In this document: positions 1-64,000 of the stretch, in pieces
Layout of the letters: every line of letters begins with the position of its first letter
How positions within the stretch are numbered: position 1 is the first letter of the stretch
Assembly (NCBI GenBank): GCA_902779055.1
Contig: CACZAD010000007.1
Location: forward strand, 186,001-250,000
Direction: 5' to 3'
Length of the DNA: 64,000 nucleotides
From: Fibrobacter succinogenes
GTDB lineage: Bacteria > Fibrobacterota > Fibrobacteria > Fibrobacterales > Fibrobacteraceae
Notes under the pieces: generated by a model
Database searches by the model: none
Told to the model about the DNA's origin: nothing
Seen by the model: only the letters and a program-made list of their open reading frames with translations
Position numbers and translations under genes: made by a program

Positions 1-962
1 CGGAAAAGGTGGAAGGCAGCTATTCTGGCGGAAAGCTCACCATTAAGGTCACGGACAAGGGCAAATCCGGTTCGTTCTCCGTGAAAATCAGCAACGCCGG
101 TACCAAGGACAAGCCGAAGCCTGCTCTCATCGGCTTTGGCGGCGGTATGATGGGCGGTGGTTGCGGAAGCCTCGGCAACGCAACGAACGGCCTCGATATC
201 GCGATGATTACTTTCAACCCGGATGATGTCGCCCCTGAAAGCGGTGGTGGTATGTTCTTCCAGCTTTATAACGGCGGCCAGGGCACCATCATTGCTTGGG
301 CTTGGGGCGTGAGCCGCATTATCGACGCTCTCGAAACGACTCCGGAAGCGGGTATCGATGTCAAGCATCTCGCTATGACGGGTTGTTCTCGCTGGGGCAA
401 GGGTACGCTTGCCGTGGGTGCATTCGACGAACGTATCGCCCTCACGATTCCGCAGGAATCTGGCTCCGGTGGCGCATCGCTTTGGCGCGTGGGTGCCCAG
501 GTCAACAAGCAGAAGGGCAAGCAGTTTGTTCAAGGTCTTGCGAGCGCCGGTACCGAAGGCAAGTGGATGATTTCGTCTTTCAAGAATTACGATGGCAAGG
601 AAAACACGCTCCCGTTTGACCAGCACATGCTCGTGAGCATGGTTGCACCGCGTGCGCTCCTCGTGATTGACAATGCGGGTCAAGAATGGCTTGGCGAAGT
701 GCCGTCGAACTATTGCGGACAAGCTTCCAAGGAAGTCTTTGACGCTCTTGGTGTGAGCGAAAACTACACTTACAGTCAAGAAGGTGGGCATAGCCATTGC
801 GCTCTTCCGAACGGTCAATTTGACGAAGTCAAGGACTTTATCAACAAGTTCTTGCTCGGCAAGGATGCCAAGACGGGTAAGATTGACTATTCCAAGAATA
901 CTCAAACCATCAACTTCAAAAAGTCTGAATGGATCGACTGGGAAACGCCTAGCTTGAAATAA
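1..962 (+). CDS. Glucuronoyl esterase, family CE15 (5' end outside window)
   Basis: The open frame continues to the left edge (frame from base 3), so the N-terminus with its signal peptide and roughly the first 100 residues are missing; the GTG at 9 is not a credible start. The visible 317 residues carry the CE15 nucleophile motif GCSRWGKG (about residue 125-132, Ser at 127), a downstream PQESG glutamate and a late histidine in GGHSHC (about 261). Family knowledge: CE15 enzymes cut the ester between lignin alcohols and 4-O-methylglucuronate side chains of xylan, outside the cell. The protein stops soon after the catalytic domain, with no obvious sorting tail. A strong terminator follows. It fits the plant cell-wall theme of the window. 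Confidence 0.9.
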   Translation, partial: EKVEGSYSGGKLTIKVTDKGKSGSFSVKISNAGTKDKPKPALIGFGGGMMGGGCGSLGNATNGLDIAMITFNPDDVAPESGGGMFFQLYNGGQGTIIAWAWGVSRIIDALETTPEAGIDVKHLAMTGCSRWGKGTLAVGAFDERIALTIPQESGSGGASLWRVGAQVNKQKGKQFVQGLASAGTEGKWMISSFKNYDGKENTLPFDQHMLVSMVAPRALLVIDNAGQEWLGEVPSNYCGQASKEVFDALGVSENYTYSQEGGHSHCALPNGQFDEVKDFINKFLLGKDAKTGKIDYSKNTQTINFKKSEWIDWETPSLK

Positions 963-1007
963 TGCTGCGGCAGACTCGTTAATCGAGAATCGCGGAACTT
1001 AAAAAAG

Positions 1008-1030
1008 GCCTCGCAATCGCGAGGCTTTTG
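1008..1030. terminator. Rho-independent terminator after the CE15 gene
   Basis: Perfect 7-bp stem GCCTCGC/GCGAGGC with a 4-nt loop and a TTTT run on the plus side, preceded by six A on the other side. It could therefore also end transcription of the converging hslO-thrH unit. Confidence 0.85.
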
Positions 1031-1079
1031 TTGTATAAGCAGTAATCTGTCTACTTCCGACTGCCTACTGTCTACTAAT

Positions 1080-1697
1080 TTATAATGAATCTTGGAACTT
1101 ATGGAATTTGTCCAAAAGTTCTGCGTAGGTCTTTGTGGCTTCGAGCTGCGGGAACTGGGCTACGATGGAATCTGGGGCGCAGAAGAAGCAACCCTTGTCG
1201 GCCTGTTTGAGCATACCCGTGTCGTTGAAGGAATCGCCCGAGGCGAACACCTTGAAGTTGAGTTCCTGCAAGTGCTTCACGACCTTCGTCTTCTGGTCGC
1301 TCATGCGCAAGTGGTAACCCTTGATCATGTCGTTTTCGACAATCAGGTTGTGGCAGAAAATCGTCGGGAAGCCGAGGTTCTTCATAATGGGGTAGGCGAA
1401 TTCCTGGAACGTATCCGAAAGGATGATCACCTGCGCTTCGTCGCGGAGCGTGTCCATGAACTGTCTTGCTCCATCGAGAAGTCCCAAGTTTGCAATCACG
1501 TTCTGGATGTCAGAGAGCTTGATGTTTTCGCGTTCGAGAATCTTGATGCGTCCCTTCATGAGCTCATCGTAGTCAGGAATGTCGCGCGTGGTGAGGCGGA
1601 GGTCCTTGATGCCTGTCTTTTCGGCTACTGCAATCCAGATTTCAGGGGCGAGGACGCCTTCCAGGTCAAGAGTGACAACGCATTGTTTAGTAAACAT
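1080..1697 (-). CDS. thrH: ThrH-type phosphoserine phosphatase / homoserine phosphotransferase (HAD family)
   Basis: A 205-aa HAD-superfamily enzyme. Motif I DLEGVL lies at residues 11-16, motif II ILSDTF at 92-97 and motif IV GDSFND at 154-159. The segment AEKTGI...TTRDIPDYDELM matches ThrH rather than ordinary SerB. Known family role: dephosphorylates phosphoserine and can transfer the phosphate to homoserine, linking serine and threonine synthesis in the cytoplasm. The ATG lies 1 bp after the hslO stop codon, so the two genes form an operon and are probably translationally coupled. Length is normal for the family (about 205 aa). Confidence 0.92.
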   Translation of the reverse strand: MFTKQCVVTLDLEGVLAPEIWIAVAEKTGIKDLRLTTRDIPDYDELMKGRIKILERENIKLSDIQNVIANLGLLDGARQFMDTLRDEAQVIILSDTFQEFAYPIMKNLGFPTIFCHNLIVENDMIKGYHLRMSDQKTKVVKHLQELNFKVFASGDSFNDTGMLKQADKGCFFCAPDSIVAQFPQLEATKTYAELLDKFHKFQDSL

Positions 1698-1698
1698 T

Positions 1699-2577
1699 TT
1701 ATGCTCTATCCTTTAAAATATCGTTCAATTCGTTTGGCGTAATCGTGTAGCTTGTACGGCAGAAGTCGCAGACTACATTCAGGTCCTTGTTTTCGCTGTA
1801 GAGTTCTTGCAGGTCTTTTGTCGGAAGCGTTGCGAGGGTCGCGAGCATGCGGTCCTTGCTGCAGGGGCAGTAGGGCTTCGGGTCGATTTCGCGTACGATT
1901 TCAATGTCGTAAGGGCCGCGGAGCTGGTCCAGAAGTTCGTCGAGATCGAATCCCTTGTCTGCCTTGTACATGTCGCGGAATTTCGGAAGATTCTGGACGA
2001 TCACTTCGATCAAGTTGATGTCCTTGTCTTCGAGGTCCGGGAAGGCTTCGATATAGAATCCAGCGGCGTAGTCCAGCTTGCTCGGATCCTGCTGGTTGAA
2101 GCTTGCTTCGATTCCCACTGCAGAACGGATCTGTTCGGACTGCAGAAGGTACATGGCAAGGTTCTGGCCCATGGAGACGGACGGGGCTTCGATAATGCTT
2201 TCGTGGACGCGCTTGCCCTGTTCGTTCAGCTTCACGACGCTGACGTGCTGCGGAATGAGGGCGGGTTCGTTGGCGCCGACTGCCTGGATTTCGGCCTGCG
2301 GAATCATAGCGCGGACAAGACCCATCGGTGTAGAATCGGACTGGATCTTAGTGATTTCACCACCAAACGAAGATGTAAAAGAAACTGTCCCTGCAAATTT
2401 GAGGCCTGCGCTCAGGAAAATGCTTGCAATGGAGTTTTCGGCGAGCATCTTGAGGGCAAAGCCCTTTGCATCGTGATGCCGTCCAATTTCGTTCATGGTC
2501 GAGGTCAAGTCAACCACGATAAGGCGGAAAGGCGTTTTTTTGCCAGTCGCACGGATAATCCTGTCTTTGAAGTTCAT
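1699..2577 (-). CDS. hslO: Redox-regulated chaperone Hsp33
   Basis: 292 aa, the usual Hsp33 length. The C-terminal redox switch is intact: C237-x-C239 and C270-x2-C273, the cysteines that bind zinc when reduced and form disulfides on oxidation. The holdase protects unfolded cytosolic proteins during oxidative stress. First gene of an operon with thrH. The ATG sits 7 nt downstream of a TATATT -10 box (complement of 2585-2590) with a 4/6 -35 match (ATGGCA, 17-bp spacer), so the message is predicted to be leaderless; no Shine-Dalgarno sequence can fit. Confidence 0.95.
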   Translation of the reverse strand: MNFKDRIIRATGKKTPFRLIVVDLTSTMNEIGRHHDAKGFALKMLAENSIASIFLSAGLKFAGTVSFTSSFGGEITKIQSDSTPMGLVRAMIPQAEIQAVGANEPALIPQHVSVVKLNEQGKRVHESIIEAPSVSMGQNLAMYLLQSEQIRSAVGIEASFNQQDPSKLDYAAGFYIEAFPDLEDKDINLIEVIVQNLPKFRDMYKADKGFDLDELLDQLRGPYDIEIVREIDPKPYCPCSKDRMLATLATLPTKDLQELYSENKDLNVVCDFCRTSYTITPNELNDILKDRA

Positions 2578-2777
2578 GACCCCAAATATAGAATTTCACC
2601 AGGAACCTGCCATAGGCCCAAATTATTAAAATGGCGATTTCAACAAAAATTGGTCAAAAAATGGGGTGCCAAAGGCTTTTTTTAGTTTAGGAACAACTTT
2701 ATTGCGCCTTTTGTATAAAATGTTTGCAGAAGGCTAAGAAAAAAGCTATAATAACTATGAAAAGTTTTGGAGGTTAT

Positions 2778-3323
2778 ATGCAGATTCTCGTTTTGCTGGC
2801 AGACGGTTTTGAAGAAACGGAATTCGTTGTTCCAGTGGATTTGTGGCGACGTGCCGGTTTTAAAGTGACTGTCGCCTCGGTTTCCGGAGAATCTCTTGTC
2901 AAAGGTGCGCATGGGGTCAATATCCAATCCGATATTGCTCTGGGTAAGCTGGAACCTACAGATTTTGATGCCGTATTTTTGCCGGGTGGTGGCGTTGGTG
3001 TCCAGAACCTCAAGGCCAGTGCCGCTGTTGAAAATACGATTTGCAGCCTGAATGACGACAATAAGTGGGTGCTTGCCATTTGTGCGGCTCCTCTTGTGTT
3101 GAGCAAGGCCAGGATCCTTATTGATCGAAAGGTAACTTGCTATCCGGGATGCGAAGCTGAACTTGTTTGCCGTGAGTTTTCCGAGGAACGCGTCGTTGTT
3201 GATGGAAACATCGTGACGAGCCGTGGTCCGGGTACGGCTGAAGAATTTGCACTGAAGTGCATCGCCGTGATAGGTGGCGTCGAAATTTCCGAGAAAATCA
3301 AGAATCAAATTGTCGCTCGCTAA
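2778..3323 (+). CDS. DJ-1/PfpI family protein (YajL/ThiJ type)
   Basis: 181 aa from the ATG preceded by a good GGAGG ribosome site; an earlier in-frame TTG at 2724 adds 18 residues with no support. The DJ-1 hallmarks are the acidic motif DGFEETE near the start, FLPGG around residue 68-71 and the nucleophilic-elbow cysteine in AICAAP (Cys102). Relatives are glyoxalases, deglycases or redox-stress proteins; the exact activity cannot be told from sequence. Transcribed divergently from hslO, which also handles oxidative damage, so a shared stress role is possible but is inference. Confidence 0.88.
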   Translation: MQILVLLADGFEETEFVVPVDLWRRAGFKVTVASVSGESLVKGAHGVNIQSDIALGKLEPTDFDAVFLPGGGVGVQNLKASAAVENTICSLNDDNKWVLAICAAPLVLSKARILIDRKVTCYPGCEAELVCREFSEERVVVDGNIVTSRGPGTAEEFALKCIAVIGGVEISEKIKNQIVAR

Positions 3324-3530
3324 ATAGCGTCGAATTTTCTCGTGTTAGGATGGTTGACTTTTTGTTTTATAGAAAGTCAGCGTTTTCGTTGCGTACTAAT
3401 TTGTACAATGGTGCTTTTATGTGTAAATGAATTTATGTGGATAGCTTAAATTTTTTTTGTATTATCTACCGAAAAAGGTGGTTTTACAACGTAAAAAAAG
3501 CTATATATAAAGTACTCCATATACACCAAT

Positions 3531-3566
3531 AAGGGTCGGAAACTAATATTTCCGGCCCTTTCCTTT
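3531..3566. terminator. Terminator hairpin between the DJ-1 gene and sufB
   Basis: Inverted repeat GGGTCGGAAA/TTTCCGGCCC with a short AT loop, followed on the plus strand by a T-rich tract. It lies just past the sufB stop codon, with the better T-run on the plus side, so it may serve both converging transcripts. Confidence 0.65.
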
Positions 3567-3598
3567 TTTGAATAAAAAGTCTACAGTTTTTAGGACTG

Positions 3599-5014
3599 TT
3601 AACCGACGCTGTGTTCGAGCTTGAGGGTGAGGAGCTGGCGTGCTTCGGTGGCGAATTCGCCCGGAAGTTCCTTGAACACGTCCTTGCAGAATCCGCCAAC
3701 CATCGCCTGGATGGCGTCTTCGCGCTTGATGCCGCGGCTTTCGAAGTAGAACAGCTGGTCTTCGCTGATGCGGCTGGTCGTAGCTTCGTGCTCGGTCTGG
3801 GCGCTTGCATTTGCGACCGTGATGTAGGGGAACGTGTGGGCCGCGCTCTTGGTGCCGACGAGCATACTGTCGCACTGGGTGTAGTTGCGGGCGCCTGTAG
3901 CGGACTTGCGGATGCTCACTTCGCCACGGTAGGCGTTGCTGGAGTAGTCCGCGCTGATACCCTTGGAAATAATCGTACTCTTGGTGTTCTTACCGATGTG
4001 GATCATCTTCGTGCCGGTGTCTGCCTGCATGTGGCCGTTCGTGAGGGCCACGCTGTAGAATTCACCGACGGAATTGTCGCCCTGCAAAATGCAACTCGGG
4101 TACTTCCACGTGATGGCGGAACCCGTTTCGACCTGCGTCCAGCTGATGCGGCTGTTCTTGCCTGCACACTTGCCGCGCTTGGTGACGAAATTGTACACGC
4201 CGCCTGCGCCTGTTTCTCGGTCGCCTGCATACCAGTTTTGGACTGTCGAATATTTAATGCTGGCGTTGTCCTTTGCCACCAGTTCCACGATGGCGCTGTG
4301 CAACTGCTTGCTTGAGAATTCCGGCGCGGTGCAGCCTTCGAGATAGCTCACGCTCGCATCGTCATCGGCGATGATCAATGTACGTTCAAACTGGCCTGCT
4401 TCCTTGTTGTTGATGCGGAAGTAGGTGGAAAGGTCCATCGGGCACTTGACTCCAGGCGGAATATAGACGAAACTACCATCGCCAAAGACGGCGCTGTTGA
4501 GGGCCGCAAAGTAGTTGTCGCCAGCGGGGACCACGCTCCCGAGATATTCCTCGATAAGTTCGGGGTATTCCTTGATGGCGTCGCTGATAGAGCAGAAGAT
4601 GATGCCCATTTCCATGAGCTTCTTCTTGTGGCTTGTGTAAATGCTGACGGAATCGAATACGGCATCGACGGCGACGTTCGCGAGTCGCTTCTGTTCGTCG
4701 AGCGGGATGCCGAGCTTTTCAAAAGTCGCCAAGAGTTCCGGATCGACATCTTCGATTTTTTCGTGGCTCTTCTTGGTCTTCGGAGCGGAGTAATAGACGA
4801 TGTCCTGCAAGTCAACAGGATTGAAGTGGAGTTCGCCCCAGTTGGGCTGTTCCATCGTCTTGAGCTTTTCGTAGGCTCTCAAGCGGAAATCGAGCATAAA
4901 CTGCGGTTCGCCACGGAGCGCTGACGCCCTGCGGATGATATCCTCGTTAAGACCTTTTTCGAAGGCTTCGTTTTCAATATCAGTGACAAATCCGTATTTG
5001 TAATTTTCGCTCAT
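3599..5014 (-). CDS. sufB: Fe-S cluster assembly scaffold protein SufB
   Basis: 471 aa, full length for SufB, beginning SENYKYGF and containing the conserved beta-helix core (for example [19 protein letters not shown] and SYLEGCTAP). SufB is the scaffold of the cytosolic SufBCD complex, on which clusters are built before transfer to apoproteins. In most genomes sufB travels with sufC and sufD; here the downstream neighbour is a convergent DJ-1 gene and the upstream one an unrelated secreted protein, so any sufC/D/S must lie elsewhere. Two tandem promoters are seen upstream. The ATG follows a 5' UTR of about 25 nt from the proximal promoter, without a clear ribosome site. Confidence 0.96.
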
Positions 5015-5039
5015 CTTTAACCCGCTTTAAACGAGTGCA

Positions 5040-5068
5040 AATATAGCTTAAGGCGAGAGTCGCGACAA
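5040..5068 (-). promoter_or_regulatory. sufB promoter P1 (proximal)
   Basis: On the minus strand: TTGTCG, 17-bp spacer, TATATT. The -35 and spacer lie inside the composite hairpin repeat at 5047-5102, so the repeat appears to supply the promoter's upstream half. Confidence 0.6.
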
Positions 5069-5102
5069 TCAATCGCTAGATTGAATTGTCATGACCGAGC
5101 CG
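5047..5102 (-). repeat. Composite hairpin repeat, copy in the sufB leader region
   Basis: Read on the minus strand it has the conserved head CGGCTCGGTCATG, a variable stem-loop (ACAAT...ATTGT arms with a 1-nt bulge) and the conserved tail CGCGACTCTCGCCTT. Three other copies of this layout occur in the window, at 5262-5310, 5394-5450 and 40196-40272. Confidence 0.65.
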
Positions 5103-5110
5103 TGCTATAT

Positions 5111-5127
5111 GCACTCCTCTGGAGTGC
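5111..5127. other. Perfect 17-nt hairpin at the predicted 5' end of the P2 sufB transcript
   Basis: GCACTCC TCT GGAGTGC. It begins within a few bases of the predicted start of the distal sufB transcript, a placement expected of a 5'-stabilising stem. The bases CTATATTTGCACTC around it are repeated at the proximal promoter. Confidence 0.5.
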
Positions 5128-5128
5128 A

Positions 5129-5157
5129 AATATAGAAAAATGTGGGAGCGATTCCAA
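5129..5157 (-). promoter_or_regulatory. sufB promoter P2 (distal)
   Basis: On the minus strand: TTGGAA, 17-bp spacer, TATATT. It shares CTATATTTGCACTC with P1, as if the core promoter had been duplicated. Confidence 0.6.
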
Positions 5158-5261
5158 AGGAAATGTCCCCAATTCTGGTTTAACCTATAGATGTGGTAGG
5201 CTTTGCTTTGCTGTCATCCTAGCGTCATTGTCATCGGATTTATAGCATTAATGCAAAACCT

Positions 5262-5310
5262 GCGGCTCAGCTATGCCAAAGAATAAATTCTTTGTCGCAG
5301 CATTCGCCTT
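5262..5310 (+). repeat. Composite hairpin repeat with variable stem
   Basis: Head GCGGCTCAGCTATG, variable perfect stem CAAAGAAT-AA-ATTCTTTG, tail CGCAGCATTCGCCTT. It is the same design as 40196-40272, with a completely different stem but the same AA loop. Confidence 0.7.
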
Positions 5311-5336
5311 AAAGGTTTTTCCGGGATCGACTTTTT

Positions 5337-5365
5337 TGTCACCCCGGCCTTGTGCCGGGATCGCC
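5337..5365 (+). repeat. TGTCA-type dispersed palindrome
   Basis: TGTCAC head, CCCGGC...GCCGGG palindrome core and GATCGCC tail. Family member also found at 8172, 9921, 10065, 25393, 28775, 28823, 32742, 35933 and 41477. Confidence 0.85.
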
Positions 5366-5393
5366 ATCTTGTCATAGATCTTCGTGCATGACT

Positions 5394-5450
5394 TATCGGC
5401 TCGGTCATGTCAGAACGTAAACGTTCTGCCGCGACACTCGTCTCACTTGT
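5394..5450 (+). repeat. Composite hairpin repeat with variable stem
   Basis: Head CGGCTCGGTCATG, perfect stem CAGAACGT-AA-ACGTTCTG, tail CGCGACACTCGTCTCACTTG. The tail runs into a TGTCAT, the head of the other repeat type, which suggests one larger composite family. Confidence 0.7.
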
Positions 5451-5594
5451 CATTGCACTGCTTATATGCAACGCATGAAACAAAATCGTAATCAGCTTGC
5501 TTAGAAATGTGCCTGTAGTGGTGCTATTGTTCTCTTTAATTTGTACATTATTATTAGTGTCCGATAAAACTTTTTAATGATTATATTAAAAAAT

Positions 5595-8162
5595 ATGAAG
5601 TGTTTGTATTCAATATTATTGCTGTTGTCTTTGGGGGGCTTCGGCTTTGCCGCCGTAAGCGATACGCGGACTATTACTTATCACCTGAACGGAGGTGTAA
5701 ACAACCCTGCGAACCCAGATAGCTATGCTATCATATCCGCAGATTCTGGCGATTGTACAATTACGCTCCGCGATCCGGTTCGCGAAGGTTTCGGTTTTCT
5801 GGGCTGGTTTGAAGAATCTACCTACGGCTTTTCCTCCCCAGCCATAAAACGTATATCCCGTTGCAATATATTCAACCGCAACTACTCATTGACTGCGCTT
5901 TGGGCTCCCACAATCAAGGAACCTCAGTTAAGTGTTGACAGCTGTTACCAGATTACCACCAAGGAGGAACTTTACGCCATCCCTAAACTTTCCGCCTTTG
6001 CTTGCATAGAGCTCCAGAACGATATCGTGGTCAATGAAAATCTACTGGATGCGGACGGGAATCCGGACTCCACTCGCGATGACATCATGTTCTGGCAGCC
6101 ATTTGAATTTGGCGGAATATTTGAGGGCAACGGTCACACCATTTCGGGGCTTTATTCCAAATGGGTGGGGGATGTAGGCTTTTTCTCTAAGCTCTATGAT
6201 GGATCCGGTAAGCTCCCCGTTGTAAGAAACTTGGGCATTAAAGATTCCTATTTTGAGGGAAGTTGTTCAGGAGGTGTTGTCGCACATATAGACCGGTCGG
6301 CGCTTCTTGTCAATGTTTTTAGCGAGGCGACGGTTGTCGCGCGTGGTAACGCCGGCGGCATTGCCGGTGCAATTATAAGCGAGGAAGACTGGTCGTGCCT
6401 TTGTGCTCCGCCTGCTCTGACAAAGCGTGCTGAGGCAACGCCTGCAAGGGCCTCAATGAACTCGAGTAACGTAGCAATGATTATTAACGCATACAATGCG
6501 GGCCGCGTTACCGGTGAATCTAGTTATAGGGACGGAGTCGGAGGTATTGTCGGGGAAGCGCAGGATTTTATCCTCGAGAACGTATTTAACGTTGGAACCA
6601 TTTCTGACAGAGGCGATGCCATTTTTGGTTTCCAAAATCTTGAAAGGTGTTTCTATGACAGTTCACTCCATCATGTTGAAATTAAGAATGCCTACTATGC
6701 CGGCGATGCGACTGCCAAATACGGTGGTTTAAAAGCTACAGTGAACGATTTCAAAGACGGGACCGTTCTAGGCAAATTACAGGAGGGCACCTATGGCGCC
6801 GCATGGGAACAAAACATAGGCATGGATCCGCATCCTGTTTTAAGTTCCAAAGTGAAGTATTACCTTGACTATAAACTGAACGGTGGCACGAACAGCGATA
6901 AAAACCCCAAGTATTACACAAACGATTCCGCTGTTATTTTGGCAAGCCCCACAAAGCAGGGCGACACCTTTGAAGGATGGTTCACCGACAATCTGTATAA
7001 AGAAAGAATCGATACCATCAAGGTCGGGACAAAAAAATACTACACTCTTTACGCCAAGTGGGAAAGCGAATATTTTGTGACCTATGTTGCCAATGGCGGC
7101 ACAGATTCCGAAACCAATCCTTCGCGCTGGTCCTCGGATTCCGCCGCCTATACGCTTAAGGGATTAGAAAAAGTAGGCTACACTTTTGACGGCTGGTACG
7201 CCGATTCTACGTTTAAAACGCCTGTGAAAGAACTTACTAAGGATCGTCGAGACGACATTACATTATATGCAAAGTGGATAACGAACAACTATAAAATTAC
7301 CTACCACTTGAACGGCGGTGTGAACAATCCCGGAAATCCGACGACATTTAATTTCGACACCACTGTCACCTTAAAGGAACCGACTCGTGAAGGCTTTGTT
7401 TTTGTAGGCTGGTTTGACAAATTCACCTATTCCAGTGAAATAAAAAGCTTCACGCAAACATCCTACTACAGCCGCGATTTCGACCTTTATGCACACTGGT
7501 ATCCCGAGCCCAAGAAGCCTGCCAAGAACGAAAGCGGTTGCTACATCCTCTCGAATCGCAATGAACTGTACTGGTTTGCTTTGTACACGAGTAACAAACT
7601 CGATGGCATCAAGGTCACGGAAACCCACCCCTGCGCCTGGCAGAAAAACGACATTGTCGTCAACGAGGCTCTTGTGGACGCCGATAGCAATTGGGTGGAC
7701 GGAATTGTTTTGTGGCAGCCCATTGGTGTGCTGAGCAGAGGCGAAACGACTCCTGTTTACTATGCCAACAACCAAAGTATTTCGGGACTGTTTATCAACG
7801 ATTATTACAGCCAATCCGTATGGGAAGAATTTTTCTGGCATCCGGATGATGCCGGCTCCTTCCCAAATTTTGTGAATAGTTGCGTAAACACAAATAATGG
7901 TACCATCTGGTCGAATGATATTCCAAGGATTTCGATTCATACGATTTCCAGGGTTCCTTCGTTCGGCGTCAAGGCCGCAGGGCGCACTCTGCAAGTCTAT
8001 GGTGCCCGGATGGGCGTAAAGGTAAGCGTGTTCGACATGCAGGGCCGAGTAATTGCCAGTGGATTGGTAAATGATGCCGGAAACGTTGCACTTGAAATGA
8101 GCCTTGCCGGCAGTTATCTAGTTCAGGTGGGGCGCCAAGTGCACAGAATCGATGTAAAATAG
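5595..8162 (+). CDS. Secreted InlB-repeat (Listeria-Bacteroides repeat) protein with T9SS-like sorting tail
   Basis: About 855 aa. The start is placed at the ATG giving MKCLYSILLLLSLGG, a good signal peptide; an ATG 18 nt upstream is also possible and neither has a clear ribosome site. There are four InlB B-type repeats (ITYHLNGG...GWF...LYAKW pattern), two of them adjacent near mid-protein. GLUG-like motifs (FEGNGHTISGLY) lie in the first half. The unit 'InlB repeat plus NDIVVNE...WQP segment' occurs twice, so the gene looks internally duplicated. The last 75 residues (VSVFDMQGRVIASG...GSYLVQV) resemble T9SS C-terminal sorting domains. Likely a surface or extracellular adhesion protein; the ligand is unknown. 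It stands alone between repeats and converges on topB. Confidence 0.8.
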   Translation: MKCLYSILLLLSLGGFGFAAVSDTRTITYHLNGGVNNPANPDSYAIISADSGDCTITLRDPVREGFGFLGWFEESTYGFSSPAIKRISRCNIFNRNYSLTALWAPTIKEPQLSVDSCYQITTKEELYAIPKLSAFACIELQNDIVVNENLLDADGNPDSTRDDIMFWQPFEFGGIFEGNGHTISGLYSKWVGDVGFFSKLYDGSGKLPVVRNLGIKDSYFEGSCSGGVVAHIDRSALLVNVFSEATVVARGNAGGIAGAIISEEDWSCLCAPPALTKRAEATPARASMNSSNVAMIINAYNAGRVTGESSYRDGVGGIVGEAQDFILENVFNVGTISDRGDAIFGFQNLERCFYDSSLHHVEIKNAYYAGDATAKYGGLKATVNDFKDGTVLGKLQEGTYGAAWEQNIGMDPHPVLSSKVKYYLDYKLNGGTNSDKNPKYYTNDSAVILASPTKQGDTFEGWFTDNLYKERIDTIKVGTKKYYTLYAKWESEYFVTYVANGGTDSETNPSRWSSDSAAYTLKGLEKVGYTFDGWYADSTFKTPVKELTKDRRDDITLYAKWITNNYKITYHLNGGVNNPGNPTTFNFDTTVTLKEPTREGFVFVGWFDKFTYSSEIKSFTQTSYYSRDFDLYAHWYPEPKKPAKNESGCYILSNRNELYWFALYTSNKLDGIKVTETHPCAWQKNDIVVNEALVDADSNWVDGIVLWQPIGVLSRGETTPVYYANNQSISGLFINDYYSQSVWEEFFWHPDDAGSFPNFVNSCVNTNNGTIWSNDIPRISIHTISRVPSFGVKAAGRTLQVYGARMGVKVSVFDMQGRVIASGLVNDAGNVALEMSLAGSYLVQVGRQVHRIDVK

Positions 8163-8171
8163 GGATTTTCT

Positions 8172-8201
8172 TGTCATGCCCGACTCCGATCGGGCATCTC
8201 C
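8172..8201. repeat. TGTCA-type palindrome at the 3' junction of the InlB gene and topB
   Basis: TGTCATGCCCGACTCC / GATCGGGCATCTCC. It fills the whole gap between two convergent stop codons and may act as a bidirectional terminator hairpin. Confidence 0.75.
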
Positions 8202-11200
8202 CTACTTTTTAGAAATCACTTCCACAGTCAACTTATTAAACGCTATCTTCCCGCCTTCGCGTAGTTCTAGCGCTGCCCTGAATGTCGTATCGTTCTTTTT
8301 GAACGGTTCAAGGATAGGCGTGGATTTGTTCTTGAGGAGCGTTTCGACTTCTTCGTCGGAAAAATCTCGTTTGAAGAATGTCTTTGGAATCCCGTAATTG
8401 CAGGCGGGGTTCATGCACACGTATGCCGCAAGCGTTTGCACTTCGCCGTTTGGCGTCTGCGTGGTCGAGCCGCTACGGAATCGCAGTTGGTCGCCGCAGC
8501 AAGGGCAGGGGAGGTCTCTGTGGACAAATTCAAAATTTGTGCGACCGTCTTCGCCGAGCTTTAGGTAGGCGTCGAATTCCGTCCCTTTCTTGCTCTTGAA
8601 TCCGGTTAAAAGTTCTGTCTTGCCGCCGGTGAGGAGAGCCTTGATGTCTGCTACGCGGAGCTTTTTGCCTGCAACGGACTTGAACAGGGTAAAGTTACAA
8701 GCTGGGCAGAAAATGGCGTTCTTGTTTTCTTCGAGTTTCTTTTTGCAGAGCGGGCAGTTGAACTTGGTCTCGGTGCCGTGGAAATGCCCGTCGTTCTCGA
8801 ATGCGAATGTCGCCTTGAAATCCTTGTTCCAGACAATCTTGGCGCTGAATTGTGTGCCTTTCTTGGTCAAGAATCCGCTGATGATTTCGGTCGTACCGTT
8901 GCTGAAAAGTTCTGCTATTTCGGTATCGCTCATGACGTGCCCGGCAATCGTCTTGTAAAACACGAAGTCGCAAGTCGGAGCTGTATCCGGAGTGAGCGTC
9001 GGGTCGCCATTTTCGTTGCTCGATGTGGTGACATCACTCCCTTCGCAGATGAGACGGTTTCCAGAATCCCAAAGCGTCTTGCCGCACTTGGGGCACTTGT
9101 AATTGGTCGGCGTTTTGGCACGGGCGTCGTCGGAAAATTCAAAACCGATGTTGCCGTCATCTCCTAACGTGAGCGTGGCGCTGAATGTCGTTCCTTTTTT
9201 ACTCTTGAATCCGCTGAGCAAATCGGACTTGCCTGTTTTGAGGAGTGTCGCCATTTCGGCGTGGCTCAGTGTGCGGCCGGCAATCGTGTGGCCCGCCTTG
9301 AATCCGCATTCCTCGTTTTTGCAGACATAGCCCCACGGCGCAATTTCGAGCGGACTGGAACATTTCGGGCAAGGAATGGCGTCGGTGACGGTTTCGCGTT
9401 CGAATTGGCTGCCGTATTTTTGACGCAGATGTTCGAAGAGTTCCTTGACGTAATTCACGATGCCGTCGCGGAATTCGATTGGCGTGAGTTTGCCTTTCTC
9501 GACTTGCGAAAGCTTGAATTCCCATTCGCCGGTCATTTCGGGCGATTTGACTTTTTCGTCCATGAGCGCGATGACTTCGCGTCCGCGCTGGGTGCTAACA
9601 AGATAATTCTTTTGCGCTTCGATGAATCCGCGTTTCTTGAGCGTCTCGATGATGCCTGCCTGCGTGGCCGGCGTTCCGAGACCGCGTTCCTTCATCGCTT
9701 CGGCAAGTTCTTCGTTTTCGATTTGCTTGCCTGCCGTTTTCATTGCGGCAAGGAGTGTTGCTTCGGTGAAGTACTTGGGCTTGCTCTTCTTTTTCTTTTG
9801 CAGTTCTAGGCTGTCAAATGGCGCGTGGTCTCCGAGATTCCATTCCTGGAAAGTTTCGACGATGTTCGTGATGTCGTCGCCATCGCCTTTGCCTTCGGCA
9901 TCTGCGCCCTTCGCTTCACTTGTCATGCCGGACTCTGTTCCGGCATCGCCTTTTTTCTTTTTCGACGGTTTCTTCTTTTCTTCCTTGACGAGTGCGCGGA
10001 ATCCCAAATCTTCATTCCGCTTGAGCTTCAGGCGGAATAGTTCTGGCGTGACTCTCGCCTCAGCTGTCATTCCGGCCTCAGTGCCGGAATCACCTTTCTC
10101 GTTGGCTGATTCCAGCAACACTTCCATTTCGCTCCAAACATACGGCTTGAGCCATGCCTGCACAAAGCGTTCCTTCGCGAGCTTGTAGATGTTTTCTTCC
10201 ATCTCAGGGAGATTTTGCGGTTCTTCTCCCGTAGGGATAATGGCAAAGTGGTCTGTGACTTTGCTAGAGTTGATGAAGACAAAGTTTTCATTGCCATCGC
10301 GCATGACGGATTTTTCTTGCGGTGAGGCAAGCCTTTGTGCAAGCGCGTAAGCTTCTTGCTGCATCGTATCCGGCAAGTATTGCGAGTCTGTACGCGGGTA
10401 AGTGAGCAACTTCTTTTCGTACAAGTTTTGTGCACAATCGAGAACTTGCTGGGCGCTGTATTTAAAACGCTTGTTGCCCTCTTTTTGCAGTTCCGTCAAG
10501 TCAAACGGTTTTTGCGGAAACTGCTTTTTCTGCTGAATGTCGATTTTTGCAATCGTCGCTTCTTCTGGCGGCGAGCATTTGTCTATAACAGCTTGGGCTG
10601 GCTCTTCTTTTTCAAAAATCGCAACTTTTAAGCCAGGATCCTTCGATTTCGCGTCAGGCCCTTCGGCAGGTTCCGAATTCCGAACATACTGCGCCTGGAA
10701 CCCTTTCCAGGTCCCCACAACGCTGTAATAAAACAGTTCCTTGAACTGCTCGACAATCGCATCGCGTTCCACGACCAAGTTTAGTGTCGGCGTCTGCACA
10801 CGCCCCACTGAAATCATCTTTCCGCGTCCGGCGGTGAGCGTGTAAGCACGAGTCGCATTCAGTCCGACCATCCAGTCGGCTCGCTGGCGGAGCCTTGCCG
10901 CATAGCTCAAGTTCAAACGCTCCGTAGCATCTTCCAGATTCTTCCAAGCCTTGTCCAAATCCTTCGCCACATAGCTGTTCACCCACAAACGCTTGATCTG
11001 CTTTTTGCGAAAGTCCGGCGTGTAGTCGAGAATCAAGTCGAAAATCAAATTACCTTCACGGCCCGCGTCCGCGCCGTTTACAAGAACATCCGCCCTAGCC
11101 ATCATGTCGCGCACAACCGCGAGCTGCTTTCGCGTACTCTCGATTTCCATCAACTTGAATTTTTCGGGCAAAAGCGGCAAGTTCGAAAGCCGCCAACCGC

Positions 11201-11387
11201 CCTCGAAACCGGGGTAGGCATCCAGCGGCGCAAGCGTAATCAAGTGACCCACGCACCACGTGATGCAATGGTTCTTGCCGATCAGGCACCCGTCGCCTTG
11301 TGTAAACTTTTCTCCCTCAATACGCTCCAGCATTGGCTTGTAATGCTGATTGGCAACAGAAGGTTTTTCGGCGACGAGTAAAATCAT
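8202..11387 (-). CDS. topB: DNA topoisomerase III with four C-terminal zinc-ribbon/Toprim_Crpt units and in-frame repeat insertions
   Basis: 1,061 aa, much longer than the roughly 650-aa E. coli enzyme. A Toprim domain opens the protein (acidic motif DAGREGN at 107-113) and the catalytic tyrosine is Y330 in LTYPRTDSQYL. It relaxes and decatenates DNA by single-strand passage. After about residue 660 come four units of CPxC...C zinc ribbon plus GFxSKKGTxFxA modules. Two short segments, 432-446 and 480-497, are encoded by copies of the dispersed palindrome (10065-10094, 9921-9950) inserted in the same frame, giving near-identical peptides GD(S/A)GTE(A/S)GMT(A/S)EA. A further segment, 238-252, resembles a related repeat. 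All three fall in loops, so the enzyme probably still works. Confidence 0.93.
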   Translation of the reverse strand: MILLVAEKPSVANQHYKPMLERIEGEKFTQGDGCLIGKNHCITWCVGHLITLAPLDAYPGFEGGWRLSNLPLLPEKFKLMEIESTRKQLAVVRDMMARADVLVNGADAGREGNLIFDLILDYTPDFRKKQIKRLWVNSYVAKDLDKAWKNLEDATERLNLSYAARLRQRADWMVGLNATRAYTLTAGRGKMISVGRVQTPTLNLVVERDAIVEQFKELFYYSVVGTWKGFQAQYVRNSEPAEGPDAKSKDPGLKVAIFEKEEPAQAVIDKCSPPEEATIAKIDIQQKKQFPQKPFDLTELQKEGNKRFKYSAQQVLDCAQNLYEKKLLTYPRTDSQYLPDTMQQEAYALAQRLASPQEKSVMRDGNENFVFINSSKVTDHFAIIPTGEEPQNLPEMEENIYKLAKERFVQAWLKPYVWSEMEVLLESANEKGDSGTEAGMTAEARVTPELFRLKLKRNEDLGFRALVKEEKKKPSKKKKGDAGTESGMTSEAKGADAEGKGDGDDITNIVETFQEWNLGDHAPFDSLELQKKKKSKPKYFTEATLLAAMKTAGKQIENEELAEAMKERGLGTPATQAGIIETLKKRGFIEAQKNYLVSTQRGREVIALMDEKVKSPEMTGEWEFKLSQVEKGKLTPIEFRDGIVNYVKELFEHLRQKYGSQFERETVTDAIPCPKCSSPLEIAPWGYVCKNEECGFKAGHTIAGRTLSHAEMATLLKTGKSDLLSGFKSKKGTTFSATLTLGDDGNIGFEFSDDARAKTPTNYKCPKCGKTLWDSGNRLICEGSDVTTSSNENGDPTLTPDTAPTCDFVFYKTIAGHVMSDTEIAELFSNGTTEIISGFLTKKGTQFSAKIVWNKDFKATFAFENDGHFHGTETKFNCPLCKKKLEENKNAIFCPACNFTLFKSVAGKKLRVADIKALLTGGKTELLTGFKSKKGTEFDAYLKLGEDGRTNFEFVHRDLPCPCCGDQLRFRSGSTTQTPNGEVQTLAAYVCMNPACNYGIPKTFFKRDFSDEEVETLLKNKSTPILEPFKKNDTTFRAALELREGGKIAFNKLTVEVISKK
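9921..9950. repeat. TGTCA-type palindrome inserted in frame in topB
   Basis: TGTCATGCCGGACTC...CCGGCATCGCC, the same element as the intergenic copies. It encodes GDAGTESGMT of TopB in a Lys/Gly-rich loop. Confidence 0.85.
10065..10094. repeat. Second TGTCA-type palindrome inserted in frame in topB
   Basis: TGTCATTCCGGCC...GGCCGGAATCACC type palindrome. It encodes GDSGTEAGMT in the same frame as the copy at 9921, about 145 bp away. Confidence 0.85.
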
Positions 11388-11433
11388 AATTGCCGAAAAG
11401 ATATAAAATTTTTCAGAAAACCATAAATGCTGA

Positions 11434-11799
11434 TTACGCTATGTCATATCCCGCGTCTGATAAAACTTTTAGCGCTTTTTCGAAATTCTCAGCTTTCACA
11501 AGAATATAATCCGTATTGAATGTGGATATTGCAAAAATTCCAATGCTATTTTCTGCAAGAATGGCCGAGATCTTTGAAAGAATGCCAATAAGAGAAAAAT
11601 CAAGCAATCCCTGAATGCGGAATCCTCGCCATCCATCGTCTCGTTCAGTTGTGTTTTGGGGAGTATCTTCTGTTTTGCATACAAGGGATATTTCTTCATC
11701 TGTCTTGCCAATGAAATAGAAATCCTTGCTTGTATCGACATCAGTAATGTTTGCTACTTTACAGACTGTTAGTTTGTACTCTAGTTTCTTTAGTTCCAT
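11434..11799 (-). CDS. ACT-domain protein (CASTOR/ACT_7 type)
   Basis: 121 aa, cytoplasmic, no signal peptide. The C-terminal half (GLLDFSLIGILSKISAILAENSIGIFAIST...YILVKAENFEKAL) is a typical ACT fold, the small-ligand (often amino-acid) sensing module. Stand-alone ACT proteins of this size are usually regulators of unknown ligand. It lies upstream of topB on the same strand, with a gap of about 45 bp; cotranscription is possible. No function beyond ligand sensing can be assigned. Confidence 0.75.
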   Translation of the reverse strand: MELKKLEYKLTVCKVANITDVDTSKDFYFIGKTDEEISLVCKTEDTPQNTTERDDGWRGFRIQGLLDFSLIGILSKISAILAENSIGIFAISTFNTDYILVKAENFEKALKVLSDAGYDIA

Positions 11800-11935
11800 A
11801 AATTCTATCGCTTATTAGAGTTTTGATTTAAATATGCCTTGTAAGACCAAAATTAAAACAAGCCGACTAAAAATTCGAAAAAATGTTTTATATAGTAGAT
11901 GATATCAAACACGAACAAGATTAACCCAAACGGGG

Positions 11936-12145
11936 CTATAGGCAGAATTGGAATAACTCCACAAGCGTCACTAAAGAAAACAACAGCGCAAGCGGTCTGT
12001 CGGAAACAGAATCAAGACTATTATCTACAAAAATCATGGACGTTGGCGCATAATGAACTGCCAAGCATACTGCAGAAATAAACGCAGTCAAAGTAAAGAA
12101 TATATTTATCAATTTCTTGATCAATTGAACCACTCCATAGCGCAA
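11936..12145 (-). CDS. Small hydrophobic protein, two predicted membrane segments
   Basis: 69 aa with hydrophobic stretches LINIFFTLTAFISAVCLAV and LALLFSLVTLVELFQFCL. Its ATG lies 25 bp inside the 3' end of the gene upstream (12121-12702) in another frame, an overlap typical of translational coupling. Not recognised. A start at the following GTG codon is equally possible. The membrane profile is the main support for it being real. Confidence 0.45.
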   Translation of the reverse strand: MRYGVVQLIKKLINIFFTLTAFISAVCLAVHYAPTSMIFVDNSLDSVSDRPLALLFSLVTLVELFQFCL

Positions 12146-12702
12146 TGATATGAAATAACGCTCTTGCCAGGAACGGCTTTCTGAAGTACAATTTGATCAC
12201 TGAACGGACTAGGCTCTATTGTAAAGCCATCTAATGGTTCTGCATTATAAATAATTACGATAGAATCCTTTTGTTCATCAATTCCAATACCCGTTCCTTG
12301 AACAACAGCCCCAATTCCTCCACGGGGCGCAAACCTATATGTCAAAATATTTTTTTTAGTATTATCATCGTCTTGATACTGGAGATGCCAAACATAATAG
12401 GCCCTAGAATCAACAAAGAAATCGTACCAAAATGATTCGTTTTGATTCTCCCGTTCTAGGAAAATCCTTTTGCCATTCAATTCGCATTGCTTGGCTCCTT
12501 TATTTTTCACTCGAAAGCCATAAACATCTCCAGGATAGTTATTCTCATATATGGGAAAAGTCCCACCCTCAATTGGATTAAAACAGGAGTGACACAAAGA
12601 CAAATATGAAAGAAAGATTATGGTAAAGGTAATTTTCGCCCACAAATCATTCTTTTTAAAAAATTCAACCGCTTGTGATACTGTTATCTTAGTTATTTGC
12701 AT
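12121..12702 (-). CDS. Hypothetical membrane-anchored or secreted protein
   Basis: 193 aa. One hydrophobic segment near the N-terminus (about residues 22-40, ITFTIIFLSYLSLCHSC) followed by a polar, probably periplasmic, domain rich in aromatic and acidic residues. The CHSC might be a poor lipobox. No family recognised. It forms a likely two-gene unit with the overlapping small membrane protein. A TATATT box lies 11 nt before the ATG, suggesting its own promoter and a very short leader. Confidence 0.6.
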   Translation of the reverse strand: MQITKITVSQAVEFFKKNDLWAKITFTIIFLSYLSLCHSCFNPIEGGTFPIYENNYPGDVYGFRVKNKGAKQCELNGKRIFLERENQNESFWYDFFVDSRAYYVWHLQYQDDDNTKKNILTYRFAPRGGIGAVVQGTGIGIDEQKDSIVIIYNAEPLDGFTIEPSPFSDQIVLQKAVPGKSVISYHCAMEWFN

Positions 12703-12812
12703 ACAACAGATAGAATATACAAATTCTAGCCCGATTTAGTCGGGTTTTCTTTTTTGCATTTTGCAAACCACTTTTAAAATCGATTTCTTTTAATCCCTTA
12801 AAATTCCATACG

Positions 12813-15002
12813 CTACAAATCATCTTCAAGTGAAATAGATGAGTCGTAATTGGGTTTACTGGGCTTATTATAATTAGGAAGTGGAGGATTATATAGGGGT
12901 TTTGTAGGGAAAGCATCTTCCAAAATGCGCTTGCGGTTGGATTCGAAGCGGTCACTTTGGATTGCTCTCTGCATGAACGAAGCGTAATCTTCAATAGCCT
13001 GGTTGGCCTTGTCTAACGTCGGGCGTAATGCTTTACGCTTGCTTTCCACACGTGGCGTCGGTAACTGGCTTGCAAAATCCAAGGCAAGAACCTGAACGGA
13101 GTCTAATTCACTCTGCATTGCATCGTAAGCCTGACGGGCACTGTCGCGAGAAGCAACAGACACCATCGGCTGTTCCGTACGCTTCCCAGCTTCATCCAAA
13201 GCATCAATGGCTTCCCGATAGTTTTTCTTAATAAAGTTGCAGTAACCAAGCACGAGGTAAGCTTCTGACACGAGGAAAGATTCTGGAAGGTTATCAATAA
13301 TCCACTTGGCATACTTCATAGCTTCATCTAGCTTGTTGGCCTTGATAAAGGCCCATGCGATACCAAGCATTGCTTCATCGAACACCGGAGATTCCTTCTG
13401 GACAAGGCCATACATCTGAGCTGCGGCTGCAATGTCCGGCTTTTCTGCAGAGAAGAATAGGTGGCCAAGCTTGACCTTGGCTGCATTCTGGATGTCGTGT
13501 TCGGACTTGTTGGAAACTGGCAGTTCCGTAATAGCGCGGAAGCAGTTTTCGGCTTCGTCAAACTTGCTCATTCGACTGTTAGCGATGCCCATGGTGTAAC
13601 GGGCGTAGAGATAGTTTGCGTTACCCGGAGGGATGGATGCGTGCAGGTCAATGGATTCCTTATAGAGCCCCTGTTCGAACTTGATCTGGCCGGCAACGTA
13701 GTCAGCGTCAGCCTTCGCATCGCTTTTGCCGAACTTCTGGGCGAAAATCTGGTACTTGTTCAAAGCTTCCGTGTACTTGCCTTCCTTATAGTCCATGTTC
13801 ATCAACTGAAAGTGATACTTGGCGAGTAGGTTACTCTGCGGATAGCGCTTGATGGCATCTCGGTAAATTTCCCTAGCCGCCTTGTGCATACGGAGGTTTT
13901 CAAAGGACTTTGCCTCGTAGAATGCGGCCTGGTCCACAAGGCGGTATGTCGGGTACTTCGTCTGAACCTTACCGAAGGCGTAAGCCGCTTCCAAAAATTG
14001 GCGGTTCAAGTAAAGGCTCTCTGCTGCTTGATAGTCGTTTTCAGGCTCCATTTTCAAACGGCGATAACGTTCTTCGCCGACCTTCTCTTCGCGAGTATTA
14101 CCGAATCGAGTCGTGAGCTTGACAGCCCACACAAAGCCTCGGTTCTTTTTAGCCCAGAGATCGTCGTGAGATATTTCGAAATCAAAAGCGAGGTAACGGA
14201 AGATGCTCAAGTCCTTGAAATTAATTGTCGCTCCGAGGACCGGATTGCCATCCTTCGTGTAGCGAGCGCGAACGCCGAGGTGAGAAGAAAGGTAAAAGGT
14301 CAAGGAAAAGCTCATTTCGAAGTCGCGATCCTTGCCATCTTCCTTAGAATCGTGGATGAGGTCCAAAATGGAGAATTCGGCCTTCAATTCGAGAAGACGA
14401 TTGAATCCGCGATAGAACAAAGAGAGGTTCAAATTCGTCGGAAGCTTGTAAGCGTCATCAGCTTCGTTGACTACCGGAGCAAGGAGGTTCTGCACAGCAA
14501 CGCCGATGAGCAAGTATCCATACTTTGAAGACGCAAGCGGGTTCCAGCTCATACCCACATCAGCATTAACCTTGAGCTGATAGTTTTTATCAAACTGGTT
14601 GATGTAAAGTACATCGAGATTGACGCCAAGAGAGAGTAAGTGGAAAAGTCTGTACGCGTAACCAAACTGAGCTGCAATTTCGCTATAAGATTCGCCGCCT
14701 TCAATGGGCGCATCATTTTCAAAAAGGGAGATGCCCAAAGTGTGCTTGTAGTCGATTGGGAACGTCAAGCTGACGTATTCTTGGCTAATGTCGCCGCCAG
14801 TGGCGAAAAAAGCAGCACTGAATTCGAGCTGATCCGTTTCCGAAATACCAGCTGGGTTCACATACATCGCGGTGTTACCACCAAATTCGGCAAACCAATC
14901 ATTTTGCTGATACTGCGTGTCGGTGGCCTTTGCAAATGATGAAGTGCTGGCTACGGCAAGTCCGAGAGCGGACGCTTTGACGAAACTAGTACGCAACATC
15001 AT
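12813..15002 (-). CDS. PorV/PorQ-like outer-membrane barrel fused to a TPR domain
   Basis: 729 aa. A signal peptide (about 1-25) is followed by MYVNPAGIS at about 47-54, the NPAG motif of the FadL-like PorV/PorQ/UPF0164 barrels; the beta-rich region with alternating hydrophobic strands runs to about residue 300. From there to about residue 610 the protein is helical, with TPR units (AAESLYLNRQFLEAAYAFGKVQ, AREIYRDAIKRYPQ, ALNKYQIFAQKFGK and others), ending in a Pro/Asn-rich tail. PorV shuttles T9SS cargo in other phyla; the TPR extension suggests a periplasmic docking arm, which is inference. The many T9SS-like tails encoded nearby make a role in that pathway reasonable. Confidence 0.7.
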   Translation of the reverse strand: MMLRTSFVKASALGLAVASTSSFAKATDTQYQQNDWFAEFGGNTAMYVNPAGISETDQLEFSAAFFATGGDISQEYVSLTFPIDYKHTLGISLFENDAPIEGGESYSEIAAQFGYAYRLFHLLSLGVNLDVLYINQFDKNYQLKVNADVGMSWNPLASSKYGYLLIGVAVQNLLAPVVNEADDAYKLPTNLNLSLFYRGFNRLLELKAEFSILDLIHDSKEDGKDRDFEMSFSLTFYLSSHLGVRARYTKDGNPVLGATINFKDLSIFRYLAFDFEISHDDLWAKKNRGFVWAVKLTTRFGNTREEKVGEERYRRLKMEPENDYQAAESLYLNRQFLEAAYAFGKVQTKYPTYRLVDQAAFYEAKSFENLRMHKAAREIYRDAIKRYPQSNLLAKYHFQLMNMDYKEGKYTEALNKYQIFAQKFGKSDAKADADYVAGQIKFEQGLYKESIDLHASIPPGNANYLYARYTMGIANSRMSKFDEAENCFRAITELPVSNKSEHDIQNAAKVKLGHLFFSAEKPDIAAAAQMYGLVQKESPVFDEAMLGIAWAFIKANKLDEAMKYAKWIIDNLPESFLVSEAYLVLGYCNFIKKNYREAIDALDEAGKRTEQPMVSVASRDSARQAYDAMQSELDSVQVLALDFASQLPTPRVESKRKALRPTLDKANQAIEDYASFMQRAIQSDRFESNRKRILEDAFPTKPLYNPPLPNYNKPSKPNYDSSISLEDDL

Positions 15003-15087
15003 TTTATTTACGCTTGAAAAAACTCTTCTGTAAAATCCTCTTCAATATACTTTGTTTTGTTTGAATAAACAAGCGAATTGGCAATCT

Positions 15088-15963
15088 TTATTCGCCAATG
15101 CCAAAAAGAACGCGGTAGGGAATGGTCTTGGAATGGAGTCGTCCCTTAACATCATGGTATTTCTCTTTATTCGATAACGTGGAATACGGTTTTCTTCTGT
15201 GGATTCCAGCTTTTGTGGTTTGCGTACCGAATAATACGGAACTTAAAACAAGATAATTAATTTTATCTTCGTAAGAATCGCCGATATCAAAGGTTCTCTG
15301 ACTAAAAATCAACGTATCGCCTTTAAATGCATAGCTGATGTCAGACGACGATTGAACCCATTCGTTTTTATCTGAATTATAATAGTACTGCAAGCAGTGA
15401 TTTTCCTTTTCTGGATTATCAATCAGAAATGATCTTGACGTATCAGGATAAGCTACCGTATCTGGATAACCGCTATAAGAATCCTGATAATAATGCAAGG
15501 TGTCATTACTTATATGCATTTTCATTGTAGTTAAATGTGCACGTTTATAGTCTCCATACAACACATGCGATATAACTAAAGTATCACCAGAATAATCTAT
15601 CGTCCCCTCCTCATATTTTTTTCCATCAGAATATGAGACCATGCTCCCCTGAGAACCTTCTTCTTTATATAATGCGTAAGTACCGGAATCTTTATAGAGT
15701 GTTGCGTTATTTTCCGGCCATAGACCATCAACACGCACGATTGAATCCGCGACATATTCATTTGCTGAGCCATTCCAAGAGAAATACAAAACTTGATCCC
15801 AAAGCACACGGTCACCACTGTATTCTTGATAGCTTTCCTTGACCGTTGTATAAATATGATTATAATAATTAGCCGCGGGTCTAGCCTTTATGTATATCTG
15901 GGCGCAGTTCTCGGCAAACGCAAAAGAAACAACACTCAAAAAAGCCGCAACAAAATGTCTCAT
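15088..15963 (-). CDS. Secreted hypothetical protein
   Basis: 291 aa, signal peptide MRHFVAAFLSVVSFAFA with cleavage near AFA-EN. It has a good AAAGGAG ribosome site 6 nt before the ATG. The mature part is rich in Tyr, Ser and Asp, with repeated short strands such as GDTLVISHVLYGDY and GDTLIFSQRTFD, suggesting a beta-sheet protein. The C-terminus contains YHDVKGRLHS, reminiscent of the D-x-x-G-R turn of T9SS tails but shorter than those of its neighbours. Not recognised; probably Fibrobacter-specific. Confidence 0.65.
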   Translation of the reverse strand: MRHFVAAFLSVVSFAFAENCAQIYIKARPAANYYNHIYTTVKESYQEYSGDRVLWDQVLYFSWNGSANEYVADSIVRVDGLWPENNATLYKDSGTYALYKEEGSQGSMVSYSDGKKYEEGTIDYSGDTLVISHVLYGDYKRAHLTTMKMHISNDTLHYYQDSYSGYPDTVAYPDTSRSFLIDNPEKENHCLQYYYNSDKNEWVQSSSDISYAFKGDTLIFSQRTFDIGDSYEDKINYLVLSSVLFGTQTTKAGIHRRKPYSTLSNKEKYHDVKGRLHSKTIPYRVLFGIGE

Positions 15964-16028
15964 AAAATTTCTCCTTTACGACAGATAAAAGATACAAAAT
16001 ATGGGGTTGAAACCTCTCCGTACCACCC

Positions 16029-16057
16029 TTGCCATTCCCCTCGAAACTTTGTATATT
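16029..16057 (+). promoter_or_regulatory. Promoter of the leuA attenuator
   Basis: TTGCCA (16029-16034), exactly 17 bp, TATATT (16052-16057). The predicted start lies at about 16064-16065, directly at the ATG of the leader peptide. Confidence 0.75.
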
Positions 16058-16064
16058 CATACAC

Positions 16065-16124
16065 ATGAGAAAAATCAAGAACCTTCTACTTCTACTTAGC
16101 ATCGCTACCGAAGCGAGGTTTTAG
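16065..16124 (+). CDS. leuL: Leucine leader peptide of the leuA attenuator
   Basis: A 19-codon frame encoding MRKIKNLLLLLSIATEARF with five consecutive leucine codons (CTT CTA CTT CTA CTT, 16083-16097). It is followed by a terminator hairpin and then leuA, the classic layout of leucine attenuation. The codons GAA-GCG (16110-16115) copy the 3' arm of the terminator (GAAGCG), so this stretch can pair with CGCTTC of the 5' arm as an antiterminator. A ribosome stalled on Leu codons leaves it free; one reaching the stop codon covers it. No room for a Shine-Dalgarno site: the promoter's -10 ends 7 nt before the ATG, so the leader is predicted to be leaderless. Confidence 0.85.
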   Translation: MRKIKNLLLLLSIATEARF

Positions 16125-16166
16125 GGATTTTTCAAAGAACTTTGAATGAATTTAAACCCAAAAGCG

Positions 16167-16197
16167 CCCGCTTCAAGAACGAAGCGGGTTCTTTTTT
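16167..16197 (+). terminator. leuA attenuator terminator
   Basis: 8-bp perfect stem CCCGCTTC/GAAGCGGG (16167-16174 with 16181-16188), 6-nt loop, then TTCTTTTTT. The 5' arm can alternatively pair with GAAGCG in the leader-peptide codons. Confidence 0.85.
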
Positions 16198-16270
16198 AGT
16201 TTGAAATTCTATTTTTGGTTTGAAAAACTGAAAGAACTTTGCGGTCTTGAAGCCGGCAAGGAGATAAAAA

Positions 16271-17824
16271 ATGACTGAAACGAGAAAACCATTCTTCTAT
16301 GACGTAACACTGCGTGATGGTAACCAGGCTCTTCCGAAGCCCTGGAACAACGCCCAGAAAAAAGATGTTTATCTGTTGCTCTTGAAGCTCGGTGTGCAAG
16401 GTGCCGAAGTCGGTTTCCCTGCGTCTAGCGAAATGGATTTTGAATCGGTCATGGAACTTGCAAAGCTCACCGCGCAGATGGCGGAAGAAGGCGACGAAAC
16501 GGCAAAGAACGTCGTGGTTTCTGGCCTTGCCCGTTGCATCGAAAGCGATATCCAGCGCTGCTGGGAAGCTGTCCAGTACGCTCCGCATCCGCGCATCCAT
16601 ACGTTCCTCGCTACAAGCCCCTTGTCCATGGAAAACGTGCTGCACATGACGCCCGAACAGGTCAAGGAAAAGGCTGTGAAGTGCGTGAAATTTGCAAAGT
16701 CGCTCGTCGGCGACAAGGGCGATGTGGAATTCAGTGCCGAACATTTTGGCGACTGCCTCGAAAACATGGATTTTGTGATTGACGTTCTGAAGGCTGTTGT
16801 CGAAGCCGGTGCGACGACGATCAACCTGCCGAATACGGTGGAACGCTACCGCCCGAAGCTCTACGTCGACCAGGTCAAGCAGGTCTACGAAGCTCTGCCC
16901 AAGAACATCACGATTTCTGTCCACTGCCATAACGACCTCGGCATGGCAACGGCAGCAACTGTCGAAAGTTTCTTCGTCGGTGCAACCCAGCTCGAAGTTG
17001 CCTTGAACGGCCTCGGCGAACGTTGCGGCAACACGAACTTCTACGAAGTGGCGATTGGCCTGCACAATTCCGGTGTCGAAACGGGACTGCATCTCGAACG
17101 CATTTACGAAACTGCAATTCTCGTGAGCCATTGGAGCGGTGTGCCTATATACATCCGCGCTCCGCTCATCGGAACCGAAGCTATTGTACACCGTAGCGGC
17201 ATCCACCAGGATGGCGCATCCAAGACGAAGGACATGAAGAAGGGCGCTTACCGTCCGATTGATTACTCTATCATTGGCCGTAACCAGAACGATACACTCA
17301 GCTTCACGAGCCAGAGCGGTCGTACCGCCGTGTACGAAATCATCACGAAGTTTGGCTACAAGATGACCTTGCAGGAAGCTTCCAAGTTGCAGCCGATTTT
17401 GAAGGCTTGCAGCGAAAAGGAAGGTGAACTCAGTGCCGAACGCGTGCTCGATGTGTTCCGTGAACATTTCGTCAATGTCAACGGTCGCCTGGTGTTCAAC
17501 AACATCGAAGTTATCCCGGACGAAAACCGCTTCATTTTCCACTTCAAGAAGGATGGCGAAGCACTTGTGAAGTCCGTGACGGCCGAAGGTCCGATCGAAG
17601 CTGCTCTTATGCTCATGCGTGAAATCGGTATGCCGGTCGAACTCGTGAAGTACCGCCAGCTCGTCGTTCCTGAAAAGGATACGCTGTGGGCAGGTCGTGG
17701 CTTAAGCCGCATTGTCTTGAAGGCGAACGGCGAAGAAGTCGAAGGTCGCGGTGTCTCGAGCGATACGCTCAAGGCTAACATGCGCGCCCTCTTCGGCGGC
17801 GTGAACCTGATTTACAAAAAGTAA
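16271..17824 (+). CDS. leuA: 2-isopropylmalate synthase
   Basis: 517 aa. Condenses 2-ketoisovalerate with acetyl-CoA, the first committed step of leucine synthesis. The catalytic barrel has VTLRDGNQ at residues 12-19, the metal-binding HCHND at 218-222 and ALNGLGERCGN further on. The last 120 residues form the LeuA allosteric (leucine-feedback) domain. The DGNQAL wording is closer to the type-2 LeuA branch than to the E. coli enzyme. The start is set by AAGGAG 7 nt before the ATG. It is controlled by the leader peptide and attenuator at 16065-16197; no other leucine genes adjoin it here. Confidence 0.93.
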   Translation: MTETRKPFFYDVTLRDGNQALPKPWNNAQKKDVYLLLLKLGVQGAEVGFPASSEMDFESVMELAKLTAQMAEEGDETAKNVVVSGLARCIESDIQRCWEAVQYAPHPRIHTFLATSPLSMENVLHMTPEQVKEKAVKCVKFAKSLVGDKGDVEFSAEHFGDCLENMDFVIDVLKAVVEAGATTINLPNTVERYRPKLYVDQVKQVYEALPKNITISVHCHNDLGMATAATVESFFVGATQLEVALNGLGERCGNTNFYEVAIGLHNSGVETGLHLERIYETAILVSHWSGVPIYIRAPLIGTEAIVHRSGIHQDGASKTKDMKKGAYRPIDYSIIGRNQNDTLSFTSQSGRTAVYEIITKFGYKMTLQEASKLQPILKACSEKEGELSAERVLDVFREHFVNVNGRLVFNNIEVIPDENRFIFHFKKDGEALVKSVTAEGPIEAALMLMREIGMPVELVKYRQLVVPEKDTLWAGRGLSRIVLKANGEEVEGRGVSSDTLKANMRALFGGVNLIYKK

Positions 17825-17834
17825 ACAAAGAAGA

Positions 17835-17887
17835 GTCATTCCCGCCGGAGCCTGTGCTGAGCGCAGTCGAAGTAAGTGGGAATCTCC
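17835..17887 (+). repeat. Dispersed repeat, GTCATTCCC...GGGAATC variant with inner CTGAGCGCAGTCGAAG
   Basis: The outer arms GTCATTCCC and GGGAATCTCC match the TGTCA palindrome family; the centre matches the CTGAG-CGAAG type seen inside the pectate lyase gene at 25344. Confidence 0.7.
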
Positions 17888-17910
17888 TTCTCATAAACCG
17901 GGAGAAAATT

Positions 17911-18261
17911 ATGTTACAACAGCTTAAGACGCCATTCAAAAAAGTCTGTGGTAAGGTTCGTTCGCGTGCGGGCGGATTTGTTGGGCCTGTTAAGGATTCG
18001 GCGTCCAAGTTGTTGGCGCTTCTCCCGAATGTCAAGGCTTTTGCCGGTTCCGAAGATATGGCTGGTAGCGAAAATGCCGAAGGCGCTGACGCAGCCGCAA
18101 AGCCGGGACTGCGAGCTAAACTCAAAAACTTCAAGCAGTCGCTCAAGGGGTTGAGCGACGTTCAAAAGCTGATCCTCCTTACGATTGCCGTTGTACTCCC
18201 GGCGGGTATTGTGCTTGCTCTTGCCCTTGCTAGCTTCTTGAAAAAACGCAAGAATAAATAG
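17911..18261 (+). CDS. Small C-terminally anchored membrane protein, unknown
   Basis: 116 aa. The ATG at 17911 is preceded by GGGAGA; an upstream in-frame ATG at 17854 lies inside the dispersed repeat and is rejected. The basic N-terminal half (KTPFKKVCGKVRSR) and the Ala-rich middle are followed by one strong membrane segment (LILLTIAVVLPAGIVLALALASFL, about residues 86-109) and a KKRKNK tail, as in tail-anchored proteins. Not recognised. It follows leuA on the same strand but with a repeat between, so cotranscription is uncertain. A terminator follows. Confidence 0.6.
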   Translation: MLQQLKTPFKKVCGKVRSRAGGFVGPVKDSASKLLALLPNVKAFAGSEDMAGSENAEGADAAAKPGLRAKLKNFKQSLKGLSDVQKLILLTIAVVLPAGIVLALALASFLKKRKNK

Positions 18262-18310
18262 GGTGGTCGCGCGTTTTTGCGTGCTTTCCGATTGCACTTC
18301 TCATATAAAG

Positions 18311-18336
18311 TCCGCCTTTGTGCGGATTTTTTTTTG
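18311..18336 (+). terminator. Rho-independent terminator
   Basis: TCCGC/GCGGA stem and a run of nine T, between the small membrane protein and the FISUMP gene. Confidence 0.85.
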
Positions 18337-18380
18337 TCCAAATAAATTTTGTATATTTACAAAATAAAGAAGGAGTATTT

Positions 18381-20144
18381 GTGAATAAACGTATTGCATA
18401 TTTTTCTTTCGTCTGTATTCTTTTGTCTAGTTTCATTGCTTGTGGCGAAGATCCGTTGACAGTCCCCGTTCCCGAAAACAGTTCAGAAGCAGAATCAAGC
18501 AGTTCCGTTGAATCGTCTTCGGAGTCTAGCAGTTCTGAAAATGCGGAAGCCGACGAAAATTCGAGTTCCAGCGCAAAATCTTCTAGCTGTTCTGAAAAAA
18601 CTCAGCCATCAAGCAGCAGCTTGGCTAGCTCCTCGTCAAAAAATGAACCTGCAGAAAGCTCGTCGAGTTCTGTAAGTTCTTCTAGCTCTGAAAAAGTTGT
18701 TGAAAATTATCCGGATGCCGAAGTGCGTGTTTCCGGAACCTATGATTGTTCCAAATATTCTTGCGTTACAACTGAGTTTTTGAATCAGAATATCCTCGAA
18801 GCTAAAGAGTACGGCGAAGTACTCGATCCGCGTGATGGCAAGGTTTACAAGACTGTTCAAATTGCCTCTCATGTATGGATGGCGCAAAACCTGAATTACG
18901 AAACCGAAGAAAGCTACTGCTATAAAGGCGAAGACGAGTATTGCGCCAAGTATGGCCGCCTGTATAAGTGGAGCGATGCTGTAGATAGCGCGGAATGTGA
19001 TTACGGAACATTCTGTTCTTTATCGACGAATGTGCAAGGTGTTTGCCCCAATGGGTGGCATTTACCGTCTGAAGATGAATGGAAAAAGTTGTTTGAATTT
19101 ATAGGAACTTACGGCTCTACCACCAATATTATGTGGGCTGGCAAGAAGCTCAAGTCCAGGACCGGTTGGCAAGGTGACGGCAACGGTGCCGATGATTATG
19201 GCTTTTCGGCTTATCCGACTGGGTATAAGGTGAGCGTTAGTGGAAAGTCTGCGATGGAAGGCACGAACATGTTCGCTTGGACTGCGACGGAATACTCCAA
19301 GGATGGTGCTAAGTATGTAAAGATGTCGCACAATCTTGATGAAGTTGGGTTTTATCAGAGCAAGGATGCTTTGCTATCTGTCCGTTGTCTGAAAAATAGC
19401 CGTTCTGCATCCGGAGAATGGGCGATTCTTCCCAAGTTCCAAAATGACTATGGAGAGGTTATAAGCTCTAAGGACGATTATCTGAATCCCGATGTTTATT
19501 ATGATTCAATAGTAGACCCTCGCGATGGACAGGTGTATAAGACTTTGAAAATTGAAAAGACTGTATGGATGGCTCAGAACCTGAACTACGCCGATAGTGC
19601 CAAAACGCCGAGCCTTTTGGGGCAGTCATGGTGCTACAATGATGATGATCGTTATTGCAAGGTGGGCGGTCGCCTTTATACTTGGGCTGCCGCGATTGAT
19701 TCTGTCAAGCTCGCTACAAGGGTAGATAATCCGATGACGTGTGGCTTGGGGGATCACTGCAAATTTAATGATGAAAAAGTGCAGGGGCTTTGCCCGGATG
19801 GTTGGCATTTGCCGAGTGAAAGGGAATGGTATTCCATTATGATGAAGCTTGGTACCCAGACCGGTGCTGGTGCGGCTCTCAAGGCTCAACAAGGCTGGAG
19901 GGCTAGAAATGGAACGGACGATTTTGGCTTTTCTTTTTTGCCTGTTGGTGGTCGTTTTTCCAGTCGAGATGGCAGTTATCCTGACAATTTTAATTATGCT
20001 GGAGAAGAGGCGTTCTTTTGGGCATCGACTTCTTATGATGATGAGCGTGCTTATCGTATGAATGTTACTTATTCAGGTGATATAGCTCATTTGGGTTATT
20101 ATCCCAAGTATTTTGGTCATCCGATTCGTTGCGTGAAAAACTAA
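18381..20144 (+). CDS. FISUMP-domain lipoprotein (two FISUMP domains)
   Basis: 587 aa from a GTG start at 18381, fixed by AGAAGGAG 7 nt upstream; the open frame extends further but without a ribosome site. Lipoprotein signal with lipobox SFIAC (Cys21). A serine-rich linker (about residues 30-120) joins two copies of the Fibrobacter succinogenes major paralogous domain (TIGR02145), each with VDPRDG-x-VYKT, WMAQNLNY, GRLY-W, CP-GWHLPS and a final (I/V)RC(V/L)KN. The domain is hugely expanded in this genus; its role is unknown, with surface binding or adhesion usually guessed. The aminotransferase gene starts 12 bp after its stop, so the two may share a transcript. Confidence 0.9.
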   Translation: MNKRIAYFSFVCILLSSFIACGEDPLTVPVPENSSEAESSSSVESSSESSSSENAEADENSSSSAKSSSCSEKTQPSSSSLASSSSKNEPAESSSSSVSSSSSEKVVENYPDAEVRVSGTYDCSKYSCVTTEFLNQNILEAKEYGEVLDPRDGKVYKTVQIASHVWMAQNLNYETEESYCYKGEDEYCAKYGRLYKWSDAVDSAECDYGTFCSLSTNVQGVCPNGWHLPSEDEWKKLFEFIGTYGSTTNIMWAGKKLKSRTGWQGDGNGADDYGFSAYPTGYKVSVSGKSAMEGTNMFAWTATEYSKDGAKYVKMSHNLDEVGFYQSKDALLSVRCLKNSRSASGEWAILPKFQNDYGEVISSKDDYLNPDVYYDSIVDPRDGQVYKTLKIEKTVWMAQNLNYADSAKTPSLLGQSWCYNDDDRYCKVGGRLYTWAAAIDSVKLATRVDNPMTCGLGDHCKFNDEKVQGLCPDGWHLPSEREWYSIMMKLGTQTGAGAALKAQQGWRARNGTDDFGFSFLPVGGRFSSRDGSYPDNFNYAGEEAFFWASTSYDDERAYRMNVTYSGDIAHLGYYPKYFGHPIRCVKN

Positions 20145-20156
20145 ATTTGAGCTATT

Positions 20157-21497
20157 ATGCTCTCGTCTCGACTTCCAAAAGACCTTTCTCCATCGCCATT
20201 CTTTGCTGAACTGGAACGCGCCAAAGCCGATGTTCTTGCGGAATGCGCAAATTCGAATGCGCTTCCGTTTATCGATATGACGGTGAGCAGCCCCGTAAAG
20301 GCTGGCTTGCCGGTGGATTTGGATGATGCTGTCGATGAAGGTCGTGAAGCTTTTGGCAACTGGAGTCCGGATGCTTCGGGTTGGATGTCGGCGCGTGAGG
20401 CGGTGGTGGAATATTACCGGCAGCGCGGTGGTCATTTTACTGCAGGGCAGATCATCCTTACCGCAAGCACGAGCGAATCTTATTCCGTTTTGTTCAAGAC
20501 CTTCTGTGATCCGGGCGATGTGATTTTGACGCCGATGCCTGGCTATCCGCTTTTGGATACGCTTGCGCAGCTCGAACATCTGGAATGTGCGCCGTACTTT
20601 TTGAAGCTAAAGCGTGAGCGGTTCGACAAGCTCATCGACCTTAAAAAGGTCACTGAGCGGCGCTCTGCGCCAGCAGAAGTGAACGCGTTCAGGTTTGTCT
20701 TGGATTCCGACAGTTTGCTTGCCGCACCGGAACGTGCGAAAATCTTGTTGCTTGTTTCGCCGCATAACCCGACTGGTCATTGTGTCTCGCGCGAAGAATG
20801 GAACGAGGCAGTTCGATTCTGCGAGGAGAACAATATGATTCTTGTCGTTGACGAAGTTTTCGGTGATTACGCATTCACGGATAAAGTCTCGCGCACTTGG
20901 CAATATGTTTTTGGAGAGAGGGAGAATGTCATCCTCGACCCTGGAGTGCGAAGCACGATAGGGGAGGAAATTTGGGACGCAGGCGGAGGCGACTTTATCA
21001 ACCTTCCGGAAAACGGTCCGAAGTGCCCGATCTTTTGGCTGAACGGCTTAAGTAAAGCCGTAGGCTCGCCGCAACTCAAGCTCGGATGGATGGCGTTTTA
21101 TGCACCGCGCGAAAATTTCGAAGAAATTCGCGCGGCTCTCGAATTCGTCGAAGACGCATACTTGAGCGTGTCTGCGCCTGCACAGGCTCTTGGCATTTCG
21201 TTGTTGCCCAAGGCCGCCGCTTATGGATCTAGAGTCCTCGACCGTTTGCAACAGAACTGGCAGACGCTCCGCGAAGCGTTTCCGAGCAAGTACTGCCCCG
21301 AAGTTCTTGGCGGCTGGTACGCCGTTGTGCGTCTTGGCGATGACGATGAAGAACTCACGCTTCGCTTGTTGCGCGAAAAGCACGTGCTTGTGCAGCCGGG
21401 TTTCTTCTTTGATTTTGACGAAGATGGCTGGGTCGTGATGAGCTTGTTGCAAGACCCCGCACTATTCAAAGAAGCGATTGAACGCATTACAAAGTAA
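20157..21497 (+). CDS. PLP-dependent aminotransferase, class I/II
   Basis: 446 aa, cytosolic. Fold-type I signatures: SPHNPTG (about 201-207), VVDEVFGDYAF (230-240) and the Schiff-base lysine in NGLSKAVGSPQLKLGW (Lys300). Substrate is not clear from sequence; relatives act on aspartate, aromatic amino acids or alanine. It is somewhat long for the family: about 40 extra residues (roughly 247-286) separate the DEVFGDY strand from the lysine loop. Part of that insert (257-271, NVILDPGVRSTIGEE) is encoded by DNA resembling a dispersed repeat (20927-20957). Follows the FISUMP gene closely. Confidence 0.88.
   Translation: MLSSRLPKDLSPSPFFAELERAKADVLAECANSNALPFIDMTVSSPVKAGLPVDLDDAVDEGREAFGNWSPDASGWMSAREAVVEYYRQRGGHFTAGQIILTASTSESYSVLFKTFCDPGDVILTPMPGYPLLDTLAQLEHLECAPYFLKLKRERFDKLIDLKKVTERRSAPAEVNAFRFVLDSDSLLAAPERAKILLLVSPHNPTGHCVSREEWNEAVRFCEENNMILVVDEVFGDYAFTDKVSRTWQYVFGERENVILDPGVRSTIGEEIWDAGGGDFINLPENGPKCPIFWLNGLSKAVGSPQLKLGWMAFYAPRENFEEIRAALEFVEDAYLSVSAPAQALGISLLPKAAAYGSRVLDRLQQNWQTLREAFPSKYCPEVLGGWYAVVRLGDDDEELTLRLLREKHVLVQPGFFFDFDEDGWVVMSLLQDPALFKEAIERITK
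20927..20957 (+). repeat. Probable degenerate dispersed repeat inside the aminotransferase gene
   Basis: TGTCATCCTCGACC... followed by GTGCGAAGCAC; the head TGTCATCCT and inner GCGAAG match the type at 25344 and are read in the same frame (VIL). Confidence 0.4.
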
Positions 21498-21512
21498 AAG
21501 TCGACTTTCTTC

Positions 21513-21544
21513 AAAAAAAAGAAATGCCCGCTCAAGGCGGGCAT
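21513..21544 (-). terminator. Terminator of the GH9 gene
   Basis: 8-bp stem ATGCCCGC/GCGGGCAT; on the minus strand it is followed by TTTC and a run of eight T. It may also end the convergent aminotransferase transcript. Confidence 0.85.
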
Positions 21545-21596
21545 AACAATCAGGATAATCGAGTGCTGCGCACTCTAAAATCCTGTCTACTTCCTA

Positions 21597-23420
21597 CTAA
21601 TAGTTATTCACCTTGAACATCTTGGTGGCGTTCTTGGACGAGGCCTTGAGGATCTTTAAACCCTTGTCTTGAATGTCGATGTTCAGGCTGTGACCGTCGC
21701 TGATGATTTCCTGTTCAAGCTTGCCGTTGAGGCTGAATACCTGAAGGGCGAACGGTGTGCCGTTTGTGCTGCTGACTGTGATTGTAGAAGAATTGCGGAC
21801 GAGGCTGAAGGCGTTGGTGTTCACGATGCGACCCGTTACGATGCCTTCCTGCTTCTTTTTCTCTTCTTCTTCGAGACGCTTCTTTTCTTCTTCTTCCTCT
21901 CTCTTCTTCTTCTCTTCTTCGGATTCAACGTCGCTTCCGACAGATTCGACCGGAGCCTTCTTGCTCAAGAGGTAACCGAGGGCGCCTACGAGAGGAGCGT
22001 TGATGTCGACGCAGACTTCGTTGACCTTCCAGTTGGAAACGTTGCTATCATGGCTTCCGCTTTCGAAGTTGCCTGCAATCATGCCGCCCAAGAGCTTGTT
22101 CTTTTGCGGAGCGTCGCCCATGCTGTTGACATCGCGACCCGGATCTTCGTTGCCGTAGTAGCCACGATGGTGCGGTCTGTTCGGAGCCTTGGCGCCGTTG
22201 CGTTCGAAGCCGACAACGTATGACTTCTTGTTGCTGTTGTCGCCAAGGAGGTAGGCGATGTTCTGTTCAATGGCTTCGTCGTGAGATTTGTCCTGGGAGA
22301 ACTTAGCATAGAGTGCATAAAGGAATGCACCGCCCGACGGAGAACGGGTGGGGAATCCTGCCGACTTGGCATCCTTGATAAAAATGCCCTTGCTGTCCTT
22401 GTATTCCGGCAAGTTGTACATATTTTCAAGGTAGTTCTCAGTACCAGCGAGGTCTCCCTGCGGGTGCCAGTCAAAAACGAATTCGCCGAGGATGTACGTG
22501 ATCGGGCTTGCGTCAGAATAGCTCAAACGGGTAAAGCTGTTCTTTTCGAAGTCAATCTCATCGTAGAATTTTCTGGCTTCGGTCTTGTAGGTCTCGTCCT
22601 TGGTCGTACGGTAAAGTTCCATAGCGGCAAGGCATGGACCATCTTCCCAAATTCCATTCCACCAGCTGCTTTCGTAAAATCCCTGGGAGTTCGTGACACC
22701 CTTGTGGCCCTTGGCGTAAGAGTAGGCGGTCTTGGCTGCCTTCAGGTATTTTTCACGGGCGCTTTCATCGGGGTCGATTCGAGCCATGACGGCAAGCATT
22801 GCCGCAGCCATACCTGGCGTATAGGCGTCGTTTGCATTGCCTGTGATGTCGCGCTGTTCGCCACCGTCGCCGTTTCCGAGCTTGCTCATGGCACCTGCGG
22901 TCACCCACTTGTTGTGGTCCTTGTTGCCGTCGCCCTTCACGGTCACAAAGTTATTGGCGTCGATGGCTGCCTTGACCCAGAAGTCGGCTTCGTAGCGGAG
23001 TTCTTCGAGGAGGTCGCGGATGTCGTTTGGCTTGCCGCCTTTGCGGGTGTAGTCGTTGCTCGACTTGTAATCGGTGAAGTCACCCGTGTAAAGGTCGTAA
23101 TAACCCTTGGTGAATTCGGCAAAGCTGAGTGCAAGAACGTATGAGGCGAAGCCCTGGCTCTGACCGTACATCACGTGGTCGCCGCAGTCGAACCAGCCAC
23201 CGCTAACGTCCTTTCCGTTGTACTTGTCGCCGGTAAAGCTGGTCGGGTTGTTGGTGCCGTCCAAAATCCAGTTCGGACCCTGGCCTGAGCGCTGCGCACC
23301 ATAGAATCGTGTGGTCATCCATGCAGCTTCGACGTAATCGTCATCGCTTAAGCCTGCATAGCTATCCGTGAATGCGAGGCCAAATACAGCAAGGCCTGCT
23401 AAAAAAGTCTTTTTTAACAT
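21597..23420 (-). CDS. Secreted endoglucanase, glycoside hydrolase family 9, T9SS-like tail
   Basis: 607 aa from the ATG at 23420, which has GAGG at proper distance; an ATG two codons earlier overlaps that site. Signal peptide ends near SYA. The GH9 domain (about 25-490) shows WFDCGDHVMYG (the Asp pair that activates water), PNRPHHRGYYG (the family histidine signature) and NEVCVDINAPLVGALGYL with the acid glutamate. It cleaves beta-1,4-glucan. A short charged Glu/Lys linker (about 500-530, EEEEKKRLEEEEKK) replaces the Ser-rich linkers of its neighbours. The last 75 residues (LQVFSLNGKLEQEI...) form a T9SS-like sorting domain. Divergent from the pectate lyase gene. Confidence 0.93.
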   Translation of the reverse strand: MLKKTFLAGLAVFGLAFTDSYAGLSDDDYVEAAWMTTRFYGAQRSGQGPNWILDGTNNPTSFTGDKYNGKDVSGGWFDCGDHVMYGQSQGFASYVLALSFAEFTKGYYDLYTGDFTDYKSSNDYTRKGGKPNDIRDLLEELRYEADFWVKAAIDANNFVTVKGDGNKDHNKWVTAGAMSKLGNGDGGEQRDITGNANDAYTPGMAAAMLAVMARIDPDESAREKYLKAAKTAYSYAKGHKGVTNSQGFYESSWWNGIWEDGPCLAAMELYRTTKDETYKTEARKFYDEIDFEKNSFTRLSYSDASPITYILGEFVFDWHPQGDLAGTENYLENMYNLPEYKDSKGIFIKDAKSAGFPTRSPSGGAFLYALYAKFSQDKSHDEAIEQNIAYLLGDNSNKKSYVVGFERNGAKAPNRPHHRGYYGNEDPGRDVNSMGDAPQKNKLLGGMIAGNFESGSHDSNVSNWKVNEVCVDINAPLVGALGYLLSKKAPVESVGSDVESEEEKKKREEEEEKKRLEEEEKKKQEGIVTGRIVNTNAFSLVRNSSTITVSSTNGTPFALQVFSLNGKLEQEIISDGHSLNIDIQDKGLKILKASSKNATKMFKVNNY

Positions 23421-23566
23421 TGTCATCCTCTAAGTTTCCCATCCACACTATAGCGTCCACAATATAAAATTTTATGGAAAATATTCACGCAAAATAAAAT
23501 TCACTTTTCGGTATTGGGGCGATATGCGCCTTTTATGTAACTTTTTTGATGCAATGAAAAAATATG

Positions 23567-23595
23567 TTGCTAAAAGTTCACAATCGCAATATATT
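23567..23595 (+). promoter_or_regulatory. Promoter of the pectate lyase gene
   Basis: TTGCTA, 17-bp spacer, TATATT, about 50 bp upstream of the ATG. Confidence 0.6.
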
Positions 23596-23646
23596 ATTTA
23601 CTGGTGTGGGGCTAGTTTTTAGCCCGTTTTTGTGGTGGGATGTATT

Positions 23647-25749
23647 ATGAAACAAATTGTTTCGGTTTTTGCGTGTGCCGGCCTTTTTGTTGCGGCCAAT
23701 GCACAGGTTTCTCTTCAAACAGCCTCTGGAGCTTTGGAATCGGCCTATGCCGAATGGGCTTCTGATGGTTCCGATAGCTACAACGTCTATTATTCGGGCG
23801 TTGGTGCTAGCGATGTCAAGGTGGATGTCCAGCTCATCCGCAAGTACGGTTCCAAGTACCGTGTTGACGTGGTCGGCCTTAAGGCGGGTAGCTATACGCT
23901 CAAGGTGGCGTCTGTAAAAGGCGGCAAGGAAACTGCTTCGACCACATCAAAGTCGCTGACGGTCAAGGCTCACGACCGTGCCGGTTTTGCGTTCAGCAAT
24001 GGACGTGTTCCGGGGGCTTACAAGGCTGACGGTACGCTTAAGGATGGCGCCGCCGTGATCTATGTTACCGAAAGCACCAAGAATTCGGTGACGATGGAAG
24101 TGACGACGAGCGCCAAGGGGGCAAAGACTTCTTGCGAGGGCGTGCAGGGTATTCTCACTTGCTACAAAAAAGGCTATGAAACGACTCCGCTTGATATCCG
24201 TTTGATTGGCAATGTGACTGATCCGAGTGTTCTTGAGGCGGGAGACTTGATGATTGACCTTGGCAAGTCCGAAAAGTCTTACGTGACGGTGGAAGGTATC
24301 GGTAACGATGCAACGGTAAACGGCTGGGGAATCCGCGTCAAGAATGCGCAGAATGTGGAAATCCGCAACCTGGGCATCATGAATGTCGATTCCGACGAAG
24401 GCGACAACATTGGCTTGCAGCAGAACAATCAGTATGTGTGGGTTCACAACTGCGACTTTTTCTACGGCCATGCGGGTAGCGACAAGGACCAGGTCAAGGG
24501 CGATGGCGCCTTGGATTGCAAGATGTCTACTTACATTACCTTCAGTTACAACCACTTCTGGGATAATGGCAAGTCGAACTTGCTTGGCCTCAAGGAAGGG
24601 ACTAGCGAAGGTTACTACATCACGTATCATCACAACTGGTACGACCATTCCGATAGCCGTCATCCGCGCGTGCGTTATTATAGCGCCCATGTCTACAACA
24701 ACTACTACGATGGCAATGCCAAGTACGGCGCAGGTTCTACGCTCGGTTCGTCCGTATTCATGGAAGCAAACTACTTCCGTAATTGCAAATATCCGATGAT
24801 GACCTCGTTGCAGGGAACCGACGTCTATGCGAGCGGTACCAAGCGCGATCCGACCAATAACGGCACGTTCAGCAAGGAAGCGGGTGGTACAATCAAGGCT
24901 TACAACAACTATATGGAAGGCTCCTACACGTTCATTCCGTATGGTGCAAGCAAGTATGTTCTCAAGGGGACGGAAACCGCAATTGGCGGTATTGATTCCA
25001 AGGTCGATTTTGACGCTTATGTGGTGTCCTCGCGCAATGATCAGGTGCCGTCGAGCGTAAAGTCCTATTCGGGTGAAAACACCTACAACAACTTCGATAC
25101 GGACAAGTCTATCATGTACAGCTACACGGCGGATTCTCCGGAACAGGCTGTGGCGAACGTTCGTGCCTATGCTGGCCGCTTGCAGGGAGGCGATTTCAAG
25201 TGGACGTTTGACAATTCTGTTGATGATGCCTCCTCAGACGTGAACCAGGCGCTCAAAGACGCTCTCATGGCGTACAAGGGCAGCAACGGGGAAGTGATGG
25301 AGTATTCTTCCTCTTCCGTTACCCAGAGTTCTTCATCTTCTTCTGTCATCCTGAGTTCATCGAGCGAAGGATCCAGTGAAAGTTCCTCTAGCGTCATTCC
25401 GGACCCCGATCCGGAATCCTCAAGCTCTTCGGAATCGCCGAAGTCTAGTTCCAGCAGCGAAAAGGTCGAAAGCTCGAGCTCTTCTCAAACGACTGGACTT
25501 GCGAAAGTTATGCCAACAGCTTCTCGCGAAATCTTCTATGATTCCCGCACGGCTCGCCTTGTCATCGGAACTTCCGACGTCACCCGTTTGGATATCGTCG
25601 GTGTCGATGGTCGCCGGGTCCACATGTCCGCTCTCAATTTTGCGGGGAATGCTCGTGTCCTTGACTTGAGTTCTCTCCACGCGGGCATCTATATCGTACG
25701 CCTCTCGACTCCTCTCGGTGCGCAGACCTTGAAGTTCGTGAAAAATTAA
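23647..25749 (+). CDS. Secreted pectate lyase, PL1 family, with Ser-rich linker and T9SS-like tail
   Basis: 700 aa from the ATG at 23647 (GGTGGGA upstream); signal peptide ends near ANA. An FN3-like domain (about 25-115) precedes the PL1 parallel beta-helix. Its motifs are VWVHNCDFFYG, the metal-binding SDKDQVKGDGALD and HPRVRYYS with the catalytic arginine. It cleaves polygalacturonate by beta-elimination. The Ser-rich linker (about 555-620) includes two peptides, SVILSSSSEGSS and SVIPDPDPES, encoded by dispersed-repeat copies at 25344-25374 and 25393-25419. The C-terminus (LDIVGVDGRRVHMS...GIYIVRLS) is a T9SS-like sorting domain. A terminator follows. Confidence 0.92.
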   Translation: MKQIVSVFACAGLFVAANAQVSLQTASGALESAYAEWASDGSDSYNVYYSGVGASDVKVDVQLIRKYGSKYRVDVVGLKAGSYTLKVASVKGGKETASTTSKSLTVKAHDRAGFAFSNGRVPGAYKADGTLKDGAAVIYVTESTKNSVTMEVTTSAKGAKTSCEGVQGILTCYKKGYETTPLDIRLIGNVTDPSVLEAGDLMIDLGKSEKSYVTVEGIGNDATVNGWGIRVKNAQNVEIRNLGIMNVDSDEGDNIGLQQNNQYVWVHNCDFFYGHAGSDKDQVKGDGALDCKMSTYITFSYNHFWDNGKSNLLGLKEGTSEGYYITYHHNWYDHSDSRHPRVRYYSAHVYNNYYDGNAKYGAGSTLGSSVFMEANYFRNCKYPMMTSLQGTDVYASGTKRDPTNNGTFSKEAGGTIKAYNNYMEGSYTFIPYGASKYVLKGTETAIGGIDSKVDFDAYVVSSRNDQVPSSVKSYSGENTYNNFDTDKSIMYSYTADSPEQAVANVRAYAGRLQGGDFKWTFDNSVDDASSDVNQALKDALMAYKGSNGEVMEYSSSSVTQSSSSSSVILSSSSEGSSESSSSVIPDPDPESSSSSESPKSSSSSEKVESSSSSQTTGLAKVMPTASREIFYDSRTARLVIGTSDVTRLDIVGVDGRRVHMSALNFAGNARVLDLSSLHAGIYIVRLSTPLGAQTLKFVKN
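25344..25374 (+). repeat. Dispersed repeat (CTGAG...CGAAGGATCC type) in frame in the pectate lyase linker
   Basis: TGTCATCCTGAG head and GCGAAGGATCC tail; encodes SVILSSSSEGSS. Confidence 0.75.
25393..25419 (+). repeat. TGTCA-type palindrome in frame in the pectate lyase linker
   Basis: GTCATTCCGGACCCC/GATCCGGAATCC palindrome; encodes VIPDPDPES within the Ser-rich linker. Confidence 0.8.
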
Positions 25750-25762
25750 CTTTTGCAATGGA

Positions 25763-25797
25763 CCCCGCTTCGGCGGGGTTTCTCTGTTTTTAGGTAA
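25763..25797 (+). terminator. Rho-independent terminator of the pectate lyase gene
   Basis: CCCCGC-TTCG-GCGGGG stem followed by TTTCTCTGTTTTT. Confidence 0.85.
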
Positions 25798-25934
25798 ACA
25801 TTTCTAATCGAAGTGCCGTTTTTTGAGCGGATTCGCATGTATCTAAATAAATTACATCTATTTCCCCGCATATTATTTAACTTTCATTCGGGATTATATG
25901 GTTGCGGAGATTGGGTGAACCTAAAAGGATGTTT

Positions 25935-28661
25935 ATGAAAAAAGTCTTCGCACTTTTGACTTGTGCTGCTGTAACTTCAGCTATGGCAGTCACTGCAAGC
26001 CGTGTTGGCCCTGTGAGCACATACGGTGAACTCGTCGCAAATGGTGGCAAGCTTTCTGGTTCTTGCCCGGAATACTCTCAAAAGGCTGTTCAGGTCAAGG
26101 GTATGAGCCTCTTCTGGAGCTCGGGCAACACCTATTCTACCGACTTCTACTCTGAAAAGGGCATCAACCGTTTGGTTGACGACATGGGTATCGAAGTTGT
26201 GCGTTTTGCTCTTGGTGCCGCTGACGAAAAGTTCAACAGCTCGGGCCGTTCTTACACGACGGGTGGCGAAGGCTTCCAGAAGGCTTTGCTCAAGTCTGTG
26301 GTGAACGCTGCTATTGACAAAGACATTTACGTGATTATCGACTGGCACATCGAAAGCTCCGATGGCTTTACCGATGACGCTGTCAGCTTCTTTGAATACG
26401 CGGCCAAGGAATATGGCCAGTACAACAACGTGATTTTTGAAATCTGGAACGAACCGACCGGTAGCATGGATGCCGTGAAGCAGCATGCTGATCGCGTGAT
26501 TCCGGTTATCCGTAAGTATTCCGATAACCTCATCCTCGTGGGTAGCCCGGGATGGTCGAGCCAGCCGGATGCTTGCGCTAACGCAGGCATCAACGACAAG
26601 AACTATGGCTGCACGCTCCACTTCTATGCCGCAACTCACTATATGGGCGATGGCGGTTACAACAAGGCTGCTGAAACTGCTATGGGTAAGGGCGTGCCTG
26701 TGTTCGCTACCGAATGGGGTACCGTCAATGCTAACGGTGATGGCCAGCCGGACGAAGGCTCCAGCAACAAGTGGGTAGAATGGATGGCTCAGAAGGGCGT
26801 GTCCTGGACGAACTGGAACGCTTCTGCCATGAACGAAACTTCTGCTGCGTTTGCTAATGCCGTGTTCGAAAATGGTTTCACTTACACCAATTCCGGTAAG
26901 TATGTGAAGGGCAAGCTCGGTGGTGCAACTTATAAGGATTGCGGCCTCCAGAACGGTTCTGCTTCTGAAGAAAGTGGCTTCTCCGCTGGCGTTGCCAATG
27001 GCGCTACGACTTCCATTCTCGATGACATGGAAGATGGCGACCGTTATGGTTACCTCGGTGGTGCTTGGGCTGCTGTCGAAGACCAGGAAAACGGTGGCGC
27101 AAGCTCTATTTCTAACGAAAAGATCCAGGATGACTTTGGCAACACGACCTATAAGGTTGTCTATCCGGTCAGCGGCGACACCAAGAATACGTCCAAGTAT
27201 GTTGCTGCCCTTAAGGATGTTAAGATCGGTAAGGGTTCCCTTACTTACGGTCCGTACATCAAGATGTTCCTCACGCTCTTGAAGGAACCGGCAAAGGATT
27301 CCCCGAAGGCTTATGCAGACTTCTCTAAGTGCAAGACCATCAAGTACAAGTACAAGGGTGCTAGCCACAACTTCGCAATCGAAACGACCGATGTTACCGA
27401 CTACAACTATCACCGCGTAAACAAGGACGCTTCTGAAGGTTGGAAGGAAGTCGAAATTACGACGGACATGTTGAAGCAGGAAACTTGGGGTGACGATTCT
27501 CGCTCCAAGCCGATCAAGATGGAAAACGCAACTCGCCTTTCTTGGGAAATCAAGGGCCTCGAAAAGGTTCCGGACGATATGAACCAGCCCAAGTATCCGT
27601 ACCTCTATGTGGATGACGTGAAGTGCGACGGTCTTACTTTCACTGCTGTTAGCGGTGGTGCTAGCGAAACTCCGAAGTCTTCTTCTAGTGCTGCAGTTGG
27701 TCAGAGCTCTTCTTCTGTTGTTGCTGGTTCTTCTAGCAGCGCAAAGGCAGTATCTTCTTCTAGCGCAATCGTTCCGGGTTCTTCTGCTACGGTAACCTAC
27801 AAGACTGTTGTCGATATCGACGATGTTGAAGATCTTGATGAAGTTCTCAAGACGACAGGTACTTGGTATGCTTATACGGATAAGGAACCGGGTGGAAAGT
27901 CCACTATTTCCAACGTCTATGACCAACAGCTTGGTGGTTATGTGGTTGCCTTCCCGGGTACTGAAGATGCAACGAACGGCACCAAGGGCTTTGTGGGCTT
28001 GAAGGACATCAATTGGGATCAGGGTACCTACACTGAAGCTCCGTTTGTGGCTCTTGGCCTCAATACTAATGCCGATACCTCCAAGGGTATTGACTTGAGC
28101 AAGTGCGGTGCTATCAGCTACCGTTACAAGGGTTCCGCTCATACCTTCAAGGTTCAGGATGGTTCTGTGACGGACTACGCCTACCATGAATATCCGCTTG
28201 AAGATTCCAGGGAATGGAAGACGATGACGATCCTCCTTGACGACATTGCTCAGCCGAACTGGACGCAAGATCCGAAGGATCTCAACTGGGCCGCTATCAA
28301 GAAGATGGCTTGGGAAGTGGTTGGCTACAAGGGCATTGTTTACCAGCCGACCATCAACTTCCTCTATGTAGACGATCTCAAGTGCGTTGAAAATCCGAAT
28401 GTTGGCATCAAGACGGTTGCTCGCGCTGCTAGCGGCATCAAGTTCGGTATGAACGGCGACGTCCTGAATGTGAACTTCAACAAGGCTGGCAAGGCTCGCG
28501 TCCAGGTCTTCGACCTTATGGGCCATGTCGTTGAAAGCTTCAGTGAAAATGTGAATGCCGGTGCAAACCAGTTCTCTCTCAAGAACTTGAGCAATGGCAA
28601 CTACGTTGTTCGCGTCATGATGAACGGTGCAGCAAAGACTGCTCGCATCTCCATCAAGTAA
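25935..28661 (+). CDS. Secreted GH5 endoglucanase with two CBM11-like domains and T9SS-like tail
   Basis: 908 aa from the ATG preceded by AAAGGA; signal peptide MKKVFALLTCAAVTSAMA. The GH5 domain (about 45-330) has the acid FEIWNEP (Glu about 173) and the nucleophile VFATEWG (Glu about 260), the pair that cleaves beta-1,4-glucan with retention. Two similar beta-sandwich modules follow (about 360-600 and 640-810), each starting DDxEDxD/DDVEDLDE, with SKC-x-x-I-x-Y-(K/R)YKG and ending LYVDD-(V/L)KC; they look like CBM11-type glucan-binding domains. A Ser-rich linker separates them. The tail (VQVFDLMGHVVESF...GNYVVRV) is T9SS-like. Tandem terminators follow. Confidence 0.92.
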   Translation: MKKVFALLTCAAVTSAMAVTASRVGPVSTYGELVANGGKLSGSCPEYSQKAVQVKGMSLFWSSGNTYSTDFYSEKGINRLVDDMGIEVVRFALGAADEKFNSSGRSYTTGGEGFQKALLKSVVNAAIDKDIYVIIDWHIESSDGFTDDAVSFFEYAAKEYGQYNNVIFEIWNEPTGSMDAVKQHADRVIPVIRKYSDNLILVGSPGWSSQPDACANAGINDKNYGCTLHFYAATHYMGDGGYNKAAETAMGKGVPVFATEWGTVNANGDGQPDEGSSNKWVEWMAQKGVSWTNWNASAMNETSAAFANAVFENGFTYTNSGKYVKGKLGGATYKDCGLQNGSASEESGFSAGVANGATTSILDDMEDGDRYGYLGGAWAAVEDQENGGASSISNEKIQDDFGNTTYKVVYPVSGDTKNTSKYVAALKDVKIGKGSLTYGPYIKMFLTLLKEPAKDSPKAYADFSKCKTIKYKYKGASHNFAIETTDVTDYNYHRVNKDASEGWKEVEITTDMLKQETWGDDSRSKPIKMENATRLSWEIKGLEKVPDDMNQPKYPYLYVDDVKCDGLTFTAVSGGASETPKSSSSAAVGQSSSSVVAGSSSSAKAVSSSSAIVPGSSATVTYKTVVDIDDVEDLDEVLKTTGTWYAYTDKEPGGKSTISNVYDQQLGGYVVAFPGTEDATNGTKGFVGLKDINWDQGTYTEAPFVALGLNTNADTSKGIDLSKCGAISYRYKGSAHTFKVQDGSVTDYAYHEYPLEDSREWKTMTILLDDIAQPNWTQDPKDLNWAAIKKMAWEVVGYKGIVYQPTINFLYVDDLKCVENPNVGIKTVARAASGIKFGMNGDVLNVNFNKAGKARVQVFDLMGHVVESFSENVNAGANQFSLKNLSNGNYVVRVMMNGAAKTARISIK

Positions 28662-28669
28662 AGACTGAT

Positions 28670-28736
28670 GGCGCTCCTTCGCGGAGCGCTTAAGTAACCA
28701 TCAAAAAACGTCCCGGGTTTTCCCAGGACGTTTTTT
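28670..28736 (+). terminator. Two consecutive terminator hairpins after the GH5 gene
   Basis: First GCGCTCC-TTCG-CGGAGCGC (weak T-run), then AAAAAACGTCC...GGACGTTTTTT (28703-28736), which is symmetric and can work in both directions. Confidence 0.8.
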
Positions 28737-28774
28737 GCATATATGGCAAAGGAGGGCTTGCGCCCTCCCGAAAC

Positions 28775-28804
28775 TGTCACCCCGGACTCCGTTTCGGCAT
28801 CGCC
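28775..28804 (+). repeat. TGTCA-type palindrome
   Basis: TGTCACCCCGGACTCC...GGCATCGCC, slightly decayed in the 3' arm. Confidence 0.8.
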
Positions 28805-28822
28805 TTACACGGTTCCCATTAT

Positions 28823-28850
28823 TGTCATCCCGGCCTTGTGCCGGGATCCC
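28823..28850 (+). repeat. TGTCA-type palindrome
   Basis: TGTCATCCCGGCC...GCCGGGATCCCC; same orientation as the copy at 28775. Confidence 0.85.
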
Positions 28851-29001
28851 CTTACACGGAACTTATTGCAAATCGCGCTGCAGTACTTCGCATTTGGCCT
28901 TTGCCCATTGGGTTCGATGCCTTGCTTATCGCAAGGCATCTATGACAAGGGAGGGCTCACGCCCTCCCTAAAACCTACCTTTTCCCAAAGCACAAAGGCT
29001 T

Positions 29002-30159
<1,158 letters not shown>

Positions 30160-30189
30160 TTATGTAGGCGAGTGAAAGGGCGCCAATGC

Positions 30190-30242
30190 AAATAAAAAAG
30201 ACTCGATTTTCATCGAGTCCTTTTCTGCGGTCGGACAGACTT
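30190..30242 (-). pseudogene. Truncated tRNA-Leu remnant with its terminator (copy 1)
   Basis: Terminator hairpin GACTCGAT-TTTC-ATCGAGTC (30199-30219) followed by GCGGTCGGACAGACTT, the complement of the last 16 nt of tRNA-Leu. The rest of the tRNA is deleted, and the sequence beyond (TTTTGGAAACTC...AAAAATAATTGA) matches that beyond copy 2 at about 32690-32732. It marks the left edge of a direct repeat enclosing the GH5 gene. Confidence 0.7.
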
Positions 30243-30481
30243 TTTTTTGATTTTGGAAACTCAAATTCAAAAATAATTGAAATTTTTTTTCCGAGGGAGT
30301 CACCTCGGTCTTTTATTTTCGTCTTGCCCTGTCTTTGAAAAAATTAAAAGTGTCTTAAATATTGATGGATAAATTGTCAATATGGCAAATTAAATAATTA
30401 TAGCTAAAATTTTTCAAAAAAGTATATTTATTTTCGATATACGCAAATAAGCGTATTGATTGTATCAAAATGGAGTATCGG
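30243..30481 (+). other. AT-rich leader region of the second GH5 gene
   Basis: Contains the hairpin CCGAGG-GAGTCA-CCTCGG (30291-30308) followed by TCTTTTATTTT, a terminator-like structure on the plus strand, then AT-rich sequence. No confident promoter is visible. Confidence 0.5.
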
Positions 30482-32440
30482 ATGAATATAAGAAGTTTTC
30501 TTCTTCCCCTTTTTTTTCTAGGCGTATCCGCTTTTGCGGAACTTCCCACCGCCAAGGACCTTGCCGCCAAAATGGGCTTTGGCATCAATATCGGAAACAC
30601 CATGGAGGCCATCTCCGGCAACACGGATACAGGTGTTATCACATCGGCCGGTCCTGAAGCGTGGGGTGGCAAGTACCCGAACAAGGAATTTATCACGGCC
30701 ATCAAAAATGCTGGCTATTCCACAGTCCGCATTCCAGTTTCTTGGTATGCCCATGCCGACACTGTGAACAACGTTATTCACCAAAGTTGGATGGATTCCG
30801 TGAAAACGGTTGTGGATCTTTGCGTCAATGCTGGACTCTATACCATCATCAACATTCACTGGGATTTTGGCTGGCTCGAAAAGCATATCGATAAAGTGGA
30901 TGCCGCCACCAAGGATCGCGTGAATGCCCGTCAGAAAGCCTTTTGGACGCAAATCGCGACAGCCTTTAAGGAATACGACGAGCATCTCCTTTTTGCAAGC
31001 GCGAACGAACCTGACGTAAACGATCAGGCGGGCGACGAAGCCCATCAGACTCTTCTTCTTTACCATCAGACATTTGTGGATGCCGTTCGCGAGACGGGCG
31101 GAAACAACGCTAGTCGTTCCTTGATTATCCAGGCGGCGAGTACATCCTTTGATCTCGCGTACAGCAAGATGGTGATGCCGACCGATAAAATTTCGGACCG
31201 CTTGATGGCTGAAGTCCATTTCTATCCTTACACTTTTACTTTGATGGATGGGGATGCGGATTGGGGCAAGGCGAGCTACTATTGGGGTGACTACCTTTCC
31301 ACGACAGATCCGGAACGCAATGCTACGTGGTGCGGCAAGGAATTCGTAGATGAAAACTTCGACAAGATGAAGGAAAAGTTCACCTCTAAGGGTATCCCTG
31401 TGGTTATCGGTGAATTTGGGGCGATGAGCCGTTCTAATATTCTCTCCGGGGCCGATTTGGAACTGCACATCAAGGGGCGCGCCCAGTTCTACGGATATGT
31501 AGCGAAGGCCGCCAAAGATCGCGGAATGATTCCCATCACCTGGGAAACCGGTGGAACGGGACCGGGTACCATGACGACGATTTCTACGGCGGACTATACG
31601 GTCTTTGATTACCCAGTGATGAACGCCATCCGCACCGCTTATGGTCTTCCGGAGCTTACCAAGGGCACCGAGACCAATAAAATGCTTGTGGCTACTTACG
31701 ACTACTTTGCGACCGAGGCTGCCAAGGGGGACTCTTCTACGTACGGACAAATCAGTTTTGATGTCGTCAAGTCCGATATTACTCCATACACATCCATTAC
31801 CATTAAGGCGAACATTTCGGGGACAACGTCTAGCGATGGCAAGTACGGCTACACCGGATTCAATGTCGTTACGATGTCCTCCGATGAAAAGGCGGAATGG
31901 CAGTGGCAAGAATTCTCTATCCTGGGGGGCAAGGACCCAGTTTGGGGCAAATGGCATGAATATAAAGTTCCGCTATCCCAAAACATCGCGGATTCGGCAA
32001 CGGCGCTTATCAGTTACAATTCCAAGAAGATTGTCTTCATTGGTATTCAGTCTTACCTTCAGTATTTCAAGGGCTCTGTCGCCATAGACTATATTGCGTT
32101 CAACAAGGCAGACGGTACTGCGGATACTCTTTATTCCTTTAATTCCGGCCTTGCCAATAAAGATGGGGCGGTGACCAAGCTGGAACTCTTGCCTTATAGT
32201 GAAACGCCTTCGGGCTTGATTCCTGCTCGCAGGGCTAATTTCTCCCGTGGATTCGTCATCCGGGATGAAGGTTTCGGCAATTTCACGGTGGTCTCCGATC
32301 GGAATTGCGTGCGCAAGTTTGTCGTGACTGACGCGCTTGGCAAGGTTCTTTCTTCAAAGACTGTGCGTTTGTCTAAAGGCGAAAATAGAATTCGCTTAGG
32401 CGAAGGCGCTTTCGAGAAGGGTTTTGTTGTCGTTAAGTAA
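30482..32440 (+). CDS. Secreted GH5 endoglucanase with C-terminal beta-sandwich and T9SS-like tail
   Basis: 652 aa from the ATG with GGAG 8 nt upstream; signal peptide ends near AFA. The GH5 domain (about 20-375) carries the acid glutamate in SANEPD (about 176) and the nucleophile in VVIGEFGAM (about 311); it probably cuts beta-1,4-glucan or mannan. A beta-sandwich (about 390-545, ending YFKGSVAIDYIAF) may bind carbohydrate. The last 75 residues (FVVTDALGKVLSS...) are T9SS-like. The gene lies between two tRNA-Leu-derived direct repeats (30190-30290 and 32531-32737), which suggests it reached this spot by recombination. Terminator at 32463-32496. Confidence 0.9.
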   Translation: MNIRSFLLPLFFLGVSAFAELPTAKDLAAKMGFGINIGNTMEAISGNTDTGVITSAGPEAWGGKYPNKEFITAIKNAGYSTVRIPVSWYAHADTVNNVIHQSWMDSVKTVVDLCVNAGLYTIINIHWDFGWLEKHIDKVDAATKDRVNARQKAFWTQIATAFKEYDEHLLFASANEPDVNDQAGDEAHQTLLLYHQTFVDAVRETGGNNASRSLIIQAASTSFDLAYSKMVMPTDKISDRLMAEVHFYPYTFTLMDGDADWGKASYYWGDYLSTTDPERNATWCGKEFVDENFDKMKEKFTSKGIPVVIGEFGAMSRSNILSGADLELHIKGRAQFYGYVAKAAKDRGMIPITWETGGTGPGTMTTISTADYTVFDYPVMNAIRTAYGLPELTKGTETNKMLVATYDYFATEAAKGDSSTYGQISFDVVKSDITPYTSITIKANISGTTSSDGKYGYTGFNVVTMSSDEKAEWQWQEFSILGGKDPVWGKWHEYKVPLSQNIADSATALISYNSKKIVFIGIQSYLQYFKGSVAIDYIAFNKADGTADTLYSFNSGLANKDGAVTKLELLPYSETPSGLIPARRANFSRGFVIRDEGFGNFTVVSDRNCVRKFVVTDALGKVLSSKTVRLSKGENRIRLGEGAFEKGFVVVK

Positions 32441-32462
32441 TCGGCATTTCGTAAATCATACC

Positions 32463-32496
32463 AAGGAACCTCGGAAATTATCGGGGTTCCTTTTTT
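32463..32496 (+). terminator. Rho-independent terminator of the second GH5 gene
   Basis: AAGGAACCTCGG...CGGGGTTCC stem and TTTTTT. Confidence 0.85.
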
Positions 32497-32532
32497 ATAG
32501 AGTGGATTTTATGCTTGATTCTATGCGAGAAA

Positions 32533-32563
32533 CAAAAAGACTCGATTTTCATCGAGTCTTTTT
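32533..32563 (-). terminator. Terminator of tRNA-Leu copy 2
   Basis: AAAAAGACTCGAT-TTTC-ATCGAGTCTTTTT, symmetric with T-runs on both strands; nearly identical hairpins accompany copies 1 and 3. Confidence 0.8.
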
Positions 32564-32564
32564 C

Positions 32565-32654
32565 TGCGGTCGGACAGACTTGAACTGTCATGAGATTGCT
32601 CCCACTAGCACCTCAAGCTAGCGTGTCTACCACTACCAATTCCACCACGACCGC
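32565..32654 (-). tRNA. tRNA-Leu(GAG) copy 2 with a 6-nt insertion in the D-loop (possible pseudo-tRNA)
   Basis: Same acceptor, anticodon (TTGAGGT loop), variable and T arms as the intact copy at 34465-34548. TGGTAG is duplicated in the D-loop (GAATTGGTAGTGGTAGACAC), making it 90 nt. The D-loop would be too long for a normal fold, so function is doubtful. Discriminator base A; CCA is not encoded. Confidence 0.65.
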
Positions 32655-32741
32655 GTGGTCCTTAGCGGAACGAACACAAAGATAGTATAATTTTTTGAAT
32701 TTGGAAACTCTAGTTGAAAAATAATTGATTTTTTTTCGGCT

Positions 32742-32790
32742 CTGTCACCCCGGCCTGTCATCCCGGACTCCGTTCCGGGACGGGGTCGCC
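32742..32790 (+). repeat. TGTCA-type palindromes, one truncated and one complete in tandem
   Basis: TGTCACCCCGGCC is broken off and followed directly by TGTCATCCCGGACTCC...GGGACGGGGTCGCC, as if one copy had inserted into another. Confidence 0.75.
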
Positions 32791-32826
32791 ATTCTATAAT
32801 CAAATTGGCACTTTGTGTAAAAAATG

Positions 32827-32857
32827 AAAAAAGACTCGATTTTCATCGAGTCTTTTT
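32827..32857 (-). terminator. Terminator of the tRNA-Leu copy 3 remnant
   Basis: AAAAGACTCGAT-TTTC-ATCGAGTCTTTTT; same hairpin as at 32533. Confidence 0.75.
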
Positions 32858-32858
32858 C

Positions 32859-32927
32859 TGCGGTCGGACAGACTTGAACTGTCATGAGATTGCTCCCACT
32901 AGCACCTCAAGCTAGCGTGTCTACCAC
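32859..32927 (-). pseudogene. 5'-truncated tRNA-Leu remnant (copy 3)
   Basis: Matches the functional tRNA-Leu from its 3' end through the anticodon and variable arms to the D-loop (GTCTACCAC on the plus strand). It then breaks off, lacking the 5' acceptor strand and D-stem, so it cannot fold as a tRNA. Confidence 0.8.
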
Positions 32928-32992
32928 GGCACAAATTTAGTTTAAATGTTTATTCTTGTAAAGGGGGTTGTACGCATTTTTATCAAAAAAAT

Positions 32993-34354
32993 TTAAACCT
33001 CAGCTACAAGCTTGTCAAACACCTGTCCGCGGACTTTGTAATTCTTGAACAGCCCAAAGCTTGCGCATGCGGGGCTCATGATTACCGTTCCGCCTTCGCC
33101 TATGTTCAAACTGTCTGCAAAAGCTTCTTCGAGTGTGGGGAAGATGGCTGTCTTGATTCCCGCTTCATCCACGCCGGCCTTTTTCAAGTCGGCGAGCATG
33201 CGTTCTGCCGTTGCGCCGATGAGCGCGATTTGCTTCAGGTTCGGGCGTTCCTTCACTAAGATGTTCGAAAGTTCTGTGAAGTCTGCGTTCTTTTCGGAAC
33301 CGCCGAGAATCAAGGCGAACGGACGCTTCATGCTGCCGGTTGCTGCAATCGTTGCGTCCGGGCGTGTCGCATAACTGTCGTTGTAGAATTCAATGCCGTT
33401 CTTTTCACCTTTGAATTCCATGCGGAAGGGGAGAGTCTCGTAGCTCTTGAGCGCTTCGAACGCATCTGCGACTTTGATTCCCAAAGCCTTCACGGCAAGT
33501 GTTGCTGCGGCCATGTTTTCGAGCTGGTAAATGCCGCGAACCTTGCAGTCGGCAAGTTCCAAAACATCGTTTCCAATCGTGAGCGTGGCGCCATCAATTA
33601 CGGCATCTCCGTCACCGGCGCTAGGACCGTCTGCGAGGCTTACGGCGTACTTTGTCTTGGCCGGGCTTTCCGATGCAATTTTTGCAGTCGGTTCAGCATC
33701 CTTCAGATAAACGCAAGTGCCTTCACGCTTTTGCCAACGCACGAGATTTGCCTTTGCATCGCGATATTCTTCAACGCTCTTGTGCCAGTCCAGATGTTCC
33801 GTCGAAACTCGCAGTACGACGCCTACGTCCGGCGATACAGACAAAGTCATCAGCTGGAAGCTCGAAAGTTCCAAGATGCTGATGCGGTCCGGAGTTTCGT
33901 CTTCGAGCAAGTCCAATGCCGGCACGCCAAAGTTTCCGCCAATGGCGTTTGCTTTACCGCATTTGTCCAAAATGTGGCTGATCATGCTTACGGTAGAACC
34001 CTTGCCGAGCGTACCCGTCACGCCGACAACTTTTGTGGAACGAGTTTGTTCTAAAAACAGCTGGATCTGGCTTGTCATGAGTCCGCCGTTCATCTGGAAC
34101 TGGAACAGTTCCTTGCTCATCGGATAAACGCCTGCTGAACGCACTACCGTCACGCAGTCTTTGAGACCGTCCAAATAGTTCTCGCCGCTGCTTACCTTGA
34201 CATTCACGCCTGCAGGGACTTGCGGCAAGTTTACCGGGTTCTTGTCCATCACGACAATGTCCTTGACACCTTCGCGGAAAAGGTAACGCAACGTGCTCTG
34301 GCCTTCGACGCCAAAGCCCAAAATTCCAACTGGAGAAACGAGTGTGTTCTGCAT
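32993..34354 (-). CDS. murD: UDP-N-acetylmuramoylalanine--D-glutamate ligase
   Basis: 453 aa, standard MurD length. Adds D-Glu to UDP-MurNAc-L-Ala in cytoplasmic peptidoglycan synthesis. N-terminal Rossmann motif GILGFGVEGQSTL, Mur-ligase ATP loop VGVTGTLGKGSTVSMI (about 110-125), central ELSSFQL and HLDWH, and the C-terminal NDSYATRPDATIAA and LGGSEKNADF. It stands alone here, outside a division and cell-wall cluster, between tRNA-Leu copies. A ribosome-like AAGGA lies before the ATG. Confidence 0.96.
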   Translation of the reverse strand: MQNTLVSPVGILGFGVEGQSTLRYLFREGVKDIVVMDKNPVNLPQVPAGVNVKVSSGENYLDGLKDCVTVVRSAGVYPMSKELFQFQMNGGLMTSQIQLFLEQTRSTKVVGVTGTLGKGSTVSMISHILDKCGKANAIGGNFGVPALDLLEDETPDRISILELSSFQLMTLSVSPDVGVVLRVSTEHLDWHKSVEEYRDAKANLVRWQKREGTCVYLKDAEPTAKIASESPAKTKYAVSLADGPSAGDGDAVIDGATLTIGNDVLELADCKVRGIYQLENMAAATLAVKALGIKVADAFEALKSYETLPFRMEFKGEKNGIEFYNDSYATRPDATIAATGSMKRPFALILGGSEKNADFTELSNILVKERPNLKQIALIGATAERMLADLKKAGVDEAGIKTAIFPTLEEAFADSLNIGEGGTVIMSPACASFGLFKNYKVRGQVFDKLVAEV

Positions 34355-34428
34355 AAAAATCCTTGATGTAATTTCAATTAAAATTTAGCAACCCTTACCA
34401 CAAATGGGCGACCTGAGAATCAAAAACA

Positions 34429-34456
34429 AAAAAATCCGTTCTCTTTCGAGAGCGGA
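34429..34456 (-). terminator. Terminator of the functional tRNA-Leu
   Basis: On the minus strand TCCGCTCTC-GAAA-GAGAACGGA followed by seven T. It differs from the terminator attached to the decayed copies. Confidence 0.8.
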
Positions 34457-34464
34457 CTTCTGAA

Positions 34465-34548
34465 TGCGGTCGGACAGACTTGAACTGTCATGAGATTGCT
34501 CCCACTAGCACCTCAAGCTAGCGTGTCTACCAATTCCACCACGACCGC
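34465..34548 (-). tRNA. leuU: tRNA-Leu(GAG), intact copy
   Basis: 84 nt with a 7-bp acceptor GCGGTCG/CGACCGC, D-arm GTGGAATTGGTAGACAC, anticodon arm CTAGC-TTGAGGT-GCTAG (anticodon GAG, reads CUC/CUU), long class II variable arm GGGAGCAATCTC, T-arm GACAG-TTCAAGT-CTGTC and discriminator A. CCA is not encoded. It follows secG, as leuU(GAG) does in E. coli and Pseudomonas, a deeply conserved order. The secG gene ends in a hairpin lacking a T-run, so the tRNA is probably cut from a tpiA-secG-leuU transcript. Confidence 0.93.
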
Positions 34549-34556
34549 AGAGCTTA

Positions 34557-34586
34557 GTTTGCCGCAACGTTTCCGGTGCGGCAAAC
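34557..34586 (-). other. Hairpin between secG and tRNA-Leu, without T-run
   Basis: Perfect 10-bp stem GTTTGCCGCA/TGCGGCAAAC. No U-tract follows on the minus strand, so a processing or stability element is likelier than a terminator. Confidence 0.55.
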
Positions 34587-34595
34587 TACAAACTC

Positions 34596-35084
34596 TTACT
34601 TCGTTGCTTTCTTCTTGGCTTTCTTAGCCTTCGAAGCTTCAGCCGGTGCAGCTTCTGCTGCCGGAGCCGGAGCGGCTTCAACAGCGGCCGGAACTTCGGC
34701 CTTCACTTCTGCCGGTGCCGGAGCAGCCGGTGCAGCTTCTGCCGGAGCGTTGAAAGTTGCCGGGAGGGCCGGAACTTCCGGAGCGGCCTGTTCTGCAGCG
34801 CTTTCGCGAGTAGCCTTCTGCATTGCAGATTCTTCAACAGCTTGATCCTGCTTGGCGGTAATGAGGCCAAGAGCGAAAACCACGATGAAGAAAATCACAG
34901 CAACGACACGAGTCAACTTCTGGATGAAGGTCGCTGCGCCGGCGGTAGAAAATGCAGATTGCGAAGTCATGCCACCGAGACCTGCCAAACCGCCCATCTT
35001 GTCGTTCTGGACGAGAACGAGGAGAGAGAGGAAGAAGCAGAGAAACACGTGGAGGACGATCAATACCCAAAAGAGAGTTGTCAT
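34596..35084 (-). CDS. secG: SecG translocon subunit with long Ala/Pro-rich tail
   Basis: 162 aa. The first 75 residues are a normal SecG: two membrane helices (about 2-24 and 56-76) with the LVLVQNDKMGGLAGLGG loop and TRVVAVIFFIV. It assists SecYEG protein export in the inner membrane. The remaining 85 residues are a low-complexity Ala/Pro/Glu tail ending KAKKAKKKATK, not found in ordinary SecG proteins of about 75-110 aa; its basic end might touch the ribosome or membrane (inference). Placed 24 bp after tpiA on the same strand, with tRNA-Leu next. Confidence 0.93.
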   Translation of the reverse strand: MTTLFWVLIVLHVFLCFFLSLLVLVQNDKMGGLAGLGGMTSQSAFSTAGAATFIQKLTRVVAVIFFIVVFALGLITAKQDQAVEESAMQKATRESAAEQAAPEVPALPATFNAPAEAAPAAPAPAEVKAEVPAAVEAAPAPAAEAAPAEASKAKKAKKKATK

Positions 35085-35108
35085 TTGTGACGTTCCTTTC
35101 GTTAAAAA

Positions 35109-35870
35109 TTACTTGGCTTCAGCAGCGTCGATGATTGCCTTGAAGGTGTCAGCCTTGAGGCCTGCACCACCAATGAGACCGCCGTCGATGTCCTTCTGAG
35201 CGAGGAGGCCCGGAGCGTTTGCGCCCTTCATGGAGCCACCGTACTGGATGCGCATGCCTTCAGCAACAGCTTCGCCGTAGATTTCCTTCACGACGGAACG
35301 TGCATAAGCCTGCGTGTCCTGAGCCTGTTCGTCCGTAGCGGTAACGCCGGTACCGATTGCCCAAACCGGTTCGTAAGCGAGAACGCACTTTGCAGCGTCT
35401 TCAGCAGAAACGTCCTTGAAAGCACCCTTGATCTGGAGGCCGAGGACTTCCTTCAAGATGCCGCCGTTGCGCTGGTCGAGAGTTTCGCCAATGCAGATGA
35501 TCGGCTTGAGGCCAGCTTCGAGAGTCTTCTTGACCTTGAGGTTCACGGTTTCTTCCGTTTCGTGGAAGTACTGACGCTGTTCGGAGTGACCGATGATCAC
35601 GTATTCAGCACCGATTTCCTTGACCATATCAATGGAAACCTTACCCGTATATGCGCCCTGGTCCTTCCAGTGAATGTCCTGGATAGCGAGCTTCACGTTC
35701 GTGCCCTTGACGACGTCTGCAACCTTAGCAGCGGCGAGGTAGGTCGGAGCGATGACCACTTCGGTCTTCTTCACGTCCTTGACAGCTTCAACGATGTCCT
35801 TAGCGAGCTGAACGGATTCGCTAACGGTCTTGTTCATCTTCCAGTTACCAGCAATAATGTACTGACGCAT
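35109..35870 (-). CDS. tpiA: Triosephosphate isomerase
   Basis: 253 aa, normal length. Interconverts dihydroxyacetone phosphate and glyceraldehyde-3-phosphate. Catalytic residues are visible: N-x-K in AGNWKMNKT (Asn10/Lys12), His in IIGHSEQRQ and Glu in VLAYEPVWAIGTG, plus the phosphate loop GGSMKGAN. Start fixed by AAGGAG upstream. The promoter at 35910-35938 appears to use the edge of a dispersed repeat as its -35. First gene of tpiA-secG-leuU. Confidence 0.97.
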   Translation of the reverse strand: MRQYIIAGNWKMNKTVSESVQLAKDIVEAVKDVKKTEVVIAPTYLAAAKVADVVKGTNVKLAIQDIHWKDQGAYTGKVSIDMVKEIGAEYVIIGHSEQRQYFHETEETVNLKVKKTLEAGLKPIICIGETLDQRNGGILKEVLGLQIKGAFKDVSAEDAAKCVLAYEPVWAIGTGVTATDEQAQDTQAYARSVVKEIYGEAVAEGMRIQYGGSMKGANAPGLLAQKDIDGGLIGGAGLKADTFKAIIDAAEAK

Positions 35871-35909
35871 GATTTAACTCCTTGAGAGGTTTAAAATTTA
35901 ACGCGCGTA

Positions 35910-35938
35910 AATGTAGAAAAACCTCTTACTACTGTCAC
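35910..35938 (-). promoter_or_regulatory. tpiA promoter with repeat-derived -35
   Basis: On the minus strand GTGACA, 17-bp spacer, TACATT. The GTGACA is the end of the TGTCA palindrome at 35933-35962. Confidence 0.55.
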
Positions 35939-35962
35939 CCCGGACTCAGTTCCGGGGCCACC
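35933..35962. repeat. TGTCA-type palindrome upstream of tpiA
   Basis: TGTCACCCCGGACT...TCCGGGGCCACC; overlaps the predicted tpiA -35 box. Confidence 0.85.
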
Positions 35963-35968
35963 TTTTTA

Positions 35969-36001
35969 TAAAAAAATGCCCCTCGGCGTTAAACCAAGGG
36001 G
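35969..36001 (-). terminator. Terminator of the BamE-like lipoprotein gene
   Basis: On the minus strand CCCCTTGG...CCGAGGGG then CATTTTTTT. Confidence 0.75.
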
Positions 36002-36038
36002 TGCAGTTTTGTTTAGCTTGTCGGCTATACGGGAAAAA

Positions 36039-36482
36039 CTAGTGATCGTAGTTGCTCGAACGGCTGGAAGCCGGGGCCGGAGAGCCGCCGTAGCGGTCGC
36101 CTTCCATCTTGTCGAGAATCTTTTCGCCTTCGTAGCCTTTCAAACGGGCCTGTTCCGGGTACTTCCAGAAAAGACGCGTGATGAGCTTGCCTTCGCGGGT
36201 GAAGTATTCCCAAATCATGCCGTCAGCCGTTTCGTGGTCGGGAGGTCCCCAGAGGAGGTTGACCATGTCCGTGGTCATGCCTTCTTCAACGTAGCCCTGC
36301 TTGAAGGTGTTCTGCAGGTGCTTGTCGATGCCCATGCTTTCCTTCGAAATGAAGTATTCGCGTTCGTATTCGTTCTGGCCGACACCGCGTTCAATGAGAA
36401 CCGGGGACGAATACTTGTTATTCGTACATCCGAACAGCATGAACGCGCCAAGCGTGATTATGCACAGATGGGAAAATTTCAT
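36039..36482 (-). CDS. Lipoprotein with SmpA/OmlA (BamE-like) motif
   Basis: 147 aa. Lipoprotein signal with lipobox MLFGC (Cys19). The segment VEEGMTTDMVNLLWGPPDHE (about 66-85) followed by IWEYFTREG matches the GM-t-xx-V-x-x-x-(L/W)G-P pattern of SmpA/OmlA/BamE domains. Such proteins help outer-membrane assembly or inhibit enzymes; here the link to BAM is only suggested. Good AAGGAG before the ATG. Single gene with its own terminator. Confidence 0.7.
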   Translation of the reverse strand: MKFSHLCIITLGAFMLFGCTNNKYSSPVLIERGVGQNEYEREYFISKESMGIDKHLQNTFKQGYVEEGMTTDMVNLLWGPPDHETADGMIWEYFTREGKLITRLFWKYPEQARLKGYEGEKILDKMEGDRYGGSPAPASSRSSNYDH

Positions 36483-36585
36483 TGGATCTCCTTGTGGCTT
36501 CGTAAACCGAAGTTATGTATTTGATGACCACAAAATAAGAATTTATTGTGCGAGTAGCTAAATAATTTTTAGATTTTACACCGAA

Positions 36586-37572
36586 ATGAACAAGATTGTC
36601 GCTTTGTTTAAAATTATTTTACTTAATGTGGCGATTTGGGGCTCGGTGTCCTTTGCTGCGATGAACTTTGACCAGTCCAGTTTGGTGGGTCTCCGTTATG
36701 GACCGAACCTTTCTTGGGGCGGCATGGTGAATACCCCGGTCGTTTGGGGACAGTGGGTGCCGCAAGGCGTCATGGGACTTCGATACACGTGGCTTGAACC
36801 ATTGGACCAAGTTGATTATGGCTCACCGCTTGGCATTGCATCTTCGTACCTCAAGATGGATGCTTCGCTTGAAGTTTCGCCGTTCTATGGGGGCTTCCGT
36901 GCAGGGCTTGGGCTCCGTCCGTTCAAGATAAACCCGCAAATCGAACTCAATTTTATTTACGAAAGCTTCTTTTACTTCAAGTCCAATATCGAAATGGTCA
37001 ACGCCGACGTGAAGGGCGGCGGCCGTATCGCGGCAACCTGGAATTCCGATTACATCCTGGACAACATTTGGCGTTCGGATAATGCCGAGTTCGATTACGC
37101 ACAGCTCTTTGACATGAGCATTGATATCAGCTATAACCTGCCGCGTGGGAGTGTTATTGGTCTTGGGGCGCACTATGTGCTTTCTGATATCAGCACGGAC
37201 TTCGATGGCAAAAGCTACGATTACGAACGCAACATTCCGGTTTTTAGCCGCGACTACATCGTAGAACTGCAAAGCTACGGCCGTTTCCCGGTTTCAAGTC
37301 TAGTCTCGATCGTTTACGATGGACTGTACGTCAAGACGGGGCTTTTGCGCAGTGGCGGCAGCGTCAAGAAGGAATCGCTCAGCTACAGAATGGCGCTTTT
37401 GGGAACTCATTTTACGTGGCAGAACGGCCTTCGTAATTTTATCGTCAAAGTTGGCAAGTGGGGGCGTGACAAGAAACGTTTTTACAACGGATCATTTGCT
37501 CAGCAGCTCCTCATTCAGCTTGAGTATAAGGGGTATTTTTCGTTCCCCCTCCACAGTGATTCTTCCAAATGA
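36586..37572 (+). CDS. Predicted outer-membrane beta-barrel protein, unknown
   Basis: 328 aa, signal peptide ending near SFA-AM. The mature part alternates polar and hydrophobic residues with frequent aromatic and glycine positions (LRYGPNLSWGG, GGFRAGLGLRPFKI, SVIGLGAHYVLSD), as in an outer-membrane barrel. No family recognised. Its last 81 bp overlap, tail to tail, the 3' end of the opposite-strand gene 37492-38280, so both stop codons lie inside the other gene. Confidence 0.6.
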   Translation: MNKIVALFKIILLNVAIWGSVSFAAMNFDQSSLVGLRYGPNLSWGGMVNTPVVWGQWVPQGVMGLRYTWLEPLDQVDYGSPLGIASSYLKMDASLEVSPFYGGFRAGLGLRPFKINPQIELNFIYESFFYFKSNIEMVNADVKGGGRIAATWNSDYILDNIWRSDNAEFDYAQLFDMSIDISYNLPRGSVIGLGAHYVLSDISTDFDGKSYDYERNIPVFSRDYIVELQSYGRFPVSSLVSIVYDGLYVKTGLLRSGGSVKKESLSYRMALLGTHFTWQNGLRNFIVKVGKWGRDKKRFYNGSFAQQLLIQLEYKGYFSFPLHSDSSK

Positions 37573-38280
37573 TTTAGGCACCGGCAATAACATCTTGGGC
37601 TTCTTTTTCTTGAAGATCGGGTCAACCACAAGAGCCTGAGCCGGGTATGCCGAACGAATCCAGATGATCCCTCCATAGTTGTCGCTTGCGACATTCACGA
37701 GAGTGGGGAGGGTTTCGCCTGCGTAAGAACGCCATTTAGAAATGGTGAAGTAGCGGGATTTTTTGAAGGCTCCGTGCATGACCGCCTTTTCGGGGAGGGC
37801 AAGGGAGTCGAGGACGAGGCTCCACCAGGTCATCGAGTTTGCCGTGGCGAGAACATTTGGATTCTGGTCTTGTCTCAAAGAATCCGGGCACTTGAAATAG
37901 CCGTTGGCAAGGAGTTCCAGATCGTCCAGCCTCAGAGGTGTATTGCCGATGCTTTCTCTGAGGTGGTGGAGGCCGAGCTGTCTTTTCAATTTCTCTTTGC
38001 CGATTTCCATATAACGGTAGCGGCCAGCCGTAATGTATGTGAATTTGGGCTTTTCGTAAGGGGTGACAAAGAATGTGTCAAGAGCTTCGCTGTGGTGTCG
38101 CCATTCGATCGAAACGCTCGTCCGGTTCTTTTCTTCGTTGACGAACTTGCCTTCGATGTTTATGACCATGGAGGAATTTGTTAAAAGGCGCGGGCAGGTC
38201 TTTTTCTTGCCAGTTTGAGCCATAAGGGGAATGGCTACAATGCAGATGACGGTTATTATCAGTTTTGCGCTTTTAATCAT
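37492..38280 (-). CDS. Secreted or periplasmic hypothetical protein
   Basis: 262 aa, signal peptide MIKSAKLIITVICIVAIPLMA. The mature protein is basic with few cysteines and no recognised domain; NPNVLATANSMTWWSLVLDSL and GGIIWIRSAYPAQALVVDP are the most hydrophobic parts. A TATATT box ends 6 nt before the ATG, giving a nearly leaderless message. Its 3' end overlaps the convergent barrel gene by 81 bp. Confidence 0.6.
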   Translation of the reverse strand: MIKSAKLIITVICIVAIPLMAQTGKKKTCPRLLTNSSMVINIEGKFVNEEKNRTSVSIEWRHHSEALDTFFVTPYEKPKFTYITAGRYRYMEIGKEKLKRQLGLHHLRESIGNTPLRLDDLELLANGYFKCPDSLRQDQNPNVLATANSMTWWSLVLDSLALPEKAVMHGAFKKSRYFTISKWRSYAGETLPTLVNVASDNYGGIIWIRSAYPAQALVVDPIFKKKKPKMLLPVPKSFGRITVEGERKIPLILKLNEELLSK

Positions 38281-38357
38281 ACAATTAATATAAATAAATG
38301 TTATTACATCCCGTTGGCCAAAAAATGCTAATTGTGCGTAAATTTAGTATAAAAGAA

Positions 38358-38410
38358 AACCCCAGTACTTCCTAAATGGCTAAAAAGGGAGTACCGGGGT
38401 TTGTTTTTTT
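38358..38410 (-). terminator. recA terminator
   Basis: Long stem AACCCCAGTACTTCC/GGGAGTACCGGGGTT with a 14-nt loop; T-rich on both strands. Confidence 0.8.
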
Positions 38411-38423
38411 CAGGAAGAAAATT

Positions 38424-39524
38424 TTATGCGTCTTCTTGGATGCTTTCGCCTTCGCCGTCATCACCGATGTCGACGGATTCGTTTTCACCCAGCTTGAAGA
38501 GTTCCACGTCCTTCATGCTTTCGCGGATCTTCTGCTCGATTTCGTTGCAGAGGTCGGCGTTATCCTTCAAGAAGAGTCTGGTGTTTTCGCGACCCTGACC
38601 GATGCGTTCGTTGTTGTAACTGAACCAGGAACCGCTCTTCTGGATGATGTCCAGTTCGCAGGCGAGGTCGAGGATGGAAGCTTCGCGGGAAATGCCCACG
38701 CCGTAGAGAATGTCGAATTCGCACTGCGTGAACGGAGCGGCGACCTTGTTCTTCACGATCTTCACGCGGGTGCGGTTACCGATCACTTCTTCGCCGTTCT
38801 TGATGGCGGCGATGCGGCGGATGTCGATGCGCTGCGTGGCGTAGAACTTGAGGGCGTTACCGCCGGTGGTCGTTTCCGGGTTGCCGAACATCACACCGAT
38901 CTTCATACGGAGCTGGTTGATGAACAGCATGCAGGTGTTCGACTTGGAGAGAATGCCGGTGAGCTTGCGGAGGGCCTGGGACATAAGGCGTGCCTGGAGA
39001 CCCACGTGGTTGTCGCCCATTTCGCCGTTGATTTCGGCCTGCGGAACAAGGGCTGCGACGGAGTCCACGACGATGATGTCGATGGCGCCAGAACGTACGA
39101 GCGTTTCGGCAATGTCCAAAGCCTGTTCACCCGTGTCCGGCTGGGAAACGAGGAGCGATTCGATGTCGACACCGAGCTTGCGGGCGTAGACGGCGTCAAA
39201 GGCGTGTTCTGCGTCGATGAAGGCTGCTACACCGCCGAGCTTCTGGGCTTCGGCAATGGCGTGGAGTGCAAGTGTCGTCTTACCGGAAGATTCCGGTCCG
39301 TAGATTTCGATGATACGGCCACGGGGGAATCCGCCTACGCCAAGAGCCATGTCCAACTGAATGCATCCAGTCGGGATAACGGGGATATCTTCGACGGGTT
39401 GCTGTCCGAGAGCCATGATCGAACCTTTACCATAATTCTTTTCGATTTGGGCGATTGCTGCTTCAACTGCTTTTGCCTTTTCGCTGGAAAGGTTGCTTGT
39501 CGGTGTGTTTGTTTTTTTAGCCAT
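38424..39524 (-). CDS. recA: RecA recombinase
   Basis: 366 aa. Walker A GPESSGKT at 76-83, Walker [11 protein letters not shown], the L2 loop region [18 protein letters not shown] and an acidic C-terminal tail ([18 protein letters not shown]). It catalyses strand exchange and triggers LexA self-cleavage. GGAG precedes the ATG. It lies 40 bp after pncC (cinA family), a widely conserved pairing, but has its own promoter overlapping the pncC 3' end. Confidence 0.98.
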
Positions 39525-39554
39525 TATAGACTCCGTTTTATTTTGTTTTTTGTT

Positions 39555-39583
39555 AATATACTAATTAGTGAACTTTTGTGCAA
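39555..39583 (-). promoter_or_regulatory. recA promoter
   Basis: On the minus strand TTGCAC, 17-bp spacer, TATATT; overlaps the last codons of pncC (stop at 39565). Confidence 0.65.
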
Positions 39584-40095
39584 GTGCTTTTTTGGCTATT
39601 CAGCAAAAAAAGAAGCTTGCTCAATATCTTATACACGCTTTTTTCACGGATTTGTTCTCGATTTCCTGAAAAAATTTCGCAAAAAGCTTCATTTTGCAAA
39701 CTATTGGCGACACACATCCATACGGTACCGACAGGTTTTCCCGGTTCTGCACCGGTGGGGCCTGCAATTCCCGAAGTGGCTACCGCCCATTCGCAGTTGA
39801 ACTTTTTACGGGCGCCTTCAGCCATTGCCTTTACCGTTTGTTCGCTGACGGCACCGTATTTATCAAGAACATCCTCGCTCACTCCCAGCAAGTCGTGCTT
39901 GACTTCGTTCTGGTAAGCGACGATCCCGCCCATGAGAATGGCCGAAGAACCCGCTTCGTTGACGATGCTCGATGCGATAAGCCCGCCCGTGCAGGATTCC
40001 GCCGTCGCCATCATTTCACCGCGCTTGATCAGTTCTTCCTTGATTTTCATGGCAAGTTCGTGAATTTCGAGTTTGATATTGATTGTTTCGTTCAT
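39565..40095 (-). CDS. pncC: Nicotinamide-nucleotide amidase (CinA C-terminal domain family)
   Basis: About 176 aa. Signatures AESCTGGLIASSIV and ATSGIAGPTGAEPGKPVGTVW define the CinA C-terminal amidase, which converts NMN to nicotinate mononucleotide in NAD salvage. The stand-alone form without the N-terminal COG1058 domain corresponds to PncC. Among two adjacent ATGs and a longer open frame (to 40131), 40095 is chosen because it lies 7 nt after the -10 of a good promoter, the spacing seen at other predicted leaderless genes. Followed by recA. Confidence 0.88.
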   Translation of the reverse strand: MNETINIKLEIHELAMKIKEELIKRGEMMATAESCTGGLIASSIVNEAGSSAILMGGIVAYQNEVKHDLLGVSEDVLDKYGAVSEQTVKAMAEGARKKFNCEWAVATSGIAGPTGAEPGKPVGTVWMCVANSLQNEAFCEIFSGNREQIREKSVYKILSKLLFLLNSQKSTCTKVH

Positions 40096-40102
40096 CATTA
40101 CG

Positions 40103-40131
40103 CCTATAAAGTTAAAAACTGTAAGTGTCAA
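40103..40131 (-). promoter_or_regulatory. pncC promoter
   Basis: On the minus strand consensus TTGACA, 17-bp spacer, TATAGG; ATG 7 nt after the -10. Confidence 0.6.
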
Positions 40132-40195
40132 AAAAAGACATTTTTATAAAAACTTGAAAAAATTTTTCCACCCTACATTGTCATCCCGGCCTTTT

Positions 40196-40272
40196 TGTCA
40201 TCCCGGATTTGTACAAGTACAAAGCCCTTCGGCTCAGCTATGAAAATGCAAGCATTTTCGCAGCGTTCGCCT
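40196..40272 (+). repeat. Composite repeat: TGTCA head plus two variable hairpins
   Basis: TGTCATCCCGGA, hairpin TTTGTAC-AA-GTACAAA, spacer GCCCTTCGGCTCAGCTATG, hairpin AAAATGC-AA-GCATTTT, then CGCAGCGTTCGCCTT. A truncated TGTCATCCCGGCC precedes it at 40179. Both stems are perfect and close with AA. Confidence 0.75.
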
Positions 40273-40369
40273 TGGTTGCTTTTATTCCGCCATCAAGTGT
40301 CGCAAAATTAAATATCTTTTAGATTCCAGGTGCTATACGACTAAACTCTTTTTCTATATTCGCCTCAAA

Positions 40370-41467
40370 ATGATAAAAAAATCCTTCATAATGGCTCTTT
40401 GGGTGCTTTGTGTGTCTTTGTTTGCTGAGACTCCGGCCCCTGCTGTTGCTGATTCCCTGCAAGGGAACGCTCCAGTGGTTGCGCCTGCCGAAGCATCGTC
40501 TGTGGCCGAAGACGACTCGTCTGACGATGTAAGCCGGGATGAGCCTGCCGAGGAGGATTCCGAACCTGTCATGACGCCTTTGGTGAAGGGCAAGACGGGT
40601 ATCGTGGCTATTGATACGCTCCCTGTGAACGAATGGGACATCCCGACAAAGCGCAATTCGCTTTTGCACGCGATGCTTTTTAGCCTATTGCCCGGTGGTG
40701 GCCAGTATTATACGGAACACTATGTTCGTGGTGGATTCTTGACGGGTATCGAAGGACTCTTGATTTACGACATCTTTTTCAACAGGTCGTTCCAGCGGGA
40801 TAGGCTTTTGGACCGTGCCCGTCCATTCCAGGATTCCGTGCGCTATTTTACGTCAAAGATCCTAAATTCGCCAACCCGCGATAGCATTGGAGCTTATCAC
40901 GCCAAGCGCCTTGAATTCTTGGAGCGTGTCCGTGCGCAGAGCGACAAGAAAATGGAACAAGAAGACGTCCGTAAGGCCGAATTGGCATGGCTTATCGGCA
41001 TACATCTTTACGGAATGTTCGATACGTTTGGCATTTGGTTTAACAATAACCACAGAAGCACCGAGTACCGCGATATGAAAACGGCTGTGCTTTGGGGCTT
41101 GTTGCCGGGTGGCGGGCAAATCTTTAACCGTGACTTTGGTAAGGCCGGACTTGTCTATATGGGTATTCTTGGTGCTGCGGCGAGCGTCTCTACGTCGCAG
41201 AATATGGTTCGGTACTATCTCGACCGCAAGCATTTGATTGAAAAGGAAAGCCCGAATTCCGAGGAATACGAAAGGATCTCGGAACGAGTGACGTATTATC
41301 GAAAGAACCGCAATACCTACATTTGGGGCGGAGTCTTAATTTATCTATACTCCATTGCGGATGCCGCGGTCGATGCGCTCCTGAGTGATTTTGACAGTCC
41401 TCTGCACTTGGCGCTTCTTCCGAATTTTGATGGCGGTGCCCAGGCCGTCGCCACCTTCGACTTCTAA
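40370..41467 (+). CDS. DUF5683-like membrane protein with two LLPGGGQ repeats
   Basis: 365 aa, signal peptide (cleavage near LFA-ET), then an acidic Ala/Pro/Ser region. The core contains two copies of the DUF5683 motif: SLLPGGGQYYTEHYVRGG (about 104-121) and GLLPGGGQIFNRDFGKAG (about 244-261), each beside hydrophobic helices. A two-fold membrane protein of unknown function, common in Bacteroidota and relatives. TATATT lies 9 nt before the ATG, so the 5' UTR is at most a few bases. Confidence 0.75.
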   Translation: MIKKSFIMALWVLCVSLFAETPAPAVADSLQGNAPVVAPAEASSVAEDDSSDDVSRDEPAEEDSEPVMTPLVKGKTGIVAIDTLPVNEWDIPTKRNSLLHAMLFSLLPGGGQYYTEHYVRGGFLTGIEGLLIYDIFFNRSFQRDRLLDRARPFQDSVRYFTSKILNSPTRDSIGAYHAKRLEFLERVRAQSDKKMEQEDVRKAELAWLIGIHLYGMFDTFGIWFNNNHRSTEYRDMKTAVLWGLLPGGGQIFNRDFGKAGLVYMGILGAAASVSTSQNMVRYYLDRKHLIEKESPNSEEYERISERVTYYRKNRNTYIWGGVLIYLYSIADAAVDALLSDFDSPLHLALLPNFDGGAQAVATFDF

Positions 41468-41476
41468 CTCCTTGAT

Positions 41477-41580
41477 TGTCATCCCGGCTTGTCATCTCGG
41501 ACCCCAATGTCATCCCGGCCTTCGTGCCGGGACGGGATCGCCATACACACTTGTCATCCCGGCCTTGTGCCGGGATCACC
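41477..41580 (+). repeat. Cluster of four TGTCA-type palindromes, two truncated
   Basis: Units start at about 41477 (truncated), 41490 (truncated), 41508 (full, with an extended GGGACGGGATCGCC tail) and 41551 (full). All share orientation and end beside the 3' end of the histidine-phosphatase gene. Confidence 0.8.
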
Positions 41581-41590
41581 TTTCCCTTGT

Positions 41591-42214
41591 CTACGCTTTT
41601 TCCATATTCAGTGGCGGCATCTGGATGCCGTCATGAATCTTCGTGAACGTCCCCTGGAAGGCTCCATTCTTGTTGCGTACAAATTCAAACTTTGTCACCA
41701 TGGCGTAGCTGAACATTCCTTCGACAAAGATATTGTCGGGCAGACCGCAGCGTGAATGCTGGAGCGATGCAATGACGCCTGCATGCGTGATGCAGAGGTA
41801 TTCGCCGTCATCAGAGAGTTTGTCCAAAAAATTTCCGACGCGCTTGTCGATGTCATAAAAATTTTCGCCTTGAGGGAACCTGTACCCGCGGAGGTCGCTG
41901 GTCCAGGCGTGCATCTCCGAACGGGGGACGGCGGTCAGCTTCTGTCCTTCCCACGTTCCGAAATTGAGTTCGATGATGGCGGGTTCCTTTTCGACGTGCA
42001 GGTCCAGCATCTTGGAGGCCTTGTCGGCGAACTTGGTGCAGCGGATGAGCGGACTTGAAAACAAACGAGTTGGCTTTGCGCCTGATTCTACAAGCGCTTT
42101 GAGCGCCTTGTCGGACTCTTCTTCAAAAGTAGGGGAGACGTCAAAGTCCAGTCTTCCGTAACAAACGTCTTTCGGGTTGTAAGGCTTGGTATGTCGAATT
42201 GTCCAAAGAATCAT
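41591..42214 (-). CDS. Histidine phosphatase family protein (CobC/phosphoglycerate-mutase type)
   Basis: 207 aa. The catalytic RHG-type motif is IRHTKP (His8), with FSSPLIRC (second Arg), ELNFGTWEGQ (acid) and CITHAGVIASL (second His) in the expected order. The spacing fits alpha-ribazole phosphatase (CobC), the last step of cobalamin nucleotide-loop assembly, but no cobalamin gene is adjacent, so the substrate stays open. No clear ribosome site before the ATG. Confidence 0.8.
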   Translation of the reverse strand: MILWTIRHTKPYNPKDVCYGRLDFDVSPTFEEESDKALKALVESGAKPTRLFSSPLIRCTKFADKASKMLDLHVEKEPAIIELNFGTWEGQKLTAVPRSEMHAWTSDLRGYRFPQGENFYDIDKRVGNFLDKLSDDGEYLCITHAGVIASLQHSRCGLPDNIFVEGMFSYAMVTKFEFVRNKNGAFQGTFTKIHDGIQMPPLNMEKA

Positions 42215-42272
42215 AATAGTAGTAGGCAGTAGTTAGTGGTTAGTAAACTGAGGTTCGCTAATGGCCAAAAAA

Positions 42273-42293
42273 TAAAAAAGCCCCGAGAGGGGC
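42273..42293 (-). terminator. Terminator of the SRP RNA gene
   Basis: On the minus strand GCCCC-TCTC-GGGGC then six T. Confidence 0.8.
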
Positions 42294-42304
42294 ATTTAAA
42301 AAAA

Positions 42305-42404
42305 ATCCTAGGCTACCTGAGCACATAAAGATTCGCAAGTCCGTTGCTGCTTTCGCCCTGGCGATTTGCCCGCAAATAATCATTGCGCAGGGCCTAGGAG
42401 CCTG
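42305..42404 (-). ncRNA. ffs: Signal recognition particle 4.5S-type RNA
   Basis: About 100 nt. The Ffh-binding helix 8 is clear: GCCAGG-GC-GAAA-GC-AGCAACGG, with the symmetric-loop bases CAGG/AGCA and a GNRA tetraloop. The ends pair (TCCTAGGC with GCCTAGGA), giving the single long hairpin of small bacterial SRP RNAs. A strong promoter precedes it and a terminator follows. Together with Ffh it directs nascent inner-membrane proteins to SecYEG. Confidence 0.9.
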
Positions 42405-42405
42405 A

Positions 42406-42434
42406 AATATAGAATGAAAATTTTGTTTTTTCAA
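42406..42434 (-). promoter_or_regulatory. SRP RNA promoter
   Basis: On the minus strand TTGAAA, 17-bp spacer, TATATT, a few bases before the RNA's 5' stem. Confidence 0.75.
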
Positions 42435-42622
42435 GGGACTATCCGAACACAATTTGTGTGATATAATACACGCCCTTAAACCGGGGGTTCTGGATAGTGG
42501 TCAAAATGGCAGTTTTTTTCGTACTTTCTTCGTAACGAATGTTTTACCGTAAAAAATTTTATACTATATTCAATAGTAGGTGTTTAGGATTTACTGGCAA
42601 GACTTTTTTGTTGGGGTCTGTT

Positions 42623-45600
42623 ATGGAAAAAAGGAAATTTGCAAGAAGAACCGTTTTGGGAACGGTGATGGTGGCGCTTGGTTTATCAGTGCCCGTGATG
42701 GCTCAGGAAGATGAGCCTGAAGTTGAACGTGTTGTTGTCAAGCTGGATCCGTTGAAGTTCTCCGGAGTGACGGACGAGGAACAAGGGCAGAAGCTCTGGA
42801 CCGACCTCATGAAGTACAAACTCTGGGGTACTCAGACTATTATTTTCAATAAGCATGATTTTAAAATTGCCGAGACGAGTGGCTACACTGGAACGGCTGT
42901 TGGTGATGTTGTCTTCAATGACTATGGGCATACGCTTGGTGGTCCGATTGTTTCGGGCAAAGACCTTGTTTTTGCAAAGGGTGCGGCTACGGAAGATACT
43001 CTCATAGGAGGATCGATATACGCCAAGAAACTTTACTTGCCTGATAACTATAAAGTCGAAAATTCCCGGTATGATGGAAATATCTGCTTTGAAGACGATA
43101 TTGTTTTTTCTGCGCCCAACAAAGATGGAGCCGATTGGGAATATTATGAATGGATAAACACCTTAAATCGTTTTATCGAAAATGCTCACAGAGAAATTCT
43201 TGATGACGACCGTAGAAAGGAAGGCAAGGTCTATGCGAACTGGGCCAAGGGTCTTACGGATCCGTCTGCAGTGAAGCTTGATGGTGTCTTTACTGATGAT
43301 CAAGGTGAGGTGAAATGTCCTTCTGATGTTCCGAGACCGGACGTGGGGCTGACCGTACCTGAACTTGATGAATCTGGGATTAGTTGGGAAAACTCTGTTA
43401 GTTTGGTCTCTAGTGATTATGGCGAAGTCCAGTATATTCACATTCCGCCCATTTCTGAAGATGATATCAAGAACGAACATACTTGGTTCGATAAGTATGT
43501 CGAGAATATTGAATTTTTCGGAAATTACGGAAAGAAGCTGTATATCTTGATGCCGTCCAGTCAGCAGAACGCTGATAAAAAGACGACTGGCCGTTTGACT
43601 CGTATCTTTACGCAAAAGGGTATCAATATTCAAAGCTCTGCAAATGATACCAAGATTCAGGTGGCTTACGTCGGTAGCGATGCCTCGTGGGATTCTGACA
43701 ACAATCGATGGAATTTTGACGAAAACGAAATAACCGTAGTCCATGATACCGCTTATGCTGGTAATCTTATGTTCTATACGAATGCGAACATTGATTGGCC
43801 TGCAATGAATGCCAATAGGGAATCCGATTATCAGGGAACCTTCATTACTACGGGTGATTTTACAATCAACGACCACCTCAGTGTTGCCGGTCAGTTGATT
43901 GCTGGTGGTACCCTCTGGTTCGAATCTGAATTCAATGGTGAATTCCACTACGTTCCGTTCAATTCCCCCGAAGTCAAGACCGACATCTTTGTTGCAGACA
44001 AGTTTAAGGAAAATGATAAGGTCTGGTACGATATGAGCTTCTACCTGACCGATACGGCGCATACCGAGGTTTCTCTCGATTACTGCTTTGCTTTCTTTGG
44101 TATCGATCTCGATACGACGGGTGGCAAGTATAATAGGTACAAGACGGCGGACGGTGAATTTGCTCAACCGGCTGATTTGGCTTTGGATGACAAGACGCAT
44201 CCGATGCCGCTCTGCAGCAAGGGTGAAACCGGACACGTTGTCATTAACAAGGGCTCTCGCAAGACTTCTGTCCCTGCATACATAAAGGTCAAGGAAGACG
44301 GCAAGATTGAAGGCGACGAATATATGCTGTTCAAGATTACGAACTTGAACGGTGCCGTCATCTCTGGAAACAAGTTCGATGGTGGCCTTTTGGTCAAGTT
44401 GCTCGATTCCGACAACAAGCCGCCCAAGTTTATCGATCCGGACAAGGTTCAGCTTGCCGTTCCCGAAAACGCAACTGGTGCAATAGCTGGAAAGATTGGC
44501 GCCAAGGATGAAGAAGGCGACGCTTACGTATTCGAAATCGTCGGTGGCAATGGTTCGAAGTATTTTACAATCAACCAGAACACTGGCGTTGTGAGTATGA
44601 AGACCGGTGCAGATGCGTTTGATTATGAAGACTGGATTGTGAACGGTCCTAAATATTATATCGACGTTGAACTCTGCGATGCATCGGCAACTGATTTTAG
44701 CTATCTCCTTTGTGTTGATGGTCGCTTTGCTATTGAAATTACGGATGTCAACGAAAAGCCGTATTTCGATTATGCTGGCATTGCCAACCCCGAAATCAAG
44801 ATTGCCGAAAACGCCCTTTATTCCAGCGACAAGATCAAGTTTGCCGATTACGATACGCAAAGCTCCGATGTCATGTTTGTGAATGACGAAGTGGTTGCCA
44901 TTGGCGGCGATACGGATATGTTCGAAGTGACGCCGAGCGGTATTGTCAAGGTAAAGACGGGCAAGGTTCTCGACTACGAATTAAAGAACCAGTATGAACT
45001 CAAGATCCGTGTCCGTGATGCCAATAAGGATGACAAAGGCGACTTGATTTATCCGGATCTTTATGAGGACATGACGATTACCATCACGGTGACCGATGTC
45101 GATGATGGTCCTAAGTTTGACTATGCTGCGTATAACGGCAACATTGACGAAAACTCTGTCGCCGGAACCGAAGTCAATATGGACGAAGCCATCTACGCCT
45201 CGACTTCGCAGGTGGGCGCTACGATTACTTACAGCTTGATCGATGAGTCGGGCTCGTTCGTGATTGACCCAAGCACGGGTGTCATTTCTGTTGCTGAGGG
45301 CGCAGTCCTTGACTACGAAACAAAGAGTACCTACAAGATGAAGGTGGTTGCATCAGATGCTTCCGGAGCTGCGGATCAAGTTGTACAGACGGCAGCGGCC
45401 GACGTTATCATCAACGTGAACGACTTGAACGAAAAGCCGATCTTTGTTGAACCGACCACGGCTCTCAAGTTCCCGGAAAACGAAAAGGGCTACGAAATCG
45501 GTACGCTCGAATTTGACGATTACGATGTGGCTTCCAAGTTCCGCAACAACAGGTTTGACTGTCTCGAATGCGACGGCCTGGGCTTCTATCTTGATCCGAT

Positions 45601-48373
45601 GACGGGTATCCTTACGACGACCCGCAAGTTTGACTACGAAACCGAAGCCAAGACTTATGACCTTACCATTATCGTTTACGACGCTTCTGGCAAAAAGGAT
45701 CTTACGGCATCGGGAACTATCACGGTTGAACTTACGAACGTGAACGAACCTCCGTATCTGACGGATATCGTGTTTACGGTTCCCGAAAGCGATCCTGTCG
45801 GTACGGAACTCAAGGACAATCTTGAAGCGACTGATATCGACGGCCCGGATATCGTGTTCACGTTCCACGTTCTCGATGGTACAAAGGAAGTCAGCTCGAC
45901 TAAGGAATTCAAGGTGGATCCCAAGACGGGCGTCATTTCTGTGGCTTCGGCTCTGGATTACGAAAAGACGGAATCCTATTCCATCAGAATCCGCGTCAGG
46001 GATGAACATGACGGATATTCTGACACGACTATCACCATTAACGTGATTGACGTGAACGAAGCCCCGTCTGTCAAGGTGGATACCATCTATGTGAACGAAG
46101 ACCAGGTGGTGAACAAGCCGTTCAGTACCGTAAAGACGGACAAGGATGATCCGGATACCAAGAATGCCGACTTCCGCAACAACGTTTACGAAAATACCGA
46201 CGATAATGAATACTTCAGGGTTGATCCGAATGGTGATGTCGTGCTGTTGCAGTCGGTGGACTACGAATCTGATTCGCTCTATACGATCAAGGTTCGTGTT
46301 AGCGATAAGGACGACAGCAAGCTGACTTCGGAAAAGACCGTGGTGGTCAAGGTGGTGGATGTCTTTGAACAGTCCGTCGTCGAAATTACCCGCGTCGAAA
46401 CGCCGCAGTCCATCTACATCCGTCCGGACTCTGTCTGGGTGAATGTTCCGACAGTGGATATCGAATGGAAGCAGGACGATAAGACCAAGTCCAGCACGGA
46501 CTCGCTCAAGGAAGGCTGCAATACTGTCATCAAGAAGTATAAGGATCCGTCCAAGAACGCTGCCGGTGCCGATACGGTTATCATCTGCTATAGCACGGCT
46601 GCTCCGATTGTGACGGTTTCTGCCAATGGCGATGATGTCGAAGCCGACAACATTTATACGGTCGTCGAAAAGGCTACCAAGAACGATACCGCTATCTATG
46701 TGAACGATACCAAGAACGATATCAAGGTGTCGATCAAGGATACGGCTGCAAATGTGTCCAAGTCGTTTACGGTCAAGCTGGATCTGGATACGGTCTCTAT
46801 TCCGTCGAAGGAATTCAAGAACTTGACGAAGGTTGCCGATGCTGAGGTCGCTCGCAAGAAGGAACCTGCTTCTGAAGTCACGTCCACTCCTGAAAACGGA
46901 GACTACATCAAGTATTCTTATACCGAGACTGTCAATGGTATCGAAGTTACTGTTTCATACTATACGGACAAGAAGGGTAAGGATGTCAAGCGTTCCGTGA
47001 TTACCTCGTCGGGCAAGACGAAGGAAATCGCCGTCATCGAAGTCTCTTACAAGACGACGATTAACGGTAAGGAAGTGACCATCTCGTACTATGCCGATGC
47101 CGAAACGGGTGAACGCGTGACGCTCAATACCGGATTGTACGATAGCGAATCCGTCCTCTCTGCTGACGGCGAAGAAGTGACGGGTGCCTATAAGGTTTCT
47201 TACCAGTATGTCGACAAGAACGGCAATACGGTCGATGTCTCTTACTACCTCGACGAAAAGGGCAAGATCGCCAAGAACAAGGAAGGCAACATCGGCTACA
47301 ATGTCGGTTATACCTACGTGAACAAGTATGGCAACTCTTCGAGAAAGGATGTGTTCGTTGTGCTTGACCAGAAGGCTCCTGTTGTAAAGATCGAATCCCC
47401 GTCCGAAGACCAGGTGCTTACGTCCAGCTTTGCTGTCGTCAAGTGGACTGTCAACGGCGTCGAACAGGATACGCTGAGAATCCAGGGCCTTGAAAACGGT
47501 GTGCAGACGATTGTCCGTGTGTTCCGCGACAAGGCTGGTAACGAAGCCCGCGATTCTGTGAATGTCATGGTCAAGAACGTGAAGAACATCAACATCGATG
47601 TCGAAAAGCCGGTGACCAAGATTGACCGTGATTCTGTTGAAAAGTACTACAAGGGCAACAAACCTAACAAGGACCAGACATACTCTGTGACGTTCTTCAA
47701 CTACAGCAAGAACGCCGAATCTGAAGCGATTGTGGGTATCAAGGGCAAGGCCAAGGAAGGTTCTGGCGAAGAACCGTATCCGGGATACGAAGGCGGTCAC
47801 CTCGGACCGACACTCGAGGTCGAAGCTCGCGTGCCTGTGGTGAATGCACTCGGTGGACTGGCTACGCTGGATGATATCGTAAGCGCTGGCGGTTTGGTGG
47901 CCTTGGAAGGCGTCGATGCCGCTAATAGTGAAAAGATTACAGTGAGCGAATACGTGGATAAGTATTGCACGGATGAGTTCAAGAAGTCCCTGACTTCGGA
48001 CTATAGCCGCGCGAACCTCTACTGGACAAAGATCAAGGTGAATGTCTGGGTGTATTCGAACACGGGCGTCTTTACGGATCACCACAGCTTCACGTATGAT
48101 CTTGACGATCCGGATTATGTGAACGAAGCTGGCCTCTTGAAGTTTGACTTTGAACTCAAACCGGACGAAAACGGTGACGTGAGAACGAAGGATGGACGCC
48201 TCTACGGTACGGGCGCCTACCTCTTCAAGACCGAAGTCAAGATGTCTTCGAAGTTGCGTTGCACGCTCCCGCCGATCGGTGAAGACCGTGCCGACCTCAA
48301 GAAGAACGCCGTCATCAAGTCGAGCGACGACCTCCTCAAGCCGTTCGGTTATCGCCGTCCTGTTGACAAGTAA
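42623..48373 (+). CDS. Giant cadherin-repeat surface protein A
   Basis: 1,916 aa from the ATG preceded by GGGG; an upstream in-frame ATG at 42539 lacks support. Signal peptide ends near VMA-QE. Residues about 30-460 form a beta-rich head with KYKLWG and GGPIVSGKDLVF, resembling choice-of-anchor-A type domains, followed by a spacer. About six cadherin-like repeats lie at roughly 600-1250, each with LDYE...Y-x-(L/I)-x-(V/I) and a Ca-binding linker D(V/L)NExP. The C-terminal 660 residues hold three NG-x-x-VTVSYY-x-D-x-KGK repeats, a second beta module (APVVKIESPS...FRDKAGNEA) and a tail domain ending FGYRRPV. There is no T9SS tail. Probably a Ca-dependent surface fibre or adhesin; paralogue of the next gene. 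Confidence 0.85.
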   Translation: MEKRKFARRTVLGTVMVALGLSVPVMAQEDEPEVERVVVKLDPLKFSGVTDEEQGQKLWTDLMKYKLWGTQTIIFNKHDFKIAETSGYTGTAVGDVVFNDYGHTLGGPIVSGKDLVFAKGAATEDTLIGGSIYAKKLYLPDNYKVENSRYDGNICFEDDIVFSAPNKDGADWEYYEWINTLNRFIENAHREILDDDRRKEGKVYANWAKGLTDPSAVKLDGVFTDDQGEVKCPSDVPRPDVGLTVPELDESGISWENSVSLVSSDYGEVQYIHIPPISEDDIKNEHTWFDKYVENIEFFGNYGKKLYILMPSSQQNADKKTTGRLTRIFTQKGINIQSSANDTKIQVAYVGSDASWDSDNNRWNFDENEITVVHDTAYAGNLMFYTNANIDWPAMNANRESDYQGTFITTGDFTINDHLSVAGQLIAGGTLWFESEFNGEFHYVPFNSPEVKTDIFVADKFKENDKVWYDMSFYLTDTAHTEVSLDYCFAFFGIDLDTTGGKYNRYKTADGEFAQPADLALDDKTHPMPLCSKGETGHVVINKGSRKTSVPAYIKVKEDGKIEGDEYMLFKITNLNGAVISGNKFDGGLLVKLLDSDNKPPKFIDPDKVQLAVPENATGAIAGKIGAKDEEGDAYVFEIVGGNGSKYFTINQNTGVVSMKTGADAFDYEDWIVNGPKYYIDVELCDASATDFSYLLCVDGRFAIEITDVNEKPYFDYAGIANPEIKIAENALYSSDKIKFADYDTQSSDVMFVNDEVVAIGGDTDMFEVTPSGIVKVKTGKVLDYELKNQYELKIRVRDANKDDKGDLIYPDLYEDMTITITVTDVDDGPKFDYAAYNGNIDENSVAGTEVNMDEAIYASTSQVGATITYSLIDESGSFVIDPSTGVISVAEGAVLDYETKSTYKMKVVASDASGAADQVVQTAAADVIINVNDLNEKPIFVEPTTALKFPENEKGYEIGTLEFDDYDVASKFRNNRFDCLECDGLGFYLDPMTGILTTTRKFDYETEAKTYDLTIIVYDASGKKDLTASGTITVELTNVNEPPYLTDIVFTVPESDPVGTELKDNLEATDIDGPDIVFTFHVLDGTKEVSSTKEFKVDPKTGVISVASALDYEKTESYSIRIRVRDEHDGYSDTTITINVIDVNEAPSVKVDTIYVNEDQVVNKPFSTVKTDKDDPDTKNADFRNNVYENTDDNEYFRVDPNGDVVLLQSVDYESDSLYTIKVRVSDKDDSKLTSEKTVVVKVVDVFEQSVVEITRVETPQSIYIRPDSVWVNVPTVDIEWKQDDKTKSSTDSLKEGCNTVIKKYKDPSKNAAGADTVIICYSTAAPIVTVSANGDDVEADNIYTVVEKATKNDTAIYVNDTKNDIKVSIKDTAANVSKSFTVKLDLDTVSIPSKEFKNLTKVADAEVARKKEPASEVTSTPENGDYIKYSYTETVNGIEVTVSYYTDKKGKDVKRSVITSSGKTKEIAVIEVSYKTTINGKEVTISYYADAETGERVTLNTGLYDSESVLSADGEEVTGAYKVSYQYVDKNGNTVDVSYYLDEKGKIAKNKEGNIGYNVGYTYVNKYGNSSRKDVFVVLDQKAPVVKIESPSEDQVLTSSFAVVKWTVNGVEQDTLRIQGLENGVQTIVRVFRDKAGNEARDSVNVMVKNVKNINIDVEKPVTKIDRDSVEKYYKGNKPNKDQTYSVTFFNYSKNAESEAIVGIKGKAKEGSGEEPYPGYEGGHLGPTLEVEARVPVVNALGGLATLDDIVSAGGLVALEGVDAANSEKITVSEYVDKYCTDEFKKSLTSDYSRANLYWTKIKVNVWVYSNTGVFTDHHSFTYDLDDPDYVNEAGLLKFDFELKPDENGDVRTKDGRLYGTGAYLFKTEVKMSSKLRCTLPPIGEDRADLKKNAVIKSSDDLLKPFGYRRPVDK

Positions 48374-48401
48374 AGTGTTAACTGTTGATAAATTGAAATC
48401 T

Positions 48402-48442
48402 AAGCGTCTCCCCGGATTTTGTTCCGGGGGGCGCTTTTTTTT
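48402..48442 (+). terminator. Terminator between the two giant genes
   Basis: AAGCGTCTCCCCGGA/TCCGGGGGGCGCTT stem and eight T; the two giant genes are therefore separately transcribed. Confidence 0.85.
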
Positions 48443-48644
48443 GTCCTAGAAAGTCCTATAAAATACGCTTGCTACAGAAAAGCTTTGAAATGCTACACTT
48501 TTCTTACAATATTTCCAAAATTTAATTTTGCTTTAGCGCACCTCGTTACTATATTTCTAGACAGTGTTCGGGTGTTCTTTTGGATAAAACTGTGGCAAGT
48601 CGTCAGAGTGAGGATTTGTCGTGGAAAAGGAGCGATAAAAAAGT

Positions 48645-51600
48645 ATGCGTTTTAGCAAGTTTAGCTTGAAAGCGGCTGCCCTAGTCTTGATGGGCGTGGT
48701 TTCGTCGATGGCCGCAACTACCGGTCTTTATCCGATGACTTTCGGTGACGAAAAAACTGATGATGATAACTGGGAATACTTGCTTCACTACAAACTGTGG
48801 GGACAGACTGGCATATCCTTTGCAAACCAGGATAATTTCCCACGCGAAAAAGGATGGGTAGGTACCTCTGCTGGTGGTGACCTGTATTCTACGGGTAACA
48901 ACGGCGTTGTGGCTGGTGCCATTGTTGTTGGTGGTCGAATCCGTCCTGATGATAAGATGAATTTTACAACGGGGCCTATCCGTCATAGGGATGGCTTTAC
49001 CAGCGGTCAAAACTCAAGTGGAGCGCCTGAATGTCAAGGAACCACGACCTCAGGGTCTTGTGCTGATGTTCCGTTATACAGTTCTTTGAGCGTGCCTACT
49101 GTAAAAAGCGCTACCTATCAGTCTGGTTTTAAAATTGCTGATCGAGCCATAAAAGAAATTCATGTACCTCAAAATGGCTCTTATGATGTCTTTATTGATC
49201 ACATTGACTTTGGTTCATCCAGTGTTTTGAAGGTTGTGATGGACGAAGGTGCCCATTCTACGCGCCTTTTTGTAAAGAACCTTAACTTAAGTGACCACCC
49301 CCATATTCTTGTTCAATACGCAGGAGAAAACAATCCACGTTGTAACTCCAAACAGTACACTTGCGGTGGTGATTACCAAGGAAACTTGCTGATTTATTCT
49401 GCCGGTGATATCGACTTCAGCAATATTGACAATTCTCCGATTGTGGGTACCATTGTCAGTGCTGGTGAAATTTCGATCATGAGTAACATGTCCTTTGCCG
49501 GTCAGTTGCTCGCGAAAAAACTCACTATTGGAAGTGATGTTAACGGCGAAAACTTTGAGTTCATTCCGTTCAAGAAAACGCCGACGCTTACTCTGAATAC
49601 AACGGCTGCAACTTTCCCTGAAAATAACGAATGGACGACCATCGGTGTCAGTTTGGATGACGTTGGTGAAAAAGATGTCACCTTTGAATACTGCTTTGAT
49701 TTCAATTCTTCTGCTGTTACGGGACAATATGCGTCCAAATCCGATGTCGGTGCTGCTGCAACGGATCATCCGTTCCCGATATGCGGTGTAGATGATCGTA
49801 TCAAGATTACGATTCCTGCCGGAAGCAAGGAATCCAAGCAAAAAATTAATATCAAGCCTTTGATTGATGGTCTTATCGAAACTCCTAAGAATAATCAACC
49901 GGGCGAAAAACTCTGGCTTTATATTTATGACCTCCAGGGCGCCATTCCGTCTACCGAAAACTATGAATCCAAAAAAATCGGTGATATGGAGTGCGGTTCG
50001 TTTAACATCTATATCAAGGATGTCGATAAGCTGCCTCAGGGTAACAGCAGCCTCAAGGTGTCTGTCAAGGAAGATGCCGAATACACATTTGCAAAAGGTG
50101 ACTTTAATTTCCAGCATTCTACAAGAACATTTGAATCTGTTAAGATAACTTCGTTGCCGACAAAGGGTTCTTTGCTTTTGAACGGCACAGCGGTGAAGAA
50201 GGATCAGGTCATCACGGTTGCGAACCTTGGCAAGCTGACTTACAAGCCTGTGGCAAATGATTTCAGCAAGACTAAAACTGAAGTCTATGCAACGTTCAAG
50301 TTCAGGGTTATTGGCTCTGGTACTGGTGATAATACGTCTGATGAATACACGGCTAGCGTTAACGTTATCCCGGTCAACGACAAGCCGACGACTGATGCTA
50401 GCTACACTTTCACAGTGAGTGAAAATCCGTCCAAGAATGAATCGCTGGGTAGCGTCACTGTTACAGATGTTCCTAACGAACAGGATGTTGATACCTATAC
50501 ATTCTCTTTGGTTTCTGGGGACAAGGATTGTTCTTCGTGCTTTACGTTGACTTCTTCGGGTGAAGTCAGGGTCAATGGCACACAAACGTTTAACTACTAT
50601 ACAAAGTCCTCCTATACCCTTACGGCAAAGGTTTCGGATGATGCCAAGACCGAAAAGAATTATGGCTTGACCGGAAATCCTGAAACGTCCAAGAACTTTA
50701 CCATTGTCATCAATGTCAAGAACCAGAACCACGCTCCGACCATTAGTAATCAGTCTTTCGATCTTCCGGAAAAGAACAAGACCTCTTCGGGTGTTATCGT
50801 AGATTGGACTAGTGACAAGATTGTTGGTACGGTTTCTGCTAAGGATCCTGATGGTGATAACCTGACCTTTAAGGTTGTGGATTCTGGCATTCCGTTTGCT
50901 TTCAAGAATGGAACGAGTTCGCTCATCGTTTCTGACGGAAGCGTGCTGGATTATGAAACTAAGAAGAGCTGGTCTTTCAAGGTTTCCGTGACCGATAAGT
51001 CTGGTGCATCAGCTACGGCTACCATTACGGTTAACCTCGAAGATGTCAATGAAGATCCGGAGCCAAGTGGCGTAAAGTCCGAATATACGGTTAAGGAAAA
51101 CACTGCAACAGGAACGTCTTTCGGTACGTTCTACGTTACGGATAAAGATGCTGGTGATAAGTTGACTTATAAGCTGACGGGTGCTTTGACGGGTGCCGCA
51201 GCTGCTTCTGGAACATTGAAGGGCAAGACTTTGGCAGACATCTTCTATGTCGAAGAAACTGCAAATTCTAGCAATAAGAGAACTGTTGAAATCAAGGTAA
51301 AGAATGAAGCTTTGCTGGATTACGAAGCTCTTTACAAGTCCAGTTCCAAGAATGCCTCTTATCCGGTGACCATCACGATTACGGATAAGGGTCCGAATTC
51401 TGTAGATGTTGCAACTAAGATTACGGTAATCGATGTCAACGAACCGTTCACGGCTACGGGCGGAACGTTCTATATCCAGGAACATTCTCCGGGTTATTCA
51501 CACGTCTGCACCAAGTCGTACGGTGAATATTGCGCCGAAGCGGACTATGGCAAGGTTAAGGGTGAAGATCAGGATAAGTACAACAAGAGCTTTAGCACCT

Positions 51601-54600
51601 TGACTTATTCGATGTCCACGAAGAATACGGGTTCTTATGCATCTGATGCCAAGAGCTTTGTCGTGGATCCGGATGACGGTAGCATTACTACGTCCATGGA
51701 TGCCGAATTCGAAGCGGATGGAGATGCTCCTAAGATCTCTTATACGTTCAAGGTCACCGTTTCTGATGGCGTGAATTCTAAGGATGTCGAGGTGACTGTA
51801 AAGGTCTTGGATATTGAAGAACCACCCATTAATCTGGTTATCGAAGGTACTGGTAAGGTCAACGAGAACGAAGGCAAGGGCTTCAAGGTTCTGGATATGG
51901 TCTCGGCTGAAGATCTTTCTGGAACGAGTCTGGATGATTTCAAGACCTTGTGCGGTTATAAGGATGATGTTGACGGCGACCTTAATGGTGACGGCAAGGT
52001 TAATGGTGCCGATGTCGATGTTAAATGCAAGGGTAAACTTTCATTTGAGATAGACCAGTCCGCAAGTGGCGTCGCTGAGGGTATTTTCGAAATTGCAAAC
52101 GAAGGAAAGGGTTCTGTTAAGGTCAAGGATCCGACCAAGCTGGACTTCGAAGCTCTGTATGCAAAGAATAAAACGGTTCTTTCTGTCGTATTGACTGCCG
52201 AAAATATTTATGACGGAACTACAACACTTAGCATTACCAGAAATATCGAAGTTATTGACGTGAACGAAGCTCCCACGGCAGAAAACTTGTCTGTTGAAGT
52301 GGACGAGAACATTGCTGGTGGTACTTTGGTGGGGACTGTCAAGGCTACTGATCCTGATAAGTATGCTTCTTGCAAGGCTGGATCTCATTCTTGTGGGTTC
52401 AATACGCTCCAGTATTCGATTGTGAATTCCGCAGGCTTGCCGTTCGAAATTGAACAGAATACGGGTAGGATCAAGCTCAAGAAGAACGAAAGGCTCCGTT
52501 TTATTGAAAAGAGCGTATATACGTTCCAGGTGAAGGTGGTTGATTCGGATAAGAACAAGACTCCGCTGTCGGCTATTGCTAACGTCACTATTACGGTCAG
52601 GGATGTTAACGAAGCTTCTGAATTCAGGGTCTTGGCTGATCTTTACGAAGTCAAGGAAAATACAGCTGTTGGTACAAAGTTTGGCGACAAGATCGTTGTC
52701 TATGACGAAGATGGTGCTGATGTCAGCAAGACCACAGATGCAAATCCGGCATTGAAGATTTCTATCAAGGATAATGGTACTTGCACGGCCGGTAAGACCT
52801 GTGCCGAAGACCTGTTCAATGTTGTCATTGTGAAGGGCACGGATGGCAACCATGAAACGCAGTTCCAGTTTGTTGTCAAGTCTGGCTTGAACTACGAAGC
52901 TCTTTACAGGGCTACGGAAAAGGATGCCATTTTTGATGTGACTTTGACTGTCAAGGATAAGGGCGGTAACGAGGTTTCTCAGGATACAAAGATTCGCGTT
53001 ATCGATGAAAACGAAGAACCTGAATTTGTTGGTGAACCCTATAAGTTTAAGGTCGACGAAAATGTTAAGACGGAAACCTTGCTGGGTACAGTTGAAGCTT
53101 CTGACCCGGATATCTACAACGTAAATTACGGTACGCTTTACTTCTCGCTTGATGCTAGCGATGACGATGCCGCTCTGTTCGATATCGACCAGAAGACGGG
53201 TGAACTCTATGTCGTGAACAATTCCAAGCTCAATTTTGAAGATAAGAGTGAGTACAAGTTCAAGGTTATCGCAACTGACAAGGAATTCACGATTTCGACT
53301 CTTGTTACGGTTACCGTCAATAACGTAGATGAAGGTCCTGTGTTCCCGACGGTTCCGGACTTGTATGTCGATGAAAATACGCCGAAGGGTACGGTGGCTA
53401 CGCTTGATGATGGTACAAAGCAGGCTATCATTGCTAACGATGATGACTGCAGCAACAGGCATACTTGTGCAGCTCCGACCTACACGCTTGTAGCGGCCGA
53501 TGGCGCTCCGAACGATTACAAGGCATTTAGCATTGATGCCAATGGCTTTATCTCTGTGGCCAAGGACAATGTTCTGGATTATGAAACGCAGAAAAAGTAC
53601 GTTGTTCGCGTTGTCGCTACGGATGGTAAGGATCCTACGCTTACGGATGAAGTTGATGTGACAATCCATGTTAGAGACGTGAACGATGCACCGGTCTTCG
53701 ATATGGCTACATATCCGTTCGAAGTGGATGAAAACAAGCCTGCTGGTGAAGTCATTGGTGCTGTCTTTGCAAGCGATCAGGACACTTGGAGCGAATTGAC
53801 CTTTAAGATTGAAGATCTCAAGGCTGGTTCTGGTGATAGCAAGAAGTTTACGATTAGCTCTACGGGCAGAATCAGTACCACAGAAAAATTGAATCACGAA
53901 GATCAGGAAACTTATGAACTCCTAGTTACTGTGACGGATAATGGTTCTTCCAGGGGCTTTGAAGACCTTAGTGCTACAGCCAAGGTGTTCATTACGGTCA
54001 ATGACAGGCCTGATGATCCGGTGATTTACGATGACAAGAAGAGCTATGAGGTGGCTGAAAATACCGCAGAACATCCGATCAAGGATGCAACGATTGCGTG
54101 CTACGAAGTCACGGACGAAGATCTTGGCCAGGTGGAGACACTTGCCGGCTATGTCGTCGATGTTGGCGGTACGGATGCTGATCGCCTGTTTGATGCCACG
54201 GTCAAGAAGGATGGATCGAAGTACAAGCTTTGCCTCTCTGTCAAGAATACTTCGAAGATGAATTACGAAACTCTTGCTCATGAACACTCGATCAAGGTGG
54301 GCGTGATTGACGGCGACGAACGCATGACCGAAGTGGCAAAGACCATTACGATTGTCGACGTGAACGAAATGCCGATTATTTCGGGTAGCCTGGCCTTCTC
54401 GTTCTATGAAAACAAGGGCAAGGATTACGTCCTCGGTAAGCTCTATTCCGAAGATATTGATACGTCTAAGGCCTTTACCCAGAATGTGTTTAGCGCAACT
54501 GGTGGTGATACGGACCTGTTTACGATTACTGAAGATGGCAAGATCAAGGCCAAGCGTAATTTTGACTATGAAACCGAAACCCGTCGTACGTTCGAATTGG

Positions 54601-57419
54601 ATATTCAGCTCGCTGATAAGGATTCCAAGAAATATTCCGAACTGAAGACTTCGACTCGTATTACGATTACGCTCAAGAATGCTCCGGAAATTCCGCAAAT
54701 CACGACCACGGAATTCGATGTCGACGAAAACTCCGAAGAGGGTACGTTCGTTGGACAGCTCGAAGCCGTTGACCAGGATGGCGATACCGATCTTCTCTTT
54801 GCCCTTGCTGAACCTAGCGACTATGTGACTGTTTCTAAGGATGGCAAGATTACCGTTAGCGGTGATAAAAAGATCGATTACGAAAAGATGCAGGAATTTA
54901 CCATTGTGGTCAGCGTGAAGGATCCTGATGGCCTTGTTTCTGAAGCTGAAGTTCTCATTAAGGTGAATGACCTGAACGAACCTCCGACGATTAAGCCGCA
55001 GCAGTTCACGTTCCCGGAAGATTCGCCGATTGGCACCAAGAAGGGCCCGGTCGAAGCCTCTGATCCGGATACGAAGAACAAGAAGTTCAGCGAACTGACG
55101 TTCACGGCTGTTGAACCGAACGACATGTTTGAAATCTTGCCGAACGGTGACATTGAATTGAAGGGCGAACTCGACTACGAAAGCGAAAAGTCCTACACCA
55201 TTAACGTTCGTGTGACGGACGGAACTTATGCGGATACCGCTGCTATCACGATTAACGTGGGCAACGTTGTCGAAAAGTCCGAAGTCAAGATCACGCTCGT
55301 TGAAGCTGGCGATTCCATCTATCCGAATCCCGAAAAGGACATCTTCACGAATCAGGAACAGATTACTGTGGAATGGAAGCAGGATGGCAAGACCAAGTCC
55401 AGTGTCGAGACCTTGAAGGAAGGCAAGAACGTCATTATCAAGAAGTATAAGGATCCGACTAAGGATGTTGAAGGTGCTGATACTGTAATCGTCTACTTCA
55501 GTACGGCAGCTCCGATTGTCGAAGTCAGCGCCACCAAGACGAAGGTTGAAGCCGACAACATCTATACGGTCGTTGAAAGCGTCGATAAGAAGGACTCCTC
55601 GATCTACGTGAACAAGAAGTCCAAGGATGTCGATGTCGTTGTCAAGGATACCGTTTCTGGATATAAGGAAACCTTCACGGTCGAAGTGATTCTCGATACC
55701 ATCGCGGTCTCGAAGAAGACTGTGACGACCCTCGTGGATGTCTCCAAGTCTCAGCCGTCTCTCGACAAGAATCCGAAGGGCGGTGTCTCGGAAACTCCGA
55801 TTAACGGCAACAAGAAGAAGGTTTCTTATACCGAAACTGTGAACGGAACCAAGGTCACGATTTCTTACGAAGTCAACGACAAGGGCGAAATCATCAAGGT
55901 TCCGGTCTTCGACGAAGATGGCAAAAAGTCGATGGTCGAAGTCATCGAAGTTTCTACCGTTGTCGAAGTCAGCGGCAAGGAAGTGGTTGTCTCTTACAAG
56001 GCTGATGCCGAAACTGGTAAGATCCTGTACGGCGATTCCGAAGGCAACTTGATTGTCGATGTCCCGAGCAGCACTGGTACCAAGGATCCGACGTCCAAGG
56101 TGAACAAGGACCCGGATGAAATGGACCTCAAGACGGGTGTTGGTGCCTTCACGGTCACTTACGACTCCAAGGGTGTTCAGGGCAACAAGGCTACGGTCTC
56201 TTACGTCATCGACGAAAAGGGCAAGATTGTTGCTAACAAAGAAGGCGACAGAGGTTACCTCGTGACCTACACCTACACGAACAAGTATGGCAACACTGCC
56301 GAAAAGTCCGTGTTCATGGTGCTTGACAAGCTTGCTCCGCTCGTGATCATCAACTCGCCGAGCGATGGTGACGTGGTCTACGCTAACTTTATCGATGTCG
56401 ACTGGTGCATTGCCATCGATGGTGACAAGGATAACTGCGTCAAGCAGGATACGTTGAACTTCCAGAGCCTCAACAAGGGTGTGACGACCATCAAGCGTAT
56501 CTACCGCGACAAGGCTGGTAACGAAACGGTTGCCGAAGTCAACGTGATGTTGAAGAAGGCCAAGGATGTCGATATCAACCTCGAAAAGCCGATGGTTATC
56601 GTTTCTAGGGATTCTGTTGAAAAGTACTATGCAGAAAATCCGCCTGAGAAGGACCAGACTTATGCAGTGTCTGTCTTGAATCCGACGACCCAGACCGAAA
56701 AGGAAGTGGTGAAGGGTAATGCAAGCAAGTCCAAGAAGGGTTCTGGTGAAGAACCGTATCCGGGACTTGAAGGCCACCTTGGCCCGACGATCAAGGTCGA
56801 TATGAAGGTGCCTCTCGTAAGCCCGGTGGGTGGTCTTTCTACCTTGGACGATATCATTATCAACGGCGATATGATCCCGCTGGATGGTGTTGATGCCGAG
56901 AACAGTAAGAAGATGAACGTCAAGGACTACGTCGACAGCCTTTGCTCTGACGAATTCAAGGAAGAGCTGAACAAGGTTAAGGACTACAGCAAGATGACGC
57001 TCTATGCCTCCAAGGCTCGTGTGTCGCTCTGGTTCTACACGACCGCAGGTCAGTTCATTGACACGTACCATTTCGATTACGACGTCGATGATCCTGATTA
57101 TGTTGACAAGGCCGGTCTCGTGAAGTTCTTCTTCGAAATGAAGCTTGACGAAAATGGCGAACTGAGGGATTCTCGTGGCCGTCTCTACGGTACGGGTCCG
57201 TTCATCGTGAAGACGAAGGTCGATATCCGTTCTAAGCTCCGTTGCACGGTTCCGCCGTTGGATGGCAAGACTAAGTACGGTGACGTGATCAAGTCTAGCG
57301 ACGAAATGCTGAAGCGCTTCGGTTACAGACGTCCGGTGCTTCGCGGAAACGAAAAGTCTTCCTCGAAGTCCTCCAAGAAGTCTTCTAGCAAATCCTCTAG
57401 CAAGTCTTCCAAGAAGTAA
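48645..57419 (+). CDS. Giant cadherin-repeat surface protein B
   Basis: 2,924 aa; signal peptide ends near SMA. It has the same architecture as protein A: a head with HYKLWG and GAIVVGG, about 14 cadherin-like repeats (roughly 580-2215, linkers such as DVNEAP, DVNDAP, DLNEPP), the VSYxxDxKGK region and the tail domain ending FGYRRPV. It adds a Ser/Lys tail of about 25 residues (KSSSKSSKK type). One repeat contains a dockerin/EF-hand-like loop DLNGDGKVNGADVDV (about 1110-1124). AAGGAG lies about 12 nt before the ATG, longer than usual. A TATATT box about 90 bp upstream gives a sizeable 5' UTR. Possibly a cell-surface stalk or substrate adhesin. Confidence 0.85.
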   Translation: MRFSKFSLKAAALVLMGVVSSMAATTGLYPMTFGDEKTDDDNWEYLLHYKLWGQTGISFANQDNFPREKGWVGTSAGGDLYSTGNNGVVAGAIVVGGRIRPDDKMNFTTGPIRHRDGFTSGQNSSGAPECQGTTTSGSCADVPLYSSLSVPTVKSATYQSGFKIADRAIKEIHVPQNGSYDVFIDHIDFGSSSVLKVVMDEGAHSTRLFVKNLNLSDHPHILVQYAGENNPRCNSKQYTCGGDYQGNLLIYSAGDIDFSNIDNSPIVGTIVSAGEISIMSNMSFAGQLLAKKLTIGSDVNGENFEFIPFKKTPTLTLNTTAATFPENNEWTTIGVSLDDVGEKDVTFEYCFDFNSSAVTGQYASKSDVGAAATDHPFPICGVDDRIKITIPAGSKESKQKINIKPLIDGLIETPKNNQPGEKLWLYIYDLQGAIPSTENYESKKIGDMECGSFNIYIKDVDKLPQGNSSLKVSVKEDAEYTFAKGDFNFQHSTRTFESVKITSLPTKGSLLLNGTAVKKDQVITVANLGKLTYKPVANDFSKTKTEVYATFKFRVIGSGTGDNTSDEYTASVNVIPVNDKPTTDASYTFTVSENPSKNESLGSVTVTDVPNEQDVDTYTFSLVSGDKDCSSCFTLTSSGEVRVNGTQTFNYYTKSSYTLTAKVSDDAKTEKNYGLTGNPETSKNFTIVINVKNQNHAPTISNQSFDLPEKNKTSSGVIVDWTSDKIVGTVSAKDPDGDNLTFKVVDSGIPFAFKNGTSSLIVSDGSVLDYETKKSWSFKVSVTDKSGASATATITVNLEDVNEDPEPSGVKSEYTVKENTATGTSFGTFYVTDKDAGDKLTYKLTGALTGAAAASGTLKGKTLADIFYVEETANSSNKRTVEIKVKNEALLDYEALYKSSSKNASYPVTITITDKGPNSVDVATKITVIDVNEPFTATGGTFYIQEHSPGYSHVCTKSYGEYCAEADYGKVKGEDQDKYNKSFSTLTYSMSTKNTGSYASDAKSFVVDPDDGSITTSMDAEFEADGDAPKISYTFKVTVSDGVNSKDVEVTVKVLDIEEPPINLVIEGTGKVNENEGKGFKVLDMVSAEDLSGTSLDDFKTLCGYKDDVDGDLNGDGKVNGADVDVKCKGKLSFEIDQSASGVAEGIFEIANEGKGSVKVKDPTKLDFEALYAKNKTVLSVVLTAENIYDGTTTLSITRNIEVIDVNEAPTAENLSVEVDENIAGGTLVGTVKATDPDKYASCKAGSHSCGFNTLQYSIVNSAGLPFEIEQNTGRIKLKKNERLRFIEKSVYTFQVKVVDSDKNKTPLSAIANVTITVRDVNEASEFRVLADLYEVKENTAVGTKFGDKIVVYDEDGADVSKTTDANPALKISIKDNGTCTAGKTCAEDLFNVVIVKGTDGNHETQFQFVVKSGLNYEALYRATEKDAIFDVTLTVKDKGGNEVSQDTKIRVIDENEEPEFVGEPYKFKVDENVKTETLLGTVEASDPDIYNVNYGTLYFSLDASDDDAALFDIDQKTGELYVVNNSKLNFEDKSEYKFKVIATDKEFTISTLVTVTVNNVDEGPVFPTVPDLYVDENTPKGTVATLDDGTKQAIIANDDDCSNRHTCAAPTYTLVAADGAPNDYKAFSIDANGFISVAKDNVLDYETQKKYVVRVVATDGKDPTLTDEVDVTIHVRDVNDAPVFDMATYPFEVDENKPAGEVIGAVFASDQDTWSELTFKIEDLKAGSGDSKKFTISSTGRISTTEKLNHEDQETYELLVTVTDNGSSRGFEDLSATAKVFITVNDRPDDPVIYDDKKSYEVAENTAEHPIKDATIACYEVTDEDLGQVETLAGYVVDVGGTDADRLFDATVKKDGSKYKLCLSVKNTSKMNYETLAHEHSIKVGVIDGDERMTEVAKTITIVDVNEMPIISGSLAFSFYENKGKDYVLGKLYSEDIDTSKAFTQNVFSATGGDTDLFTITEDGKIKAKRNFDYETETRRTFELDIQLADKDSKKYSELKTSTRITITLKNAPEIPQITTTEFDVDENSEEGTFVGQLEAVDQDGDTDLLFALAEPSDYVTVSKDGKITVSGDKKIDYEKMQEFTIVVSVKDPDGLVSEAEVLIKVNDLNEPPTIKPQQFTFPEDSPIGTKKGPVEASDPDTKNKKFSELTFTAVEPNDMFEILPNGDIELKGELDYESEKSYTINVRVTDGTYADTAAITINVGNVVEKSEVKITLVEAGDSIYPNPEKDIFTNQEQITVEWKQDGKTKSSVETLKEGKNVIIKKYKDPTKDVEGADTVIVYFSTAAPIVEVSATKTKVEADNIYTVVESVDKKDSSIYVNKKSKDVDVVVKDTVSGYKETFTVEVILDTIAVSKKTVTTLVDVSKSQPSLDKNPKGGVSETPINGNKKKVSYTETVNGTKVTISYEVNDKGEIIKVPVFDEDGKKSMVEVIEVSTVVEVSGKEVVVSYKADAETGKILYGDSEGNLIVDVPSSTGTKDPTSKVNKDPDEMDLKTGVGAFTVTYDSKGVQGNKATVSYVIDEKGKIVANKEGDRGYLVTYTYTNKYGNTAEKSVFMVLDKLAPLVIINSPSDGDVVYANFIDVDWCIAIDGDKDNCVKQDTLNFQSLNKGVTTIKRIYRDKAGNETVAEVNVMLKKAKDVDINLEKPMVIVSRDSVEKYYAENPPEKDQTYAVSVLNPTTQTEKEVVKGNASKSKKGSGEEPYPGLEGHLGPTIKVDMKVPLVSPVGGLSTLDDIIINGDMIPLDGVDAENSKKMNVKDYVDSLCSDEFKEELNKVKDYSKMTLYASKARVSLWFYTTAGQFIDTYHFDYDVDDPDYVDKAGLVKFFFEMKLDENGELRDSRGRLYGTGPFIVKTKVDIRSKLRCTVPPLDGKTKYGDVIKSSDEMLKRFGYRRPVLRGNEKSSSKSSKKSSSKSSSKSSKK

Positions 57420-57440
57420 TCGAAACCGTTAGATTCTATA

Positions 57441-57473
57441 ATCCCGAGCGAACCGATCGCCCGGGATTTTTTT
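57441..57473 (+). terminator. Terminator of giant gene B
   Basis: ATCCCGAGCG/CGCCCGGGAT stem followed by seven T. Confidence 0.85.
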
Positions 57474-57521
57474 ATAGGCCATCCGCTAAAATTCTATTAT
57501 TGCATAAAAAAGAGGTTTTAC

Positions 57522-57848
57522 ATGGGTATCGAAGAACGTTCTACATTGGTATTTGCAAGTGGTGTCGGTCGTATTAAAGAAGAAAAGCCGAAGGCCGTGC
57601 GCCCGCAGGGCGATGGCGTTGTCCGTATCACGCTAAAACGTCTCGGAGGCGGCAAAATGGCTAGCGTCGTTTCGGGAGTGCCGCTGGACGAAGATGAACT
57701 CAAGGACTTGGCCCGTGTGTTAAAGCAGAAGTGCGGGGTGGGTGGCTCCGTCAAGGATTTCAATATCGAGATCCAGGGGGACAAGCGCAATGTGCTGAAA
57801 GCCGAACTCGAAAAGAAGGGATATACCGTAAAGCTCGCCGGTGGCTAG
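57522..57848 (+). CDS. yciH: SUI1/eIF1-family translation factor (YciH)
   Basis: 108 aa, normal length. The C-terminal SUI1 domain shows VRITLKRLGGGKMASVVSGV, LKDLARVLKQKCGVGGSVKD and the end IQGDKRNVLKAELEKKGYTVKLAGG. Bacterial YciH resembles eIF1 and influences start-site choice during initiation. AGAGG precedes the ATG. Placed between the giant surface genes and the FecR gene, with about 95 bp before the latter. Confidence 0.93.
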   Translation: MGIEERSTLVFASGVGRIKEEKPKAVRPQGDGVVRITLKRLGGGKMASVVSGVPLDEDELKDLARVLKQKCGVGGSVKDFNIEIQGDKRNVLKAELEKKGYTVKLAGG

Positions 57849-57942
57849 AGAAATGTGTTTGTCTTCACGTTTTTTTTTATCGTCTCTCAAAATTAGACAA
57901 AAAAAAGTAAATTTATCGTAAGGTATTTTATAGAGAGGCCTT

Positions 57943-59304
57943 ATGTTTAGACATCTGTCTTTATGGTGCTTTTTGGTGGCTATTTTTGTTCCTTCGGCTA
58001 TTTATGCCGCTCCAAAGGTCGGTAAAGTTCGAGATCCTTATAATGCAGATATGGGGGTTGCGGCTGAGGGGGCCGCAGGTTGCGATGGCATCCAGTGGGC
58101 ACCTGCGGAGCAGGACAATACCTTTAGGACTAATCACTGTTTTAAGACCGGAAAGGGTGGTTCCGTTCGATTGGAACTGAAGGGCTCCGGAAACATTTTG
58201 TCGATCGATGAAAACTCGCTTGTCAAGGTCGATGAATGGATCACTCCCGATGAAAATAACAAGGGTTCCTATTCCATCAAGACCAGTATCAAGAATGGCT
58301 TTATGGGCTTTAAGGCTGCCAAGAACGAAGGGCATAAGGCTAGCTTCAGGACCGGTACTGCTGCCGCATCGATTCGCGGAACAGAAGGTGTTATTGGTGG
58401 TGACGGCAATGCAACGATGTTTGCCGGATTGAAAAACGGAAAGCTGGCTGTTAGCGATACGGTGACGGGGGATTCCCTTTTTGTGAATGATGGCGAAACC
58501 GTTATCGGACGAAAGCAGTTTGTCGTTCTCAAGCTGAAGTCTTCGGGCGATATGGTCTTTGCAAGAATTTTGATGACGATCATTGCGGATACGACAAAGT
58601 CCCTGGAAGAATTGGCTGCTGCAGCCCAGGCGGCGGACAAGGCCTATCAGGATTCTTTACAGGCGCTGTCTGCTTCCTTGCAGAAGGATTCGGAACAAGA
58701 AAAGGAGGCGAATCTGGCAGTCCCGCAGATCAAGTATTCTTCTTACGATTCTTTGCGCTGTGTGGCTAATGTTGCTGTTTCCAACGTGCAGAAGGGCTCC
58801 GAAGCACGTTTATCTGCGATGATGGATGGGACGACCATTTCTGAGGTGAACGTCAAGCGCAATATGCCGAAGCGCTTTAAATTGCAGAGTGGCGTTCACG
58901 ATTACGAGTTCGTTGTCGAAAATGCGGTTGGCCACAATAGCGTCAAGAAGACGTTGGGCTGCTATCCGTTGAAGTCGTTCTCTGTGAAAGTCTTTGGCGA
59001 CAAGTATGTTCCTCTCCAGGTTCCGCCTGCGCCTCCGAGCGATCCTGACGCCGGAGATTGGATCTTGGAGACTTTGCAGTTCCAGATCCGTGTGCCCGAA
59101 AACGATCCGAGCTTCTTGAATAAAGTGACGGTTCGCCAGAATGGCAAGGTCATTTTGCAGGAACGTCTCTCCCAAATCCAGAACCTGGATTACCAGATTC
59201 CGGTTGAATTGAAGCGTGGTCAAAAGACTCGTTTTGTTATCGAAGTTGTTCACAAGAGTGGCTATGTTGTCAAGACGTCCAAGGTCTATGGGGTTAAAAA
59301 ATGA
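57943..59304 (+). CDS. Secreted FecR-domain protein
   Basis: 453 aa, signal peptide ending near IYA-AP; GAGAGG before the ATG. The FecR domain covers about 60-190, with the signature FRTGTAAASIRGTEGVIGGDG near 131-151. There is no N-terminal transmembrane anti-sigma part, so this is an exported protein using the fold structurally, and not a sigma-factor regulator. A short Ala/Gln-rich helical segment (about 215-255) precedes Ig-like beta domains. The last four bases overlap the start of the next gene (ATGA), so the two are translationally coupled and likely partners. Confidence 0.8.
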   Translation: MFRHLSLWCFLVAIFVPSAIYAAPKVGKVRDPYNADMGVAAEGAAGCDGIQWAPAEQDNTFRTNHCFKTGKGGSVRLELKGSGNILSIDENSLVKVDEWITPDENNKGSYSIKTSIKNGFMGFKAAKNEGHKASFRTGTAAASIRGTEGVIGGDGNATMFAGLKNGKLAVSDTVTGDSLFVNDGETVIGRKQFVVLKLKSSGDMVFARILMTIIADTTKSLEELAAAAQAADKAYQDSLQALSASLQKDSEQEKEANLAVPQIKYSSYDSLRCVANVAVSNVQKGSEARLSAMMDGTTISEVNVKRNMPKRFKLQSGVHDYEFVVENAVGHNSVKKTLGCYPLKSFSVKVFGDKYVPLQVPPAPPSDPDAGDWILETLQFQIRVPENDPSFLNKVTVRQNGKVILQERLSQIQNLDYQIPVELKRGQKTRFVIEVVHKSGYVVKTSKVYGVKK

Positions 59305-61613
59305 GTATTCGTAGATTAGCTCTTGCTTCTGTCCTTGCGATTCCCGCTATGGCTTTGGCGGCGGTTGACGATGTGTCGGCCGATTCTGTATGGACTGTCG
59401 GCGGATCTGTCGGTGTCGAATTTGGATTTCATTCTGTCGCTACCGAGAAGAATAAAACCAATGAAGTTTTTGTGAATGGAAAGGATTCTGTTTACCCGGG
59501 CAAAAAGTACAGGAACTATTTCCAGGTTCCCGGTGCTTATGGTGCCTGGAATGCCTTTGTACAGGTGCAGTCTCCGACTGGGCAGAAGATGGAATTCTCC
59601 ATGGATGCCTCGCACGATGAGTGGAATCACTTTGATCTCAAGTATGTGCAGGCATTGTACGAAGACCGTTTCCAGAAGCTCATCTTGGGCGATACCTATG
59701 TGTCGTCCGGCGAACTGTATATGTCTGGCATTGATCTCTTTGGTGTAAGCTATGACTTTAACCTGAATTTGAGCAATCGCGAAAAGCCGTTGCTTGCGCT
59801 GAGTGTCTTCGGTGGTGAAAACCGCGCCCCGAAACTGCCGGGCGACAGGGATCCGGATCAATACCACAAGTACGTTGGTCTTGACGAAGTCGAGGCGCAG
59901 AAGATGGTTGTGGGCGGCAAGGCGCTCTGGAATGTATCGAAGGAATTTGATGCGACTATCGGTTTCATTGGCAGCAAGGACTATTTGGAAGATCCGTATT
60001 TGCGTGATGGAACGACTAGGAACGTGAACCTTTCGAATCCGATGTTTTCTTCCAAGACGTTCTTTGGCGACTTCAACGGCAATTTTAATGTTCTTGGCGG
60101 TCGTGGTACGTATAACGTTCAGCTTGGCTTTGGCGGTGCCGATACGCTCAACGTCGCTGTGCATCGTGCTGTGAATGCGGTCTTTGAAGATGCCGGGCTT
60201 GACGTTTCGACATTTGCGCAACTCCGTCGCTTGATGAACAACACTTCGCTTGTGAACCGTATGAATCGCGAAGATCTGGAGCTTATCTTTGGGGACGGTA
60301 TGGATATGTCCGTTTCCGAGATGCGGAGTGAATTGAAGGAAATTTTGCAACTCGCCAATGAAGCTTTGAAAAAGTACAAGGCCGACAACAATGATGATCC
60401 GACGGAATGGACCGCTCAGAACCTGGCCTTGTCCGGTGCTTACAACTGGAAATTCAAATCGACGGTTGTCGATGCGTACTTCCGCTTTGTCGGTCGTAAC
60501 TACTACAGTGCGGGTTCTCCGGACTTGTTGCAGAATTCTCGCCAGTTGGGAGCCAAGCTTGACCAGAAGGTGAGCGACGTTTGGCAGTTGAACTCCGGTT
60601 ATGAATTGAACATCGAAAATGCTTCGGGAAGTGGTGATGCGTACAACGTATTCGGATTTGCCGAAGGCTCCAAGCTTGGTCTTTTGCCGGGCGCTGAAGA
60701 TGATTGGCTGAAGAAGCACGAGCAGGATGCTTCGAGAACTCTTTACATCCATGACTTTAACGTGAAGAATACGTTCAAGGTTCTTGATTCTGTGGAGATT
60801 ACGGCTCGTTTTGCACTTAACTACCGTACTCGCAATACTCCGCAGAGACTTTACGGGAATTACGTTGCATCTTCGGGCATTTACTCTGATGACTGGTTTG
60901 CAAGCCGTAAGGGCAAGGCCACGATTACAGTCAAGACCGATGACGGCTCGTTCGAAATTGACTCTGCGCGCTGGGCCAAGTATGCGAATTTGCAAAACAA
61001 GGAATATCTGGCAACGCAGTTCGAAGAACGCCTGTTAAAGCAGACGCTTGAACTTGGGGCAACGATTAGACTCCCGAAGAATGTGTTGAAGTTCGGTGGC
61101 GTTTGGACGTTCCGCAGGGATATGTCGAGGTTCAACCAGGACGATTTGCTGGACGGTTTTAATTTCTCTAACCGTACTTATGGCATTCTGGGATACTACT
61201 TCCACGGAAGTGATTTCTTTGAAATGCGCTATCCGATTTCGCTTACGACAACGTTTGATCGCGTGCGCAATACGGCATCGTTCACGCCCCGTTACAGATC
61301 GTATAACCGTAACGACATGAGCGAGTTTGAATGGACTCTTATGGAAAATGCGACCATTCAGTTGAAGCCGAATTTCCTGGATTTGATGTTGCTCGGTAGC
61401 GTCCGTCAGAACTTCATGAGCCGCGAAGAAGAAGGCAAGAATGTCGATGAAATGGAACTGGATTTGGATCTTTCGGCCGGGTTAAGATTCCAGCTGACCG
61501 AAAAACTCAGTACGGAATGGACTCTCGGAATGTACCTGAATTCTCGTCCGGACTATGCTTCTGAAGATTACAGGGACATTTACGGATCGGCTTCGCTTAC
61601 TTACGATTTTTAA
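59301..61613 (+). CDS. Large outer-membrane beta-barrel protein, partner of the FecR protein
   Basis: 770 aa, signal peptide ending near LAA. Amphipathic strands run throughout ([35 protein letters not shown]) and the C-terminus SASLTYDF ends in aromatic Phe as in barrels inserted by BAM. A helical insert (about 300-370, [17 protein letters not shown]) may form a periplasmic plug. Not recognised as a known transporter. Coupled by a 4-bp overlap to the FecR gene and 2 bp before nfo. Its position after two giant exported proteins makes a role in envelope display possible, but that is inference. Confidence 0.7.
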
Positions 61614-61615
61614 AT

Positions 61616-62443
61616 ATGCATATAGGTTGTCATCTTTCGTCTTCGGGCGGCTTTTTGGCGATGGGCGAGACGGCTCTTTCCATTGGCGCCGATACGTTCC
61701 AGTTCTTTACTCGTAACCCGCGTGGCGGTGCTGCAAAGCCCTTTGACAAGGCCGATGCCGCTGCGCTGAATACGTTGATGGATGCGCATCATTTTGCGCC
61801 TATACTTGCGCATGCGCCTTATACGCTGAATGCCTGCGCCGCAGATCCGTCGCTTAGGCAGTATGCCCAGGACGTTATGAAGGATGACTTGTTCCGTATG
61901 GATCATTTCCCGCGGGCAATGTACAACTTCCATCCCGGAAGCCATGTCAAGCAGGGTGTCGAAGTCGGGATTCAGTACATCTCGGAGCATCTGAATAGCA
62001 TTCTGCACAAGGACTTGAAGACTAAAGTTCTTTTGGAAACGATGGCGGGGAAGGGGAGCGAAGTTGGCCGGACGTTCGAAGAACTGCGCCAGATTCTCGA
62101 CCGAGTGGAGCTTGGTGAAAAGATGGGTGTGTGTCTGGATACCTGCCACGTTTTTGACGGCGGTTACGATATCGTGAACCATCTGGATGACGTCCTCGAA
62201 GAATTTGACAAGGTCATTGGACTTAAGCGTCTGTGCGCCATCCATTTGAACGACAGCAAGAACCCGATGGGGAGCCATAAGGACCGACACGAGGTCATCG
62301 GTGGCGGGTTCATTGGCCTGGAAGCGCTTGTGAATGTGGTGAACCATCCGGCGCTGAAGGGGCTGCCGTTCTACTTGGAGACTCCGAACGAATTGCCGGG
62401 GTATGCCGCGGAAATTGCCTTGATGCGTAGCCGTGAACGCTAA
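61616..62443 (+). CDS. nfo: Endonuclease IV (AP endonuclease)
   Basis: 275 aa, normal length. Zinc-ligand motifs [40 protein letters not shown] and [22 protein letters not shown] are all present. Cleaves 5' to abasic sites in base-excision repair. The ATG comes 2 bp after the barrel stop codon, so it is cotranscribed with the FecR-barrel pair, an unusual partnership for a repair gene. Confidence 0.97.
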
Positions 62444-62468
62444 AATGAATTTTTTTAGCCTTCATACC

Positions 62469-62497
62469 TTGACAACGGAATAGAAAACATCTATATT
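62469..62497 (+). promoter_or_regulatory. tRNA-Asn promoter
   Basis: Consensus TTGACA, 17-bp spacer, TATATT, about 47 bp before the tRNA. Confidence 0.8.
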
Positions 62498-62543
62498 TGA
62501 GCCCGTCGATTGGAATCCCCAAAAGATTCTTGAATTGATTTGA

Positions 62544-62616
62544 TGCTTCATAGCTCAGTTGGTAGAGCCCGCGACTGTTAATCGCGTTGTCCTTGGTTCG
62601 AGTCCAAGTGAAGCAG
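62544..62616 (+). tRNA. tRNA-Asn(GTT)
   Basis: 73 nt. Acceptor TGCTTCA/TGAAGCA, D-arm GCTC-AGTTGGTA-GAGC, anticodon arm CGCGA-CTGTTAA-TCGCG (anticodon GTT), T-arm CTTGG-TTCGAGT-CCAAG, discriminator G. CCA is not encoded (GCT follows). Confidence 0.95.
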
Positions 62617-62619
62617 CTG

Positions 62620-62650
62620 AAAAAGCCTCGGTCTTTGACCGGGGCTTTTT
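62620..62650. terminator. Terminator after tRNA-Asn
   Basis: AAAAAGCCTCGGTC-TTT-GACCGGGGCTTTTT; usable in both directions, so it may also end the convergent membrane-protein gene. Confidence 0.85.
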
Positions 62651-62676
62651 CGTTTATGTCTGCTATTTGCGGTTGA

Positions 62677-63522
62677 TTATCTTTGAGCGGGCGACCAGCG
62701 TTTCTTGAATCGGGGCTCGTCGATGATTTTGCCCCAGATGAATCCGCGTCTGACGCTTTCCCTGCTGATCGAACGAACCGTACGGCGCCGTTCCTGTTCG
62801 GAACCGTCGACCGTTTCGCTGGCATAGCCGTTTTCGATGTCGCTCTGACGGGCGGCTTCGTTGGCTTCTTCGCGGGCCTTGCGGGCGCGTTCTTCCAGGA
62901 TCTTCAGCTGGCTCTGCTTGTCGCTTGTGGCAGGCGATGCGCTCGGCTTGACCGTGGATGTTGTCGTTTGAGCCAATGCTTCCGCTTTCTGTTCGTGCGA
63001 CAGCAGGTTGTTGAGTTCATCGATGTCTTGCACGAGAACTTCGTAGGCGCCGTCTCCCATGTCGTGACCGATAATGCGGTGCTGCTGGAGTTCGTGGATG
63101 AGTTCGATAGCCCGGGCTTCGGATACTTCGAATTCAATCTTGAGGTAGTCGATATCGACTAAGCCCTGCTCGACGATATCCTCTGCGACTTCACGCATAG
63201 TCACCTGGTCACCCAGGCGATGGTAGTTCTCGGGAATGGGCGGCGGCATGGGGGATTCCATTGTTCCCTGCGAGGCCTCGCGCTGCGCATCTTCAAATTG
63301 CCGGATGTACTCTTGCAATTTGCGGGCGGCGAAAGGTTTTGGCGGAGGTTCCGCATCGTCCGTGTCTTCGTTGCCATCGTTGTCGTCGGGAACCGACGAA
63401 GATTCGTCCCTGCGGTTGCGCCACGGGGGTGGCTGCTGCTGGGATTTTTTCTTCGCCTTCTCTGCCCGATTCTGGATAATCGTTATGATTGCCGCGATGA
63501 CGATAAAGATTATTGTTTCCAT
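62677..63522 (-). CDS. Membrane-anchored protein with FtsK-gamma-like winged helix
   Basis: 281 aa. An N-terminal membrane segment (METIIFIVIAAIITII) is followed by a long polar linker rich in Pro, Asp and Ser. Residues about 108-150 (VAEDIVEQGLVDIDYLKIEFEVSEARAIELIHELQQHRIIG) look like the DNA-binding gamma winged helix of FtsK. A charged helical region and a basic Arg-rich C-terminus (KKRWSPAQR) follow. No motor domain is present. It may tether DNA to the membrane (inference). Good GAGGC before the ATG; floA lies upstream with about 34 bp between, so an operon is likely. Confidence 0.65.
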   Translation of the reverse strand: METIIFIVIAAIITIIQNRAEKAKKKSQQQPPPWRNRRDESSSVPDDNDGNEDTDDAEPPPKPFAARKLQEYIRQFEDAQREASQGTMESPMPPPIPENYHRLGDQVTMREVAEDIVEQGLVDIDYLKIEFEVSEARAIELIHELQQHRIIGHDMGDGAYEVLVQDIDELNNLLSHEQKAEALAQTTTSTVKPSASPATSDKQSQLKILEERARKAREEANEAARQSDIENGYASETVDGSEQERRRTVRSISRESVRRGFIWGKIIDEPRFKKRWSPAQR

Positions 63523-63556
63523 AGGCTAGAGCCTCTTTTGAATCTCTCGTCTAGAA

Positions 63557-64000
63557 TTACTTCGTAGCTTCCGGGGCGGATCCGATTTCTTTACGCATCT
63601 GCGTGTCGGCTTCGATGTTCTTGAGGTTGTAGTAGTCCATCACGCCGAGCTTTCCGTCGCGGAGGGCAGAGGCCATGGCCATTGGAATCTGGGCTTCGGC
63701 TTCCACGAGCTTTGCCTTCATTTCCATCACCTTTGCCTTCATTTCCTGTTCGGCCGCGAATGCCATGGCGCGGCGTTCTTCTGCCTTGGCCTGTGCAATC
63801 TTTTTGTCGGCTTCGGCACGGTCGGTTTCGAGGATGGCGCCGATGTTCTGGCCCACGTCCACGTCTGCAATGTCGATGGAGAGAATTTCGAAGGCGGTAC
63901 CGGCATCAAGGCCGGAGGCAAGCACCTTCTTGGAGATCATGTTCGGGTTTTCGAGCACTTCCTTGTGGCTCTGTGCAGAACCGATGGAAGACACGATGCC
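63557..64000 (-). CDS. floA: Flotillin-like protein FloA (N-terminus outside window)
   Basis: The C-terminal 147 or so residues of FloA (family length about 330). The window edge cuts the gene. The conserved block [51 protein letters not shown] is followed by the Ala/Glu-rich helix [29 protein letters not shown]. FloA scaffolds ordered membrane microdomains. It is the first visible gene of a unit with the FtsK-gamma-like membrane protein. Confidence 0.93.

Follow-up and report, generated by a model that had tools for sequence, protein, structure and literature searches.

We determined that two tandem genes of a gut Fibrobacter, cadA and cadB, encode giant cadherin-repeat proteins whose last 120 or so residues form a domain that recurs at the C-termini of giant GH9 cellulases and PA14 proteins of the same genome. 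This tail is most likely an unrecognised C-terminal surface-sorting or anchoring domain carried on a calcium-stiffened adhesin, and the overall model, in which a calcium-type rod is sorted to, or anchored at, the cell surface by its tail, is one that we consider probable, with some reserve.

The two genes occupy the plus strand of the 64-kb window (the whole stretch of DNA that was analysed) as tandem open reading frames (42539..48373 and 48645..57419), confirming the pair of tandem giant cadherin genes that a first-pass annotation had described. The first frame is open from 42539; translation of CadA probably starts at the in-frame Met29 (42623), because a normal signal peptide follows directly (MEKRKFARRTVLGTVMVALGLSVPVMA, cleaved before QE). 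CadA is then a predicted adhesin of 1,916 residues with six cadherin repeats (42623..48373), and CadB one of 2,924 residues with 14 (48645..57419). Both carry Sec signal peptides, assigned by inspection and by agreement with published predictions for strain S85: that of CadA comprises 27 residues (MEKRK...VMA, followed by QE; 42623..42703) and that of CadB 23 (48645..48713), which are the cleavage positions reported for the S85 proteins FSU_2931 and FSU_2932, respectively. Between the genes lies a hairpin with a T run (48408..48431, plus strand) that resembles an intrinsic terminator by pattern match only, and on account of which cadA and cadB may be regulated separately.

Pfam recognises cadherin domains in six stretches of CadA (E 3.8e-57) and 11 stretches of CadB (E 8.3e-86), with PF00028 scores of 191 and 283 bits, respectively, against a curated cut-off of 28.8, and a family profile trained on the repeats of the two proteins counts six in CadA (44450..46354) and 14 in CadB (50406..55259), the approximate numbers proposed on first reading. 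As the whole genome yields 16 cadherin matches (E 0.001), every one of them within cadA and cadB, the anatomy originally ascribed to the pair is right. Judged by sequence motif, the repeats of both proteins are strongly enriched in predicted calcium-binding residues: the XEX motif is found in 18 of the 20 repeats (frequency 0.39 in shuffled repeats), the D/N-Y-E motif ([DN][YFH]E) in 17 (0.015 in shuffles), and a DxN[ED]-type linker in 14 (0.055 in shuffles), while a count of DxD across the same 20 repeats revealed no enrichment over shuffles. The first-pass annotation had named an absence of calcium-binding residues in modelled linkers as an argument against its own proposal; at the level of sequence motifs, such residues are present. 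Calcium stiffening is a known behaviour of cadherins, by analogy with which the CadA and CadB stalks would likewise be stiffened. Within repeat 5 of CadB, a dockerin-like or EF-hand-like loop (DLNGDGKVNGAD, window 51967-52034) coincides with an 18-bp tandem duplication; assignment as a dockerin (CadB residues 1112-1123) was rejected, as there is one loop only and it is missing from all relatives checked.

Beyond the repeats, each protein continues into a C-terminal block of about 670 residues (CadA, 46355..48370; CadB, 55260..57416), and the two blocks align from residue 1281 to 1942 (numbering of the CadA ORF) and from residue 2214 to 2898 (CadB) with 51% identity. The CadA block is beta-rich, with three VSYY-type strands as well as an Ig-like domain. 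The VSYYxDxKGK module that had been pointed out in both proteins is thus present as three such strands in each, but is less exact in CadB; similarly, both proteins have the FGYRRPV ending, but CadB runs on into a Ser/Lys-rich extension (57336..57416, with 12-bp tandem repeats at about 57354-57417), which is shared by the CadB proteins of the closest clade and by one protein from a horse gut. Structure prediction for the tail, proposed as a check in the first-pass annotation, was run on the CadA block (mean pLDDT 88), within which the tail (47996..48361 in CadA, 56985..57335 in CadB) is modelled as a beta domain with the FGYRRP stretch as its last ordered strand. Foldseek matched the whole block mostly to generic beta-sandwiches with TM-scores near 0.1, and its matches, which include PorU and SiiE, are no proof of a CTD fold; a PDB sequence search with the block profile returned nothing useful, and Pfam gave weak, Ig-type matches.

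The tail itself, which no Pfam or NCBIfam model matches, is characterised by a conserved G-T-G-x-Y, a terminal FG[YFI][KR]R-like strand and an extreme C-terminal position. A profile of its approximately 120 residues matched 12 proteins of the genome, in all 12 at the C-terminus: CadA, CadB, three giant GH9 cellulases (GH9 by Pfam; 1,945-2,169 residues, in tandem on contig C16), six PA14 proteins (two on contig C35, two on the minus strand of C54, and one each on C19 and C14, these last two below the Pfam cut-off), and an orphan of 424 residues. As PA14 is a domain listed for fibro-slime proteins, we refer to the PA14 set as fibro-slime type. Like the giant GH9 cellulases, these proteins resemble CadA and CadB in their C-terminal residues but differ in lacking cadherin repeats and in having other N-terminal functional domains. 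In the GH9 trio (L125, 652-19819), fn3-like domains and long unassigned regions precede the common tail; the gene for the orphan (contig C26; L128, 1154-2428) adjoins a phage-type integrase gene.

A tail profile built from cadherin proteins only matched the three GH9 tails (E 1.6e-9 to 1.6e-12), and matched neither reversed sequences nor any of the five other window proteins to which it was compared, three of which have the known T9SS tail. On single PA14 tails this profile was marginal (E 6e-4 to 0.7, one tail giving no match), and a PA14-type tail profile that included the orphan matched the cadherin/GH9 tails with a probability of 98% (E 2e-14). The tail is as unusual as had been supposed, but not private to cadA and cadB, being common to giant cellulases and fibro-slime-type proteins as well. 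It was detected in 36 of 81 sampled genomes of the phylum, comprising all 27 of the genus Fibrobacter, six of the eight that represent the family's other genera and, with weak matches, three of another family in the class; by these sequence matches, it is confined to one class within the phylum. An open-access literature search yielded no description of the tail or of its sharing among the three protein classes, although one may exist elsewhere.

One alternative is that the tail is a divergent type A CTD of the type IX secretion system (T9SS), cleaved on export, in which case the novelty would amount to a missing annotation. The genome encodes SprA (1,306 bits) and 54 proteins above the TIGR04183 cut-off of 23 bits; the motif order of the tail (vYtnlGxFV ... 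GTGAYiyK) parallels that of type A CTDs (VFDxxGrxV ... GiYmVrV); Foldseek lists PorU among its matches to the entire block; and CadA and CadB share with type A cargo (TIGR04183; related to BTD/FPm-1 in Fibrobacter) a Sec signal and a modelled beta domain at the extreme C-terminus, where such cargo has a seven-stranded, Ig-like CTD fold. However, when we examined by sequence whether the tail is a T9SS CTD, TIGR04183 did not match the CadA and CadB tails even at E 5, and none of the 12 tail proteins was among the 85 TIGR04183 matches at E 0.1, so that the two sets are disjoint. Furthermore, the tail profile showed no significant similarity to 23 T9SS CTDs of the same genome (probability 3 to 6.5%), the tail is less basic (pI 4.9-9.7, versus a median of 10.1 for those CTDs), and it ends in a separate conserved FGYxRP strand. 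The presence of SprA does not discriminate, since all 81 genomes of the phylum encode it. We regard this alternative as a substantial possibility that falls short of likely; on its sequence, the tail may be either a CTD that has diverged or a domain of its own for sorting or docking. Within the window, T9SS type A tails are found in three large ORFs (25902-28661, 23632-25749 and 5577-8162), the last of which is near the cut-off and also contains TIGR02543 repeats.

The outer-membrane step is probably T9SS, given SprA in the genome and a Sec signal in proteins that have neither a lipobox nor an autotransporter barrel recognised by Pfam or NCBIfam. A type V autotransporter was rejected, as Pfam and NCBIfam gave no membrane beta-barrel match. 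Giant RTX/SiiE-type adhesins resemble CadA and CadB in their long calcium-binding beta-sandwich stalks, and the C-terminal block has SiiE among its fold matches, but these adhesins are exported by type I secretion without Sec signal peptides; as CadA and CadB carry Sec signals, that route was also rejected.

At the other end of the protein, the CadA head consists of a beta-helix part (42704..43993) and a Calx-beta-like domain (44012..44413), both with approximate bounds. The CadB head (48714..50405) is homologous to it, the two being alignable at about 26-28% identity, in keeping with the shared head noted at the outset. The AlphaFold model of the CadA head, a prediction that the first-pass annotation had likewise suggested, was built with 52 family sequences (m41ba69ff4b7f; mean pLDDT 90, pTM 0.89) and contains many short strands, as in a beta-helix, followed by a beta domain that Foldseek matches to Calx CBD1 (3e9t/3ead; prob 1.00, TMt 0.66-0.71). 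The best long match of the beta-helix is weak (prob 0.54, TMt 0.23, rmsd 26) and is to a domain of tapirin (6n2b), a cellulose adhesin; Pfam gives weak matches to the beta-helical families Ice_binding, DUF7305 and bactofilin in the heads of some family members. A PDB sequence search with the head profile produced no useful match to any chain, and Pfam found no carbohydrate-binding module in the cadherin proteins or their heads. On the basis of the model, the head is read as a putative beta-helical adhesive tip, with which CadA and CadB would bind the plant cell wall or other cells.

Strain S85 encodes two consecutive proteins annotated as cadherin domain proteins, FSU_2931 (Fisuc_2377) and FSU_2932. 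These are likely the counterparts of CadA and CadB, respectively, as judged by tandem locus tags, annotation, cleavage sites and, for CadB, mass (318.9 kDa, versus 317.9 kDa for FSU_2932), rather than by sequence comparison. Both were detected in S85 cell-envelope proteomes, one of them being predicted to reside in the outer membrane, which, together with the signal peptides, supports an envelope location where a surface location had been claimed. CadA and CadB are conserved Fibrobacter cadherin proteins, annotated in S85, of which we found no study; the open-access papers on FSU_2931 and FSU_2932 do not describe the head or the tail. Outside the phylum, cadherin domains in a polysaccharide degrader are represented by CabC and CabD, bacterial cadherin proteins of Saccharophagus degradans; we know of no head or tail that these have in common with CadA and CadB.

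As FSU_2931 was detected on glucose, in addition to another cellulose, and the cadherin proteins are without a carbohydrate-binding module by Pfam, they might serve cell-cell adhesion, biofilm formation or envelope structure and have no link to cellulose. In contrast, FSU_2932 was detected on microcrystalline cellulose only (two peptides), the tail is common to cellulases and PA14 proteins, and the beta-helix finds its best long match, albeit a weak one, in a tapirin domain. Detection of the S85 proteins on cellulose is weak and inconsistent and does not support a cellulose-specific role, and we consider a function unconnected with cellulose a genuine possibility, if not the expected one.

It has also to be considered whether the tail serves in docking or multimerisation by binding an outer-membrane or complex partner common to its carriers, these being exported otherwise, for example by type II secretion. 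Papers on S85 propose Sec and type II secretion, type II and type III secretion having been favoured by Burnet 2015 (PMC4668043), and the fibro-slime protein FSU_2502 has been reported in one outer-membrane-vesicle complex with cellulases, OmpA and TPR proteins. Burnet 2015 also found the S85 fibro-slime proteins mostly in the medium, which counts against sorting to, or anchoring at, the surface by the tail. Conversely, the extreme C-terminal position of the tail in 12 of 12 proteins is typical of sorting signals, and no partner gene for tail docking was identified; we consider docking rather unlikely. For the BTD/FPm-1 domain, Raut 2019 (PMC6851124) proposed a role as T9SS signal, while listing the GH9 enzyme FSU_0809 without it. 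This S85 protein, whose presence in the envelope without a recognised T9SS or BTD signal speaks for sorting or anchoring by the tail, we infer to be the counterpart of the giant GH9 proteins from its GH9 family, its mass of 233 kDa and its tandem partner FSU_0810.

From the six versus 14 repeats, the first-pass annotation had concluded that repeat number expanded by recombination. A recent expansion is unsupported: the repeats are old, and most of those in CadA and CadB best match the repeat in the equal slot of close relatives, mostly with 44-89% identity (a few CadB repeats fall below this range, or are offset by one slot where the adjacent repeat went undetected), while repeats within one protein share at most about 45% identity over the matched part. 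Counting across relatives, as had been suggested, revealed six repeats in each complete CadA of the close clade and 14 in each complete CadB (refined profile, named loci), numbers ranging from 2 to 16 family-wide. In a tree of the C-terminal block, CadA and CadB of the close clade form sister groups, and repeat class changes about 15 times across 80 proteins, compared with 39 times with shuffled labels. Repeat gains and losses did occur, but long ago for the CadA/CadB pair; the sister-group topology could also stem from gene conversion between the C-terminal blocks of tandem copies. That six versus 14 reflects ongoing recombinational length variation is very improbable, for although several changes fall on the tree, including between tandem paralogues, the numbers are constant in the closest clade, each repeat has its own counterpart in the other species, and neither cadA nor cadB contains long DNA tandem repeats. 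One Fibrobacteraceae member (L081, ORF from base 3001; 2,990 residues) has only two detected cadherin repeats, which begin at residue 2144, so that other sequence fills its first 2,100 residues.

A contig search with an alignment of the C-terminal block yielded 58 loci. The named relatives among these belong without exception to Fibrobacter or Fibrobacteraceae/Fibrobacterales and come chiefly from ruminants and horses, which supports a gut Fibrobacter as the source of what had been taken for a rumen bacterium. Searches of 24 other Fibrobacter genomes located such cadherin proteins in 23, the match in the remaining one (G001) being limited to the tail of another protein. The family follows a common plan, in which a head of about 500-700 residues is followed by between 2 and 16 repeats and then by a C-terminal block, in most members 650-770 residues long, that ends in FGY[KR]RP; five proteins from sister genera of the family also follow this plan, their repeats numbering 5 to 11. 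The gene neighbourhood is conserved as well. In a survey of 76 loci, several of them overlapping or incomplete, a DUF5683 protein and a histidine phosphatase lie upstream in 46-47, a SUI1-like factor nearby in 29, and downstream a FecR-like protein in 31 and a 770-residue protein in 21. In the window, the corresponding neighbours are the DUF5683 protein (40370..41467, plus strand) and a CobC-like histidine phosphatase (41591..42214, minus strand) upstream, and a SUI1/YciH-like translation factor (57522..57848, plus strand) downstream. The 770-residue protein conserved downstream of the cadherins (window 59301-61613) has a signal peptide and a C-terminal phenylalanine and no significant Pfam or NCBIfam match; it could be an outer-membrane barrel.

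In the model that we favour, CadA and CadB would be Sec-exported extracellular adhesin rods, the outer-membrane step probably being taken by the type IX secretion system. A beta-helix and a Calx-beta domain would form the N-terminal tip, which a stalk of six or 14 calcium-stiffened cadherin domains would keep distant from the cell, and a beta-rich stretch of about 550 residues would connect the stalk to the C-terminal domain of about 120 residues, of which FGYRRP is predicted to be the last beta strand. This domain would serve as a lineage-specific surface-sorting or anchoring module for cadherin adhesins, giant GH9 cellulases and PA14 fibro-slime-type proteins. A narrower proposal, that the tail defines a separate sorting or anchoring class of the Fibrobacter lineage that works in parallel to the ordinary T9SS signal and directs to a single surface site the giant GH9 cellulases, the PA14/fibro-slime-type proteins and the cadherin rods, is quite possible but stops a little short of probable.

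The cadherin genes were already annotated in S85; what is new is the C-terminal domain common to cadherins, GH9 cellulases and fibro-slime-type proteins. This domain could serve as a rule for annotating about ten proteins in each Fibrobacter genome, lists likely members of one surface system, and is a concrete target that can be deleted. Fibrobacter is a leading rumen cellulose degrader without cellulosomes, and how it keeps hold of cellulose, for itself and for its enzymes, is a long-standing question. According to the S85 genome paper (PMC3079729), all of the cellulases lack the FPm-1 domain and every other anchoring domain reported. The common occurrence of the tail points to one shared means by which the cellulose machinery is placed or held at the cell surface. 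If the narrower proposal is true, the tail would be the anchoring domain found missing in S85, at least for the giant GH9 enzymes.
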